A stretch of DNA of 64,000 nucleotides from Symbiodinium sp. CCMP2592 (taxonomy: Eukaryota > Sar > Dinophyceae > Suessiales > Symbiodiniaceae): positions 558,001-622,000 of the forward strand of contig CAJNDT010004035.1 in assembly GCA_905221615.1 (NCBI GenBank). The letters are read 5' to 3'. Under the pieces are notes generated by a model. It did not search any database. It had not been told where the DNA came from and saw nothing but the letters and a program-made list of their open reading frames with translations. The translations under genes and the position numbers were made by a program. Shown in pieces: positions 1 to 64,000 of the stretch (position 1 is the first letter of the stretch; each line of letters opens with the position of its first letter).

Positions 1-1179
1 TTGGAGAAACTAGTTAATGTATGGGAGTTTCCGAAAAGAAGGGGTACTTGATGTTGGGGGTCTTTATTACAAGGATCCTACAATTTAGGGTATGACATAA
101 GGTTGCTATTCAGGGGGTACTATAAATGGTTACTGTGTGGGGTTATTAAGGTATTGGGTTTGAGGGCATTCGAGTGTTGCACAGTTCGGGCTTATACCAC
201 GCAAGGGCTCACGGCTTCTAAGGCTTCAAGGTAGTTTAAGGCTCATGAGCAGGTCAGGGTTTAACTTCAGCTTGAGGTCAGAAGAATTCGTAACGGTCTC
301 CGTCACTAGTCTCTACGTACAAAATGATACCATGAGCATATCCCAAAATCCAGAAAAGGGCTCGGGTTTGATGGCGCAGCATGGGTTTAGGGGCTGAGAG
401 GTTCGGGATTCGAGTGTAGTGGTTCGAATTACCAAGCTCGGCCGCAAACCCTGCGTATCTCAGCATCATCTCGCGGAACTGTTGGCGTACCAAAGATGTC
501 TGATAAAGTAGTACTGATGTTCGGTATGGTCCTTATGCCAATACAGTATGATCTACCGCGAGCCATAGTCTAGGTTTTTTGTCCGGTTTTCCTTGCTCGG
601 CAGATCAGTACGATACATTGCAGTATGCTTTGGGATGTGAATGGATTGTACTGGGGCTGTGTTTGAAGTTGTTCTGAGTGTATACTTGGTTGTCTTTGTC
701 GCGCTATTAGAAAGAAGAACCCTGCACCATACCATCGGACACCATTCGTCTGCACCCTTAAAACCCTTCATGTGGGAGTTTCCGAACACTTGGGTACCTT
801 ATTTTGGGGTCCTTATAATAGGGATCCTACCATTAAGGGGACTGCTGAAGTGCGGTCCCCTACTTTCGGAAACTCCAAGGAGTTTGCAGCACACTCAGTT
901 TCCTAAATCTCCGCTGCGACTTTTCGTCCGCGTCACAGAAGCCAGACGTCATATTATTCGTCTCGACACTCAGGCCCCAGATTCTGAACTCCAAAACTTG
1001 CCCTCCTGGGTGTTTCTACTTCCGAGAGCCTGCCAGCTCACAGACCTCTAAACCGCATCCCCCAAGCACCAAAGCCTAGACACACATAGTTAAGGCTGAC
1101 AAGATTAACAAAGCCGTATCTAAGCCCCCTAAAGCCCAAAACCCTACCGTAAACCCAAACGACCTCCTTTAGCAGCCAG
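1..1179. other. Left edge, no supported gene
   Basis: I see no supported gene here. The stretch holds a partial left half of repeat family A (about 23-97), a fuller family A copy (772-876) and CCCTAAA-like filler. A minus-strand open frame at 278-493 (71 codons, residues such as FREMMLRYAGFAAELG) looks protein-like, but I do not recognise it and it overlaps CCCTAAA-type sequence, so I leave it uncalled. Confidence 0.5.
772..876. mobile_element. Family A inverted-repeat element
   Basis: GGGAGTTTCCGAA at the left end is mirrored by TTTCGGAAACTCC at the right, about 105 bases apart. The middle has the family's GGTCCTTATAATAGGGATCC core. MITE/introner-like and non-coding. Confidence 0.7.
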
Positions 1180-4100
1180 GCCGTTCACGGCCAGTATGTG
1201 GATGCTCTTGAGTTTCTTTTGGCTGCTGGCATCAAGGACGGCTTCGGGGTTCTAGGGGTTTTGGGGTTTAAGGGTCCTGGGGTTTAGGTTTTAAGTTTTT
1301 TTGGGCGTTTAGGATTTGGGGGTCGGTGGCTTAGGGTTTAGAACACCGGGGATCTGGGAGTCCAAGACCATAGCATGCAGAATGCTGGCTTAAACAAGGT
1401 CTTGGGGCATGTCATACTTGACGAGGGAATGTGAGCACTAACACTGCTAATACTACTAATACGGCTAATGCTACCAATACTACTAATACTGCTAGTACTA
1501 CCAATACTACTAATACTGCTGATACTATGAATATTACTGAATACTAATAGTACTGTTTAGCTATTTTGCCCGGATGTCGGAGTTTCAGCAGACATGGGAT
1601 AATCATTATTTGGAGCCTTATGTAGTCGGATTCTGCATATAACGGCCTTACGCTAGGTGTCCTAGATTCTGAAGCCATATATCGAGTCGAAGTCAGCAAG
1701 TTACAGGTTGTAGCATTCCGGTTTAAGGCTAAGCGGAACAGCAAGTTAAGTGGTTTAGGGTCTAGGGTCCAGGCTGTAGGAATCAGAGCTTATTCGTATA
1801 GAGGTGGTGCTTCTTGCAGCAGATTCGGTTGGATTCCATCTTCACGGCCAGAAGTTGCAGCATGCAGTGGCGCATTGGTAATAAGGTAAAGCCTGTCATA
1901 CACACTGCTCATAAACCTGTTGTAACCCGCCTTGGGACAGCCGTCACTCCAAACGGATTGTCCATCCAATGAATAGCTCATTAGGTCCCATCTCACACAG
2001 TAGAATGGGCTGCATACATCTTTGGTGCTGTTTTTGCTGCGGCCTTTGCAAAGCTTAGCCAGCCGTGTCCAAACTCCCATGATATCCGCTAAGCGTCAGC
2101 ATACGTGGGGTGGGGGAACATCCGGTTCTAAATAGGGATCATGGGTTCTATTCTCGGGACCGTACGTAATAAGACTCTGAAGAGGTATCGTGTTGGGCCT
2201 CGAATCGGGTGACAGTTCCATGATCCTTCGTTTGTTGTTGCTCAAAGAACCTCAGACTCTGCAACTAAGCTCCACGATCATAAGCGCGACAGTGGCAATC
2301 ACCCTGCTGGATAGTTCCACTGATCCCAAAGCCCCACACACTCGGAAACTTACCTTTGGTTAGTATGGAATGGAAGAATGGTAGTAATAGTAGTTAAAAT
2401 CGTACCCCATTCCTCCATTCCCTACTACCCTAAACCCTAAACCCTACTACAGTATAATTGTACCCCATTCCTCCACTAACCAAAGGTAAGAAAACCCGAA
2501 TTGCGGCCCTGAACCCTACGGGCCGAAGCAAAACGCTGAGCCCAAGAGCCTGCATCCTGAAGACCCCAAAAACTAGGGAGTTTCCGAAAATTCGAGGTAA
2601 CTTAGGGCTCCTTTAAGGGGCTACTGTAAGTGTACTATAAGGGTTCCAGAGTCCCTGTCCCCAACCCCTCAAACTCTAAACTTGAAGACAGAACCCTCAG
2701 TTCCTGAGCTCCTCCGCAGGAATCAAAAACCCTAAGAACCTGAGCCCAGGAGAACCTGAATTCTACTTGCTGTGGCCTCACTCCCCTCGCCCGCGCTGTG
2801 CGCTCCATCACCCGGAAGGCACCTATGGGGGTTGAGGGTTTAGGGGGTTCGGGGTTTGGGGGTTGGGGTCTAGCGGTTACGGGTTTGGGTTTAGGGGTTT
2901 CGGGTTGAGGGGTCTAGGGGTTCCGGTTTAGGGTTGGTGAGTGTATACAGGTCTATGTAGGAGCTTTGGTGGGTGTGGATTCGCTTGTCATTGCGGCTTA
3001 CTTGGAGGGTCGGGGGACTTAGTAAGTAGGTAATAAGTAGAGTTATAAGTACCCCAAAAGAGACCCTAATTGGGGTTATGGTACTTATAACTCAGACTCT
3101 TTAAAATTTCCTGCTTAGTAATAGTCCCCCGACCCTCCATGTAGGCAACCTTGAACCTTTTGGAGTTTGTAACTCCGTAGAGTATTGGATTGTTGTGGTC
3201 AATCCTGGTTAATCTATTTAAAGATTAACATTCTTGCGCTCGGGTACTCAGCCCTTACAGACACACAAGTAAAGGAACAGACTTAGGAAGCAGTGTCCAG
3301 AGGTTCAGCTAGTGATTTAAAGCTACAGGTGAAGGATTGAAAATTCCAGGGATGTGGCGTTTCGAAGTGTGCGTTTTAGTGCTTCGGATTTATTGAGTAA
3401 GGCTTCGGACGTCTGATCCGGGGAGGTGGTACTTAGTCTTAAGCTAAATTAATGGAGGGACTCGAGCCCCTTTGCAAATCACTGCAAGTCCAAAGATCTT
3501 GGGTTTTTTGAGTTGGCTGTTCAATGGACCAATGGATCATGCCGACTTCGTAAGGAGTTGATAAGAAGAGCAACAGGTACTGCAGTTGGGGCTGTCTTGC
3601 TCATTTCAGCTTTCGTTTCAATTACAGACGAAGTCCCGTGATCCTTTCTGTTTTTGGATCCAGAACCAGGCTGATGGCACCCAGAGACCTGCGTAGGAAG
3701 TGACCCCTATGTGGGTGGTTGTCAAAATTAGGGTCCCTTCTTGGGTCCCTATTATAATACCGCACCGAGTATTTAAGGTACCCAAAAAGGGACCATAATT
3801 TTGACAACCGCCCATGTGTGAAGAACCTACTTACCAAGTCCCGTATCCGTTGCGCACCGACCGGCTCTTCTGGTTGTTCTTTATAGCGGGTGCTTCTGCA
3901 CGGGGTGTCGCTCTGCCGCTCCTCTCGCTGCTGCTACTGCTACTCCTGTTACTGCTGCTACTCCTACTCTCTTACTACGACTACTACTACTCTTCTCCCT
4001 CCTACGACGACTACTACTACTACTACTACTGCCACGCCCAGCACTCGGACCGCTGTGCTGGACTGTTTCGACCATTCCTTTCTCGTAGCAAGCCGGCACT

Positions 4101-7100
4101 GCTGTGTCGTATAGTCTATGCTGTGCACCATTGATACGCTGGTAGTCCAGTTTGTTTGTCATGACAACATGCTGCAAGGACGATGGCCCGTACATGATGG
4201 CGTCGACATTGCTTCGCTACAAAGCCCGTCCAGATGTGGTGCAGAGCTCAGATGCCAATCCGTGCGGATGGACAAAATCCGACAGAGACAAAGCAGGATA
4301 GTCTAGTGCTCTGAAGGGTGCCCCCAGAATCGTTTTGCTTGTCGCTCCTGTGGATGCCTTTGCGTCGGACTCTGTACTTTGAGACCCTGCCATTCCGTCC
4401 CTTTTCTCCAATCCCTTAAACGGGCCGACAGAGAGGAACCGAGACTAAAGTAGTATCCGGTGAATGTGTACATTCGGGTACAATCTTGTTCAAGCTTCTG
4501 TTGGAGAATCTGTTAAGGGGGCTGCTCAACAGGCAATACTACTACAAGGGATCGTCCAATGTAGACTTTTCCGAATCTCTAGGATACAACGGGCGTAAGA
4601 GTACCTTTGGATGCCAGCGAGGTGGGGGTTTCCGGAAAGACCCTCAATTACAAGGTCCCAAAATAAGGTACGCCCTATTTTCGGAAACTCCCAGGTGGCC
4701 CGATGTGGCTCCACCCCGCTTCACGATGCCGTTGAGCGAGTTGCGCCGGCGGCAGCTCTGACGCGATATTTGTCCGGTCTTTAGCGGATTTCGGGGTATA
4801 CACGGGGCTCTCCTTTGGAATTCTTTCCGTGCGTACTTTCGTATGGACCTAAAGGATTCTTGATAGAAGAGCTTATATTTTAAGGGTAAGGGGCTCTTGT
4901 GCTGGGGATTTGGTGGTTCATAGCCCCACACCCTCGCCTCCAGGATTCGGACACCTGGAAAACAGGATTTCGCATCATTGGGTCGGAATACTTTAGTAAG
5001 TGTATCCACTTTGGTTGTTCGGGCGTTCACGACCGGGCGCAGTGAGCCCTTGCAAGTGGCATCGCACGAAGCTCCAACACAGTCTCAAACGAAGCGACGA
5101 AAGCAAGAGTTTCAATCATTGAGGCCCCTACGATAGAGATCAAAACCTCACGAGCCAGCAAAAAAGTCTTGTCCTAAGTCCAAGTGGCCGTCTTGAACAA
5201 AGCTGCATACAGAAAGACCAAAATAGAATCCCCGCTGTAACGTGTTTGTCAATTTTGTTTGAGTTTTGACTGTCGAGGCCGTGAATTTGTTGCTGGCACA
5301 TCGGGCAGGCGGCAGTGGCAAGCTGGGGCTTCTTACGGGATCAGGGAACTTGGGACAGGCTTGGCCTTGCGGGTGTCTGGTACAGGGCTTCAGGATCAGA
5401 GGAAGAAGCAGCAAAGCTACTGCTAGAATGGGATAATGATAGTTTATACGTACTATATGCCAATGCTGGAGTAGCAGAAACAATAGTAGTAGTAGCAGCA
5501 GCAGCAGCCGCAGTGGTATTGGTAGCCTTAGACCGGCAACAGCAAGAACAACAGCAACAACAATACAAACAACAAAAGGGATGATTGCCACCGTACAGCG
5601 CTAAAAAATGACGCGCGCAACTGCCTCTTAGGCTTATCGTCGGTGACATATACTTTCGTCATGATATTCATATGCACAATAACAGTGCGCATGCAGGTAG
5701 GCGCGCATGTATGTGCAGATGCTAGTGTTGTGATGTATGCTCGACTGTCTCTGCTCCTCTGCGCCGTTTATAAACGGCAACCTCATCCGTATGAGCCTTC
5801 GTAACCTTGAGCCCTACGCCCTTAGATGTGCCAACCCCAAACCTTAAAATCTCAAAACCCTAAACATTTAAAAACCCTGAAGCTCTAAACCCGAAACCCT
5901 AGACTCTAAAACCCCAAGCTGGAAACCTCGGCGTCGATGCCCGCAGATCCGAATGCCGCAACCCGCTCGGGCAAGACGGCGTTGCACCTCGCTTGCTCAA
6001 GGCCTCTTTTGCAGGGTCTTTTTACGTTGTTACATAAGACCTTAATATGAGGGTCTTTCCGGTGGGTTCTGGGAGGGCTGCATGAGGAGGGTTTAAAGGT
6101 GCTCTTTTATGATGGCATTGTACGGTTTGACAATGTCTTCAATGGCCTTCCGGATGCCGCTGGGGATTTAGAAAGCTCTGGGGATGAAGCGGCAGCCCAG
6201 CCAGCGCCGTGGAGCTGACGTAGACCAAGAAAGAGTTGTCAGGTGTACGAAATCCCCAGGCCCTAAACCTCGAAGCCGTTTGTAGTGCCCTAAATGCCAT
6301 CCCGTGCAGGACGATCTTGGCATCGGAGCAGGATGCCAGGACATTGGTCGAGGCTCTGATGCCCAGACTCGGCCGCCTACCATTGGGGAGGTGTGCGTAA
6401 GACAGGCTAAGACAGGGGCCGAAGTAATTACCAGTACTATTTTGAGGGCTCCTTGCTATAATGCCAGTACAAGTTAAGATATTCAACCCAAAACCCTATT
6501 CTGATTACTAAGGCCCCTATAGTAAGTCGTAGTAGTTTTCATTTACACTTACTATGTCATCTATCGTATACAGGCCTCCAAAAGGCTCTTCTGAGTATCC
6601 AAGACTCCCTACTTGGAGGGTCGGGGGACTTAGTAAGTAGGTAGTAAGTAGACTTATAGGTACCCTAAAAGGGATCCTAATTGGGGTTATGGTACTTATA
6701 ACTCTCTAAAATAACTACTTAGTAAGTCCCCCGACCCTCCAAGTACTGCCGGGTTTTGGTTGAAGGTCTAGGGTAGTTCAGGGATTTATGGGCTCAGGGG
6801 ATGTTGGGTTGTTATGAGGCCTGATAGAGACTTTCGTATTGGTAGGGGTGTACTTACAAAACTGCATAGGGTTTTGCATGTTGAAACTCGTCTAGGGCGT
6901 TACAGACTTTGAGTTATTTTGTAGGGTGCACAGTAAATATGTGGCATGGGAGAACCATCCTCTACCTTCCATCATCATCCTAGAGAGGTACCTATCCATG
7001 GGGTGTTTAGCTAGTTTCATTGCCCTTGGGTTTAGAGTTGGGGGTTATGGGAGTAAGTGAGTAAGGTTGTACAAAGACCCTATTCTTCAGATACTTTCTT

Positions 7101-8671
7101 ACCTCAATGAAGGAATGACCGTTCGGATCCGATTGGAAAGCCTTCATCGCAGTGATCATAGTGGTCCATAGTGACTGCAATAAAGACTCCAGCTTTGAAT
7201 GTAGGATGCACGACTGTTCCCGGTGAGTCCTTCCTCGAAGCAGCGTACGTAAGCACACAGATCCTCCACTCCTTCGTTTGCAGGGCTACGGAAGAAGTGG
7301 GAGTTTCCGACAATAGGGGACCCTAATATAGCACCCTAAATAGTGGGGTCCTTGTTATAAGGACCCCAAAATAAGGTGCCCCTAATTTTCGGAAACTCCC
7401 AAGTCTTGCACACGGGTTCTGGGCCCAACACCCGAAAGCCAAGGCCCCAACATCCCAAGTCCAAGCCCCCAAGCATGCAAACCTAGATCCCAAGGCCGAA
7501 ACCTAAACCGTTGTTCTTTGTGATGAATGTGAATTATCATCTTGAGTATTATGGTTGCGTCGGCTTCGGCTTTTATGATTCATATGATAGACTTATTGTT
7601 GATTATCTCTTATTTTGAGGGTTACTATGATTACGGTTTTCATGGCCGTTATGATAGATTATTTTTGTCTTTTGATTGCTATGATTCTTACCAACCCTGA
7701 AATGCCCTGCGTGCCAAGACCTTGCTGCACGCTGGGGCAGATCCCACGCGCCGCCACCTCTGCCTCAGCAGGGCTTGGAAGGATTTAAAACCGGGTTACT
7801 CGAGGGGCCTTAATCATTAGAAAGGTCTACAAGGGTTACTTGGAGAGTCGGGGGACTTCGTAAGTAGGTATTAAAGGTAGTTCTAGGTACCCTAAAAGGG
7901 ATCCTAACCGGGGTTGTAGTACTTACAACTCAACAAAAAACCGGGGTTTATAAGGGTTAGTATAAGGGCTAATATAAGGGTTTTTAGTCTAGGGGTCGTA
8001 ATGATTGGAATAGGGTTTTGGGGCTCCTTATTATAGTTCTGTATAATATACCCCCCTCAACCCTTTTCAAATTATTAAGGCCCCTACAGTACTGCCCCCA
8101 GTCTGTAACAGACCATATCAGGGGTCATATGAAGGGCAAAGTTAAATACATGTATTTTTCTTATCAAACTGTTACGGAATGGGGGCCGGTACCCAACACA
8201 CAATGCTTAAAGGACCATGGGACTTAGTAACTAGCATTACATATCAGGTCAATTCTGTGCATTACTTACAATCTTAATTAAGGTATTTGTATCTTCACTC
8301 ACCAAGTCCTATGATGCTTCAAGTATGAAAGCCTGAATGGTTACCAATTTTATTCCTCGGGTACAATATATCATATATCTCAAAAGCCTGTACTAATTGT
8401 TGAGGCCCTTTTTATCGGCTTTTGTTTGGGTTTAGTGTTTATGTATTGCGGAGAGGATTTGATTTAGGTTCAGGTTTTGGTGTGGTTGTTTATGGTTTCC
8501 GTTCTGGTTTCCACAAACCTTGGACCCTGTTCTATGGTCCATGGTTAAACAGGGCCTGCATAGCGTTTGGATGCGCGTGTTCGATCCTGCAGAAGCCTTG
8601 CTCAGCCTCCAATCCCTGGTGGACAACCTGGTGTCGGCCGATTCATCGCTTTTCGGCGATCTCATGCGAAG
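1180..8671 (+). CDS. Ankyrin-repeat protein gene, partial exon model
   Basis: Small exon-like blocks, most after AG|G and before a GC or GT donor, read as ankyrin repeats: 1180-1240 (YVDALEFLLAAG), 2750-2818 (CGLTPLARAVRS), 4583-4621 (GVRVPLDASE), 4695-4748 (GSTPLHDAVERVAP), 5919-6001 (SGKTALHLACSR), 6310-6390 (DARTLVEALMPRL), about 7720-7772 (TLLHAGADPTRR) and 8553-8671 (VFDPAEALLSLQSLVDNL). TPLH, TALHLA and LL.aGADP are ankyrin hallmarks. Blocks 4583/4695 and 5919/6310 join in phase; others do not, so exons are missing. The acceptors of the 5919 and 7720 blocks are poor: neither is followed by G. Ankyrin repeats bind proteins; the partner and cell compartment cannot be read. Start and stop were not found. 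Confidence 0.5.
1438..1552. repeat. Degenerate ACTAATACTGCTAAT minisatellite
   Basis: Imperfect 3-base periodic array built of CTAATAC/CCAATAC/TGCTAATAC words. It has no coding meaning that I can see. Confidence 0.7.
2349..2490. mobile_element. Family D inverted-repeat element
   Basis: CTTACCTTTGGTTAGTA at the left and TAACCAAAGGTAAG at the right. A CCCTAAACCCTAAA insert and a second copy of the right-hand CCCCATTCCTCCA segment make it longer than its roughly 92-base relatives. Confidence 0.7.
2999..3143. mobile_element. Family B inverted-repeat element
   Basis: Left end CTTGGAGGGTCGGGGGACTT, right end AGTCCCCCGACCCTCCATG. The interior carries AATTGGGGTTATGGTACTTA as in the copy at 6610-6745. 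Confidence 0.75.
3711..3816. mobile_element. Family C inverted-repeat element
   Basis: GTGGGTGGTTGTCAAAATTA is mirrored by AATTTTGACAACCGCCCAT, with GGGTCCC/GGGACC inner arms. Same family as 11678-11786 and 15998-16098. Confidence 0.75.
3929..4032. repeat. CTG/CTA/CTC triplet repeat
   Basis: Compound triplet tract that gives spurious leucine- or tyrosine-rich open frames on both strands. Not a gene. Confidence 0.75.
4622..4694. mobile_element. Introner: a family A inverted-repeat element that forms a whole intron
   Basis: This 73-base intron lies between exons 4583-4621 and 4695-4748. It begins GTGGGGGTTTCCGGAAAG and ends TTTTCGGAAACTCCCAG, so its ends are the inverted ends of repeat family A. 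The terminal CCCAG is the splice acceptor and GAG|GTGG the donor. Removing it keeps the ankyrin frame. Introner elements that create introns this way are established in dinoflagellates; that this copy is one is inferred from the exact fit. Confidence 0.65.
5478..5578. repeat. CAG/CAA triplet-rich tract
   Basis: Imperfect AGCAGC and AACAAC runs produce open frames in several phases on both strands. No conserved protein is visible. Confidence 0.65.
6413..6523. mobile_element. Family G inverted-repeat element
   Basis: CAGGGGCCGAAGTAATTACC at the left and CTGATTACTAAGGCCCCTAT at the right, about 110 bases apart. It lies 22 bases beyond the putative ankyrin exon 6310-6390. Confidence 0.6.
6610..6745. 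mobile_element. Family B inverted-repeat element
   Basis: The clearest copy: TACTTGGAGGGTCGGGGGAC is mirrored exactly by GTCCCCCGACCCTCCAAGTA, flanked by CCC and CTG. Confidence 0.8.
7298..7401. mobile_element. Family A inverted-repeat element
   Basis: TGGGAGTTTCCGACAATAGG mirrored by TTTTCGGAAACTCCCA, with GGGGTCC/GGACCCC inner arms. Intact, about 104 bases. Confidence 0.75.
7837..7940. mobile_element. Family B element lacking its right end
   Basis: It starts TACTTGGAGAGTCGGGGGAC and runs through the family interior (GGTACTTA-like), but the mirrored CCCCGACCCTCCAAG end is missing. Confidence 0.6.
7988..8091. mobile_element. Family G inverted-repeat element
   Basis: AGGGGTCGTAATGATTGGAA at the left; AAATTATTAAGGCCCCTAC at the right. 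The inner TTCCTTATTATAG-like segment is shared with 12591-12692. Confidence 0.55.
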
Positions 8672-9071
8672 GCGATGCGGGGGTGTGTGGCGTGCACAAA
8701 ACCCGGCGGCAATTCCAGCACTTGGCTGCCCCAAAGAACACACAATCCACTAATGACAAACATCCTGATATATTGTTTCCGAATCCAGAACTCCAAAGCC
8801 CTAAACCGAGTTTCCTTGTGCGTGATGCCCTCTCAGGCCGGGATGAGAAAGGTTTTCGCCCATCCGATCACTTGGCAGGCCGGATCATGCCCAGTTTAGG
8901 TTTACCTACAGGTTGAGGCGACGTACCAAGTTGGATTACAGGCACCTACAATGGGCTTACATACACGAGTAAGAATTCAAACGACCACGATTATTAATAG
9001 AAATAGTAATGTCCTGTTGGATTTCACATTATTCAGCGCTCGACCTTGCCATAAGCAGCCTACCTAGGGTT

Positions 9072-9181
9072 CCCAGAGACTCCAATATTCCTTAAGTAAG
9101 GAACATACCTCAATTCATAGTTGGATCTCTACTGCAATGTAAGGTATCTTCCCCAATTACAGGATATTGGAGTCTCTGGGT
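9072..9181. mobile_element. Family H inverted-repeat element
   Basis: CCCAGAGACTCCAATATTCC is mirrored by AGGATATTGGAGTCTCTGGG. A partial relative lies at 10967-11083. Confidence 0.75.
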
Positions 9182-10257
9182 TAGAGTCCTAGGTCTCTGA
9201 ACCCTTTGAGTCGGGTAGTGCAGGATATTGTCTTTCTGCCTTGGAGCCTGCATAAGGTTTAGGGGCTAGCGGCTAGAGTTTAGGGTTTGAAGGCGAGCTC
9301 CCAAAATACGGCTGAGCCCGGCAAACACACAGACAGCACCAAAAAACGAAGACGAAGAAGACAAGCAGGAATAATCTATACAGTTTTATTTTAGCAAGTA
9401 TAGCGAGTAGGAGCAATGACCATGCTCGAAGTGGAAAAAGACAGCAACGCTGATATGAGCAAAAGCATGTGTTGTAGCTATGACAGCAACAATTCCGGTA
9501 GCAAGCGCGGCCTGCCAGCGCAGGTTAGGTCAGGGCTGCTAGCACCAGGCACCGGGTGCCGGTCCGGCTAAGAGCGTGCAACATTGCCGGCGCTGTGGGC
9601 TTGCCTGTCTCAAGACACGATCTCAAGGGTCCCTATAGCTTTTCTGCCGGCGGATCCGGCGAGCCGACATCCAATTACACAAACCCTGATGTCCGGCCTC
9701 AGCCGGTTGGAGTGAAAGCCCTACCGAGCACAAACGGCTGCTCCGAGTAGCTTCAACACGGCGAGCTCCCAACCATTAACAGCTCACCCTAATGCCTCAA
9801 CAAAGCTTAAACCCCAATGCTTGGATTCTTCCGAAACCCTTGCTCTTAATGCTTGATCAAAATCCTAAGCCCAAGCGCCTAAACCTTGAACCCGCAAAAA
9901 GATTTTAAGCCATCATCCCTAACGGACATGGCAGACCCTCCAAAAAATTTAAAATACAAAAGAAAAATAAACCCTAGGCCTTGAATCCGAAACCTTACAT
10001 CCTGAACCTGATACCCTAAACCCTAGGTCCGAAATCTTAAACCTTAAACGCATACAAACCAAAAGGCCTTCCAAAAAATGCTGAAGAGATTCTAGCCCCA
10101 AACCTTAAATCCGAAATCCTAAACCCCACCCGGCAGACGCCCTCCTAAACCATACACCAGACGGCCTGCAAAAGAGAAAAAATCCAATCCCTAAAGACCC
10201 TCCTCCTAAACACTAAAACCCTTAAACCCTAAGTACATCCTAAATCATCCTAAACCC

Positions 10258-10318
10258 AAAACCCCTAAACCCCAAACCCTAAACCCTAAACCCTAAACCC
10301 CTAAACCCCAAACCCTAT
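10258..10318. repeat. Interstitial CCCTAAA telomere-like tract
   Basis: Four near-perfect CCCTAAA units among CCCCTAAA variants. The opposite-strand form, TTTAGGGG with GGGGAGTTTAGGGG, follows at about 10430-10510. Plant-type TTTAGGG telomere repeats are known in dinoflagellates; here the units are degenerate and internal. Confidence 0.6.
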
Positions 10319-10966
10319 AGCAAAGGCCCTCCTAAACCTGGCAGAGGCCCCTGCTTCGGCTGTCGGCCCCCTGGGCTTCAGGTGTTGCGCCTCGGCTCGG
10401 TTAGGGGTTTTGGGGAGTTTGGGGGTTTTGGGGAGTTTGGGAGTTTAGGGGTTTAGGGGAGTTTAGGGGTTTAGGGGAGTTTAGGGGTTTAGGGGAGTTT
10501 GGGGTTGGGGCTTTGGGGTTTTAGGTCTAGGGCTAGGGTTTAGATGCTTGGTGTGTGCTGACATGTCAGCCTTACACAAAGCTTTAGAGCCTGGGATTTT
10601 GGGGTTCTAGGGCTTACGGATTCTAGGAAGCTTCTTCACGGTTCTAGGGAGGATGGGGTCCAGGGTCTGAGGGCTTGGGCTTTGGTGTTTTGAGCGCTTT
10701 TGCTAGGGTTCTGCGCCCTTTCGGAGGCTCGGGATTCTAAAGAAAGTTTTAGTCCTGAACCTTAAACTACCACAACCCCTTAGATTATGATTTCTATCAT
10801 GAACCCTAAAAAAGTAGGTTATGGTGAATCTTAAACCCTCGACCCAGTCCGTTTAAGAGCTCGCCACAGTGACCCTAAACCCTAAAACCAAACCCCCTTG
10901 AGGATCCTTGAAACGAACGTTAAGATTAGGAACCCAAAAGGAAGAGATCCATCCCGAACTTCCAAA

Positions 10967-11083
10967 CCCAGAGACTCCAATATCCCTCAATTGAAGAATA
11001 TTTCAGGTATATATGCCGAAATTTACAGTAGGGATCCTAACTCATATGATTCAAGGTCTGTTCCTTACTTAAAGGATATCGAA
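10967..11083. mobile_element. Family H element, degenerate
   Basis: The left end CCCAGAGACTCCAATATCCC matches 9072-9181. The right end has decayed to AAGGATATCGAAG. Confidence 0.5.
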
Positions 11084-11677
11084 GTTTGTGTGAACTTTGA
11101 GGCTGATCCGCGAAGAGCGTTGGTGGACACGCAGAGCCGCCTGGACCTCAGGGTCCAGCCCAGACCTTTGCAAAGTAGATCCCTCTAGTAGTTAGGGTCC
11201 CAAACTAGGGTATCTAGGTTTTAGATCCTCCCCGGGGATCTGGGAGAGAGTCTCCGAAAGTGGTCGTATGGGGACTGCGCGTTGAATTACAACGTTTCAT
11301 GGGGGTTGATCAGGGGTTGTGTGAATTGCAGAGAGACAGTTGATGAGAGTTGTTCTAGGGTTGTAGATGTGTCTTATGAAGCTTTTATGCACATAAAGGG
11401 GCTTCAGTTTCATGGTTACTTAGATGTCGGGTTTGTGGCTCAAGATTTCTATTGACCTGAAACATGAAACCCATCAGTTTTCTGCTACAAAACCTCTGTA
11501 AACTCCTTATGAACCCTAAGAAGCGACGCGAAACCCGAAACCCAAAACAAAGACCTCTTTCCGAAGGTTATCCTGCTACGGGAGAAGGGCTCTGACCCCA
11601 TCTTCAGCAAGCTTCCTGAGATGCTGTTCCAGGTGGGGTGTGGGGCCGGGTCTATGAGGGTTTATGTAAGTCAGGAT

Positions 11678-11786
11678 ATATGGGTGGTTGTCTAAACAGG
11701 GGTCCCTTTTTGGGTCCCTAATGTAGTACGGCACCTAATATTTAGGGTATCCCAAAAGGGACCATAATTTTGACAACCGCCCATAT
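11678..11786. mobile_element. Family C inverted-repeat element
   Basis: ATATGGGTGGTTGTC mirrored by GACAACCGCCCATAT; the inner GGGTCCCT/AGGGACC arms are also kept. Confidence 0.75.
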
Positions 11787-12236
11787 GTACGTTGAGTGGG
11801 GTTTATCAGTAATCATGCGTATAGTTGCCTTATTTGTATCCAAGTTACAAAGTCCCATGATCATGTCAGTAGTCGAGTGATCGGTGTTCAGATAGGAAGG
11901 AGGTTGGGAGTCTTTGGCGAGGAGAGGCTTGGAGCTAACAGTTCGGAAGTTTTAGGACTTGACCGAAGACACAGTGACGCTTACGTGCGGCTGACGTACG
12001 GACGTATTGCGCGAAGCAAGGCGCAGTAAGTACGCATGCATGTACATATGAGGCATGTTTGCATACAAACTGCTGCGAGTGTGTTTACAGGTCGGTATGC
12101 ATGGGGGAGTGTCCCAATCCCCGAAGAAACCTACACAGCTGCAACAGTTTTCTGTACATAGATAAGGTGTTGGATACGAGTTTGGCCTGATGTGTTCGCA
12201 ACCTGTGCTTGAGGCCCGCACCCTTACTGCGAAGTC

Positions 12237-12336
12237 TAATGTAGGAACCTGATTAAGAAATTTTAAGGGTTTCTTATATGAATCCTACTATGTCGGGGTT
12301 ATAGGCCCAGAGTTTCTCAATCAAGTTCCTACATTA
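12237..12336. mobile_element. Family F inverted-repeat element
   Basis: TAATGTAGGAACCTGATTAA at the left and TCAAGTTCCTACATTA at the right, exactly 100 bases. Confidence 0.75.
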
Positions 12337-12590
12337 TTTGATCCTGCAGGTGCTGTCGGAGGATAAACCCCACCCGTGCCGGCCGGAGCCCGAAACCCTC
12401 CCTAAAGCTTCCCTGCGCTTTGAAGTACGATACTTTAATACCTTTTTCTTAGAGGAACCACGATGAAATAGAAGTGCTACTTAAAAGCCCAGTTCCCTAA
12501 ACCACCACCAGCCCCAACTCCAAACCCTAAGGTGCAGCATTCTCCGAGAACGCCGCGTTAGTAGGTCCCCATAAGCCGCAAGTCGTTGCT

Positions 12591-12692
12591 CAAGGGTTCA
12601 ATAATCACCTATACTATTTTGGGGGTTCCTTATTTTGAGTACAGTAATAATATACCCCAAAACCCTATTCTGATTATTAAGGCCCCTATATT
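12591..12692. mobile_element. Family G inverted-repeat element
   Basis: CAAGGGTTCAATAATCACCT against CTGATTATTAAGGCCCCTAT, with the family's TTTTGGGGGTTCCTTATTTT interior. Confidence 0.6.
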
Positions 12693-13100
12693 AGCCCCAA
12701 CTTCTAAATCTGCGCCCCCAACTTCCGTCAGGCTGTGGTGCGATATCTTTGATTTTACGACGCCCTGGCCCCGGACTGCGATGTTGCGAACATTACTGTG
12801 GCTTGTTACTTTCATACACTAATTCCCCTGTTGTTAAAGTTGCGTACGGAGACTACCTCACTACCAAGACCATCGTCATTATTATATGAGCATTGTGGTT
12901 GTCAGTAGTCGGTTCTCATTCATAACCTCATTGTTGTGATTCTTGTACCCTAAACCCGGAAACCTTAAACCCCAACCCCTAAACCCTTAAACCTCAAACC
13001 CTGTGATCAGCTTCGACTTTGTTGCTTTGAGGGTTTAGGCCTGAGCGGTTCAAGTCTTGTGCATCTGTCGCTCTGGGGTTAGGGGTTTAGGGTTGTGGGG

Positions 13101-13730
13101 CTTCACGCTGCTTACTATAGAATCGTGAGGGAAATCGCATGTGGCGATATCCGCGAGGATCGCACAGTGCACCTCCTTTTCAGACGCTTTAGCTTGTCCG
13201 ATGCTGCCGCGGAGGACCTACTCAGTTTACTCGAGACCATCACGTCGGGCGGAATGATGGCCCAGTCGGGTATGCCCGAAGCCTTTGGGAAGATTGTGAG
13301 GGACATACACCTTCATACGTGGTTCGTCACCAGATTCTCCGATGGTCGTATGCTCCAGCTTGGCGGGCACGGAGAAAGCTGGGCAGACTTGGTCTATGCG
13401 TACGTGTACTCGCGTGTGCTGCATAAAATACAGGAGCACGTCTCCGCCGCAGGCTTAGGGTTTCAGCTCGAACTCGATGCCCAGGCTGGCCCGTTCGAGG
13501 CTCAAGGCGATACCATGGTCGAGAGCACAGATGCAACCTGGGCGGACGACTCTGCATTCCCAACCGAAAAAGCAGATCCTGTAGACCTCCTTCAGCGTAC
13601 TCAGCGGCTGCTCTCCTTGGTTATCGGGTTCTGCCAGGGTCACGGTATGTCCTCAAACCTTCGCCCAGGGAAAACCAGCCTCATGTTTAGTTTGGTTGGT
13701 CGTGGAAGAAACAAAGCCCGGGGGTCGGAA
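13101..13730 (+). pseudogene. LINE-type reverse transcriptase fragment
   Basis: The frame reads HAAYYRIVRE (motif A region), then SWADLVYAYVYSRVL (motif B region), the catalytic TWADD with ADD at 13542-13550, and HGMSSNLRPGKT with FSLVGRGRNKARG (motif D region). This order and these words are those of the non-LTR retrotransposon RTs common in dinoflagellate genomes, as I recall them. Motif A lacks the usual D-x-x-A start, the motif B PGDP has become GESW, and no endonuclease or C-terminal part follows before CCCTAAA filler, so it is a dead internal fragment. An open frame continues to 14033, but the tail does not look like protein. Confidence 0.75.
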
Positions 13731-14947
13731 GACTTAGTATCCGGATGCTCCTGTAATCCCTGTGTAAGTCATACTCTAGTCCTACGTACGAACTCGCCTT
13801 ATCCGCGAAGGCGGAGTCTGATGCAAGGGTGTTCATTGCTCAAACTCGGTCCTCACGCAGTACTCAGGTTCATAAGAGCTACATCTAGTCGGGCCCCCTA
13901 CACCCTAAGCCCGTCAAACCTAAAGTTCAGGATCCTCAACTCAAACGGCCTTTCCCAAATCCTAACCTTAAGAGTCTTCGACGGAATTCTCAAGACTTTC
14001 AAAATCCTAAACCCGAAAGAGCGATGCCCCTGAGCATAATTAAAAACCCACTCCGCAGAGGCCAAAACTTGAGAGGGATCTCCGGCATTGGCATGTTGAG
14101 AGTTCCCTGAACCCTAAATCCCTAAAACCTGCATCCCTAACCCTAAGCTCCTAAACCCCATAACCCTAAACCCAAGAACCCTAAATCCCTAAACCTTAAA
14201 TAACCCTAAACTCCCTAAATCCTAAATCCCCGAACCCTAATCCCCTTAGCCGTAAATCCCTAAACCTTAAAATGTTTAAATCCCTAAACCTTAAATAACC
14301 CTATACTCCTTACCCCTAAATCCCTAAACCCTAAATGACCTAAACTCCTTAACCCGAAATCCATTAACCCTACGCCTGAGGTTGGCGTGAGGAAGACCTC
14401 ACCGATTTCCAGGGTTTTGAGTTTGGCAAGGTGGGGGGGGGGTGGGACTTCGATTTAGGATTTAGGGTTTCGGGTTTAGGGCTTAGGGACTTCCCACTCC
14501 GTACTTGGAGAATCATGGGACTTTTAAGTAGGGCTATACGTAGGTACCCTAATTTGGAATTACATTCTTATGGTACAAAGTTACCTTACATATAGCCATA
14601 AACCTGAAACTCAGGCCTGCAGTCTGTGGATTTTGCATGGGAGTAGTATAGTTCACGGGTGCTTTGAATCAGAGTTCAGATATTGGGGCTACAAGGGAAG
14701 AGACAGTGGCTCTTTATTCAGGCGTCAAGCGTGCGGCTTTAGGATTGCGGGTTAGGGAAACGAAAGCTGACAAACAGGAGAAGGGCACCCGTATCATTAG
14801 AGCTTGCTGACCTGAAGTCAGGAGCATGAGCATATAGCAAAAACAGGGGCCTCAAAAAATCAGGAATAGTATCCCTCCTTGTAGCCCCTTAACTGCACGA
14901 AAATATACAGTAATGGTTTCATCCCCTTACACTTAAACTATCCTACA

Positions 14948-15050
14948 TGGGAATTTCCGAAAATAGGGAACCCTCATATAGTGCCCTGAATAGCAGGATC
15001 CTTATAATGAGGACCCCAAACAAGGTACCCCTAGTTTTCGGAAACTCCCA
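14948..15050. mobile_element. Family A inverted-repeat element
   Basis: TGGGAATTTCCGAAAATAGG mirrored by TTTTCGGAAACTCCCA, with the AGGATCCTTATAATGAGGAC core. Confidence 0.75.
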
Positions 15051-15697
15051 CATAATGCTCGGCTTCAGGACTCATCGATGTTGCAGCAGAGACCCCGAAG
15101 TCTCGGCAGCCCAAAAAAACCCAAGAGCCCTAGCGCACTTAAAGAGCACTTAAAGCCCGAAACTCGTCTGTGATTAGAGTCTCTTTGTAGGTTCCCAAAA
15201 TAGTACGGCACCCTCGTAAAAGGTGCCATAAAAGGGACCCTGATTTGGAAAACTCCCCATGTAGCAGTTCGGAACGGACAGGCTGGAAGACACGATCCAG
15301 AGACTTCAATATGCTTCCAGACCCCCGGAAGGATCCAAAAAGTAGATCCCTTGAGGGGTTTCCTGTAAAGTACCTTAGTAGTGTAGGACCCCAAATTAGA
15401 TACACGTCAGTAATTTAGATGCGCGTTCTTCCAGTAAAAGGTCTGGGGCTCCCTGGGCATTCGGCTCTTCCTGACTATCAGTTTCTTCTTGGCATTACTA
15501 TCATTCGTGTTTTTGTTCATTTATTCCTTACTTACACAGCCCGATGTGTTGTTGATTTATTCCTTCATTACGGAACCCGATCAGGGCAGCCCCCGAGAGC
15601 CTTCATCAGGTGTGCGTGCAGGGTGCTGCACACCATCGCCAAGGCAGCACCCCAAGTGGTCCGGTCATGCACAACGCACGGTTGGTGTAGTTACCAA

Positions 15698-15799
15698 TGG
15701 GGCTTAAATAATACCTATGCTGTACTGCGGGTTCCTTATTGTATTTGTAGTATACTGGGCCCCAACACCGTGTTCTAATTATGGAGGTCTCTACATTAT
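15698..15799. mobile_element. Family G inverted-repeat element, diverged
   Basis: TGGGGCTTAAATAATACCTA at the left; TTCTAATTATGGAGGTCTCT at the right. The inner GGTTCCTTATTGTA matches the copies at 12591 and 40500. Confidence 0.5.
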
Positions 15800-15997
15800 A
15801 GCCATGATTCCTACCACGATTCATGCCATGAGCTTTGTTACTATTGTTGTTGCTCCTGCGATTGATGTTGGCGCTTGTCGTTCTCACTGGCGGCTCATTG
15901 CTGCCGTCCCTGCTACTCTCAACATGAAATTACTACCCATAGAGTCCTAAAACCTTTGTAGAGTCCTTTTAGAACCCTGTGACACCTGAAAAGCCTC

Positions 15998-16098
15998 ATG
16001 GGTGGTTGTCAAATTAGGGTCCCTGCTTGGGTCCTGATTTTAATACGGCACCTATCATTTAGGGTACCCAAAAAAGCGACCCTAATTTTGACAACCCT
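15998..16098. mobile_element. Family C inverted-repeat element
   Basis: CATGGGTGGTTGTCAAATTA mirrored by TAATTTTGACAACCC. Confidence 0.7.
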
Positions 16099-19000
16099 CG
16101 AGTTGCGCGCAAAGCACGTAAATGGGGTGAAAAGGGTGCCTCGACGGGGTGATCTTTTCTTGGGGTTCCGTTAAAGGGTTACTGCAAGGGTTACTATAAG
16201 GGTACTATAATCATGTAGGAAGCTGATTAAGACATGTAAAGGTTTTATAACCAAGGGTTGACAAGGCATCTACAAAGATTTCGGTGCTTTTCGGAGTTTT
16301 GATTCCGGAGCTAGAGCATATGCCATCTACTAAGTAGACCCCACACCCCCAACCCTGAGCCAGAAACCCGACTTTCCTAAACGCTAAACCCTAAGCCGAA
16401 ACCCTACATAGCTCAAACTCTCCTCCAGCACCCTGATGCTCTGAACCCCTTGGTGCATAGAGCAAAAACTGCTAAACCCCAAACATTGAACCCGAAGCTT
16501 TAGCCCCTGAAAACTGAGAGCTTCAACCCTGACAGTGCCTACAAAGGCGATTCTAGACACTGATATCAAAATGACAAAAAGCATATCCTTTGAGAGAAAT
16601 CCTGAAGCCCTTCTTCCGAAGTGGTAGCCCTTATAGTAACCCGTCTGATAACCTTTTTCGCACCTCTTGTTGGACAGCCCTTCCCTTTCTCGACACGAAA
16701 GGGTCACTGATAGTAGCCCTTGAACGAACTCTCGTGGTAACCCCTAAACCAATCCCCTTATGCCTAAACCCTAAACCCCTAAACCAATCCCCTTATGGTA
16801 ATCCTATGGTAACCCTTGTATAAGGGAACCCTTACCCTAAACCCTGAACCCTTGAAATAAGGGACCCCCTTATGGTAATCCTTCCTTCTGCCGAGGCGCA
16901 AGGGTCGAGCAAAGAAGACTGTACAGTCAGGGAGAAGCTTTGCTTCGGGCGCGATGCGCTGAAGAGGCACTCGCAGGAGGACTCAAGTCGAAGACTTTCT
17001 ATTACAAAAACACTTACTGCTGGGATTACGGCAGAGGTCGCTATCATGAGCAATACCTGCGGACTCCTTAATACAAGTACAGCGTAATTTACCTCCACGC
17101 ACGACTCCAATTATTCGGGCCCCTATGCTAAGGCAGGACTTCTCCTGAGAATCACTTTCATGGTTGTTTTACTATAACCGAAAGGGAGTATGAAAAAGCG
17201 CAGAGAGACTTATTGTTGAGTCAAAGGGCGGTAGCAATATTCCTGAGGGGTTAAAATACGTGCTGCACGACGGTTCTCGGCCATGGGGCTTCAGGGTTTG
17301 GGGTGCAGACTTTATGAGGATTCTAGAAATTTGTTATGCGGGATATGTACCGGCCGTGTTCCATAAGGGATTTGGAAGGGCTTTACAAAGACAGAGCATT
17401 GCCTGCCCAGGCGTTCAGCGGAAAAAAGTTAGAGTGAGAGTTCCTTTCCTGAAACTGCCGCATGATTTCTGAGTTCCGCCAGCCTTCTAGATCCCTGCAA
17501 ACGGGAACGTTGATGGGGTCAGGAAGCGTGTGGTGGAAACTCGATTCTTCAGAGTCCCTCGGCGATGCCTTCAGCGCAGCATTTTAAGAATGCATAGGGG
17601 ATGCGGGCGACCCACTTCCACCGCACTTCTGCGTCATCCCGACAGTTTGGATCCTGAGCATTCCAACCTCTGAACCCCCCTAGGCCTTCAACCCTAAACT
17701 CCAAAGCTTAAACCCTAAACTCTCAACTCTAAGCCTCAGACCCCCTAGTGGTGGCTGGGTTGAAGCCCCGCAGATCTTTAATCTTGAGCCGAAGCTCCGG
17801 AGCGCGGGCGCGAGAGACGTGGGTTCTCTGCCCCGAAGGCACACAGCGGGGGCCTACGGTCTAGAGTTTACGGTTTCGAGGTTTAGGAGTTTAGGGTTTT
17901 TTGGGTTAAGAGTTTAGGGTTTCGAGGTTTAGGAGTTGAGGGTTTACTTGGGGTTTAGAGTTTAGGGTTTAGCCTAACCTCAGAGTCCTAGAGCTTAGGG
18001 TTTAGGATTTAGGACTGAGGGTGCTGAATCTTCTCGGGGTTGTTATGAACCTTCATCTGTCTGCATGGGGTTTCAGGGGACGTCATAAGGGCTGAATCGG
18101 TCTTCAAGCGCTTTACAAGGACACACGAAAAGAGACAGAGTCCCCTGGGAACCCAAGAAGCATGTGCAATACGTACTGTGTCTTGTAAAATATGTGTGTT
18201 ACACGATATTCATAAAGACTGGCAGGCTAAGATTGTACAGACTGCGAAAGGAGTACAGCCCTTTGTGCATCTATCTATCTATCTATCCATCTCCTACCCT
18301 CTAAACCACACTCCACAATATTTCATGTGAAGAAAATGGGACTCCCTCCGCTGGGCCTTTGTGCACTTGGTTTTCCCATAGTCGGCTCCTAGGGAGACTT
18401 GGCGAACTCTGCAAGGGACGCCACCCCGAGATGGACCCCGGGATCGGCTGACGGCTTCGGGAACCTCGGGTATGAAGGGGGTGCTGGAAGGTTGAATCGG
18501 CTTGTGTAGGGTTTGTGTTTGGTGTTTTGGAGGGGTTGTGCACCCACCCTTCTGAAACCGTAGACCCGCAAACAGAGCAACCTAAATCCGTAAATCATGC
18601 ACCTCAAGCCCCCAAAGCCCCCAAGACCTGTCGTGGCCTCGGACTGTAACCCTGACCAAGTCCCCTACTAGGTTCCCCTGCAGTAATTACCCTTTTGCGG
18701 GTTTCTTTGGCTCCCCTAATTACAAACCAAATACTACGAAAAATAAGGGTACCCTCATTATTAAAGGGCTACAGAGGGACCTAGCTGAACTGAGAGCCGA
18801 GCTGTAGGGAGGTTCCCCCGGGGGACTTGTCCTCGTTTCGGGGTCCATTGAAGACTTGCCTCGGGAAGGGCACTTTCATGGGGAGGTTTTAGATAGCGGG
18901 GTCCGGTCTGGCACCGAGGCTGGCACAGCTAGCGCAGGGATACGACGAAACGAATGAGTAGCATGATTCCTTCCTTGTTCCAAAGTAAGCATAATATTAC

Positions 19001-19908
19001 GCTAGAGTGACTCAAGCATAGTCTAGTTCTTTTGGCCCTTAACATCGTTGGCATTTGGGGCTCGGGATGAGAGCAATTGTAGTTCGAGGTTTGTCCCAGG
19101 CAAATCGCCGCACCAGGCGCTTTTGGAATGCAAAGCATACAGAGCTCGAAGCTTTGAACGCGACTCGCATGTACTATTTGGGCCTTAGTCGGCATTGGTA
19201 GTTGCAACAGGGCTTGGATGTGTATCTTGAACTGATTAGAGCGACGATGGCACAAATGCTATGACGAAATATTCAGACCCTTATATTCACATTATGCAGA
19301 GCTCCTCTTACCACTGCGCTCAGCCAGAATACCCTTCTCACACGCTTGACGGCTGCAGTCGGACGTTGTCATTGTAAAGTCCTTTACGAGAGGGGAAGGT
19401 TGCGTGTGCACGAAGCCTTTGTGGCACATTAGCAAGTAGCATATTAGCCGACTTCGAAATACGACACATCCGGCGAGGGTACTTCTGCTCGACTCAGCAT
19501 ACGGAGAGGAACATCCATAGATTTAGTAGACCCCTAGCAAGGCACCCAGAATAACCCACAGCCCCATTTCTAATGACTCAGGCTGCTAAACAAACCCAGA
19601 AATCGCTTTTGGCCAAGTTTTTATGAGAAGTCAGACCGCGACTCTGCGACCCGCTTAGCTCTCGACACCCATGCGTGGATCAACCGGCGGACTTCTTCTG
19701 CGACTGCTTCAAAGTTTGGGGCTTGCGGGGTTCCTTGAACAGCTTCCTTTAGAGGTTACTACACGGATGCTGTAAGGACTACTTTAAGGCTTCTTTGAGG
19801 TGCGGCTCTGTTCAATGAGTTTAGGGGTCAGGCTTCGGGTTGTGGAAGGCTTATGCGTCGGATCGCTTCAGCGTTAAGTGGGCTCTAGGACTCAGGACCC
19901 AGAAACCC

Positions 19909-20008
19909 TACTTGGGGGATCATGGGATGTAGTATGTAAGCACATAAACAAGTATCTGTAGTTAGTTACAAGTTGCAAGAATAGCCAAGTCCCATGATCC
20001 ATTAAGTA
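19909..20008. mobile_element. Family B-prime inverted-repeat element
   Basis: TACTTGGGGGATCATGGGA mirrored by TCCCATGATCCATTAAGTA. The ends resemble family B, but GGTCGGGGG is replaced by GATCATGGG. Relatives are at 27669-27797 and 35574-35687. Confidence 0.65.
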
Positions 20009-20222
20009 TACTACTGAAAGGTTCTTTGAAGTAAGCAGGACCCTCCTTTATATAGAGCCCGTAGTATCCCTCAGTAGATGTCAAGTTTTTGGCCCGAGCT
20101 TACGCAGGGACGCTGGAAGGTTTGCGCACGCGTGTCTCTCAAATTTGTTTAGCCTTAGCCGGTGCCTGTCTCGCTTCGCAGGATTTAGAGGTTTGGGGTT
20201 CGGAGGTTCAGGAGCTTGGGGT

Positions 20223-20332
20223 CTAATGTAGGAACCTGATTAAGAAGCCTTGGGCCTTTATTCGGGTTCCTCTTATGAACCCTACGATTTTGGGGTTATA
20301 GAGCCAGGGTTTTTCATCAGCTTCCTACATTA
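20223..20332. mobile_element. Family F inverted-repeat element
   Basis: CTAATGTAGGAACCTGATTA and CATCAGCTTCCTACATTA ends. A partial left end of the same family is at 16213-16260. Confidence 0.7.
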
Positions 20333-22306
20333 GGGGCTTAGCAGTGAAGGGCTTGAGGGTTTGCAGGGCTTAGGGTGTTTGGAGCTTGGGTTTCGGGCTT
20401 TCAGAGTTCCGGGTCTGGGGTTTAAGGGTTTGGGGTGTACGGGTAGATCGGGAGGGTTTCTTGAAATCAAGGGTACCTTAGGAGCTCCGAATAAGAGCTT
20501 CGCCTCTAAGGAAGACGATATTCTTCTTGTCCAGGGACCCCCTTGATTTTAAAAGCAGTGTGTTGGCTTTGACTGGATATTGGTGTTGTCTATTAATTAA
20601 GGAGCTCAAGACGCGGGCTTCCTGGGACGAGTGATACCTTGCATAGGTGCGCTCTCAAAATAAGGATCCTTTAGGCCTTTTTTAAACTCCCAAGTATCTG
20701 CCTTGCCGTGGTTGGCAGATATCACTGCGTCGTATGGATTCCTGCGTGATCGGAGCTGAGACACGGCAACCAAGCAATCGCACTTATGACAGTGCTGGGA
20801 TCTCAATGCAGCACCATTCTCACCACAGCTATTGTAGAAGCATGAACAGTTTCTAATAGTATTCCGTGGGTTCCTTATCCCGAATCCCGGAGCCCATGGC
20901 CTTCTTCAGGAACCCCACCTGATATCCGCTACAGTCCTGTCGACACATAGACTCGCGATAAAGAAACAATCTGCAAAATTGGTTCTTCTGTTGGTGCCGA
21001 GCTCACGTCACTTACAACGGTAGAAGCGATAAGCCGTCGAACTCAACTGTTCCGTTTCCTCCGAGCACTAATTTACGGACCAGACTATATTAAACATTGA
21101 TGTGTCTATATAGTTCCTCTATAGTTTGATTTTGTTTACCCCGACACCCCTGTTCGAGTTCTGCTTCACGAAAAGTTCACCCTGAACCCTAAACCCCTAA
21201 ACCTTAAACCCCTAAATTCCTAAACCCTAAACCCTTAAACCCCTAAACCCTACACCGGAAGCCTCTTGTTGGAGATCGGTCAACACTGTAGAACCACGGC
21301 CGTGTAGATGGAGGAGGGCGAAAGCGAAAGGATTCCTTTCCTACGTTCTGGACTACCATTTACTTGAACGTTTTCTTCCGGACCTGATCCGTAAGGGAAC
21401 CATTATGAAGTAAAAGTCTATGCTTTTGTCTCCCCAGTGAGTGCGTTGAATACGGATCTTGTGATTTAAGGTTGCATATTCGGGTCCCTTGATTCTGCAA
21501 CTCACATGGGAATGCTGCTGTTGCCAAGATCCTGGCCTAGCGGATTCACCCATCAGGGTGTTCCTAGATTATTGGTGGCTCACACCAGTTAAGCGCACAG
21601 GTGAGCAAGATTTTTTGGACGAGGGCCCCTTGTCAGGACCCCGCTGGACAGAAGGCTACCAGGTCCCGCGTCGATGGTGGCATCGATATTTTCCTCGGTG
21701 GCTTCGAGGTCTCCGAGCAGGCAATCTAGCTTGGAAGACCCAATTCGTGCACGGACAAGAAGAGAGCACTGGAGGAGGCTAGTGCCAGAGAAAAGGGGGC
21801 TTGGGCAAGGAGTTGCTCTTCTGGATGCTGCCATGCTCGATGTTTGCTGAGGCGTAGGAACTCAGCTGGCTCATGGCTTCTCACTTCTTGCTGCAACTCG
21901 GCTCAGCAAGCTGTACAAAGCATACCTTGCCCCATCGAGCTTCCTCGTATGCTTCAAGACTCACCCAACCAAGCACTCATCATGGACCAAGTGCTGAAGA
22001 GCATCATTTTATCCTTACCATCATGAGGCGTCACCATCCTATCTATCAGGCTTCGGTTTGCAACGATAGCTCCTTCCGGATCTTTGCGGCCCCTGGCGTA
22101 GCAAGCAGCAGCGGCCCTGGTAAAGTGTTTTTGTTGGCGCTTCAGGTCGGTTATATTTCTGCTTCCCTGGGATTCCCGAATTCTTGAAGCCAGGCTGTCG
22201 CAGAGGCTTTATGGGTGTCGTTGATAGTTGCATGGTGTTGGGCCTACTTCGCTGTTTGCTGTTGGCTTTTGAGATTTGCTTTTTGAGCTTCTGCTTTGTA
22301 CATTAC

Positions 22307-22398
22307 ACTTACCTTTGGTTAGTAGGGAATGGAAGAATGGTAGTAATAGTAGTTATAACTGTACCCCATTCCTCCATTCCCTACTAACCAAAGGTAAG
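22307..22398. mobile_element. Family D inverted-repeat element, intact
   Basis: CACTTACCTTTGGTTAGTAG is mirrored by CTACTAACCAAAGGTAAGT. The arms extend inward as GGGAATGGA.GAATGG, so nearly the whole 92 bases can fold into a hairpin. Confidence 0.8.
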
Positions 22399-23516
22399 TA
22401 CATGGCGGCTCCAGGCCAGTTACCAGGTCCCTTGATCCTTGCGAGACCCTGGCTTCGGCCCGAAACTGCACGACCCTTCAAAGAAAGGACCCCTCAGGAG
22501 GTAGGCGTTTTGAAAGAAGCCCTGTTGTACTAGTACTAGTAATAGTGATACGAAGACAAATACTGAATACTAATACTAGTACTAGTATTAATACTAATAC
22601 TAATTTAGGATTAAAGCCACGACCTAAAGCAACCTTTGCCACGCCCGGACGAAACCCGACATCGGCAATCTGCGGGCTCAAGGCCCTGAGGCCTCGACTC
22701 TAAACCGCCCTGAGCCCAAACCCCTAGTCTAAACTAGGTAGGCCTTTGGGACATTTTATATTTTCCCTTATTGGGTTTAGTAGGACCCTATTTACGAATA
22801 TTTTTCAGAGGCTTTAAGGGGCCAACCTAGTAAACTCTAAGATCAGAAGTGCAAACCTTGCTTAGATGAGTTGCAGTTTGGAGCGTGTGTGTTTGTGGTA
22901 ACTGCAACCCCGTAGAAAATGATGAATAATCAGGCGTGATATTCCTTTGAGTTTCCTAGCGTGCCGCCGATACTTCGTTATCAGTGGGGTTATAAGTCCC
23001 CTAGTCTGGGTTATAAGTATGGTTAGCCTACTTATAGCTACCCATGAACCTCCAAGTGGCGTAAACTCGAAAAGTCCTTGCGTCTTTGAAGCTGCAAAAC
23101 CTGAAACCCTCGAGCTCTCGAAACCTGCCCCGCAACAAATTCCCTGAACCTTGTAGCAATCTGAGACCCATTATATAGCATCACAATATATCATGCTATG
23201 TTTTGTTATACTAAACCATGTTATCCTATACTATAGTATGCAGTCTTTTAAAAACCTCGTATAGGATCCTTTTGATGAGGATCCCGCTATGTAGGATCCA
23301 TAACTCTGAAGGCCTACTTTCTCAGTCCGGCCCTGTCCACAGCCTACACCGCTAGACCCAAGCGCTTTAGGGTTTAGGATTTGGGTTTAGGGTTTAGGGT
23401 TGCTAAACTTTACAAAACCCTCAACCCCCAAACCCTTCCACCCTGAACCTTATACCTCCAACCTAATCCCTCAGGCCATGTGGAACCTTGCAAGGAGCCG
23501 TTGTAGCACCCTGATA

Positions 23517-23617
23517 CGGTTGATGATATAAATCCTGCAATACCTGAACAACACTAGACTTTGGGAATTATCGTATATTCCTGAGTGCGTGTAATGCAGG
23601 ATTTCTATCATCAACCG
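23517..23617. mobile_element. Family E inverted-repeat element
   Basis: CGGTTGATGATATAAATCCT mirrored by AGGATTTCTATCATCAACCG. It lies between two decoy copies of the NOG1 start region. Confidence 0.75.
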
Positions 23618-23767
23618 TAGGACCCGTTGAAGGAATCCCACACGCGAAACCTTCAATCCCTATAAATGAAATCCCTCAGGCCATGTAAAACCTTGCAAGG
23701 AACCGTTAGAGTAATATAAGAGCCGTTGAAGGAACCCCGAAAGCACAACCTTCAATGCCTATTTCTT

Positions 23768-23773
23768 CAGGCC
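23768..23773 (+). promoter_or_regulatory. Probable trans-splice acceptor of NOG1
   Basis: CCTATTTCTTCAG precedes GCC-ATG. A pyrimidine tract and CAG three bases before the first codon is what a spliced-leader acceptor would look like; a cis acceptor of an upstream untranslated exon is the alternative. Confidence 0.4.
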
Positions 23774-26700
23774 ATGTACAGGTTCAAGGAGATCCAGACT
23801 ATTCCCCCTGCGAAGCAGCTGGTGGACATTGCCAGATGCTCATTCCTGCTACCAACATAGGACTAAATGCTCAATGCTCGGGGTTTAGGGGCCTGGAACA
23901 AGTAGTAAATTCTATTTCCCTTTCCGTCACCATCTTCCTGTGCTGGAATGCACCGCAGACTCTTGTTTCTCAACGGGGCATGGTCAGGGTTCTGAAGTGC
24001 ATTGGCATGGTTTGTCGGGGGGGAGGGTTGACGATGTACAGAAATTTTATGGTTCAAGCCACCGACTTGGTGCTCTGCAGCAGGAGCAAGACATCAGCTC
24101 ACTCCCTAGCATCATCAATTACCTGAGGTTGTGAGCGGGGTTCGGTGTCGTTGCTATGTCTTAAGAAGTGAAATTTTACGCCGATGAACACCATACCCCC
24201 GAAGCCCTTAATCAAATCAAAACTGAACCCCGAGCCCCAGTAGACGCTATGTCACTTCAAGCTTCCGGACTTGGCTAGTTATGACAGTATATGGCTGCTG
24301 TATAGGGTCCCTTACATTGTGATACTGATGATGCGGCTGATGGACATAATCCAGCATTGCCTCCGAACGCTGGGGAGTCCTCTACCTGGCGCAGTGCAGG
24401 ATTTGGTGCATCGAGAAGTTTTTCCCAAAAGGACGGATACTGCAACCCTACAAAAAAAGCCCTTCTAAAAGCCGAATTTTCTAGCACCCCCACAGCCCAA
24501 AGCTTTTCGGAAACCTCCAAAGCCTTAGAAAGCCCCAGAGCCCCTAGGAAAAAAAATAAACCCGGTTGAAAACCCTCAGAGGCCTTGGAAACTTTCCAGA
24601 GCCCCTAAAGAGAGCGCTTGCGCCAGAGCGGATCACCTGAGGTCTTGTCGAAAACCCAGCGAAAGACACCAACGGTCGTTCATCCAGGAGTCGGGGGTTC
24701 GAGAAGCGCTCTCGAAGATTAGTGCTTTACATACCTTTGGTTAGTAGGGAATGGAGGAAGGGGGTACAAGTATAACTGTAACTACTATTACTACCATTCT
24801 TCCATTCCCTACTAACCAACGGTAAGTTTAGGGATTCTAGTGGGGTTTTACCAGGTTCTACAAAGATTCCTTTGGGCTTCTTGGTAGCCGGGGTTCTAAA
24901 CTCTGGGTTCTATTAGAACTCTTTGAGGGTGTTACCAGGGTTCTATGCGAATCCTTTAAGGCTTTACAAGGGTTTTCAGTGGGACTTTACACGGGTTTAG
25001 ATGAGTTGTAGGGGGCTCCCAGCCGTTTGGGTGTTTGGAGTTTATGGCTTTGGGTTTGCTACCTGGTGGTGAAAGGGTACGGGTGCTTTAGAGCTTTCCG
25101 CGGCTACAACCTGCTTGGCTTGTTTCTCTGCAGACTTTCCTGAACGACAAGCTAAGATCCCCCAAACCCCTGCCATCATTCTGCGCATCTTGCCCTACCT
25201 CCGACAACATCGAAGACTATACGATAATCCCAACAATCCCCTACTCTGGGATACCTACATAAGGTATAGGTCTGTAAATCAAACCATAGAACCGAACTTC
25301 GGCGATGGTGGGGACGATGATGAAGCTTGTGATGGCGATGGCCAAGGATGATCGCTGCCTCGATGATATATGATAGCAATTCTTTGTCTGTCTTGCTGCT
25401 CATCTGATGTTGAATGCAACCTACAGTACATTTTCGATCCGGAGCATATACAACATACCTTGCATGCCTCAAAACCATATTTCAGCGTGTCTCAAAGACG
25501 GTCGGTAGGTGATCTTCGCGTTTGTTGAGGATTCAAGATCACGCGAATCCGCTCCTTCTACATGCGGAAGGCCCGTGCCCAGCTCCGTGAGCCCAGGTAG
25601 GGACATCTTGCATACTTGGAGAGTCGGGGGACTTGCTAAGTAGTAATTTTATAGAGTTACTATAAGTACCACAACCGCAACTAGGATCCCTTTTAGGGTA
25701 CTTCTAGCTTTACTTCTTTGTCTACTTACTAAGTCCCCCGACCCTCCAAGTATGGGCTTTGTGTGAAGTGCCTGACCTCCCAGAGGCCCATCGGCTGAGA
25801 CCGAAATTGGACCCAGAATAAGTCAAAGCTTCTGATTCAGGGAATCCTCCACGTAGCAGTGTGCATCCACGAAGGTGAAGTTCTGCCAGACTACGTACAA
25901 CGAGAAGTTCTCCAAGATCATCGAAGAGTTTCCGAAGATCGACGACATCCACCCTTTCTATGCAGACCTTTGCAGGAGCCCAAGTCAGGAAGACCAAGTC
26001 CGTGTTAGGCCGTGTGAGTGTTTCGGCATTGCAGCCAGTTGTGCCTGAGCCGCCCTCCCTTATCGTCCCTGTTCCAATTCTACCAGAATATGCACGAAAA
26101 CCCCATTTTGATCATTGAGGCCCCTACATGGGTTCTATTGGAAAATTCACCGAAACCCTATTTTGCTTCTCGAGGCCTCTACTGTTCATGGTCTTGCGAG
26201 GTAATGTCCTCTATGACAGAGACCACTACAAGCTGGCGCTTGGCCAGGTGCGGTATGTGCTGGGCCAGAATACAGGGGGGGGTCTGAGTTGTTCGTGAGA
26301 GTAGCCCGTGCCAGTCCTTAGGCAAGGCTCAATCCTAAGTATCAGGCCCCTGTGTGCTGCACTGGCCGTGTTGGCAACAGTCTGAAACCAGGTGGTAGTT
26401 GGCGAGCTCTCGACGGCCCTTTCGCAGAACACCGGCATCAGCACAAGTAGTTTGCAATAATAGCGCTGATGGGAGTAGCAGCAACAGTGAAGAACAACAG
26501 CAAACCATCAGCCACAGTTACATTATCATGAACCACAACTGGCCATTAGCCAAGGATAGGAACCGAATCTGACAGCAACTGTAGCAGTAATTTGGCACTA
26601 AGCGTTCCAGCATCCAGAACAACAGTGTCACCGATGATGCCGCGCACTGTCTGGATAAGAGAAACAGTAGGTGCCCTAAATATCAACAAATGAATTTGCA

Positions 26701-27857
26701 GCAACAGTACCTTCGGCACAAGGTGAATGCTTGCAAGAAGATTGTCGACGGCATAGCCAAGGACTATGCTGCTCGACGGTGCATGGGTGCTCGTGGGTCA
26801 CTTTACCCTAAACTCCTAGACCGTATTGCAAAAGTCTGGAGGTCCTTATAATAAGGATCCTACTCTTTCGGGTACTTTATTAGGGTCCCCTATTTTCGGA
26901 AACTCCCATGTACGAGAGCTTGCTTTGGGCTCGCTGCTTGAAGGGCTGATGGTGCTTGCTAGATTTGTTCTGGTCCGAACAGGACGGGGAGGGGGAGGGG
27001 GAGGGAGCCTCCCATAAAGGGAAGCGCAGTGCCAGAGCATCTCAGGTGAAGATGATGAAATTTGCCGACAGCCTCTACAAGTGCAAGATGCTGAAAAGAG
27101 CCGCAGGGACCCCCAGAGCTCATCTGTCGTCATCTGGGTGCGGAGCACCATGTTTGAACACTTCTTTCGGACCTGCTCCCAAAAGAACCCTCATAACACC
27201 CTACATTTTTTGTTCTTGGTTACTTCAAAGCCCAGTCGCTGTTATCAGCGACATCATTACCATCAGTGTGGTCCTGCTGCAAGCTGAGCGTCGAACCCCA
27301 ATGAACTTTCATTGAGCCGCATCTTCGCAAAACAGCTGTCAGTTCTGAGTCGGGTAGAGCGAGCGCGAGAGAGAGAGAGAGAGAGAGAAAGATAGACCGA
27401 GAGAAAGACAGACCGAGAGAAAGAGAGAGGAGAGAAAGAGAGAGAAGAGAAAGAGAGAAACAGAGCAGACCCGCAGGCAGGCAGGGAGGCAGACCGAAAG
27501 AGATGCAGAGACAGAGACAGAGGGCGCTTCATGGCTAAACCCGCAACTCTAAATTTGAAACCCAAACCCAAGAACTCTAAGACACTAAACCTGGGCCCAG
27601 TAGCTAGCTAGGTTCTTGATTGGGTCGGTCGTTCGTTCTTTCGTTCGCTCGCTGGCTAGATACCCGAAAAGGAGGATCACGGGACTGGGACTTCGTACGG
27701 ATGAGTATAAGTGCCATAACTTCGATTATAAGTATAAGTCTAATTATAGTTACCACTTTCGTGACCTTAGTCACTAAGTCCCATGGTCCTTTAAGTAGTT
27801 GGCGCGTAAAGCCCAAGGCCCTGGGTCGAATGGCCACAGCTGTGAAGAAGCTCGCAG
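23774..27857 (+). CDS. NOG1: NOG1 exons 1-8 (N-terminal helical region)
   Basis: Exons: 23774-23830 (starts ATG), 24642-24687 ([15 protein letters not shown]), 25530-25570 ([13 protein letters not shown]), 25875-25971 ([20 protein letters not shown]), 26201-26247 ([15 protein letters not shown]), 26723-26770 ([12 protein letters not shown]), 27046-27102 ([17 protein letters not shown]) and 27818-27857 ([13 protein letters not shown]). Every junction keeps phase (0,1,0,1,0,0,0,1). Donors are GC except exon 2 (GA, GAGTCGG) and exon 5 (GT). This is the conserved NOG1 N-terminal bundle. The introns hold family D (24730-24826), B (25613-25752), A (26840-26909) and B-prime (27669-27797) elements. 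Confidence 0.9.
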
Positions 27858-30800
27858 GCCCAAGGTTTTTTGTGGTTTTTTGGTCCGAGAGATCCTAGAA
27901 ACTTGCACGCTACGCTTAGAGGTGCAAGAGACAGTCCGTAGGGTTATCAGTACTTTGGTTGACGTTATATGTAGATACAGCTACACTCACTTTGCACGCT
28001 AATCACTCAGTCCCCTGATTGACTGAGTGGGTAGTTCTCTGAATTAGGGTCCACTTTGCAGTACTGGGACCCAAATGTTGAGAACGACTCAAGTAGGTTT
28101 CGACCAGGGGGTTTCTGCAGGACGATACGCTTGGAGGTCGTCTGATTTGGCTTCGGACTTTCAACGGCTTTGGTTCTAGGCTGCAGTTTCGCATGTAGGG
28201 CTTTGGCTTTGGCTTTCTTGGACGTTTGACTTGCTGGGGCTCACTCATAGCACTAGGAAGTCCAAGCAGCGTGAATGAGCAGAATGTACCGCAGAACCAC
28301 TGTGAAATATCGTCGTCAAGGCCAGGGTATGTGGGAATATGAGTGGGATAGCTGGCACAAGCGAAGCTATTTACAAGCTCCTTGCTACATCCCCTGACCC
28401 TACAGCCCAAACGCTAAGCCCAAAACACCTCCCGGGCAAAACCCCATGGAAAGCCAGAATGATGCTTGAAAACAACCTTGCGAAACCCGCATCACAAGTA
28501 CTGCAGGGGCCGAAATAATTACCCATCCCATATTTTTGGGGCGGGGGGTTCCTTACTATGACTAGAGTATAATGGACCCCCAAAACCCTATTCTGATTAT
28601 CAAGGCCCCTATATTAGGCTCTGATCCTTCGCAGGTGCCCTGTCCTTCCTCGAAGAGGCCCCTTGCCATGTTGCTGTTTAATGGAGAGCAGCTCTTCAAG
28701 TTCAGGTTGTCATGGGCAGGTAATAATATTAAGAATACTAGCAATGATATTGGCAACAGTAGCAAGAAGAGCCAAAAGATTGCAAAAGATTGGTGATGTC
28801 AATACTCATTTTGGTAACAATCACAGTTAAAACCATAACAATGCCCCGAACCGGGGTTTAGGGCGTTGTCTCTCATACCGAAAGTGAGAAGCCTCATGTT
28901 CAGGGGCTTGCATGTATCCGGAGTCACTGCAGGTTCGGCAACACCTTGGGCGACTGCCGTCGATCAATCCCGCCACCAGGACCTTGATCCTCACAGGCGC
29001 AGAAAGTGTAGCAAGGGGCCGAGAGCCTTGCAAAGAGCCGTCTTATGCCAGGCTACCCCAACGTCGGCAAGTCTTCTTTCATGAACATAGTCACCAATGC
29101 AAACGTGGACGTGCAGCCGTGCCCCTTCCAATAGCAGTGCCCAGCAGACCCCATCATCGGACCCCTGTGCAATGGCAGGTACGCCTTCACCACGAAGTCG
29201 CTGTTCATAGGGCATCTGGACCACAACTATGTCAAGTGGCAGGCATTTCCGAGGAATCAAGGAACTGTTCAGAGAGCATTTGCCTAATGAGCTCCTGGTA
29301 CCGTAGACAGGGCTTTGGAGCAATTTGAAGCGCCCGCCCCTGGAAGTGCTTTCCGGTCTTCCTGGAAGTGAAAACTGGACCCTGCACCCCACCCAGGTAG
29401 GCCTGTGGGATTTTATTGTTTTCCTTTATGGGGCTGAAGGGACTTCTGAACTTGGACAAGTTGGTGAGGTTTAAAATCTGCATTTCACAGAATACCAGTT
29501 GGAAGAGTCACCGAACCTTTGGCAGAGCATTCGTTGCCTAAAGCTTCTGATTTATTCGATTGGGGATGCTGAATGACAAGGTATTGGATCCGCTGCTTAG
29601 CCCTACTTAGAGCATCACAGGATCATAAGAGCCCTCCGTGGGGTTACCCCACTCATAACTCTACTTATGGGCTACCTGCGTACTATGTCTCCTTTAGGTA
29701 GACTGTGCCATGTGGATCGAAACAGGTCATCGACACACCTGGCATTCTCGATCACCCGCTCGAGGCAAGACGACAGCCGTTGCAAATTAAGGCATCCGCT
29801 GGCCCTGCATCCACTTTAGGGATTTCCCAAACAAGGTACCTGGTAATAGTATACCATAGCATACCTAAATCCTAAACCTATAGAATGCCGAATTGATGGG
29901 GTTGTACTTTCCAGATAATCCAAGAGGTTCTGAGACTGGCACTGAAGGCCTAGGGCGAAGTTGTATGATGCTCAATGATCTCTGTGTTCCATTGCTTTTA
30001 GGTTAGTGGAGTATTACATCAGCATGGTACCGGAAGAGGTCACCACTTCGACAAAGGAGATTTGAAGCTTTTGCGACGGACGAGCCTCCTGAACCCTAAA
30101 CTCTAAGCCCAATGTCTTGCTGAAATTTCGACGGATAAACCAATCGATTGCAGGCTTGATTGGTTAGAAAGCTATAACCACAAAGGTCATATTGGTTGTC
30201 ATTTTCACCACCATCATCAGAACCCCAAAACAATGAACTTCTGACCCACCCCCCTGAATCTCAGACCCAGGGTGGCCTTCTTCGGTTGTCAAGATGCGCA
30301 GGACCGAAACAGCATCGAGATGACGGCAATCACTGCGTTGGCACATCTCCCTGCAGCAGATGACTCAGACACTGACTGTGAGAGTCTAGGGTTTTTTTAA
30401 CTTTCAATCCCGTTGTGAATCTGTTCGCCCATGCCACATCCTTACAACCTGCATGGACTATGCAGCTGGTGAAATGCTCTGGGAACAGTTGCAGTAATTG
30501 GAGCAACTCGGCTTGAAGTAGCATCAGCGAGAGTCGCCCGTCTTCTTGACAACTAGTCAGAAAGCATAAAAATATAGAAGCCTACATAGTTTCCAATGTT
30601 ATTCTTTTCGATTCCTGATGATATCTACACTACAATATTCACCCAAACAGCATTCTCAATGTTATGGCGGCCCCTATATTATCCCTGACAGTCTCTTGCG
30701 GGTGCGCTCGTGCTGCAGTGGCTCTCGTAGTACCGCGACCTTCCTCCAAGGCCATTCTCTTCTTCGTGGATGTTTCGGAGCACTGCGGCTTCAACTTAGC

Positions 30801-33800
30801 GACACAGGCCTGGCCGAAGTTCCATTCCCAGAAGCGAACCTCGTTAAGATAGGCTTTAGGGCTTAGGGTCTAGAGAATTATGATGTCAGTGTTCTATAGA
30901 GAGGTTATGTGTGGCGTTTTGAGTGTTTAGAACCAAACAACTACCCCAAAGCCTCCAGGAACGGAACCCTTCAGGTCGCATTGTTTCACTCCATCAAGCC
31001 GCTTTTCCGGAATCGGCCGCTGCTGATCATCCTCAACAAGCCCCAAGCTCGGGGGAGTTCGGTAACACAAAGGGCAATACTGTTTGGGTGAGTTTAGGGT
31101 TTAGGCTTTAGGCCCTGTTACACAGGGGGGGCCTGCAGAATTACGAATACTATGTTGGGGTTCCTTCTTATTCTGGGATCTGAGTGATTTGTATCATTAC
31201 TCCGAAGTATTCCTTGGGGCTGCTTGTTCTTCCACTCCGGCCATAAAATCTATATTGAGATCAGAACAAGCAGGTTCTGGTTTTTTTTAAGATAGTCGAA
31301 AAGGCGCTTGCATGATAGCGGTGTTGCAAAGCTTGTGATTTATGGTTTCGGGTGAAGGAACTCCGCATGAACTCATCTTGATGGGACGTGCAAAGCGTTG
31401 GCAGTGTGTTTGCAAGGGTGGCACGGGAATTTTGTGGGCACGCAAAACTTTTGAGCTTGGGCTTTAGGGTTTCTCCCATTGAAAATATCTCTGCTTATGA
31501 GCAGGTCTTAAGCAAAAATGGAACCTCACTTACATCCAGTTTGGTTGGAGAAAGCCTAGGACCTAGAGTAGGCCCTTATTCCCTTTTTAAGGGTTCAAGT
31601 CCCTTATTATAAGCCCTTTAAACCAATAAGGGCACCCTTTTTATTCCTAGGTTACTCTTGGGTCTAGAAGCAGGATTTGGAATTCAGGGTGAGAGTCCTT
31701 CACTGTGTGTCGGATATCGGGCCATTTAGGGGTTTCCGACCATTAGCGGCTCCTTTAAAGGGATCTCTATAAGGGCTCCTTAAAGGGATCTATAGGAGTT
31801 CTATAAAGGGTTTAGGGTTTAGAGTTTCCGAAATTTAGGGGTACCTTACTTTAGGGTCCTTATAATAAGGATCCTATTAATTAGGGTACTATATTAGGGT
31901 CCCGTATTTTCGGAAGCTCCCATTTAGGGGAAGGATTTGAGATACGGGGCTCTGGGTTTTGCATTAAGGACCCTAAGCTTTCAGCACCCCAAGGCCCGGT
32001 TATTAAGGAACGCATAAACACTCGTCTATTGCTTCACTCAATGGATTTTGGAGTCCTTGGGACCCTCCACCCAGAAGTCCTTGTGTATGTTTTCTTAATC
32101 TGTATGATATGTTATGATATGGTATGATATGATATGATATTAAAGGATCTTCTGTTATAGTATACTGACAGGACGGACTTGCGCAAGATCTCTGAACTCT
32201 CTGCCGAGGCTACTTGGCAAGGAATGGTCGAAACCTGGGGCCTAATTCAAACTCGAAATGATTAGGCTTGAGGTTAAGATCCTTAGGGTTGACGGGTTCA
32301 CGGTTTAGATGCGCATTGTTTGCAAAAACTCGTTGCTGCACAGCTGCGCATAGATGGATGGACACAGTTCTACTTTTTGTCTAGTCCTGCTGTACACAAA
32401 GAGGTAAATGAATCGACTAGAAATCTTTGGATCCCGATTCCTAGACCATGCTTGTTTATGGCCTTGTCGGTTCCTTGTTGCAACCCCTGTTGAGAAAAAG
32501 AGGTCTGCGTTACAATCAAGCTCCGGACCCCGTACTCACAACCCTGAGAAGAAATCACCGCTTCCTCAGATATTTGCAAAGGAAACGCATATCCCGTGAA
32601 TAGGTGTGAGCAGGCGATTTAGGACTAAGGGACTTGGAGTTCAGGATCAGGAGTTCAGCGAGTAGTTTGTAAGTTGGGTGATAGCTAGGACAGCCCCACT
32701 TCGATGATTAGGTACGATGTCACTTTCGCCTAAGCCCTCTACAGCCCAAAACAACCATGTAACTCAACAGTCCTAAACCATGTTGCGCCATCACCCTGTG
32801 ACCCTGAACCCTATAACTCTATACCCTAAACCCCGAACACCTCGCCTCGCCAAGCAAATTCTCATGCGCTTCAGGAAAAGCAGCTGCTGGACTCCATGGC
32901 AGAGGCTTCCTTGCTGCTGCTGATGGCTAGGAGTGGTGTGATATAATAGCATATTGCATTATAAGATCTGGTGTTGTATGATTCTGCATCATACGATAGC
33001 AGGGTTCTACAAGGTTTTCTGATGATTTTTGTCGGGGTTGTGTATGGGTTTTATGCTGCCGAGGCCATAAATCCGACACCTTCGGGTGCTTGACATATTC
33101 CAGGATTTCGGCCCTAGACGAGGGTTTGGGGTTTAGGCAATCTGAGCTGGTGTTTCAGATGCTCGGATCCTCAGGGGTAGTAGCTGTGCTGTAATCCAGG
33201 AACTTTAACAGCTGCTTGCAATATGCTGAAATACCTGCCTTATAGCATACCCCAAAACCCTATTCCAATTATTATCGCCCCCATATGTATAAAGCCTTCT
33301 TCAGAGTTTACGAAACCCACAGTAGCCGCGGCACAGCGACCACCAGACCCTGAAGCTCCATCACCCTAAAGCCCGAAACCCCTGAACCCCAAAGCTTCAA
33401 AGCCTAAACTGTAGCGGGAGGAAGCAAGAAGCCCCAAAAGTTGTCTAATTCATCCTATCCTTCTCCAGCGTGGCAACCTCCCTGCCCCTAAATCCGAAAC
33501 CCTACACCCCCAACCCACAACCCTGGCCTACAGCCTCAAATCCTAAACCAAGCCCTGCACAATGCGTCTTTCATTGGAGTGGCAGGTAGAAGCCGGAACG
33601 CAGGCGGGAGTTCGTGCTGCCGGTTTTGTGTTTTGGGTTGCTATCATATGCGTCATATGCGTATTAGGGTCCCTTTTTCGGTCCCCAAGCCTAACAGGGA
33701 CTCTCATTTAGGGAAATACCTATAAAGTGACCTCAATGATTAGAGTGCGGTTTTGTGCTTTTGGTTGCTACAGGTCGTTCTCAAAATTACGGCCCCTGTT

Positions 33801-36800
33801 CAGGTCCAAAACATGGTAGGGCGCCATTATAAAAGAGGACCCTTAACGGGACCACAGTCTAGAGAGCTGCCCATAAAGGGTGGTTAAAGATTAGGGTTTC
33901 GGATTGTGCCGTAGTGTATTTAGCGGCAACCCTAAGGAACAGTATTATAGCTGTTCAGGCTTGTATGAAGGGCCACTATAAGAGTTCAATGAAGGCTCTG
34001 CAAGTTTTAGGGTTTAGGTTGAAACAAAGGGTTCTTCGAATCTGCTATAAGGCTTTAGGGCTTTGGGTAGCTATAAGGGCTACCTTAAGGGGTTTTCTGA
34101 AGGTTCATTAAGGGTTTCGGGTTTCAGTATGCTGTTGGTGCTTGTAGCCTTGGTCAATTGTCGTGTTCGGTGATGATATTGTCACTATCGGCATCAATAG
34201 CTCTGTTTGTGATTGCAATAGTACATGTTCCGGTACTTCTGAGAGAGGCACCGACACATGTTCTGCTTGTTAGCTGCTGAAGCCCTGAACGTGATTGACG
34301 GCATCTCGCGAAGCACCAACCATTTTCAATATTGGAGTTTCCGAAAATAGGGGACTCTAATATAGTTCCCTAAATAGTAGGATCCTATTATAAGGACCCA
34401 CAAATAAGGTACCCGCAATTGTCGCAAACTCTAAATCCTGAACCCTTCATAGAACCCTTATGGATCCCTTTAATGGAACCCAAAATAAGGTACCCCCAAT
34501 TTTCGGAAACTCCCATATGTCCCGAACGCGTAGCAACGGTGGCCGGCTGCCAGTTTTCTGACCCTGGAGCCCTGAATTCCTGAACCTGGCACCCTTAGCT
34601 TTAGGGTTTTAGGGCTTTGGGGTTTGAGGGCTTGAGGGTTTTAGTGTTTTTTAGGGTTTACTTACCTTTGGTTAGTAGGGAATGGAGGAATGGGGTAGCT
34701 CTAAATTCCTAAACCTGGCACCCTGAGCCGCAGCTTTGGTTAGTAAGGAATTAACGGGGCCTTATAAAGGGTTCTATAAGGGTTACTTTAGGGAATCTAT
34801 AAGGGTACTATAATATTGGGGCCTTAATAATCCTGTAATCTTGCTTTTGGTTAGTAGGGAATGGAGGAATGGGGTACAATTATAGCTACTATGACTACCC
34901 ATTCTTCCATTCCCTACTAACCAAAGGTAAGTAACCCCCTAACACTGAACCACGAAGCCTAAATTACTAAACCGCAAACTCGAAGCCCTAAGTCTCAACT
35001 CCAAACCCGAAGCCCTGAGCCCTTAAATCTCTTTAGCCCCGGACCCTAAACCCTAGAGGGTGGGCTTTCCGAAACCATAAGCCCTGACTCCTTATTGCTC
35101 CTAGACCCCTTTAGCCCCGAACCCTCAACCATGAGCCCTGACTCACAGCTCGACCCTACAAAATGGGCTTTCTGAAACCATCAGCCTTACCTCCTCAGTA
35201 GCCCTGGCTCCTCGCAGCTAAGGTCCACTTCTTCGAGACCTCCTGTGCCACGAAGAACGGCGTCGACTCTGCCTTGCAGAAGGCAGGAAGTGATACTTTG
35301 GAGTCTTCGAAAATTAGGGGTACCTTATTTTGGGGGATCCTAATAATCAGCGTCCTACTACTCAGGGTACTATATTACTTAGTAGCGGAGTGGATACATT
35401 TTACACTTTTTGGGATAATATCACCCACTATAAAACTAAAAGTGTAAACTTTGGCAAGTGAATTCAGCAACTAAGGTTAGGGCCCCCTATTTTTTTGGAA
35501 ACTCCCAGTCTTTGGAGGATCATAGAGGGTCCCTTGGAAGGCTCGATGGGGACTTAGAGGGGTTTTACGGTTTTAAGGATCATGGGACTTAGTAACTAGG
35601 TTTATGAACAAGGTAGCTATACAAGTACTTATGACCCTAATGAATGTACTTATTGCCTTGGTTGCTAAGTCCACCGATCCTCCAAGATAGGGAGTATAGG
35701 GGTTCGGAATAACAGGTAATGATATTCCCCCTACATGGTCCCCATATAAGCTCATACGACCAGTGTTTGTTGATGGTATGATATCTACCTAAGACGGTAT
35801 TCCAAACACTCAGGTTTCTATGTTCAGGAGTTGTTTTGGGGCATTCGTGGGAGCGTTGAATTAGGTATTCGCCCACTGAATTATGTAGGGCTGCAAAGGG
35901 TTTGTATTAGGGTTTTGGCATAGGGCTTTTCAGCGCTTTATTGGTTTTTCATGTCTGACCGATGCCGTGTAGTACATTAGAATGGGGTGATACAACTCGC
36001 GGACAGGGCTTCATCGGACTTTCACGGAGATGTTATACGGCTGATGATCTAAATCCTGCATTACCCAGGATAAGGAATATGCCATAATTCCCATAGTTTG
36101 GGGTCCTTAAGGTAATGCAGGATTTTGATCATCAACCATAGGTCCGGCACCCCAACGAATGACGGTTTTCCTGATTGTTGACCGACCGCTCATCGGAGAA
36201 AGCCCTTTATTATGGATCCCTGGAAGGAAGCCTTTAAGGAACCCTTTAAGTCTTAACGAACCCTACTAGATCCCTTAAAGGGTCACCTTACTGTTGATGA
36301 TATAAATCCTGCATTACCCAAAATAAGGAATATACCATAATTCCCATAGTTTAGGGTCATTATTGAGGTAATGCAGGATATATATCATAACCCTAAACCC
36401 TCCCTATAGATCCCTTATGGTACCCTTATGAATCCCTTTACAGGATTTACATCATCAACCGTGTGGCCCGAGCTTCGGAGCTTCGCCAGGGCTGTGAGCT
36501 TCTTCTGGAGCGCCGAGTGGAGCAGAAGGCCGGAAAAAGCTTCAAATCAAAGGGGAAAAGGAGGGACCCTTAATAAGGACCCCTACCCTATAAAGGGCTA
36601 TATAATGGGTATATAGTAGCTATATTAAGGGTATATACCTTAATAAGGACCCCTAGGTATATACCCTTAATATAGCTATTATATACCCATTATATAGCCT
36701 ATTCTAGGGTAGGGAGTGGAGCAGACGGCCGGAAAAAAGGGGGCGGACTTTGGTAGGGCCTTACAGGGGGTTTCATAGGGTTTTGTAGGAATTGTTACTG

Positions 36801-39800
36801 GTTTTTGTATGGTTCTTTCGTGGTTTTGTAGGATTCTACAGGGTTTTAATAGGGTTCTATAGTTGTTTTCAAGGTTTTATAGGTTTCTATAGTCTGTTGT
36901 GCTTTATGGCGTTTACGCCCAGCAGATATAGAAGTCTGAAAAGTTCGTAATACTATTCCTGGGGGTTCCTGATTATGCTTATGATATCGTATACCTCCAA
37001 ACTCTCATGCATTTATGAGTGCAAATACATCAGACAAGCACCTGCCTTGAAAGGGTTCTGTAGGACTTCAGGGTTGTAGGGGGCTTCATATCGTTCAGTC
37101 AGTCTTAATATCAGGGCTTGTGTGAGCTCAGGCGATTTGGGATTTACGCTTCACAAAAACCCATGGGTTCGGAAGCTTTCCCCGTGCGCTAATGATCAAA
37201 TGCCCTTGCGAGTAAAGGGGAGCCCAACGCGGACAACTACCCAAATCCCTGAATGACCCATAATGTAACGGCAGCAGCAAGCTTGCAATGAATGTTGCAG
37301 CTGGAAGGTACGCACGGGCAAGGCAGACAGCCTCAGGCGCGGGTCTCGATTCAGGTGACAGAACTTACGTCCTTATTGGGTGGTAGAGGGTCAGATGACC
37401 ATACCTGCGCTGACAGTGGCAAATATTCGCGGTACTACGAGAGATACCATATGCCTTAACTAAGGGTTTTGCCAGTCTGTGGAAAGCCGGGTGAAAGAAG
37501 AGGAAGGAAGGATTTACGGTCAAGCGCGCCAGCCCTACTTGCTGAGTCCGCGACCCCCGATACAACCAGGAATCGCCTTCACATCACGGCGGTGACGCCT
37601 CCAGCAAGCCGACCGCGCCTGCCCCATCTCGCGTTTAAGTCTTGGCCTAGGTCACCCGGCCCTACATAGCGTTGTGAATTCGGGAGCGTAGTAGGGGTCA
37701 CTGGGACCTTCTTCAAGCACGCATTACACAAGCCTGCAGCAGTTGCGCTTTGGGGCTTCAAGGGGTAGTGCATGTCGGTAAACCGCAAGATGTGTTTTTC
37801 GGGGTCAGGGTATCTTGGGGATCTAAACCGCAGTTGGAGGAGAGTCTGGGGCTCTTGGGGTGCAGGATGTAGTGCACGAAAGGGCGGGGAGCCTCTGCGG
37901 GAACGTATTGCCGTGGGGAAGGGGGTCACTGATGATTCAGTCCTCTACAGTCGGCCGATGGTATAGGGCATAAGGTTTCAGTTGAGTGATTCCGGAGACA
38001 AGTTCACGACATCATCTTTCAGCGATCTGAAGCCCCAACCGAGATAGAACGTCAAGCCCCTAGACGTGCCTTGGCTTAAGTGGCCGACGATATTTCGTGT
38101 CAGGCAAGACGACGACAGCAAGGGTTTTCACGGAAGCAGCCCGAACAGCTCAGAATGTCAGACAAAAATCGTGACTGTGGCTTCGCTGTGCTGTTGTGTT
38201 GCCTTGCCGATCCACACGACAGCTTGCTTCGTGCATCATTCGTCATTGGATAGAAGCGTTGCAGGTTGCACATGAAATGGCCGAGTTTGACCCAGTTCCG
38301 GCTCAGTAGCGGCACCCGAGACTCTGCAGAACCCCGTGTTAGTAAACACGAACACCTAATCCCCAGAACCTCAGGGTACCCCTTAAGGGTACGCTATTAA
38401 GGGTACTAAGGGGTTCTATGCTAGGGTTCCCGTGAGGTTCCCTTGAAAGGTATCTTGAAGAACGCGTATCTGAGGCCCTGCATCCCAGTCTCCGTCCAGC
38501 AGAAGCGAGGCGGAGCTGCGCCGGAGCCTTTTGATCTTTACAGCGTTCTAATATGAGGAGAGTTGGTATTCAGCCCTCCTTGCCAGGAGGGTAGATAAGA
38601 TAGCAATCCTAAACCCCAAATGCCCTTAACTCCTAAGAATATGATTATCCTAACCCTTCTATGGTAAACTATAGGGTATCCTACCCTGAAACCATATTCC
38701 AACTTTCTGGAGTTCCCTTTAAACCCTAAAAGCCCAAAGGCTCTTGGATCGAAACCGCTGTGCAATGAGCTCTGTCCAAGGCCGGCGGCCGATGGTGAGG
38801 CTGCCGTCCAACCTCGGCTACCTAGGGCTTAGCGGGGTCTTAGTAGCTAAGGAGGTAATATTTTTTAGGCCTTGGGGTACTATAAGGGGTTCCTTTAAGG
38901 GTACTATATTGTACTATATGGGTTTAGGGGCAACCCTTAAAGCTTGGGGTTTATCTAATCCCACCATACTTGGAAAGGCTTACCTTTTTTGGTTGCGGTA
39001 CTCAGCCCCTACGGGTTTAGGGCTCAGCGTGTGGCAGCCTCAGCGAGGGTCCCGTCTTGCAACTTCCGAACGAGGATCGCTAGGTGTCTTCTCCGGGGGA
39101 GCAGGCTTTGCAATGCTTGAAGGTGCGGGGATTAAACCGTAAGCTTTGGAAACTGCCCCACTAGTTGAATAATATCTCTAATATCGTTGTACAAGGCTCT
39201 TCATAATCGTAGTAGATCTCTGGTTTCAGGCATAGTTCCCCAGGGAGGATTGGCGAAGATGCCCTTAGAGCCCCTTCTTACAACTAATACAAAGTACTCT
39301 TCCTTAGGATTCCTGAGAATATCCGCGATATGATATAACCCAAAAGCCCATTTCTACTCATCAAGGCCCCAATGGTACCTATCTTTGTAAAGTCGACTGC
39401 AAGTGCACGGGTTCGGGACGACTTCGAATTGGTTTATCAACGGTTCTCGGGAGGCCGAGCCGAAGCCAGAAATGAATCGTTGCAACAGTGCCGGTTCTTG
39501 TTAAAGAATTTAGGTTACACCATAATAAGGAAACCATAGTTACCAGTTACTCTAGATCCCACTATGCCAAGAGGCTTCAGGGTGCCTCCATGTATACGAC
39601 AGCATACACCAAAACCAAGTTCTGGGTACTCTCCACCAGAACCTTTGAACCCTCGCCCTTGTAAGAATCCCATAAAAGGAAGCTGAGTAGTTGAGTTTAT
39701 AAACTTTAAGCTTTTTGGGAGAGCGACACCCTGTTAAAACTGAAAGTTTAAACTTTATTGGGCTTATGAACTCGGCAACTAAGGAAGCCATAACCCCAAT

Positions 39801-42800
39801 TAGGGTCCTTTTTAGGGGGCTTATAACTCTACTTATTACCTACTTACTAAGTCCCATACCTCCCCTTCTTCTAGATCCCCTTATAATCCCCTTATAGATC
39901 CCTGAGACCCTTTTTGGAGCCCTTTAAGGATCCTTACTAAGTCCCAGACCGACCCTCCAAGTAAGCATTCAGCCCCCCGGGGATGTTTCGCGAATGACAG
40001 GCCCCTGAGCAGCTGGAAAGAGAACGCATGGAGGACCCTCGCCTGGGGTCTGGTGAACCACACCTACTAGGATCTCCAGTAGTACCCTTATTCCCTTTTT
40101 GTAGTCCTAGGTTCCTTATAAAGTTACCCAATACCAAAAAGAGAGGCCTTTGTATTCTTAGGTTACTGGGTATCCTAGCCTATACTATTTTAGGGTTTAG
40201 GGGTTTTATATGGGATGGAATGATGGAGGACCATACTTGTTCAGGGTTTAGGGTCTGTTTTTGGAGACCTGCTCCTGCAAAGGAACCCTTATGAAGTACA
40301 AGTTTGGTATTTTTTCTCCGGGTTACTTCAAATCCCAGTCCGCGCCTGCCGAGGGCCTTATCAGGTTTCTACAGCGCCTTATCAGCCTGTACAAACCTCC
40401 TCCAAAGCAGCTGCAGGAGCTGGGTGGTGCCGGCGTCTACTCCGTGGATTTGTGGAAGAGGACGATCTTGGAGGCTGGCATTCATAGGGTGCTTCATTAA
40501 TATAGGGGTTTATTATTTTCAGTACCAATACTACTCATGTGGGTTCCTTATTGTAGTTATAGTATAATGGGCCCCAAAACCTTATTCTAATCATTAAGGC
40601 CCGTATATTTATGATTCTACAAGGTGTGCTTCACAGGACTGTATATGGTTTTTTACAGTCTTGCTCACGATGGTTGTATTGAGACCTCCTTGTAAGCTTA
40701 TTGCAGGCTTTGAGGCGTTGAACTGGATTGATGGTATTCGGTTTGGAATTTTTTTACGGTGTGACGAGCCAGGGGTTCTGTGCCTTCGAAACTGTCTTTG
40801 AACGGGGTTACGGCTATAGGATCCTTAAGGGGGGGTGGTTCAAGGGGGGAGGGTATAAGGAATCCTTAGGGGGCTGTAAGGGAACCTTAGGGAGTACTAG
40901 GGAGAGTTAGGGATCACTGGGCTATATACCCCCCTTGGAGCCCCCTCCCTTAAGGATACTATAATACGGGGTGGCATTGGGATTTTGTCGTCCTCGAGGT
41001 CTGGTCTTCCGAGTTCAAGTACGATTTCAGAACGCAAAAGTAACAATTTCTGCGACTGCTTGAGCTTTGAAGCTGCTTGAGTAAAGTGCAGCACCGAGGT
41101 GCAGAGAGGTCATGAAGCCCTGCCAAAATTTCCTTAGTAGTAGAGCAGGTGACCTTTAACCTTCCTGGGTATATATATATATATATACATATGTATAATC
41201 CTGAGGCCTCTTAAGGTGGGAGGTTCATGGCATGTCCAAATACACATGTTTGTGGGGTTGATTCACCGTCAGTTCACTCATATGATTTGGTTTTGGATTC
41301 ACTTTGTTGCTGGGCCCCCATGAGCGATTCACATCAATTCGGGTAAGCATTCACCAGAGTTTTGTAGATTGCCATAGAATTCCTATATATATTCCCAAAG
41401 GTTAGGCTTCCCTTCCCCGTAGGCTGCTGGAGAACTGAAGCGTCGGTTCTTCCATACGTCCAACAGGATCCCAGCTGGAAGTACGACATGGTCCCTGAGA
41501 TCATGGATGGCCACAACATTGTTGACTTCGTCGATCCTGCTCAGCCGGCACGATTGAATCCAGAAAAGAGGGCTTTCTGTCAAACATGCATTTTTTATGA
41601 TCTTTTGTGTTTTGTATTATCAATACTCTTTCGACTAGTATCATAACCATTAACTCAGGTGGAGACCTACAGAGGTTGCTGGAGACATTTCTCGATCCGG
41701 ACTTCCGGCAGAGTGCACACTAGGTAGACAGGCAGTACATCCCACTTGCACCTGCCTGTCGCCGTCCCAGGCTGCACTTTTTTAATACACCAGAGCATAC
41801 ATCTAGATGCAGATATTGTTTAGTGAGAGCCTCTTCTCGGATCTTCCGGTGTTTACCTGGGCGTTTCTACACGAACTGGTAGCAGTGAACTGCATGCGAA
41901 GAACTGAAGCTGTTCGTCTGTTCATCAGGAGTTTTGCCTTGTCAAGTATTGCTACGCGTTTTGATTCTCGATGCCAGCGCGCCGAGGTTTTCCGGTGGTG
42001 AGAGCAGCAGCTGCAGTAGTGGTGGCAGTTGTCGTGGTAGTGGCAGCAGCAGCAGCAGCGGCAGCGACAGCTGTGGTAGCAGTGCTATGTATTCCTGCGT
42101 CTCGGCTTGTTCATTCATTGCATTTTCGGCATTGGCAGGACATCGACAAGAAGCTGCAGGAGCTTGAGCGCGAAGAGGACATTCGTGGTGCAAGCATGCA
42201 CTGCTCATGAAAGCAGCAGCAAATGCTGGCCACCGCGGCCGTACATCAAACTCACGGAGAACGCACGTTCCTATCAGCCATCACCATCGTCATAATTGCA
42301 GTCCTGGGCATGTTCTGCACTTTCATCGTCAGCGCTTTTACAGTCATCATAAGTCATGGTTGCAGCCGTCATGCACTCCTTGTTGCCGGAGACCTCGCCG
42401 CTCCCTGCTTCCCATTATCTGCACCATGCACAGTATTGGTTTGCTGCAAAGTTACTGCTGCAGTGCAGCTTTGTTGGCATCATCACTTTGAGTATGCACC
42501 GTGCAACTCGTTCGGCTCTTCAACCCATGGACCACGCGCTGCCAATTTGTCGTGTTAGAGGAATGGTAGAGCCAGCTCTTCGAAACCGCCCTAAACCCAA
42601 TTTCTGCCGCAAGTCATCGGCTGTGCGACTTGGCGACACATGCGAGGCGCTGCTGATGGCTGAGTCGAGCCTGGCCAACGACGATCAGGCTGGGGCCGGG
42701 ATTGCCGGGAATAGGAGAATTCCCACATCACCATGGAGATTTGCTGAGTTCCGCAAAGTCCTTTGAGAATAAAGGAGAGGACGAGTAGGTTCGTAGATGG

Positions 42801-44657
42801 AGGCTACACACTCCGAAAGGCCGGTAGCTGCGGCCGTTCGAAACCGCCGAACGGCTATCACACCGCGACACAGGTCATTGGCGAGTACCAGAAAGTTCAG
42901 AATGTGCTCGACGAAGTCCACAGCAGGACGGGCTTCACCAGGGCATATGCTGTTTCCTTGTTGGACATGGGGAAGGATTGCTTTACTGATGTTCCTGATT
43001 TCCGGATCTTACATTTGTATTGCTACAAGCAGTATGTGCTAGAGTCAGAGTCTGCACATGATCAGACTGCTTCTTTGTTTACACGTCCTGCGCAGTCCTA
43101 CCACTCCAAATCTGTTCGCTTCTATTCTAGTAATACCGTTCCTTCCGTTCTTGGTTTTTATCCTCCATAGCTGGGTTTCTGACATCTTCGGTTCTGACGA
43201 ACCAGACTTCCAAGCTGCAGGTGTTCTTTCAACAGGAACATCCTCAACCACCCTAAGCATTAATCCATTTCAGGTTTAAGCTTAGAGTTTGGGGCTTTGG
43301 TCGTAGGGTTTAGGCCAGTCCGTAACAGTGGATGGGCCCATCGGATTGCAGTGATCGAAAGCCTATTGTAGCATTCTAACCGGTCCGTAGCCGACACGCA
43401 GGGAACACAAGTCGGATAACATGGGGTCTTCGAGTATATTATCGTATAGCTATTACAGTAAGGAACCTGAAGGTATAGATGCAGTGAGCCAAACACCCCT
43501 TAACATCCTGAGGCCCAAGAGCTACCGTAAATCTGACCCGTCAAAGCAGCAAAGCAGTACATCTGCATGTGCGCGCGACAAGAAAGCCAGGATGCGACAG
43601 AAACGCATCGAGAGGAAGCTGAACAAGTCCAAGCAGATGCCTCACCGGGGGGGGGGGGCTGCGGTAGTGCCTTTAATGTACAAGCCTCAACAATTACCAG
43701 AACTGTTCCTTTGGGTTCTTCTTGTAGTCTGAACCTTGCTGTGATTTGTAAGGCTCCTCGATAATAAGGACGGGTGAGGCCTTTGAGACACAAGGTCGCA
43801 GATCTTGTAACTTAGGTTTCACTCTGGGTCTGGTAAGGATTATATAGGTGAGGTTTTCGCAAGGGTTTGTACAGGGTTGGCTCAGTGCCTTTGTAGGTTT
43901 CTATAAGTTAGTCTGTAAAACGGTTGTTGCTTTAGGGCTCGGATGGTTGGCGCTTGGGGTTTGGGGATTGTTGACCTCTACTTGGTATGATGGACAAACG
44001 ACGGAAAGAGACAGTGCAAGCAGTGGTGCTATCATTAGCCAAAAACCGAACTGAAGGCAAACCCAAACCCAAAACCCTAAGGCCCAAGTGACAATCGAAG
44101 TAGTTGCAGCATGTCGACGAGGAACGGCCTGCCAACCATGAGAAAAGGCCGCAAGAAGGTGGAAGAGGCCAGCAGCGAAACGTGCACCCTGTCCCCTCGG
44201 ATATGATAGCCGCAGCTCCTTCCGTAGACCCATAGATGCCATAGATGCCGTACCATTAAGATGTCCACTATAACCCCAGCACGGATCCCACAGGGAAATT
44301 CCTCGAAACAGGTGTGCCCTCGATTCTCAGGTCGGTTACGGGCCCTTTGATTCCGGGTTTGTGGATGTGGGGTATTAAGTTTGTCGATTTGGGTTTTGGT
44401 TTTGGGTTCTGGGCTCTAGGGTTGGAGTATCCTTAAACCCCTAAACACCCAAACCCCTCAATCCCAACTTCTAGGTTCGCCAGCACTACCTTTTGCCCTT
44501 TTTTGGGTGGGGTCTCTGATTAAGAATTAGATACTCGGAAAAAATTGTCCATACATGGCTGGCTACTGGGGAGCCTAGCCCCAAATGCTCTCTGTGCACC
44601 CTCGCCGCTCTGGAGGTGGAAGAGAAGCTCACCGAGATCGGCCTCGATGCCTCCAAG
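23774..44657 (+). CDS. NOG1: NOG1 nucleolar GTP-binding protein (GTPBP4 homolog), at least 24 exons
   Basis: NOG1 is an essential Obg-related GTPase that sits on pre-60S ribosomal particles in the nucleolus and leaves in the cytoplasm. The exons, in order on the + strand, give the family from its start ([19 protein letters not shown]) through the G domain ([25 protein letters not shown] split over two exons) to the C-terminal [21 protein letters not shown] and [11 protein letters not shown] blocks. Exons 1-19 follow without a phase break. Among the first 16 introns, 13 start GC, two GT and one GA; every downstream exon begins with G after AG. Two phase gaps (after 36528 and 38509) show missing exons. 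The C-terminal basic tail was not found. I see no sign of pseudogene decay in the G domain. Confidence 0.9.
24730..24826. mobile_element. Family D inverted-repeat element in NOG1 intron 2
   Basis: CATACCTTTGGTTAGTAGGG mirrored by CCCTACTAACCAACGGTAAG. The interior is in the opposite order to 22307-22398. Confidence 0.75.
25613..25752. mobile_element. Family B inverted-repeat element in NOG1 intron 3
   Basis: TACTTGGAGAGTCGGGGGAC mirrored by GTCCCCCGACCCTCCAAGTA. It fills nearly half of the 304-base intron. Confidence 0.8.
26840..26909. mobile_element. Family A element, left end lost
   Basis: GGTCCTTATAATAAGGATCC core and TTTTCGGAAACTCCCAT right end, in NOG1 intron 6. Confidence 0.65.
27358..27472. 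repeat. GA-rich simple repeat
   Basis: GAGA/GAAAGA tract inside NOG1 intron 7. The minus strand gives a spurious serine/leucine-rich frame. Confidence 0.75.
27669..27797. mobile_element. Family B-prime inverted-repeat element
   Basis: AAGGAGGATCACGGGACT at the left; AAGTCCCATGGTCCTTTAAG at the right, in NOG1 intron 7. Confidence 0.55.
28503..28616. mobile_element. Family G inverted-repeat element
   Basis: GCAGGGGCCGAAATAATTAC against CTGATTATCAAGGCCCCTAT, in NOG1 intron 8. Confidence 0.65.
28904..32208 (+). CDS. NOG1: NOG1 exons 9-16 (GTPase domain)
   Basis: Exons: 28904-28996 ([20 protein letters not shown]), 29052-29118 (G1 P-loop [10 protein letters not shown], then VDVQP), 29179-29242 (G2 region [20 protein letters not shown]), 29726-29764 (G3, [13 protein letters not shown]), 30302-30355 ([16 protein letters not shown]), 30751-30807 ([19 protein letters not shown]), 30975-31039 ([20 protein letters not shown] plus the start of G4) and 32172-32208 (end of G4 NKTD, then [10 protein letters not shown]). 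The conserved Lys of GxxxxGKS, Asp of DTPG and Asn-Lys-x-Asp are all present, so an active GTPase is predicted. Introns of 55 and 60 bases flank the P-loop exon. Confidence 0.92.
30585..30681. mobile_element. Family G element, diverged
   Basis: The right end ATTCTCAATGTTATGGCGGCCCCTATATT (arm ends only) and a left end CATAGTTTCCAATGTTATT keep the family layout. It lies 70 bases before NOG1 exon 14. Confidence 0.4.
31822..31921. mobile_element. Family A inverted-repeat element
   Basis: GAGTTTCCGAAATTTAGGGG mirrored by CGTATTTTCGGAAGCTCCC, with the GGTCCTTATAATAAGGATCC core, in NOG1 intron 15. Confidence 0.75.
32104..32142. repeat. ATATGGTATG microsatellite
   Basis: Repeats of TATGATATGGTATGATATGA, 40 bases before NOG1 exon 16. 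Confidence 0.6.
32875..44657 (+). CDS. NOG1: NOG1 C-terminal exons (17 onward)
   Basis: Exons: 32875-32904 ([10 protein letters not shown]), 35223-35282 ([20 protein letters not shown]), 36490-36528 ([12 protein letters not shown]), 37570-37614 ([14 protein letters not shown]), 38475-38509 ([11 protein letters not shown]), 40411-40473 ([20 protein letters not shown]), 41467-41538 ([20 protein letters not shown]), 42139 to about 42185 ([14 protein letters not shown]), about 43558-43657 ([20 protein letters not shown]) and 44616-44657 ([14 protein letters not shown]). Each matches the NOG1 order after the G domain. Less certain: 42647-42687 ([11 protein letters not shown]) and 44110-44158. The exon at 43.6 kb ends in a run of twelve G. 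An exon for the Lys/Glu stretch before GGAGVY is still missing. Confidence 0.8.
34333..34515. mobile_element. Family A element with a duplicated right half
   Basis: A left end TTGGAGTTTCCGAAAATAGG is followed by two right halves (GGACCCACAAATAAGGTACC and GGAACCCAAAATAAGGTACC). Only the second closes with TTTTCGGAAACTCCCA. Confidence 0.65.
34842..34931. mobile_element. Family D inverted-repeat element
   Basis: TGCTTTTGGTTAGTAGGGAA mirrored by TTCCCTACTAACCAAAGGTA. A broken left half of the same family is at 34661-34704, and a third remnant at 34735-34755. Confidence 0.75.
35298..35507. mobile_element. Family A element split by a nested element
   Basis: Left part TTGGAGTCTTCGAAAATTAG to GGTACTATATTA; right part GGGCCCCCTATTTTTTTGG to AAACTCCCA. 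The 35378-35474 insertion interrupts it. Confidence 0.7.
35378..35474. mobile_element. Nested inverted-repeat element (family I), apparent TTA target duplication
   Basis: CTTAGTAGC at the left and GCAACTAAG at the right, with inner arms TTTTACACTTTTTGG and AAAAGTGTAAACTTT. The host's TATATTA and the following TTAGGG suggest a TTA target duplication. A diverged copy lies at 39681-39783. Confidence 0.65.
35574..35687. mobile_element. Family B-prime inverted-repeat element
   Basis: TAAGGATCATGGGACTTAGT against CTAAGTCCACCGATCCTCCA. Confidence 0.6.
36038..36138. mobile_element. Family E inverted-repeat element
   Basis: CGGCTGATGATCTAAATCCT mirrored by AGGATTTTGATCATCAACC. Confidence 0.75.
36293..36392. 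mobile_element. Family E inverted-repeat element, second local copy
   Basis: GTTGATGATATAAATCCTGC mirrored by GCAGGATATATATCAT. A right-end remnant (CAGGATTTACATCATCAACC, from 36441) lies just before NOG1 exon 19. Confidence 0.75.
36515..36738. repeat. Long palindrome flanked by a copied exon end
   Basis: The arms 36584-36641 and about 36656-36712 are near-perfect inverted copies (ATATAATGGGTATATA...; TATATACCCATTATAT) around a TAATAAGGACCCCT spacer. On both sides lies a 25-base direct repeat, GAGTGGAGCAGA(A/C)GGCC then GGAAAAA: once as the end and donor of NOG1 exon 19 (from 36515) and again from 36714. Confidence 0.75.
39681..39783. mobile_element. Family I inverted-repeat element, diverged
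   Basis: TGAGTAGTTGAGTTTATAAA and TTATGAACTCGGCAACTAAG ends. The middle AAGCTTTTTGGGAGAGCG matches the nested copy at 35378-35474. Confidence 0.55.
40500..40610. mobile_element. Family G inverted-repeat element
   Basis: ATAGGGGTTTATTATTTTCA against TTCTAATCATTAAGGCCC. It begins 27 bases after the donor of the NOG1 GGAGVYSV exon. Confidence 0.55.
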
Positions 44658-45117
44658 GCCCTCGCATGTCTACAAGATAGGATCTAGGGGTTTTAGGGTT
44701 TCAGAGACTTTTTGGTTGGAGGTTTTGTATAGGGGTTTCAGGGTTTCAGAGACGTTTTGGTTTGAGGTTTTCTAGAGTTGAGAGGGCTTTAGGGTTTAGG
44801 GTTCAGGAGTTTAGGGTTTTAGAGTTCAGGGCGTTTAGGGTTTAAGCTTCTTAAAAATAAGTTCTTGCTAAGGAGCTGAAGTTATTACCGGTATGAGGGC
44901 ACTATATCATTCAGTTTTGACCCTATTACGGGAACCCTTTCTAAGTTCCTTAGCAGGATCCCAGACAATGATTTAGGCTTTACGGGCTTTGGAATTTACG
45001 GTTTCGGGGTCAAATTGTATGGGGTTCAGGGGTTGAGCTTTCTGGGTTGGGTCTTACGAATGTTGTACCTCTGTATTTACGTACGTGTACCTTCATGTAA
45101 AGATATAGCTAAACCGC

Positions 45118-45385
<268 letters not shown>

Positions 45386-45418
45386 CAACCCTGTATCCAA
45401 GGGCCTTCTCCTCACGCT

Positions 45419-45430
45419 CTGCAGCCATTT
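45419..45430 (+). promoter_or_regulatory. Spliced-leader-like acceptor motif 1 (CTGCAGCCATTT)
   Basis: It follows a pyrimidine-rich stretch and matches CCGTAGCCATTT of the dinoflagellate spliced leader at 10 of 12 positions. No clear start codon frame follows within 100 bases. Confidence 0.45.
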
Positions 45431-45489
45431 CCTATTTACGATGTACATATAACTGAACTTGAGTGCAGATTACACAGCAGGGGGTGGCA

Positions 45490-46358
45490 GCAGGGTCCAG
45501 AGTCTGCCACCAACGAAGACACTCTGGATACCCTGGTGAAGCACGGTCTGATCAACCGTGTGTACCTGCCGTTTGTGACATCGTATATCATCTTTGCTGT
45601 ACATTGGTTTCACTTGGCTATTATTATTCTGGTTGCGCTTCTCTGGATATGGCATGGGGCTAAGCCGAGAACCCCGACCAGTCGTTCTCCTGCAGCTATG
45701 GTATCACTTCAGAAACAGTCAGTGCTTGAGTTCATGTCGTCTGGTATGCGCTGGTTTCTGGATGGCTTGGGGCTAAGCCGAGAACCCCGTTTAGCACGTA
45801 CACTTGCAAGCATTGTTCAGTGCCAATGTCCACCTCTTCAGCCCTTGCCGTGTCCTCCGGTGCGTTGGGGTTCAGGCTGGCGTTGTGGTTTAGTTAGGCA
45901 GGTTGAGGTGTCAGCCACAGACTTTCTGCACTTCCTCTTTGCAGTTGCTGTCCATGAAGCTACCTGTCCGAAGTCTCTGATGTGTGGTCACTTGAGACCT
46001 GGACATCAGATGGTCCGTCGCATACCGAAACCTTCCTTAGCATTCAGTGTGTAGTCCTCCGGGACGGTGGTGTACGCCTCGGTGCTGCACTCAGATCCTC
46101 CAAGTTCGGAGGCGCCAAATTCAGTGTCAGCGCTCAGACCAGTTCAATGGAGAGAACAGTGAAGCCACACGGCCTACCCGCCTCTCATGGCACCCACAAA
46201 TTCGGCTCCATGCCTACCAACACGCGATTGCAGCTCAAGCAGCTTCAAGCACTCATACCCAAGGACTCAGGCAGGATACGTTTTGACCGTAACGTTCTAG
46301 CGACTTTTCCCTGTAGTAGTTGTTGTTGTAGGCTGTGCATTGCTTGTCTGCATTCGCC
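45490..46358 (+). other. Array leader region, coding status unclear
   Basis: A block after GCAG at 45490 (ATNEDTLDTLVKHGLIN, then CC|GTGTGT) looks like an exon but has no family match. From 45549 on, the sequence is repeated at 59689. Open frames 45536-46054 and 45982-46533 are not conserved as protein: copy 2 lacks 19 bases (45933-45951) and one shifts frame. GGGGCTAAGCCGAGAACCCC occurs twice (45657, 45769). CCCTGTAG at 46309 may be a decayed acceptor for the next cistron. Confidence 0.4.
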
Positions 46359-47650
46359 ATGCCTCCTCGTCCCCGTCCATCCTGTGCACCTGGACTCTGG
46401 CCGACCGCACCCTCTCGATCACGATCTCGGCGACGCCCGAGGTCTGCGTCTTCATCGTCCTCTACTTCTTCTTCCTCGTCAACGCCGGCGGCACCTACGA
46501 CCCGGACTGCCGCACCTCAACGTTCCACGTTGACTGGCCGAATCGCTGCCCCGTTACAGCCTCCACGACCTATTGATATGGCAGCTCCAATGTTCCTGAT
46601 CTTTCTCCTCTTCCTCCGAGCCCGTTTTGGCCTGGTTTACCTCCCGCTGGCTCACCGCCGTCTTCCTCCAACAACGACCAGTCCGTGCCTGCTGCTTATG
46701 CCTCTACCTCGCCGCCGGACCCGTCTTCTACCCCTACGGCATCTTCGACTTCGCCACCTACAGCATCTTCGACTTCACCAGCTCCTTTCAGCTCTGCTTG
46801 CACGCTGGCCACCTTACGCCAGTGTTTGGCCGCGGCAGACCAGCTTGATGCCTACCTACAATCCGATTACTCTACCCGATTGGGCTCCCTCAAGGCGGTA
46901 CACTGGGATCGAGTATATACTGCATTGCTGCAATACAGGTCCTACTTCAAAGCGCTCCCTCATCGTCGACAATGTCAACAGGAGTTGCTCTTGGAGGGAC
47001 GCAAATTTGACGTGCCTTTTACTTTAGCCGATCCGATTCTTACAGTGATGCATCTGCTGGTACATGCGGGATACCATCCTCACAGTGTTCAGTTCAAGTT
47101 CACACATGTCGAGGCTCCCCAACATCAACCAGACAAAGCTGGCCGACCCATGCTCATGGTGTCGCTCCCCTTCCCCGCAGCAGCTGTACGGGTTAGCGGG
47201 GCACCTGCAGTCGCCTATTTTGGCCATAACACGGACCTTCAGGCCGCCTTTGGCATCCTGAAAGAAGGATGCATTCGCCCCAGCAACTATGACCCCGTTG
47301 ACACTTCTTGGCTGCCGAGTCCTGCCTTTTACTCTCGCGCTTCCGTCCACAGTCTCAGCGGAGCCTTACGGGCTGCAGCCAAGTTTGGGGGATGGGGTTC
47401 TCCCCGTCCGATTTGTGTATATGGCCGAATCCCTATTTGCTATCTCGACATAGCCAATGCCGCGCCTACCGACACACCGTCTTCAGTGCTTCCCAACACT
47501 CCCGCGGCCTATCACCTGAAGAGCGACAGCGGAGGCACCGTCCCCGAAAACGCGGCGAACTACTTCGTCTCCATCCTGCACGGCAACGACAACCGTTGGG
47601 GGGTGCACTCCACGCTCGCACAACCAGAAGGCATCGCCGTGTTCATGTGA
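46359..47650 (+). CDS. Array cistron 1, unknown protein with a frame change
   Basis: Translation from ATG 46359 is Arg/Ser/Pro-rich (SRSRSRRRPRSASSSSS). Near 46577-46600 the protein-like text moves to the -1 frame (SPLPPSPFWPGLPPAGSPP), which stays open to 47650. The C-terminal 230 residues look globular: YFGHNTDLQAAFGILKEG, IRPSNYDP, GRIPICYLDIANA, NYFVSILHGNDNRW. The H-N-T...IL-eG-I-P pattern is loosely like ADP-ribosyltransferase folds, but that is a guess. Both copies carry the same frame change, so it predates the duplication, or is real (frameshift or intron), or was copied by assembly. The copy at 60480-61771 differs by one amino acid that I noticed. Confidence 0.55.
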
Positions 47651-47730
47651 GAGGACCCACAAAAGGTGTGCGTGATTTGCGTTATGGCATGGCTGGTCTC
47701 TTTGTTGTTGCCGCCTTATTCTTCTTCATC

Positions 47731-47742
47731 CCGCAGCCGTTT
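47731..47742 (+). promoter_or_regulatory. Spliced-leader-like acceptor motif 2 (CCGCAGCCGTTT)
   Basis: Preceded by TTATTCTTCTTCAT; the match runs on as TGCTGAAC-TAAG, like the leader's 3' part. ATG 44 bases on (47775). Confidence 0.65.
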
Positions 47743-47774
47743 TGCTGAACTAAGTGTGACCTTGCTAGCACATC

Positions 47775-48662
47775 ATGGCCTCCTCCGCCTTCACTCCTGA
47801 ATATTTGCAGTTGTTCTTGGTGTTTTTCGAGTCGTTGTCCGACCACCAACTGCTCCAAGTACGTGATGTATTACTACGAGCCCATCAGAATCGATCGACG
47901 TTGACTCCTATGACACCGGTGGCTACGACAACTACTCCACCACCTCCGGATGCTCCCCCACCTGCCACGGCGCTGCTCACCTCCAGTGACCCAGGCCCTT
48001 ATTCCTCTTCTGGACCTCCAGTACTTCCACACAGCAGTGGTAGAGCAGCTGTGGTGCCTGCGACTCCCATGGGACCACCACCGATTCCTTCTCATTTGGA
48101 TCCTTCTCATTTGGATCCCTCCCAGCGCCAGACCCTACCACGACTTCGCAGACGGGACCGTGACTATCCCCGAGATGAAGACCGTTCTCGCCCTGCAGAC
48201 CGCGATCGGGATCGTCATCGCCGGCGACGTCGCTCAGTATCGTCACCTCCTGCTGACCCACTACCTGCCGGCCCTTCTTCTCCTCTGATGTCATCTACCT
48301 CGGGATATTCTGATGCCAACCCGATCGGCCACACAGCTCCACCCCCCGCCGTCTCCAAGCACTCTGGACGCCCTCTTGCACCTAAGGTCGATGCTGACGG
48401 TACTGTCATTTACGTGCCTGTCAAAGCCCGACCACAAGTTCCACCTCCGCGGACCACAACGGCGACAACTGGCCGATCCCGCAGTCGGCGTCGCCGCCGC
48501 GATCGTGCTGACCGAGACCGTGACGATCGTGAGGATCCTGACCGCTCTCGAGGTGCGCGTGATGTTCCCCATCGCGATCGAGACCGCGATCGACACCGAC
48601 GGGATGTGAGCGGCGACCAGCAGCGGCCACCCTTGACTCTCTACTCCGTCGCTCGGGCCTGA
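47775..48662 (+). CDS. Array cistron 2, basic RD-rich protein (295 aa)
   Basis: A short helical N-terminus (YLQLFLVFFESLSDHQLLQV, residues about 10-30) is followed by a Pro/Thr-rich linker and two strongly charged Arg-Asp blocks (ADRDRDRHRRRRR and RSRSRRRRRDRADRDRDD). The composition suggests nucleic-acid binding, as in RS/RD proteins or the Gag-like first ORFs of retroelements; that is inference. A tandem TCTCATTTGGATCC unit repeats SHLDP twice. Intact, with motif 2 forty-four bases upstream and motif 3 fifty-two bases after the stop. No homolog recognised. It appears identical in copy 2. Confidence 0.65.
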   Translation: MASSAFTPEYLQLFLVFFESLSDHQLLQVRDVLLRAHQNRSTLTPMTPVATTTTPPPPDAPPPATALLTSSDPGPYSSSGPPVLPHSSGRAAVVPATPMGPPPIPSHLDPSHLDPSQRQTLPRLRRRDRDYPRDEDRSRPADRDRDRHRRRRRSVSSPPADPLPAGPSSPLMSSTSGYSDANPIGHTAPPPAVSKHSGRPLAPKVDADGTVIYVPVKARPQVPPPRTTTATTGRSRSRRRRRDRADRDRDDREDPDRSRGARDVPHRDRDRDRHRRDVSGDQQRPPLTLYSVARA

Positions 48663-48713
48663 ACAAAACATGCGCCCCCCGCGGACTCTGCGCCTCCTTG
48701 TTTCTTGGTTGTT

Positions 48714-48725
48714 CCGCAGCCATTT
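48714..48725 (+). promoter_or_regulatory. Spliced-leader-like acceptor motif 3 (CCGCAGCCATTT)
   Basis: Only one base differs from CCGTAGCCATTT. Preceded by CTTGTTTCTTGGTTGTT. ATG 53 bases on (48767). Confidence 0.65.
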
Positions 48726-48766
48726 CCTACATCATTCCACAGTCTTGCGCTTCCCTGACACCACAC

Positions 48767-49378
48767 ATGTCTTTCCGACGCTCTGCTCCCTTTTCATCCT
48801 CTGCCTCCTCTTCCTGCTCGACATTGTCGTCATCCACTTCGGCAACTGTTCTGGAGTACTTGAACGTATTAACTGATCCTTTCATTCTCTTCCGGGTGTT
48901 CTTACCATTCCTGGAACTTCGTCTACGTACAGCTCTCGTCCCTCCGGACTCGATCATGGACACTGCCTCTGCCCGTACACCTGCTCCGGACTCCACTTTA
49001 AGGTGCCTCTTTCCTATTGCTGAACTACATGGCCAGGCCCTTGCGTTCCGGACGGAACGCGACTATCACCTTCACTATGCCCTCGCCGAGATTACATTTC
49101 ATCCCCGTGCCGTTGCTTCTTTGATGGTGACCTGCTCGCGAACATATTACGCAGTACGAGCCCTTCTTCGTGATCGTGGACTTCAATATGCCTTCTACGT
49201 GGAACGCACCCCCGATCTTCCACGGTCACATTCTTCTCGACCGCGCCTGTCCATTTTCCATCCGTTTTGTCCACAACAAGTCCGTGGCATGGCGTTACAC
49301 CGTGGACTTCAGCATTGGGTCTTCATTCCCTCCAGCTACCAGGAGTTACCTCTGATCCGGCTCGGACGTTTCTCATGA
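48767..49378 (+). CDS. Array cistron 3, unknown protein (203 aa)
   Basis: Starts MSFRRSAPFSSSASS, then hydrophobic/aromatic segments (VLEYLNVLTDPFILFRVFLP; LHYALAEITFHPRAVASLMV). No family recognised. Just before the stop at 49376-49378 another frame reads LQLPGVTSDPARTF and then AQDLDKEDYLLLRSS to a stop at 49429-49431, and this text looks more natural than the in-frame ending. A late frameshift is likely, with a true end about 50 bases on, immediately before motif 4. Same in copy 2. Confidence 0.55.
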   Translation: MSFRRSAPFSSSASSSCSTLSSSTSATVLEYLNVLTDPFILFRVFLPFLELRLRTALVPPDSIMDTASARTPAPDSTLRCLFPIAELHGQALAFRTERDYHLHYALAEITFHPRAVASLMVTCSRTYYAVRALLRDRGLQYAFYVERTPDLPRSHSSRPRLSIFHPFCPQQVRGMALHRGLQHWVFIPSSYQELPLIRLGRFS

Positions 49379-49444
49379 TGCGCGCTCAGGACCTGGACAA
49401 AGAGGACTATTTGCTACTGCGCAGTTCCTAAGCGAGCTCATTTC

Positions 49445-49456
49445 CCGCAGCCGTTT
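49445..49456 (+). promoter_or_regulatory. Spliced-leader-like acceptor motif 4 (CCGCAGCCGTTT)
   Basis: After the motif comes TTATTTTGGCTCCT, which keeps the TTTTGGCTC word of the leader. ATG 69 bases on (49514). Confidence 0.7.
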
Positions 49457-49513
49457 TTATTTTGGCTCCTTTCGCCTGCTTCCTCACGCCTCCTCCCATT
49501 CTTCCTCCTCCTG

Positions 49514-50996
49514 ATGCCTCCACACCGTTCTCGCACTCCACCTTCCCGACACCATCGTCTACATGGACGTGATGAACCTTCTCGACATGATCCCTATTCG
49601 TCCCAGCGGAACATGACGACGCAACCTCCCAGGTCGGGGTCCTTCCGGGACAATCGCGCATACAGCCGGACGTCTCCTCCTCGGTCCCGACGACATCGCA
49701 GCCGCACTCCGGTGTCCAACACGCCGGAACATCACCGCCACCGCAACCGTGGCCCTTCGATCAGACAACATCGACATCGAGATCCTGACGCTGATTCTCC
49801 CCCACGACGCCGACTACACTATTCTTCACCACGGCCATCGTCTCGACGACATCCTCTTCCTTCCGCCTCTGACCGACGGGCACCACACTCTGACAGCCGG
49901 GTGCACTCCACTCCTCCACCTCATGACGATCCATCCCACTATTCTTCCTCCGGTGCACCTCCAGCTCGACGTGAACCTCGCCGTGATCGTCGCGATCCTC
50001 CTTCCGCTCGGGATCATCGCCTACTTCAAGAACGCTACGAAGACATCTATTCGCTCGGCGCCAACTGGGAAACCACCGACCTCTTCCTTGATGCGAACCC
50101 AGACCGCGGTTTCCCTTTACCGCGCAATGTCGTAGACACTGCCTTTACCCGGCGTCTCGGCATCGCCGAAATGCCTATTCATCTCGTCCCTATTGTGTCG
50201 CTTACCCCGAATGCGGGACAAGCATGGATCGTCCGCCTGCTGGCGGCTGGCCGCCCTCTGGTGATCGAAATTTTCAGGACGCGGCAGGAAGCGCTGTTGG
50301 CGTCATTCATTATTCGGACGCTCCGCAAGTCCTCGGACCAATACGACATCTCTGATGTCCTTAAACAACTACATGACAATCACACAGTCGCTACCGAAGG
50401 CCCACGCGACCTTACCGTATGGGCGTATCGCGCTCAGCTCTTGCAACACGTGGCGGACAAGGTTGCTGTGACGATTAATGATCTACTACCCCACGGAGAA
50501 GGTGCAGCCGGAGGACGACCTGGACTTCTGGAACAAATTCAACGATTGCAGCAGGACAACGACCAGCTCAGGATGCTTGCCGCTGGCACGGGCGCCGAGA
50601 CCCTACCTCATCCACTTGCAGAACCGAACCCTCCACCAGATGCCGCCACCAGACTCCGGGACATTTTCCAAGTTCGAACGACTCGATCGCCGTGCTGTCC
50701 TTGCGTCCAACTCCCCCAAATCCGCCTCTACCGCCGATGTGAAGAAATGGCTCGACGGTCTCATCAAGCTCCATCGCGAATCCTACACACCGAAGCTCAC
50801 CGAGTTGCAGGGCATCTTGAAAGAGGCCACCGCGGGCGTCTTACCACCCTTGGACAAAACCCTTGTAGATTGGGGACTGACCGTCAGTTTGGCTTCCAAG
50901 TTGTCTGAAGTCAACCAACAAAAGCTCTTAGCGATGACGGCGGTCCTCTCCGCCTTCCAGCCAGCCGCGGTTCCTGCTACTGCTCCCAGCACATGA
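49514..50996 (+). CDS. Array cistron 4, Arg/Ser-rich N-terminus and helical C-terminus, with a frame change
   Basis: Residues 1-170 are Arg/Ser/His/Pro-rich (RSRRHRSRTP and similar), then a globular part (RYEDIYSLGANWETTDLFLD; LLAAGRPLVIEIFRTRQEAL; KVAVTINDLLPHGE) with a short coiled coil (LLEQIQRLQQDNDQLRML). Near 50655 the natural text leaves this frame (which runs open to 50908) and continues in the +1 frame: FSKFERLDRRAVLAS, ADVKKWLDGLIKLHRESYTP, KTLVDWGLTVSLASKLSEVN, to a stop at 50996. From memory, the last part resembles a helical domain often found beside dinoflagellate reverse transcriptases; this needs a search. Possible nucleocapsid-like role, inferred from composition only. Confidence 0.55.
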
Positions 50997-51130
50997 ATGT
51001 GATCGTCCTCACTGTCCTTCAGATGGCACTTCGCATCAACTGCTACCATCGTGGGGGTGGCCGCAGTCGAACGGAAACAGTCTGCAACGTTGCTTGCCTG
51101 CCTGGACGTTGAGTCATATGTTTACACTTT

Positions 51131-51142
51131 CCGCAGCCGTTT
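51131..51142 (+). promoter_or_regulatory. Spliced-leader-like acceptor motif 5 (CCGCAGCCGTTT)
   Basis: Preceded by TATGTTTACACTTT; followed by CCTTAAGG. ATG 37 bases on (51168). Confidence 0.65.
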
Positions 51143-51167
51143 CCTTAAGGGTTTTGATATTAATACC

Positions 51168-51770
51168 ATGCCGCTCCAGCTTTCCACACTTCCTTGCGGA
51201 TTTTTGCATCAGCTCCTGGACTACCACCAGAACTTGTTCGCGTACGCCGTGGCCGCGACCCACCCTCCTATTGATGGCAGTCCAGGCAATTCTATTCGGC
51301 AGACCACACGACATCCCGATGACATCATGATCCGTGACCGTCTTGCAGAGCTCATTGACCGTCACACTAACCTCTTCTACGGGTTCTTCCGCGTTGGGGA
51401 CAACTATTATCATGGCCTATTTGTTCTTACCTTCGACATCGGCGTCATTTCGGCACTTTCGGCCACCAACCGCCATCTGAATGATGCACTCGCCATTTAC
51501 CTTCTCGCTCGCTCCATGACCACAGTTGCCCTCCTACCCGCGGATCGTTCTGAACCTCCTGATCTTCTTCGTCGGCGTCTTCCACTTGGCTCAGAGTTCT
51601 CCAGCATTGTGCGGTTCTCCTCTTTGACATACCGCCTGGGCATTCCCTCCTATTTGACTGAGTTCGATTGCACGGAGGTCCCCCGCAGTCGTCTATTCCG
51701 ATTACGACTCCATGCCTTCGGCACCGCCTTGCAGAGCAGACATCTTCAGGACACCTCCTGGAGCGGATGA
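51168..51770 (+). CDS. Array cistron 5, unknown protein, paralog of cistron 6 (200 aa)
   Basis: I chose ATG 51168 because it is the first after motif 5; the open frame extends further upstream. The core reads NLFYGFFRVGDNYYHGLFVL, then LSATNRHLNDALAIYLLARS, RRLPLGSEFSSIVRFSS and LGIP. The same spaced residues (N..Y....DN.YHGLF....D.....L...NR..N.....L..R..T, R.LP.G......VRFS) recur in cistron 6, so the two arose by duplication. No domain family recognised. No membrane span or signal peptide is obvious. Confidence 0.65.
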   Translation: MPLQLSTLPCGFLHQLLDYHQNLFAYAVAATHPPIDGSPGNSIRQTTRHPDDIMIRDRLAELIDRHTNLFYGFFRVGDNYYHGLFVLTFDIGVISALSATNRHLNDALAIYLLARSMTTVALLPADRSEPPDLLRRRLPLGSEFSSIVRFSSLTYRLGIPSYLTEFDCTEVPRSRLFRLRLHAFGTALQSRHLQDTSWSG

Positions 51771-51849
51771 TCGTGGGATATAAAGACTCCTCACTTGTCC
51801 TTTTCATCACTGACTTCATTCCCTCTGAGTTATTTTCCGTGTCCTCTAC

Positions 51850-51861
51850 CCGCAGCCGTTT
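51850..51861 (+). promoter_or_regulatory. Spliced-leader-like acceptor motif 6 (CCGCAGCCGTTT)
   Basis: Preceded by TTATTTTCCGTGTCCTCTAC. ATG 53 bases on (51903). Confidence 0.65.
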
Positions 51862-51902
51862 CAGCTAATTGGCTTACCCTTCATCCACTTGCTCGTCACA
51901 CC

Positions 51903-52667
51903 ATGGCGAACTTGGCACCGGAGGCACTGGTGGACCTTCCTACTACCTCTGAATACCGCGAATGGGTCGCAGCTGCTCGAGAATCTCGCAGAGATCGCAC
52001 TACACCGACATCCTCGACCACCTATGTCTCATTATCCTCTGGAGAGAACCGTAGGATTTCCATCTTCACCGACGTCCCGGTCAATTTTTGGCTTTCTCCT
52101 TTCATTGTGATGCGAGGCTGGTTGGTTCCGTTCTCCTCGACCTCACCGCGACCGCACATCCACCAGATTATGCACGAGGTGATGACGGAGGCCTGTAACA
52201 TGTACTATGAGGTCGTCCAGATCGCGGATAATTCTTACCATGGGTTGTTCGAGATTATACTCGACTTGTATCTCACCACGCAGCTCCTCCGGGTCAACCG
52301 CAATATGAACTATGAAGTCATTCACTTCTTGCACGGGCGCAACATTACCCACTTCATTACTCGGGACGTTCATCAACCTCGACCCGCTCAACTACTACCA
52401 GGTGAACCTACTCCCCGTACGCGCGGACCGTTTCTGCCTCCACGCATCCTACCCATCGGCACCACCTACGCTGACGTGGTCCGGTTTTCAGATGCGGTTC
52501 TGACATTGATGATCCCTCATGAAATTCACACCTGGGAGGCTCTTGAGTTGTTGCAAACACAGCTACGGTGTCTACGCGCCCGCTCCTACCTGTTGCTGGG
52601 ACAATGTCTTCATTACCACCGCCGTGTGTTCTTCACCGCAGCCTCCGCCAACGATGTGGATCCATGA
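51903..52667 (+). CDS. Array cistron 6, unknown protein, paralog of cistron 5 (254 aa)
   Basis: Starts MANLAPEALVDLPTTSEYRE. The shared core is NMYYEVVQIADNSYHGLFEI, LLRVNRNMNYEVIHFLHGRN and PRILPIGTTYADVVRFSDAV, against cistron 5. The N-terminal 60 residues and C-terminal 45 (LELLQTQLRCLRARSYLLLG) are longer than in cistron 5. Function unknown. The duplication is old: only spaced residues survive, while the upstream acceptor motif is identical. Confidence 0.65.
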   Translation: MANLAPEALVDLPTTSEYREWVAAARESRRDRTTPTSSTTYVSLSSGENRRISIFTDVPVNFWLSPFIVMRGWLVPFSSTSPRPHIHQIMHEVMTEACNMYYEVVQIADNSYHGLFEIILDLYLTTQLLRVNRNMNYEVIHFLHGRNITHFITRDVHQPRPAQLLPGEPTPRTRGPFLPPRILPIGTTYADVVRFSDAVLTLMIPHEIHTWEALELLQTQLRCLRARSYLLLGQCLHYHRRVFFTAASANDVDP

Positions 52668-52783
52668 CGCCGTGCTCCGCATCCTGGTCCTCATACACTC
52701 TTTTTGACTGCCCGCACGGAAAAGATCCTATGCTCGATGCCCCATTCTTTTCATGTGCAATTCTTTTCTCTGATTTATGGATC

Positions 52784-52795
52784 CCGCAGCCGTTT
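52784..52795 (+). promoter_or_regulatory. Spliced-leader-like acceptor motif 7 (CCGCAGCCGTTT)
   Basis: Preceded by TTCTTTTCTCTGATTTATGG. ATG 60 bases on (52844). Confidence 0.65.
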
Positions 52796-52843
52796 CTCCC
52801 ATTGGTTTACAATACGGCCGCGTCCTTCTTCACGCCGAGCTCT

Positions 52844-53254
52844 ATGAAACGATCAGCCGCTGTCGCAGGACTACCTACCCCACCTAACCTAATACGTCTG
52901 CGTGTTCTGATTCCAGCCTGGTTCCTTTGCTGTGATCTACCCGATGACGGTGGACATGCAGAGTGGTTTGACTTTCATGTGTGGAGCGACATGCTCATTG
53001 ATCATGTGAAACAACGACTCTCGCAACTGCTTCACCAACGCCATGGTCGTTACTTGCACCCATCGCACTTTCAGTTACTCCAGGGCGACCGACACCTCTC
53101 CTACATGAGGAGCACCACTGCGATTGCCACCGTCAAGGACGCTGAAATCCTCCGAGAAGAACCCGCTTGTGGCAGTCTACTTGAAGCCCGCCGAACGACC
53201 TGGCAACCGGCCATTGAACTACCTCCTGGTACCACACCGACTTGGAGACGTTGA
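52844..53254 (+). CDS. Array cistron 7, small protein with a possible ubiquitin-like fold (136 aa)
   Basis: After a short leader, the pattern IRLRVLIPAWFL, WSDMLIDHVKQRLSQLL, HPSHFQLLQGDRHLSYM and IATVKDAEIL follows the strand-helix-strand order of beta-grasp/ubiquitin-like domains (a helix with VKQRL, a FQLLQGD strand-turn, a final v.d.e.L strand). No C-terminal Gly-Gly is present, so conjugation is not implied. This is shape-reading, not a family match. Confidence 0.55.
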   Translation: MKRSAAVAGLPTPPNLIRLRVLIPAWFLCCDLPDDGGHAEWFDFHVWSDMLIDHVKQRLSQLLHQRHGRYLHPSHFQLLQGDRHLSYMRSTTAIATVKDAEILREEPACGSLLEARRTTWQPAIELPPGTTPTWRR

Positions 53255-53314
53255 CGGCAAAACAGCTTGCTGCCGCCCTTTGTGATGTGTTTCTTGTTCT
53301 CCTTTGCATACATG

Positions 53315-53326
53315 CCGCAGCCGTTT
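53315..53326 (+). promoter_or_regulatory. Spliced-leader-like acceptor motif 8 (CCGCAGCCGTTT)
   Basis: Preceded by TTTCTTGTTCTCCTTTGCAT. ATG only 23 bases on (53338), the shortest distance. Confidence 0.65.
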
Positions 53327-53337
53327 CGATCATCATC

Positions 53338-53832
53338 ATGAGTGTTCCCTTCCCCATTGCCTCGCTCGCACACATCACCTCGTACCTGCAGTACATCGAT
53401 GTGATCTTGGAGTTGCACGACGATGCTGACGACTCCCCAGAATCGCATGACAACTTGCCTTTGTGGGTGACCAGGTCGTGCGCTCTGATTACCAACTCCA
53501 TGCGAAGGGCCCGGCTTCAATGCGGCACACCGAGATTGATTCGACACGGATACCATGAAGCAGTCTTTCGCGTCTCCCTACAACATGTGAGTTTATTCAT
53601 TTGTCAGACAACAGCAGCTGTTTGTTCGGAATGGTGCCACGTTCTACGTGATTGTCTTGATGCCACTGAACATTTGCAATTACACCTCGCCCGCATCCCA
53701 CAAGCTGCTCTACGGCAAGGTGCTCCGTGCAAACTCTTCTACTGGGACGACGAGGAAGGCGTGGAAACATCTATTTCGATACTACGAGCTGCCCTAAAAG
53801 TTCGTCGCGTACGTTTTCAGCATCTCTCTTGA
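53338..53832 (+). CDS. Array cistron 8, unknown protein (164 aa)
   Basis: Starts MSVPFPIASLAHITSYLQYI, with an acidic loop (HDDADDSPESHD), a central RLIRHGYHEAVFRVSLQHVS, Cys-containing helices (ICQTTAAVCSEWCHVLRDCL) and a basic C-terminus (LRAALKVRRVRFQHLS). No family recognised. The frame is intact from motif 8 to a stop 95 bases before motif 9. Confidence 0.6.
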   Translation: MSVPFPIASLAHITSYLQYIDVILELHDDADDSPESHDNLPLWVTRSCALITNSMRRARLQCGTPRLIRHGYHEAVFRVSLQHVSLFICQTTAAVCSEWCHVLRDCLDATEHLQLHLARIPQAALRQGAPCKLFYWDDEEGVETSISILRAALKVRRVRFQHLS

Positions 53833-53926
53833 TTCTCTCTCTTGATTCACTCCATACCGCCCTGCCATCGGAAAACCGTCCGACCTTGCTATCCTTTGTT
53901 GCGCTTGCTTGCCCCTTCCCTTTGGT

Positions 53927-53938
53927 CCGCAGCCGTAT
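53927..53938 (+). promoter_or_regulatory. Spliced-leader-like acceptor motif 9 (CCGCAGCCGTAT)
   Basis: Preceded by GCCCCTT-CCCTTTGGT. First in-frame ATG for the RT cistron 45 bases on (53972). An out-of-frame ATG at 53955 is followed by a run of ten C. Confidence 0.6.
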
Positions 53939-53971
53939 ATTCTCGGGACGCTTCATGCCCCCCCCCCACCT

Positions 53972-56900
53972 ATGCCCATGGTCCATGAACGGCGCCGGTC
54001 TCGCACTCCACGTCGACACCATTCTGTACGTGCGGAATGCCCTCCTCATGCACGAGTACGAGGCAACAGACAGGCTCAGACCAGACAAGCTCGACTCATT
54101 GATTTTCTACATCAGGGCCCACTTCACCCACTGTATCGCCGTTTTGCCAATGGCCAGTCGGTGTACCCGCTTTCTTTCGAGTCCACCGATGCTTTACTAC
54201 TCGTTAACGAGGTCATTCGTCAATTGACAGAAGGTTCTTCATTGTCACCAGCACAATTTTCTGCACTACGTGATGATGACGTTGCCCACCACCTACGACA
54301 TGAACTCTTCCCTTCCTCATCATCCTCTACCTCTTCAACATCCCGGCCAGTCATGGGTTTCAATCATCTGAGGAGATCACAGACATCTGACAGTCTACCA
54401 CTCCGAGCAACCTCGACCTCATCTTTGCGACGCTCTACGACCAGGACATCCACAACTCCGTCTACATCTTCAACCTTATGGATTCCACCACCCCCTCTCG
54501 ATGCCATGTTCTCTCACCGTCCAGATCCCACACACAGGCCGTCTCCACCTCGAGTACATTATACCTGTCCTTCCTCATGTGACATGTCCCAGCCACCTCG
54601 GACTCCCGCATCTTCCTCTACAGGTCTAACTTCCTCGACCAGGACGTCCCTTACCACACCAACCGGCTGGACTAAAGACTCGGACCTCAAGATTGATGGA
54701 TTGACATCGGCACTACGACCAACTTTGCCTTCGATCTCCGACTCGCGCATCCATGAGTGGTTGGTCAGCAGATACGCACTGACACGCGTTCAGGTTGCTC
54801 ACACCTTACAAACCTCCGCTCTCCGACTCCTCTTCTGCCTGGAGATCTTCAGCTTTGACCACTTTTTCGCAGAAGATTTGGGAGACGACGAGAACGACGT
54901 TCCACAATTATCTCCGCGAACCCCAGCTCGTCACCGCCTACCACCTCATCCACACCGACTTCTTACATCTTTCCTAGACTTTTACATTGCGGCATTGCCG
55001 ATTATACGACAAGTTCTTCCACATCATGTCTTTGGACGTCTCTCCTGGGTACGTGCTCTGTGGTTCCTACAACTTCATCGCCTACGGTTCGCCACTACTA
55101 CCAACCATCGCGGTCTCCAGGATCTATTCTTCAATTTGGACGTACAGCCGTACACTCTGCGACATCATTTACAGTCCAACGTCGTCTACATCAAAGTCTC
55201 CCACAAACACCCCGGATGGTACATCGGCTCCACCATCCACACGATCATTGACCGGGAAGTTAGCCGCCGCTCCAAATATAATCAACTTTGTTCCGGCACT
55301 CAAGCGTTCTTCGAGCCTGCCTTACGCATTTGGCACGCTGCCGGTACCTACGATCATCACCTACCTATTACTTTACAGCACCGACCTACTGAAGAACAAG
55401 TCCGCGCCTTGGAACAATCTCTAATTGCCACATATCATCCACACTTGAATGCCCCTTTCGTCTACACGTTCCTACGGAAATTGGGAGTACAGCTGGAAGC
55501 ACCCATGGTCACCACCTTCTTGGAGGGTGGCAACGGTGCTCGTCTCCTACGTGCTCATCATCGCTACACACACTACCGGGATCTACCGGAACTCCTTGGC
55601 ACTCGCTCCCTCATCGAGCAACGGGAGACCCTGGCCACAATCATACAATATGTCGGCAGCAATGGCGTTCTCAAGTTTTTCTCACAACGAGTTCTACGTC
55701 GGAATGGCACTCCGATAGCCTACCTTTACTTACTCGTACGCTTCCTTGTCTTCGTGGATGAGCCACATCAAACACGTGCCCTACAAGCTTTACGTCTAGC
55801 CCTTCGCTACAAAGGAGGAGATATCCCGCCTCGTCACCGATTACTTCCTCTTCCTCAATTGGCTCATGACTTTTTACGACAAGCTCAACATTGGTTGGAC
55901 AGCTACATACTTCATCACCGAGAATGGTTCCCACCTTACCATCTACCACGATACACCATCACCGAGAAGAAGGCCCCTACGCTTGGTCAAACCTTGTTCA
56001 ATCACCACGCATGGCTACGATTGTGGGACCCAGAGAAACCCTTCTTGTGCTGTTGTCAACAACTACCAGGACAACGCACACCCTCGGACCATGTCGCAGC
56101 CCCAGCCGATGTCGTCCTGAACGAATCCATCTTTCGGGAAAACATGAGCGACGGCCGATGGTTGACCAAATCCCAATTTCGCAGGTTTACAGTGGCCCCT
56201 TTGAACCGATGGTTCAAGTTGTGGCGACAACCCGACCAATCTTTACTTCGCTGGCAAGTCTTTGTCTCACACCAATGGCAACTCCACAGCCAAACTCTAC
56301 GGATGCGTCCTGACGGCAGACAGTTACGCGAACTCAAGAACTTACGGGAAAGCTCGGAGCACATCGTGATCTCCCCTATTGATCATGGACCGCATTTGGC
56401 TTATGCATTTTGTCCTCGACAATACTTCGACATCTTGACCAAGACTTTCTTGGATCCTGCAGTCTTCTGGCGACGAGACACCAACCCGATGCAGCTATCG
56501 GAACACATACAACGAGCTATCAAACGACATGTTCCCACACGTTATCACTGGGCCCTGGCACCCAAAGCAGCTTTGCCGTATGCCTACGTGCTCCCCAAGC
56601 CCTCCAAACAATTCCTGAAGGGTCGCCCGATTGTCAGCTATTCCAACACGTGGTGTGCCACGCTCGCGAAATTTCTTTCTACCGCGGTCCTACAGATGCT
56701 ACAGACTGTTGTTCCACCTCAGTTCGTGTCTCCTACCGTCCACTCCATCATCCAGACGTTCATCCATGCCTTCCGCAACAACCCGGTCACCGTGGAACTT
56801 CAGCTACTTCAACAAGATCTTTCTGGTTTCTTCACTTCGGTTCCACATGATCGCATTTACCACTCGATCTCGTCGTTGACAGACATGTTCGCTCGCCACC

Positions 56901-57421
56901 AACAGATTCCCTTGGACTCCGACATACAGATCACGATGCGGGACCGCAATTCACTTGGTCGCCTATTTCGAGGCCGATATCGAAAAGCCGGTTCACATTA
57001 CAAACCTCTATGCCTTCGTGACTTACCTTCATTGGTTATGTTCTTGCTACGTCACTCCTTTTTCACAGTTGGCACGGAGATTTTGGTACAACATCGCGGG
57101 GCCTCTATGGGCTCACCCTCCTTCGGATTTGGGATGGGGAACTGGAATCCCTGGATGGTTGCCAACGACACCACTCCCACCGAGGCCACGATCCTCTTTC
57201 GTCATCCTCTACGTCCCCGTATGGTTGGTTCCAAGAGATATATTTACATCCACATTTCTATGGTCTTCCATTGGAATTGGAACATGTTCCGGGACAAGAA
57301 CTACTGGGCACCGTCGTGGACACCGCACAACGTTCCATCCGACTCGTCCTTCCACGGAACAGTATCTCTTTGCGCTCCCCGTGCTCAGTCTCTTCGACAC
57401 GCAGGAACACTCAGGGACTGA
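53972..57421 (+). CDS. Array cistron 9, GIY-YIG endonuclease plus reverse transcriptase (permuted Penelope-like order)
   Basis: Residues 1-300 are Ser/Thr/Pro-rich. At about 404-496 comes a GIY-YIG nuclease: VVYIKV, then GWYIGST (415-421), DREVSRR, EPALRIWHA, EEQVRALEQSLI and a final HLNAPF. A Cys/His patch follows (CCCQQLPGQRTPSDH). RT motifs begin at about 872: YVLPKPSKQFLKGRPIVS, LQQDLSGFFTSVPHDR (motif A, Asp near 948) and VQHRGASMGSP (motif B). Nuclease first, RT second is the order known for permuted Penelope-like elements. The expected Tyr-x-Asp-Asp/Asn box is absent in all frames, and the thumb-like text (GLPLELEHVPGQELLGTVVD; YLICRLSWPKAVIAPQVREL) lies in another frame, ending at 57627. 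So the RT is broken near 57130-57260, or the gene needs splicing/frameshifting. Confidence 0.8.
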   Translation: MPMVHERRRSRTPRRHHSVRAECPPHARVRGNRQAQTRQARLIDFLHQGPLHPLYRRFANGQSVYPLSFESTDALLLVNEVIRQLTEGSSLSPAQFSALRDDDVAHHLRHELFPSSSSSTSSTSRPVMGFNHLRRSQTSDSLPLRATSTSSLRRSTTRTSTTPSTSSTLWIPPPPLDAMFSHRPDPTHRPSPPRVHYTCPSSCDMSQPPRTPASSSTGLTSSTRTSLTTPTGWTKDSDLKIDGLTSALRPTLPSISDSRIHEWLVSRYALTRVQVAHTLQTSALRLLFCLEIFSFDHFFAEDLGDDENDVPQLSPRTPARHRLPPHPHRLLTSFLDFYIAALPIIRQVLPHHVFGRLSWVRALWFLQLHRLRFATTTNHRGLQDLFFNLDVQPYTLRHHLQSNVVYIKVSHKHPGWYIGSTIHTIIDREVSRRSKYNQLCSGTQAFFEPALRIWHAAGTYDHHLPITLQHRPTEEQVRALEQSLIATYHPHLNAPFVYTFLRKLGVQLEAPMVTTFLEGGNGARLLRAHHRYTHYRDLPELLGTRSLIEQRETLATIIQYVGSNGVLKFFSQRVLRRNGTPIAYLYLLVRFLVFVDEPHQTRALQALRLALRYKGGDIPPRHRLLPLPQLAHDFLRQAQHWLDSYILHHREWFPPYHLPRYTITEKKAPTLGQTLFNHHAWLRLWDPEKPFLCCCQQLPGQRTPSDHVAAPADVVLNESIFRENMSDGRWLTKSQFRRFTVAPLNRWFKLWRQPDQSLLRWQVFVSHQWQLHSQTLRMRPDGRQLRELKNLRESSEHIVISPIDHGPHLAYAFCPRQYFDILTKTFLDPAVFWRRDTNPMQLSEHIQRAIKRHVPTRYHWALAPKAALPYAYVLPKPSKQFLKGRPIVSYSNTWCATLAKFLSTAVLQMLQTVVPPQFVSPTVHSIIQTFIHAFRNNPVTVELQLLQQDLSGFFTSVPHDRIYHSISSLTDMFARHQQIPLDSDIQITMRDRNSLGRLFRGRYRKAGSHYKPLCLRDLPSLVMFLLRHSFFTVGTEILVQHRGASMGSPSFGFGMGNWNPWMVANDTTPTEATILFRHPLRPRMVGSKRYIYIHISMVFHWNWNMFRDKNYWAPSWTPHNVPSDSSFHGTVSLCAPRAQSLRHAGTLRD

Positions 57422-57627
57422 CCACACGGATTTATCTCATTTGCCGATTATCCTGGCCCAAAGCCGTCATTGCTCCTCAAGTCCGTGAACTTGTTCATCT
57501 ATATCGTGAACGAGGTTTCTCTGAACGTTCACTGGAAGACGCCTCCCGGTCCGTACTCCGTCGTTTTGGACTACGTTGGCGACAGGTCAGTGAACCCCCG
57601 GAAAACTTGCTCGCATGCGTGTATTGA
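57130..57627 (+). pseudogene. Out-of-frame RT C-terminus (thumb) of cistron 9
   Basis: The frame one base back from the main one reads IYLHPHFYGLPLELEHVPGQ, ELLGTVVD, RIYLICRLSWPKAVIAPQ and VRELVHLYRERGFSERSLED, to a stop at 57625-57627, 34 bases before motif 10. Its place and hydrophobic pattern fit the RT thumb. Between motif B and this point two frame changes are needed. A third frame shows ILYVPVW where the catalytic box should be. Confidence 0.6.
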
Positions 57628-57660
57628 ACTGGCGCCCTTTTGTCCGTTTGTTGATTTGTT

Positions 57661-57680
57661 CGCAGGCATTTTAGGTCAAG
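57661..57680 (+). promoter_or_regulatory. Longest spliced-leader relict (motif 10)
   Basis: CGCAGGCATTTTAGGTCAAG matches the dinoflagellate leader from its second base to its end at 16 of 20 positions, including the terminal TCAAG. Preceded by TTTGTTGATTTGTT. ATG 41 bases from its start (57702). Confidence 0.75.
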
Positions 57681-57701
57681 TTACCACCAGAGCCCTTCAT
57701 C

Positions 57702-58556
57702 ATGGCCGGTTCTTCCCCCGATTCCTATCTCTTGGACGACGTCACCTGGACACCAGACCCGGACATGGACTCAGACCTGGACGCCTCCTCCGCACATGAT
57801 GCTGGTCTACCTCCCGCCGGTTCAGATGTTGATGGGGACCCCACACCTCATCACACCCTTCCTCTTTCTCCCTCTCCTCTCCCCAGAACACCCGCCAGCA
57901 AACGCCGTCGACGACATCGCCACCACACTACCTCCTCTTCTTCCACATCATCCCGACCTTCCAAGGCCACGTCAACATCATCTTCGACATCTTCATCGTC
58001 TTCATCCTCTTCTTTGTGCCCCACTACGGAACTACGAACACTGGACCCACCTATTTCCTCGTCCCGTTCGAAGACACGCCCACGGAAGACACCTTTGGGG
58101 ACCAGCACTACCACTCCAGCGACAGGAGCTACACCAGCCCAGACCAATTCTCCCTCAGCGACTTTACACGCTCCCCCTCGTGTCCGAATTCCTCCCCGAG
58201 GAAATGGTTATACATTACATCGAGTACGCCGCAGCAAGTCGGGCACTACACATTCCACCGTATCATTCCATGGAGATGCCGCAGAACGTCGCCGACAACA
58301 GTGGCTCCGACAATGGCGCCAATGCACTCCTGCCTCCCCGTACTATCAGGACGTGCAGAACTGCATCAGACATCGCGCCCGCATTATGTTGGACATCATA
58401 GCACATGAACGAGGAGGACCCACTGCAGCTTCGGACAATTTACGGATACGACGCCGCTATCACCTACCAGAAGACCAACTCATTCCTTTGGCACTCATCT
58501 ACCGGGATTGCGCTGCTCGCCGACGACGGTCCGTCCGTGAAGTTCTGAGTACCTGA
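57702..58556 (+). CDS. Array cistron 10, Ser-rich linker and basic C-terminal domain (284 aa)
   Basis: An acidic N-terminus (DDVTWTPDPDMDSDLDAS) is followed by a basic cluster (SKRRRRHRHH) and long Ser/Thr tracts (STSSSTSSSSSSSS). The last 100 residues look folded: TTHSTVSFHGDAAERRRQQW, VQNCIRHRARIMLDIIAHER, RRRYHLPEDQLIPLALIYRD. The basic cluster could be a nuclear signal. No homolog recognised. Intact frame from the ATG after motif 10 to a stop 61 bases before motif 11. Confidence 0.6.
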   Translation: MAGSSPDSYLLDDVTWTPDPDMDSDLDASSAHDAGLPPAGSDVDGDPTPHHTLPLSPSPLPRTPASKRRRRHRHHTTSSSSTSSRPSKATSTSSSTSSSSSSSSLCPTTELRTLDPPISSSRSKTRPRKTPLGTSTTTPATGATPAQTNSPSATLHAPPRVRIPPRGNGYTLHRVRRSKSGTTHSTVSFHGDAAERRRQQWLRQWRQCTPASPYYQDVQNCIRHRARIMLDIIAHERGGPTAASDNLRIRRRYHLPEDQLIPLALIYRDCAARRRRSVREVLST

Positions 58557-58616
58557 TTCCACCGAGATCCCGCTCTGGAAAACATGCCCGATCACTCCGT
58601 TTCGTCAGTTCCTTAC

Positions 58617-58642
58617 CCGCAGCCTTTTCACCGCAGCTTTTC
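58617..58642 (+). promoter_or_regulatory. Double spliced-leader-like motif 11 (CCGCAGCCTTTT and CCGCAGCTTTTC)
   Basis: Two acceptor-like copies lie 14 bases apart (58617, 58631), the only doubled site. ATG 58680 is 63 bases from the first. Confidence 0.6.
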
Positions 58643-58679
58643 TGTACAAACACAGTTGGTTTCCCTTGCTCACCAACGA

Positions 58680-59250
58680 ATGGCTTCCTTCATTGACGTC
58701 CTCCCCTTGCTCCTCTCCTATTTCGAGATGCAGACTGTGATACAATTGGATCCCCGTCATTGCCAACGTCCACACACTGACGACCGCCACACCACTCGTT
58801 CCGCCTTCTCCATTTTGACCGCACATCACGGCGATTGTTCCTGGCACCAATATGGCGTTTGGCAACAGTTCCTCGCCGCCCTTCAAGATCACAAGATGAG
58901 CGCCCACAACTTCTTTGGCTTCCACCACGACAACACGGTGTTCACGATCTATCACTATCAGCCCTCGGTCATTGTATACTGCAATCAACTGTGTTGGCGA
59001 GCCCACGTCCACTTACGTTCTGCATCACGACTTTGCCTACGTGTCCGTATTCGAGACCCTACCCTAGCACAGTGGCGACCTACTTCGTCTGGACCCTGGA
59101 TTACCACATGCTGGTGTTCAGCGCATTGCCTTTCCTTTTCCAAATGGACACCTACGATTTCTCGCCGCCACTCACCTCCTCCACCCATCGCTACGGACAA
59201 TCCTTATTGGCAACAAGAACAACAACGACATGGTCTTCTTCCCGCTCTGA
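58680..59250 (+). pseudogene. Array cistron 11, broken (frame change and stop)
   Basis: Starts MASFIDVLPLLLSYFEMQTV and continues naturally to VFTIYHYQPSVIVYCNQLC near 58990. The likely continuation is in the next frame (TSTYVLHHDFAYVSVFETLP), which meets TAG at 59065-59067 and then resumes (PHAGVQRIAFPFPNGHLRFL; TILIGNKNNNDMVFFPL) to TGA at 59248. In its own frame the ORF stays open to 59258, but as unnatural text. One indel plus one nonsense change would explain this. Function unknown. Confidence 0.5.
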
Positions 59251-59336
59251 GACGGTGAAGCTTTGGAGGACACGGACGGCAATTTTTGAGACAAAGACCC
59301 TCACTTGCACATCTTGACCCTGGTCCTTTTGCTCCA

Positions 59337-59348
59337 CCGCAGCCCTTT
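59337..59348 (+). promoter_or_regulatory. Spliced-leader-like acceptor motif 12 (CCGCAGCCCTTT)
   Basis: Preceded by TGGTCCTTTTGCTCCA. ATG 71 bases on (59408). Confidence 0.6.
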
Positions 59349-59407
59349 CAGCAATATTTGGTTAGTCCTCCGCCTCTCCTTTCCTTCCTTTCGTCGCCCG
59401 TACACTC

Positions 59408-59588
59408 ATGGCCCCGCACCTATCCGACATTCCTTTGGAATGGTGGCTTGATTACCTGGTGGAGCTCCGAGTATGGCAAGTTCGTCCGATGACCTCCCCC
59501 GATCTCCAGATCCCTAGCACCCTCCTTGACCCACGCTTTGTGATATCGCAACACCGATTCACCACATCTCAGAACCGCTACTACCTCG
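59408..59588 (+). CDS. Array cistron 12, cut off by the gap
   Basis: Starts MAPHLSDIPLEWWLDYLVEL and is open for 60 codons into the N run. It shows that the unit has at least one more cistron before the next copy begins. No family recognised. Confidence 0.55.
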
Positions 59589-59688
59589 NNNNNNNNNNNN
59601 NNNNNNNNNNNNNNNNNNNNNNNNNNNNNNNNNNNNNNNNNNNNNNNNNNNNNNNNNNNNNNNNNNNNNNNNNNNNNNNNNNNNNNNN
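59589..59688. other. Assembly gap, 100 N
   Basis: Exactly 100 N, the usual filler for a gap of unknown size. It joins the end of unit 1 to a position equal to 45549 in unit 2. Confidence 0.98.
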
Positions 59689-60479
59689 TGATCAACCGTG
59701 TGTACCTGCCGTTTGTGACATCGTATATCATCTTTGCTGTACATTGGTTTCACTTGGCTATTATTATTCTGGTTGCTCTTCTCTGGATATGGCATGGGGC
59801 TAAGCCGAGAACCCCGACCAGTCGTTCTCCTGCAGCTATGGTATCACTTCAGAAACAGTCAGTGCTTGAGTTCATGTCGTCTGGTATGCGCTGGTTTCTG
59901 GATGGCTTGGGGCTAAGCCGAGAACCCCGTTTAGCACGTACACTTGCAAGCATTGTTCAGTGCCAATGTCCACCTCTTCAGCCCTTGCCGTGTCCTCCGG
60001 TGCGTTGGGGTTCAGGCTGGCGTTGTGGTTTAGTTAGGCAGGTTGAGGTGTCAGCCACAGACTTTCTGCACTCCATGAAGCTACCTGTCCGAAGTCTCTG
60101 ATGTGTGGTCACTTGAGACCTGGACATCAGATGGTCCGTCGCATACCGAAACCTTCCTTAGCATTCAGTGTGTAGTCCTCCGGGACGGTGGTGTACGCCT
60201 CGGTGCTGCACTCAGATCCTCCAAGTTCGGAGGCGCCAAATTCAGTGTCAGCGCTCAGACCAGTTCAATGGAGAGAACAGTGAAGCCACACGGCCTACCC
60301 GCCTCTCATGGCACCCACAAATTCGGCTCCATGCCTACCAACACGCGATTGCAGCTCAAGCAGCTTCAAGCACTCATACCCAAGGACTCAGGCAGGATAC
60401 GTTTTGACCGTAACGTTCTAGCGACTTTTCCCTGTAGTAGTTGTTGTTGTAGGCTGTGCATTGCTTGTCTGCATTCGCC

Positions 60480-61771
60480 ATGCCTCCTCGTCCCCGTCCA
60501 TCCTGTGCACCTGGACTCTGGCCGACCGCACCCTCTCGATCACGATCTCGGCGACGCCCGAGGTCTGCGTCTTCATCGTCCTCTACTTCTTCTTCCTCGT
60601 CAACGCCGGCGGCACCTACGACCCGGACTGCCGCACCTCAACGTTCCACGTTGACTGGCCGAATCGCTGCCCCGTTACAGCCTCCACGACCTATTGATAT
60701 GGCAGCTCCAATGTTCCTGATCTTTCTCCTCTTCCTCCGAGCCCGTTTTGGCCTGGTTTACCTCCCGCTGGCTCACCGCCGTCTTCCTCCAACAACGACC
60801 AGTCCGTGCCTGCTGCTTATGCCTCTACCTCGCCGCCGGACCCGTCTTCTACCCCTACGGCATCTTCGACTTCGCCACCTACAGCATCTTCGACTTCACC
60901 AGCTCCTTTCAGCTCTGCTTGCACGCTGGCCACCTTACGCCAGTGTTTGGCCGCGGCAGACCAGCTTGATGCCTACCTACAATCCGATTACTCTACCCGA
61001 TTGGGCTCCCTCAAGGCGGTACACTGGGATCGAGTATATACTGCATTGCTGCAATACAGGTCCTACTTCAAAGCGCTCCCTCATCGTCGACAATGTCAAC
61101 AGGAGTTGCTCTTGGAGGGACGCAAATTTGACGTGCCTTTTACTTTAGCCGATCCGATTCTTACAGTGATGCATCTGCTGGTACATGCGGGATACCATCC
61201 TCACAGTGTTCAGTTCAAGTTCACACATGTCGAGGCTCCCCAACATCAACCAGACAAAGCTGGCCGACCCATGCTCATGGTGTCGCTCCCCTTCCCCGCA
61301 GCAGCTGTACGGGTTAGCGGGGCACCTGCAGTCGCCTATTTTGGCCATAACACGGACCTTCAGGCCGCCTTTGGCATCCTGAAAGAAGGATGCATTCGCC
61401 CCAGCAACTATGACCCCGTTGACACTTCTTGGCTGCCGAGTCCTGCCTTTTACTCTCGCGCTTCCGTCCACAGTCTCAGCGGAGCCTTACGGGCTGCAGC
61501 CAAGTTTGGGGGATGGGGTTCTCCCCGTCCGATTTGTGTATATGGCCGAATCCCTATTTGCTATCTCGACATAGCCAATGCCACGCCTACCGACACACCG
61601 TCTTCAGTGCTTCCCAACACTCCCGCGGCCTATCACCTGAAGAGCGACAGCGGAGGCACCGTCCCCGAAAACGCGGCGAACTACTTCGTCTCCATCCTGC
61701 ACGGCAACGACAACCGTTGGGGTGTGCACTCCACGCTCGCACAACCAGAAGGCATCGCCGTGTTCATGTGA
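60480..61771 (+). CDS. Copy 2 of array cistron 1
   Basis: Same RS-rich start, same move to the -1 frame, same stop as 46359-47650. One Ala becomes Thr (61583); the 61723 change is silent in the C-terminal frame. Confidence 0.55.
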
Positions 61772-61851
61772 GAGGACCCACAAAAGGTGTGCGTGATTTG
61801 CGTTATGGCATGGCTGGTCTCTTTGTTGTTGCCGCCTTATTCTTCTTCATC

Positions 61852-61863
61852 CCGCAGCCGTTT
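61852..61863 (+). promoter_or_regulatory. Copy 2 of acceptor motif 2
   Basis: CCGCAGCCGTTT, identical to 47731-47742 with its flanks. Confidence 0.65.
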
Positions 61864-61895
61864 TGCTGAACTAAGTGTGACCTTGCTAGCACATC

Positions 61896-62783
61896 ATGGC
61901 CTCCTCCGCCTTCACTCCTGAATATTTGCAGTTGTTCTTGGTGTTTTTCGAGTCGTTGTCCGACCACCAACTGCTCCAAGTACGTGATGTATTACTACGA
62001 GCCCATCAGAATCGATCGACGTTGACTCCTATGACACCGGTGGCTACGACAACTACTCCACCACCTCCGGATGCTCCCCCACCTGCCACGGCGCTGCTCA
62101 CCTCCAGTGACCCAGGCCCTTATTCCTCTTCTGGACCTCCAGTACTTCCACACAGCAGTGGTAGAGCAGCTGTGGTGCCTGCGACTCCCATGGGACCACC
62201 ACCGATTCCTTCTCATTTGGATCCTTCTCATTTGGATCCCTCCCAGCGCCAGACCCTACCACGACTTCGCAGACGGGACCGTGACTATCCCCGAGATGAA
62301 GACCGTTCTCGCCCTGCAGACCGCGATCGGGATCGTCATCGCCGGCGACGTCGCTCAGTATCGTCACCTCCTGCTGACCCACTACCTGCCGGCCCTTCTT
62401 CTCCTCTGATGTCATCTACCTCGGGATATTCTGATGCCAACCCGATCGGCCACACAGCTCCACCCCCCGCCGTCTCCAAGCACTCTGGACGCCCTCTTGC
62501 ACCTAAGGTCGATGCTGACGGTACTGTCATTTACGTGCCTGTCAAAGCCCGACCACAAGTTCCACCTCCGCGGACCACAACGGCGACAACTGGCCGATCC
62601 CGCAGTCGGCGTCGCCGCCGCGATCGTGCTGACCGAGACCGTGACGATCGTGAGGATCCTGACCGCTCTCGAGGTGCGCGTGATGTTCCCCATCGCGATC
62701 GAGACCGCGATCGACACCGACGGGATGTGAGCGGCGACCAGCAGCGGCCACCCTTGACTCTCTACTCCGTCGCTCGGGCCTGA
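61896..62783 (+). CDS. Copy 2 of array cistron 2 (RD-rich, 295 aa)
   Basis: Reads the same as 47775-48662 throughout, as far as I can compare. Confidence 0.65.
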   Translation: MASSAFTPEYLQLFLVFFESLSDHQLLQVRDVLLRAHQNRSTLTPMTPVATTTTPPPPDAPPPATALLTSSDPGPYSSSGPPVLPHSSGRAAVVPATPMGPPPIPSHLDPSHLDPSQRQTLPRLRRRDRDYPRDEDRSRPADRDRDRHRRRRRSVSSPPADPLPAGPSSPLMSSTSGYSDANPIGHTAPPPAVSKHSGRPLAPKVDADGTVIYVPVKARPQVPPPRTTTATTGRSRSRRRRRDRADRDRDDREDPDRSRGARDVPHRDRDRDRHRRDVSGDQQRPPLTLYSVARA

Positions 62784-62834
62784 ACAAAACATGCGCCCCC
62801 CGCGGACTCTGCGCCTCCTTGTTTCTTGGTTGTT

Positions 62835-62846
62835 CCGCAGCCATTT
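62835..62846 (+). promoter_or_regulatory. Copy 2 of acceptor motif 3
   Basis: CCGCAGCCATTT, identical to 48714-48725. Confidence 0.65.
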
Positions 62847-62887
62847 CCTACATCATTCCACAGTCTTGCGCTTCCCTGACACCACAC

Positions 62888-63499
62888 ATGTCTTTCCGAC
62901 GCTCTGCTCCCTTTTCATCCTCTGCCTCCTCTTCCTGCTCGACATTGTCGTCATCCACTTCGGCAACTGTTCTGGAGTACTTGAACGTATTAACTGATCC
63001 TTTCATTCTCTTCCGGGTGTTCTTACCATTCCTGGAACTTCGTCTACGTACAGCTCTCGTCCCTCCGGACTCGATCATGGACACTGCCTCTGCCCGTACA
63101 CCTGCTCCGGACTCCACTTTAAGGTGCCTCTTTCCTATTGCTGAACTACATGGCCAGGCCCTTGCGTTCCGGACGGAACGCGACTATCACCTTCACTATG
63201 CCCTCGCCGAGATTACATTTCATCCCCGTGCCGTTGCTTCTTTGATGGTGACCTGCTCGCGAACATATTACGCAGTACGAGCCCTTCTTCGTGATCGTGG
63301 ACTTCAATATGCCTTCTACGTGGAACGCACCCCCGATCTTCCACGGTCACATTCTTCTCGACCGCGCCTGTCCATTTTCCATCCGTTTTGTCCACAACAA
63401 GTCCGTGGCATGGCGTTACACCGTGGACTTCAGCATTGGGTCTTCATTCCCTCCAGCTACCAGGAGTTACCTCTGATCCGGCTCGGACGTTTCTCATGA
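62888..63499 (+). CDS. Copy 2 of array cistron 3 (203 aa)
   Basis: Same protein as 48767-49378, with the same alternative-frame ending (stop at 63550-63552). Confidence 0.55.
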   Translation: MSFRRSAPFSSSASSSCSTLSSSTSATVLEYLNVLTDPFILFRVFLPFLELRLRTALVPPDSIMDTASARTPAPDSTLRCLFPIAELHGQALAFRTERDYHLHYALAEITFHPRAVASLMVTCSRTYYAVRALLRDRGLQYAFYVERTPDLPRSHSSRPRLSIFHPFCPQQVRGMALHRGLQHWVFIPSSYQELPLIRLGRFS

Positions 63500-63565
63500 T
63501 GCGCGCTCAGGACCTGGACAAAGAGGACTATTTGCTACTGCGCAGTTCCTAAGCGAGCTCATTTC

Positions 63566-63577
63566 CCGCAGCCGTTT
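63566..63577 (+). promoter_or_regulatory. Copy 2 of acceptor motif 4
   Basis: CCGCAGCCGTTT followed by TTATTTTGGCTCC, identical to 49445. Confidence 0.7.
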
Positions 63578-63634
63578 TTATTTTGGCTCCTTTCGCCTGC
63601 TTCCTCACGCCTCCTCCCATTCTTCCTCCTCCTG

Positions 63635-64000
63635 ATGCCTCCACACCGTTCTCGCACTCCACCTTCCCGACACCATCGTCTACATGGACGTGATGAACCT
63701 TCTCGACATGATCCCTATTCGTCCCAGCGGAACATGACGACGCAACCTCCCAGGTCGGGGTCCTTCCGGGACAATCGCGCATACAGCCGGACGTCTCCTC
63801 CTCGGTCCCGACGACATCGCAGCCGCACTCCGGTGTCCAACACGCCGGAACATCACCGCCACCGCAACCGTGGCCCTTCGATCAGACAACATCGACATCG
63901 AGATCCTGACGCTGATTCTCCCCCACGACGCCGACTACACTATTCTTCACCACGGCCATCGTCTCGACGACATCCTCTTCCTTCCGCCTCTGACCGACGG
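63635..64000 (+). CDS. Copy 2 of array cistron 4, cut by the window end
   Basis: Same Arg/Ser-rich N-terminus as 49514 onward. The window ends inside it. Confidence 0.55.
   Translation, partial: MPPHRSRTPPSRHHRLHGRDEPSRHDPYSSQRNMTTQPPRSGSFRDNRAYSRTSPPRSRRHRSRTPVSNTPEHHRHRNRGPSIRQHRHRDPDADSPPRRRLHYSSPRPSSRRHPLPSASDRR

Follow-up and report, generated by a model that had tools for sequence, protein, structure and literature searches.

A conserved leader-like 12-mer between the cistrons of a retroelement closest to Penelope-like elements in Symbiodinium sp. CCMP2592

Introduction

It has long been asked whether dinoflagellates resolve polycistronic RNA by trans-splicing. The 64,000-nucleotide stretch of Symbiodinium sp. 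CCMP2592 DNA analyzed here (the window) would be a natural place to test this, containing 12 closely packed cistrons with a single conserved leader-like site at each junction between them. The host of this DNA is a dinoflagellate and a coral symbiont. Are these short sites decaying relicts of spliced leaders, or are they a signal by which one long RNA could be divided into separate messages?

Results

An earlier note on this DNA had described a 14-kb, one-direction array of cistrons punctuated by a spliced-leader-like 12-mer at 12 positions. When we re-read the window, all 12 positions bore the described sequence, whose consensus, close variants included, is CCGCAGCC[N]TTT, and the six sites said to be identical (47731, 49445, 51131, 51850, 52784, and 53315) were exact copies of CCGCAGCCGTTT. 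The claimed start codon 23 to 71 bases downstream of the motif holds at 47731 and the 10 sites after it; the preceding stop codon lies 33 to 134 bp before the motif, and all 11 cistron junctions bear a site, with 57661 counted as a variant. At no more than one mismatch, the window contains 13 matches where 0.33 are expected, a number reached by none of 100 shuffles. All 13 are on the + strand, and all fall within 47731-63577, with none at this threshold in positions 1-47730. The features of the window are as follows.

45374..46052, +, 5' terminal repeat, 679 bp, starting in (GT)n
45419..45430, +, terminal-repeat 12-mer CTGCAGCCATTT (for its conservation in 3' repeats, see below)
46359..47650, +, cistron A, the first; ATG at 46359 in 4/4 rows; frame interrupted in the window copy; dN/dS 0.07-0.11 (frame 46577-47647, +)
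47731..47742, +, 12-mer before cistron B, CCGCAGCCGTTT; identical in 8/8 rows
47775..48662, +, cistron B, Arg/Ser-rich, without known domain
48714..48725, +, 12-mer before cistron C, CCGCAGCCATTT; AG missing in C224
48767..49378, +, cistron C
49445..49456, +, 12-mer before cistron D; no further AG up to the ATG in 8/8 rows
49514..50996, +, cistron D, N-terminus Arg/Ser-rich; frame shifts near 50470 in the window copy
51131..51142, +, 12-mer before cistron E; CCGAAG in 4/8 rows
51168..51770, +, cistron E, paralogue of F; dN/dS 0.05-0.08
51850..51861, +, 12-mer before cistron F
51903..52667, +, cistron F, paralogue of E
52784..52795, +, 12-mer before cistron G; C32 misaligned in the row alignment, 12/12 identical in other comparisons
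52844..53254, +, cistron G
53315..53326, +, 12-mer before cistron H; no further AG up to the ATG in 8/8 rows (one empty row dropped)
53338..53832, +, cistron H
53927..53938, +, 12-mer before cistron I
53972..57624, +, cistron I, GIY-YIG nuclease and telomerase-like reverse transcriptase
57660..57680, +, leader-like 21-mer before cistron J, TCGCAGGCATTTTAGGTCAAG; 16/21 to the leader
57702..58556, +, cistron J, Ser/Arg-rich
58617..58628, +, 12-mer before cistron K, CCGCAGCCTTTT; AG missing in C535 and C4911
58680..59258, +, cistron K
59337..59348, +, 12-mer before cistron L, CCGCAGCCCTTT
59408..59588, +, cistron L, start only; enters the assembly gap 59589-59688 (100 N); longer in L016
59689..60173, +, remainder of the middle terminal repeat of the tandem pair
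60174..64000, +, beginning of the second unit

The one-direction array does not stand alone: it is one unit of a tandem retroelement with a period of 14,121 bp, so its sites recur at 61852, 62835, and 63566 in the second unit. The site at 45419, listed in the note as part of the array, lies instead within the terminal repeat, whose boundaries were set from 3' copies and which flanks both ends of the element in other copies. In 3' terminal repeats the same site stands directly behind the last cistron and is kept as C[CT]GCAGC[CT]NTTT in 16 of the 17 repeats examined; among 17 copies, the final open frame ends ahead of it in 11, overruns it in 4, and is without a call in 2. The site at 57661 is present but is better described as leader than as 12-mer, and 19 letters of it (57661-57679) are identical in 18/18 rows.

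At least 40 copies of this 14.1-kb element were scored in the genome, with terminal repeats at their ends and GT-rich target tracts. The protein of cistron I combines two traits that define Penelope-like elements (PLEs), a GIY-YIG endonuclease (match at 93-187) and a telomerase-related reverse transcriptase (RT; matches spanning about 360-808 of the model), with the endonuclease first, as in permuted PLEs. Judged by this pair of predicted domains, the retroelement is closest to PLEs. In the window copy, about 122 bp present in other copies are missing after 57118, and the frame of cistron I is broken there. In 44000-64000, Rfam returned six matches at E<=5, none convincing and none a hammerhead ribozyme, a feature frequent in PLEs without being defining; a gap of Ns covers part of the middle repeat in this interval. 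Integrase, protease, and RNase H, the domains that would mark an LTR retrotransposon, gave no Pfam match in the scanned cistrons, whose sequences are very diverged. A PDB sequence search with the RT protein returned no match and a profile search a single weak one, to a maturase RT (E 0.19); the VIA-align list includes no solved PLE, an absence that carries no weight. The 11 RT homologues comprise 2 from Symbiodinium sp. CCMP2592 and 9 ENA proteins, and those of cistron E form one cluster from Symbiodinium sp. CCMP2592. Among IMG/VR contigs, 170 matches to the pattern yielded no relative.

The 12-mer extends beyond this element. A second family, with 293 first-look candidates and an RT 27-28% identical to that of the first (16 homologues), carries exact sites before three of the four possible small cistrons that follow its RT, the exception being L065:786-1064, and a site at constant distance behind the RT in eight of nine scored copies (contigs C1-C182). 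Twelve neutral relicts, which the note had already doubted, do not explain a 12-mer borne by a second, deeply diverged family. In a third RT family (C174), the one case examined lacks any A- or G-variant site within 5 kb. The note had also proposed a comparison with random DNA of this genome, where the 12-mer is not equally common, because genome-wide the exact form occurs 950 times and its reversed pattern 201 times, with 918 against 29 for the A variant CCGCAGCCATTT.

Comparisons among copies reveal how strictly the 12-mer is kept. Against the strongly diverged C32, the 12-mers of the window are 93% identical (78/84) and other intergenic DNA 47% (405/868), counted without junctions 48714, 57661, 58617, and 59337, which the compared DNA does not span. 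The corresponding values are 79/84 and 537/804 for C224 (without 52784, 57661, 58617, and 59337), 95/96 and 767/960 for C24 (without 57661, 58617, and 59337), and 35/36 and 172/277 for C652; the contrast is weaker for C621 (32/36 and 178/277), C809 (33/36 and 198/277), and C109 (128/132 and 1147/1237). Counts for C621, C652, and C809 omit all eight junctions preceding 57661, and the right ends of the spacers at 52784 and 58617 are approximate throughout. An alignment-free scan of C32, whose synonymous sites differ at 0.51-0.70, found 8 sense sites at no more than one mismatch, against 0.15 expected and none on the antisense strand; each lies 20-57 bases upstream of an ATG. A 38-row profile, which excludes junction 57661, the empty row of C24a at 53315, and the row at 52784 in which C32 is misaligned, shows position 9 to be free and every other position to be nearly fixed, the CAG half being as strictly kept as the TTT half (positions 10-12). 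Isolated sites have lost the AG: 48714 in C224 and 58617 in C535 and C4911. The cistrons flanking the 12-mers evolve under purifying selection (dN/dS). Kept against such divergence between such cistrons, the 12-mer looks selected, as the note had argued.

The DNA before the motif resembles that before a spliced-leader acceptor. The 40 nt upstream are pyrimidine-rich, as the note had observed (0.69, against 0.59 array-wide; p 0.0001), and at the 11 sites they contain AG 6 times where 14.7 are expected (p 0.009): pyrimidine-rich, AG-poor DNA leading up to an AG. Between motif and ATG, no other AG occurs at 49445 and 53315 in 8/8 rows, window included, with the one empty row (C24a at 53315) set aside. 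A later AG is present in at least one copy at 9 of 11 junctions, in six of seven rows at 52784, and in every row at seven (47731, 48714, 51131, 51850, 57661, 58617, and 59337), the C224 row at 48714, which has lost the motif AG, being counted by its later one.

The 12-mer equals the first 12 bases of the leader apart from the free position 9 and a change of T to C at position 4 (T4>C), which is found in 37 of 38 rows. Downstream of the motif, similarity to the leader tail is not significant (p = 0.17 over 14 sites), with nominal values at 49445 (p 0.018) and 57661 (p 0.046), so any descent from the leader rests on those first 12 bases; the match along the 22-nt leader that marks a DinoSL relict is seen only at 57660-57680. 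Probably, the signal either derives from the leader's 5' end or imitates it. Genome-wide, the canonical CCGTAGCCATTT occurs 660 times against 53 for its control, and TGGCTCAAG|CCBTTT 30 times against 2. Several of these 30 places are ordinary relicts and none is a retrocopy junction of leader to element cistron; the 30 bases upstream hold the intact T form in 6 (two of them mutual duplicates) and the C form in none. The note's proposal of a trans-splice signal with a CAG acceptor thus fits the pyrimidines, the scarcity of AG, and the two junctions with no further AG but found no support among the retrocopy junctions (0/30).

Discussion

We favor, with a probability of about 0.65, a multi-cistron PLE-type retroelement whose 12-mer has been selected as a processing signal, most likely as a leader acceptor (CCGCAG|CC) separating the cistrons. 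One long sense transcript would span the cistrons, the spliced leader would be joined at CCGCAG|CC of each 12-mer, and each cistron would thereby become a message with its own leader; T4>C would have converted TAG into CAG. The sequence evidence suggests that the element uses the signal to have one long RNA cut in this way. In trypanosomes, the trans-splice site also helps set the 3' end of the preceding cistron; a like role here, which may belong to the same site, would account for the terminal-repeat copy behind the last cistron and is weakened by the frames that overrun that copy. Neither the CCG before the AG nor the CC.TTT behind it need be kept in a pure acceptor; the information in the motif thus exceeds what this role demands. 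In passages of PMC11453091 and PMC5029490, which also count against the mechanism, polycistronic transcription in dinoflagellates is regarded as rare or limited and polycistronic expression is called rare. So do the later AGs at nine junctions, the single sites that lost their AG, the weaker contrast in C621, C809, and C109, the small cistron of the second family and the third RT family that lack a site, and the 30 places without an element junction.

We weigh the alternatives in descending order of probability. A role of the 12-mer as promoter or initiator is unlikely; in that reading it would be a retained leader piece whose TTT(G) motif drives each cistron separately, with leader addition at a later AG. 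Song et al. propose such a role for leader relicts, with TTT(G) the better-kept stretch, in passages of PMC6050394; TTT is kept here as well, and most junctions do have a later AG. The two junctions without one, the equally strict CAG half, and stop-to-motif distances that leave scant space for separate 3' ends and promoters speak against it.

Very unlikely is an encoded mimicry, in which the message starts at the motif and its unspliced 5' end imitates the leader for capping or translation. The match does cover the 5'-terminal bases of the leader and overall not its tail, and an RNA virus of a dinoflagellate, which bears a 5' leader, has been interpreted as a mimic (Levin et al. 2017, as cited in a passage of PMC10235124); the near-universal T4>C nevertheless spoils the likeness, and AG depletion upstream would not be expected.

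By analogy, the 12-mers might conceivably act like the body transcription-regulating sequences of nidoviruses, with splicing and RT strand transfer sharing one code, a reading that we consider far-fetched. The 12-mer would match the 5' end of the leader because cDNA of a leader-bearing message ends there; the RT would hop from the message end to the matching site in full-length RNA, and the whole element would be rebuilt or reshuffled out of its messages. Fixed bases on both sides of the AG, and a motif shared among families with unrelated cistrons, would then be accounted for. The fixed T4>C counts against this reading.

Highly improbable is a signal acting solely in polyadenylation or 3'-end formation of the preceding cistron: a site does lie behind each of cistrons A to K and, in the terminal repeat, behind L, but the frame that overruns it in 4 of 17 copies is at odds with this, the next ATG is as tightly spaced as the previous stop, and the leader likeness and the CAG go unexplained.

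Neutral relicts, each cistron being a separately retroposed leader-bearing cDNA with a decaying leader, we regard as close to negligible. Leader relicts are common in dinoflagellate genomes according to passages of PMC6050394, as the excess of canonical CCGTAGCCATTT illustrates, but relicts should decay like neighboring DNA and should neither share T4>C nor recur in two families, and the C form appears at none of the 30 junction places, 6 of which show the T form. The C32 comparisons, aligned and alignment-free, disfavor them. Least probable of all is the spread of the 12-mer by a tandem duplication that copied a gene together with the DNA upstream of it. This is disfavored because, although E and F are clearly paralogous (hhalign probability 100), no other pair among 10 cistron profiles (B-H and J-L) reaches 40% and the flanks of the 12-mers have no listed common match longer than 10 bases.

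If the favored reading is true, a mobile element took the leader of its host as its punctuation, and PLEs include a giant form with many genes, in an alveolate. The scored copies and the second family would provide built-in replicates.

Comparison with known systems

A permuted Chlamys/Naiad branch of PLEs was reportedly described by Craig et al. in 2021. PLEs of the permuted kind have a GIY-YIG domain before a telomerase-like RT, terminal repeats, and insertion into simple repeats, all of which the element described here resembles. PLEs have one or two ORFs in 4-6 kb according to part of PMC6431247, whereas this element has 12 cistrons in ~14 kb, the RT motif YVDN, and intercistronic 12-mers; a passage of PMC12477816 states that PLEs were unreported in TSAR before Ectocarpus. 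The Terminons of bdelloid rotifers, as sketched in part of PMC6431247, are likewise giant multi-ORF PLE-type retroelements in tandem arrays, but are EN-deficient and sit on telomeric repeats. With an EN-like domain before its RT and GT-rich flanks, our element is not a Terminon.

In DinoSL relicts, an inner AG can act as an acceptor. Relicts at dinoflagellate retrogenes, as portrayed in portions of PMC6050394 and PMC12014239, share with our sites leader-like bases upstream of ORFs. Unlike them, the 12-mer here covers the first 12 bases only, carries a fixed T4>C, looks selected, and recurs between the cistrons of one element. Trypanosome trans-splice and polyadenylation sites consist of a pyrimidine-rich tract and an AG. 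The polycistronic units of trypanosomes, in the relevant part of PMC5029490, place this combination between tightly packed cistrons, as seen here; unlike those sites, the 12-mer is fixed and includes exon bases.

Structure of the element

The window holds, from position 45374 on, a tandem retroelement with a period of 14,121 bp. An assembly gap (59589-59688) precedes its second unit, whose identity to the first is 99.5% across 4,331 columns. Its boundary feature is:

45374-46052: terminal repeat, 679 bp, present at both ends of other copies

A search of the 1.098-Gb genome with the reverse transcriptase (RT) region gave 53 first-look candidates; the 40 copies scored are 83-100% identical over the main stretch, with the lowest piece at 79%. 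Some insertions are recent, because the terminal-repeat pairs of the copies on contigs C109 and C153 are 99.65% and 99.5% identical, respectively. The repeat opens with (GT)n, and a GT-rich continuation is present in 4/4 readable 5' flanks and 11/16 readable 3' flanks, being absent in 5/16 of the latter. A long (TG)n tract (45060-45430) marks the 5' end of the window's element, and many of the copies read also adjoin GT-rich tracts. Immediately upstream of the (GT)n that opens the 3' repeat, all 17 copies listed carry a GC-rich hairpin, CACCCCGC-TACG-GCGGGGTG (for example, at about 6870-6897 of L016, a piece from one such copy; the corresponding place in the window is the assembly gap), which is possibly a recognition site for the RT.

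The 12 cistrons (A to L) share one orientation, and 33-134 bp separate a stop codon from the motif that follows it. Comparison of copies, which covered A to K, indicates purifying selection (dN/dS of about 0 to 0.35). In the window copy, the reading frames of A, D, and I are broken, and I, the Penelope-like GIY-YIG nuclease and RT, is without about 122 bp found in other copies; the open RT frame spans 1383 residues in C109 and 1384 in C67. Its YVDN (L016:389-4537 and relatives), in a stretch absent from the window copy, is invariant in 10/10 aligned rows; most RTs have YxDD at this position.

A 12-mer conserved between diverged copies

Every leader-like 12-mer site reported by the earlier note is real and correctly placed. 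Its claim that all but the first stand 23-71 bases before an ATG holds for these 11 sites; the first, at 45419, is no cistron site and sits in the 679-bp terminal repeat. Allowing at most one mismatch, the window has 13 matches where 0.33 are expected; every one is in sense orientation and within the element. The DNA ahead of cistron A (46300-46358) has no 12-mer, but a conserved GTAGGCTGTGC, which reads CCGTAGGC in the C32 copy, precedes the ATG there and is possibly a variant acceptor.

Against the diverged copy on C32, the seven alignable 12-mers are identical at 78/84 letters versus 405/868 elsewhere in these intergenic regions (p = 4e-18, only indicative because letters are not independent). 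Of these seven 12-mers, five have 11 or 12 identities and two have 10; among 722 other 12-letter windows, 26 reach 10, 4 reach 11, and none reaches 12. Scanned without alignment at up to one mismatch, C32 yields 8 sense sites, each 20-57 bases ahead of an ATG, and 0 antisense (0.15 expected). The contrast is weaker for C224 (79/84 versus 537/804), where 25/650 other windows are fully identical. Corresponding values are 95/96 versus 767/960 for C24, 35/36 versus 172/277 for C652, 32/36 versus 178/277 for C621, and 33/36 versus 198/277 for C809; the near copies C109, C153, and C55 add little. Across 38 rows (one copy at one junction each), base 9 varies freely (G 22, A 8, C 5, T 3), C stands at base 4 in 37 of them, and almost nothing changes elsewhere in the motif.

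The 12-mer in other RT families

Genome-wide, the variant with A at position 9, CCGCAGCCATTT, occurs 918 times versus 29 for the reversed-pattern control. We scored clustering of the A and G variants on contigs C1-C182, the reach of both lists: same-strand clusters take in 109/170 matches, and 24/28 two-hit clusters have their sites 1570-1586 bp apart. The one place read in sequence belongs to another family:

L066:123-2528 and L065 (C182:205801-212600): RT frame and small open frames of a second multi-cistron family

This RT frame is 27-28% identical to the RTs of the window and C109. Small open frames follow it, three with an exact CCGCAGCCATTT ahead of them and a possible fourth (L065:786-1064) without a site. 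A DNA search with the C182 RT gave 293 first-look candidates, of which 40 were scored; in 8/9 scored copies on C1-C182, an A or G site lies 129-140 bp past the RT match, and the ninth, on C127, has the second site only. In the window's family, 5/5 listed RT copies on the same contigs carry 7 A or G sites. A third RT family, with frames of about 909 aa at G000:C174:184555-187158 and some nine places like it, had no A- or G-variant site within 5 kb at the one place checked, on C174.

Relation to the spliced leader

The dinoflagellate leader is given as CCGTAGCCATTTTGGCTCAAG following one ambiguous base (PMC6050394 and PMC8045281), and the motif corresponds to the opening 12 bases of the leader, changed by T4>C. 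The canonical leader 12-mer occurs 660 times in the genome versus 53 for its control and is mostly scattered among the 100 matches listed; judging from spacing, the one at C102:563517 appears to occupy the expected second-site place of a second-family copy. Before cistron J, the site agrees with the leader at 16/21 letters; 19 of the 21 (57661-57679) are the same in 18/18 rows. The 23 bases that follow the 12-mer are no more leader-like than shuffles (p = 0.17; 14 sites), so leader descent, likely for the 12-mer itself, stays unproven past it.

A candidate trans-splice acceptor

Several features of the array fit the 12-mer as a candidate trans-splice acceptor. The 40 bases upstream of the sites hold more pyrimidine (0.69, the array as a whole 0.59) and fewer AGs (6 versus 14.7), and at D and H no further AG separates the motif's CAG from the ATG in 8/8 rows. 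A site also lies behind the last cistron, in the 3' terminal repeat, in 16/17 copies; of the 17, 11 have a last frame that ends ahead of it and 4 one that runs past it, with 2 unassigned. In trypanosomes, 3'-end formation is coupled to the next acceptor, and this placement would be compatible with, though no proof of, a similar coupling here. A genome search for leader junctions found retroposed messages of the element in 0/30 cases.

Against acceptor use, the fixed CCG and CC.TTT exceed the needs of an acceptor alone, the AG is missing at single sites, and a later AG is present in at least one copy at 9/11 junctions. At junctions with later AGs, the 12-mer is possibly a promoter instead (PMC6050394). 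Twelve neutral relicts are rejected, as the motif is kept amid 47% identity and is common to the second family. Tandem duplication accounts for E and F at most.

Comparison with known elements

Among the matches listed from the open literature, no title or abstract opening described such a signal or a dinoflagellate Penelope-like element, and the word Penelope is absent from the genome paper (PMC8045281) and from a review (PMC11453091). Penelope-like elements had, by the account in PMC12477816, gone unreported in TSAR until that paper's find in a brown alga.
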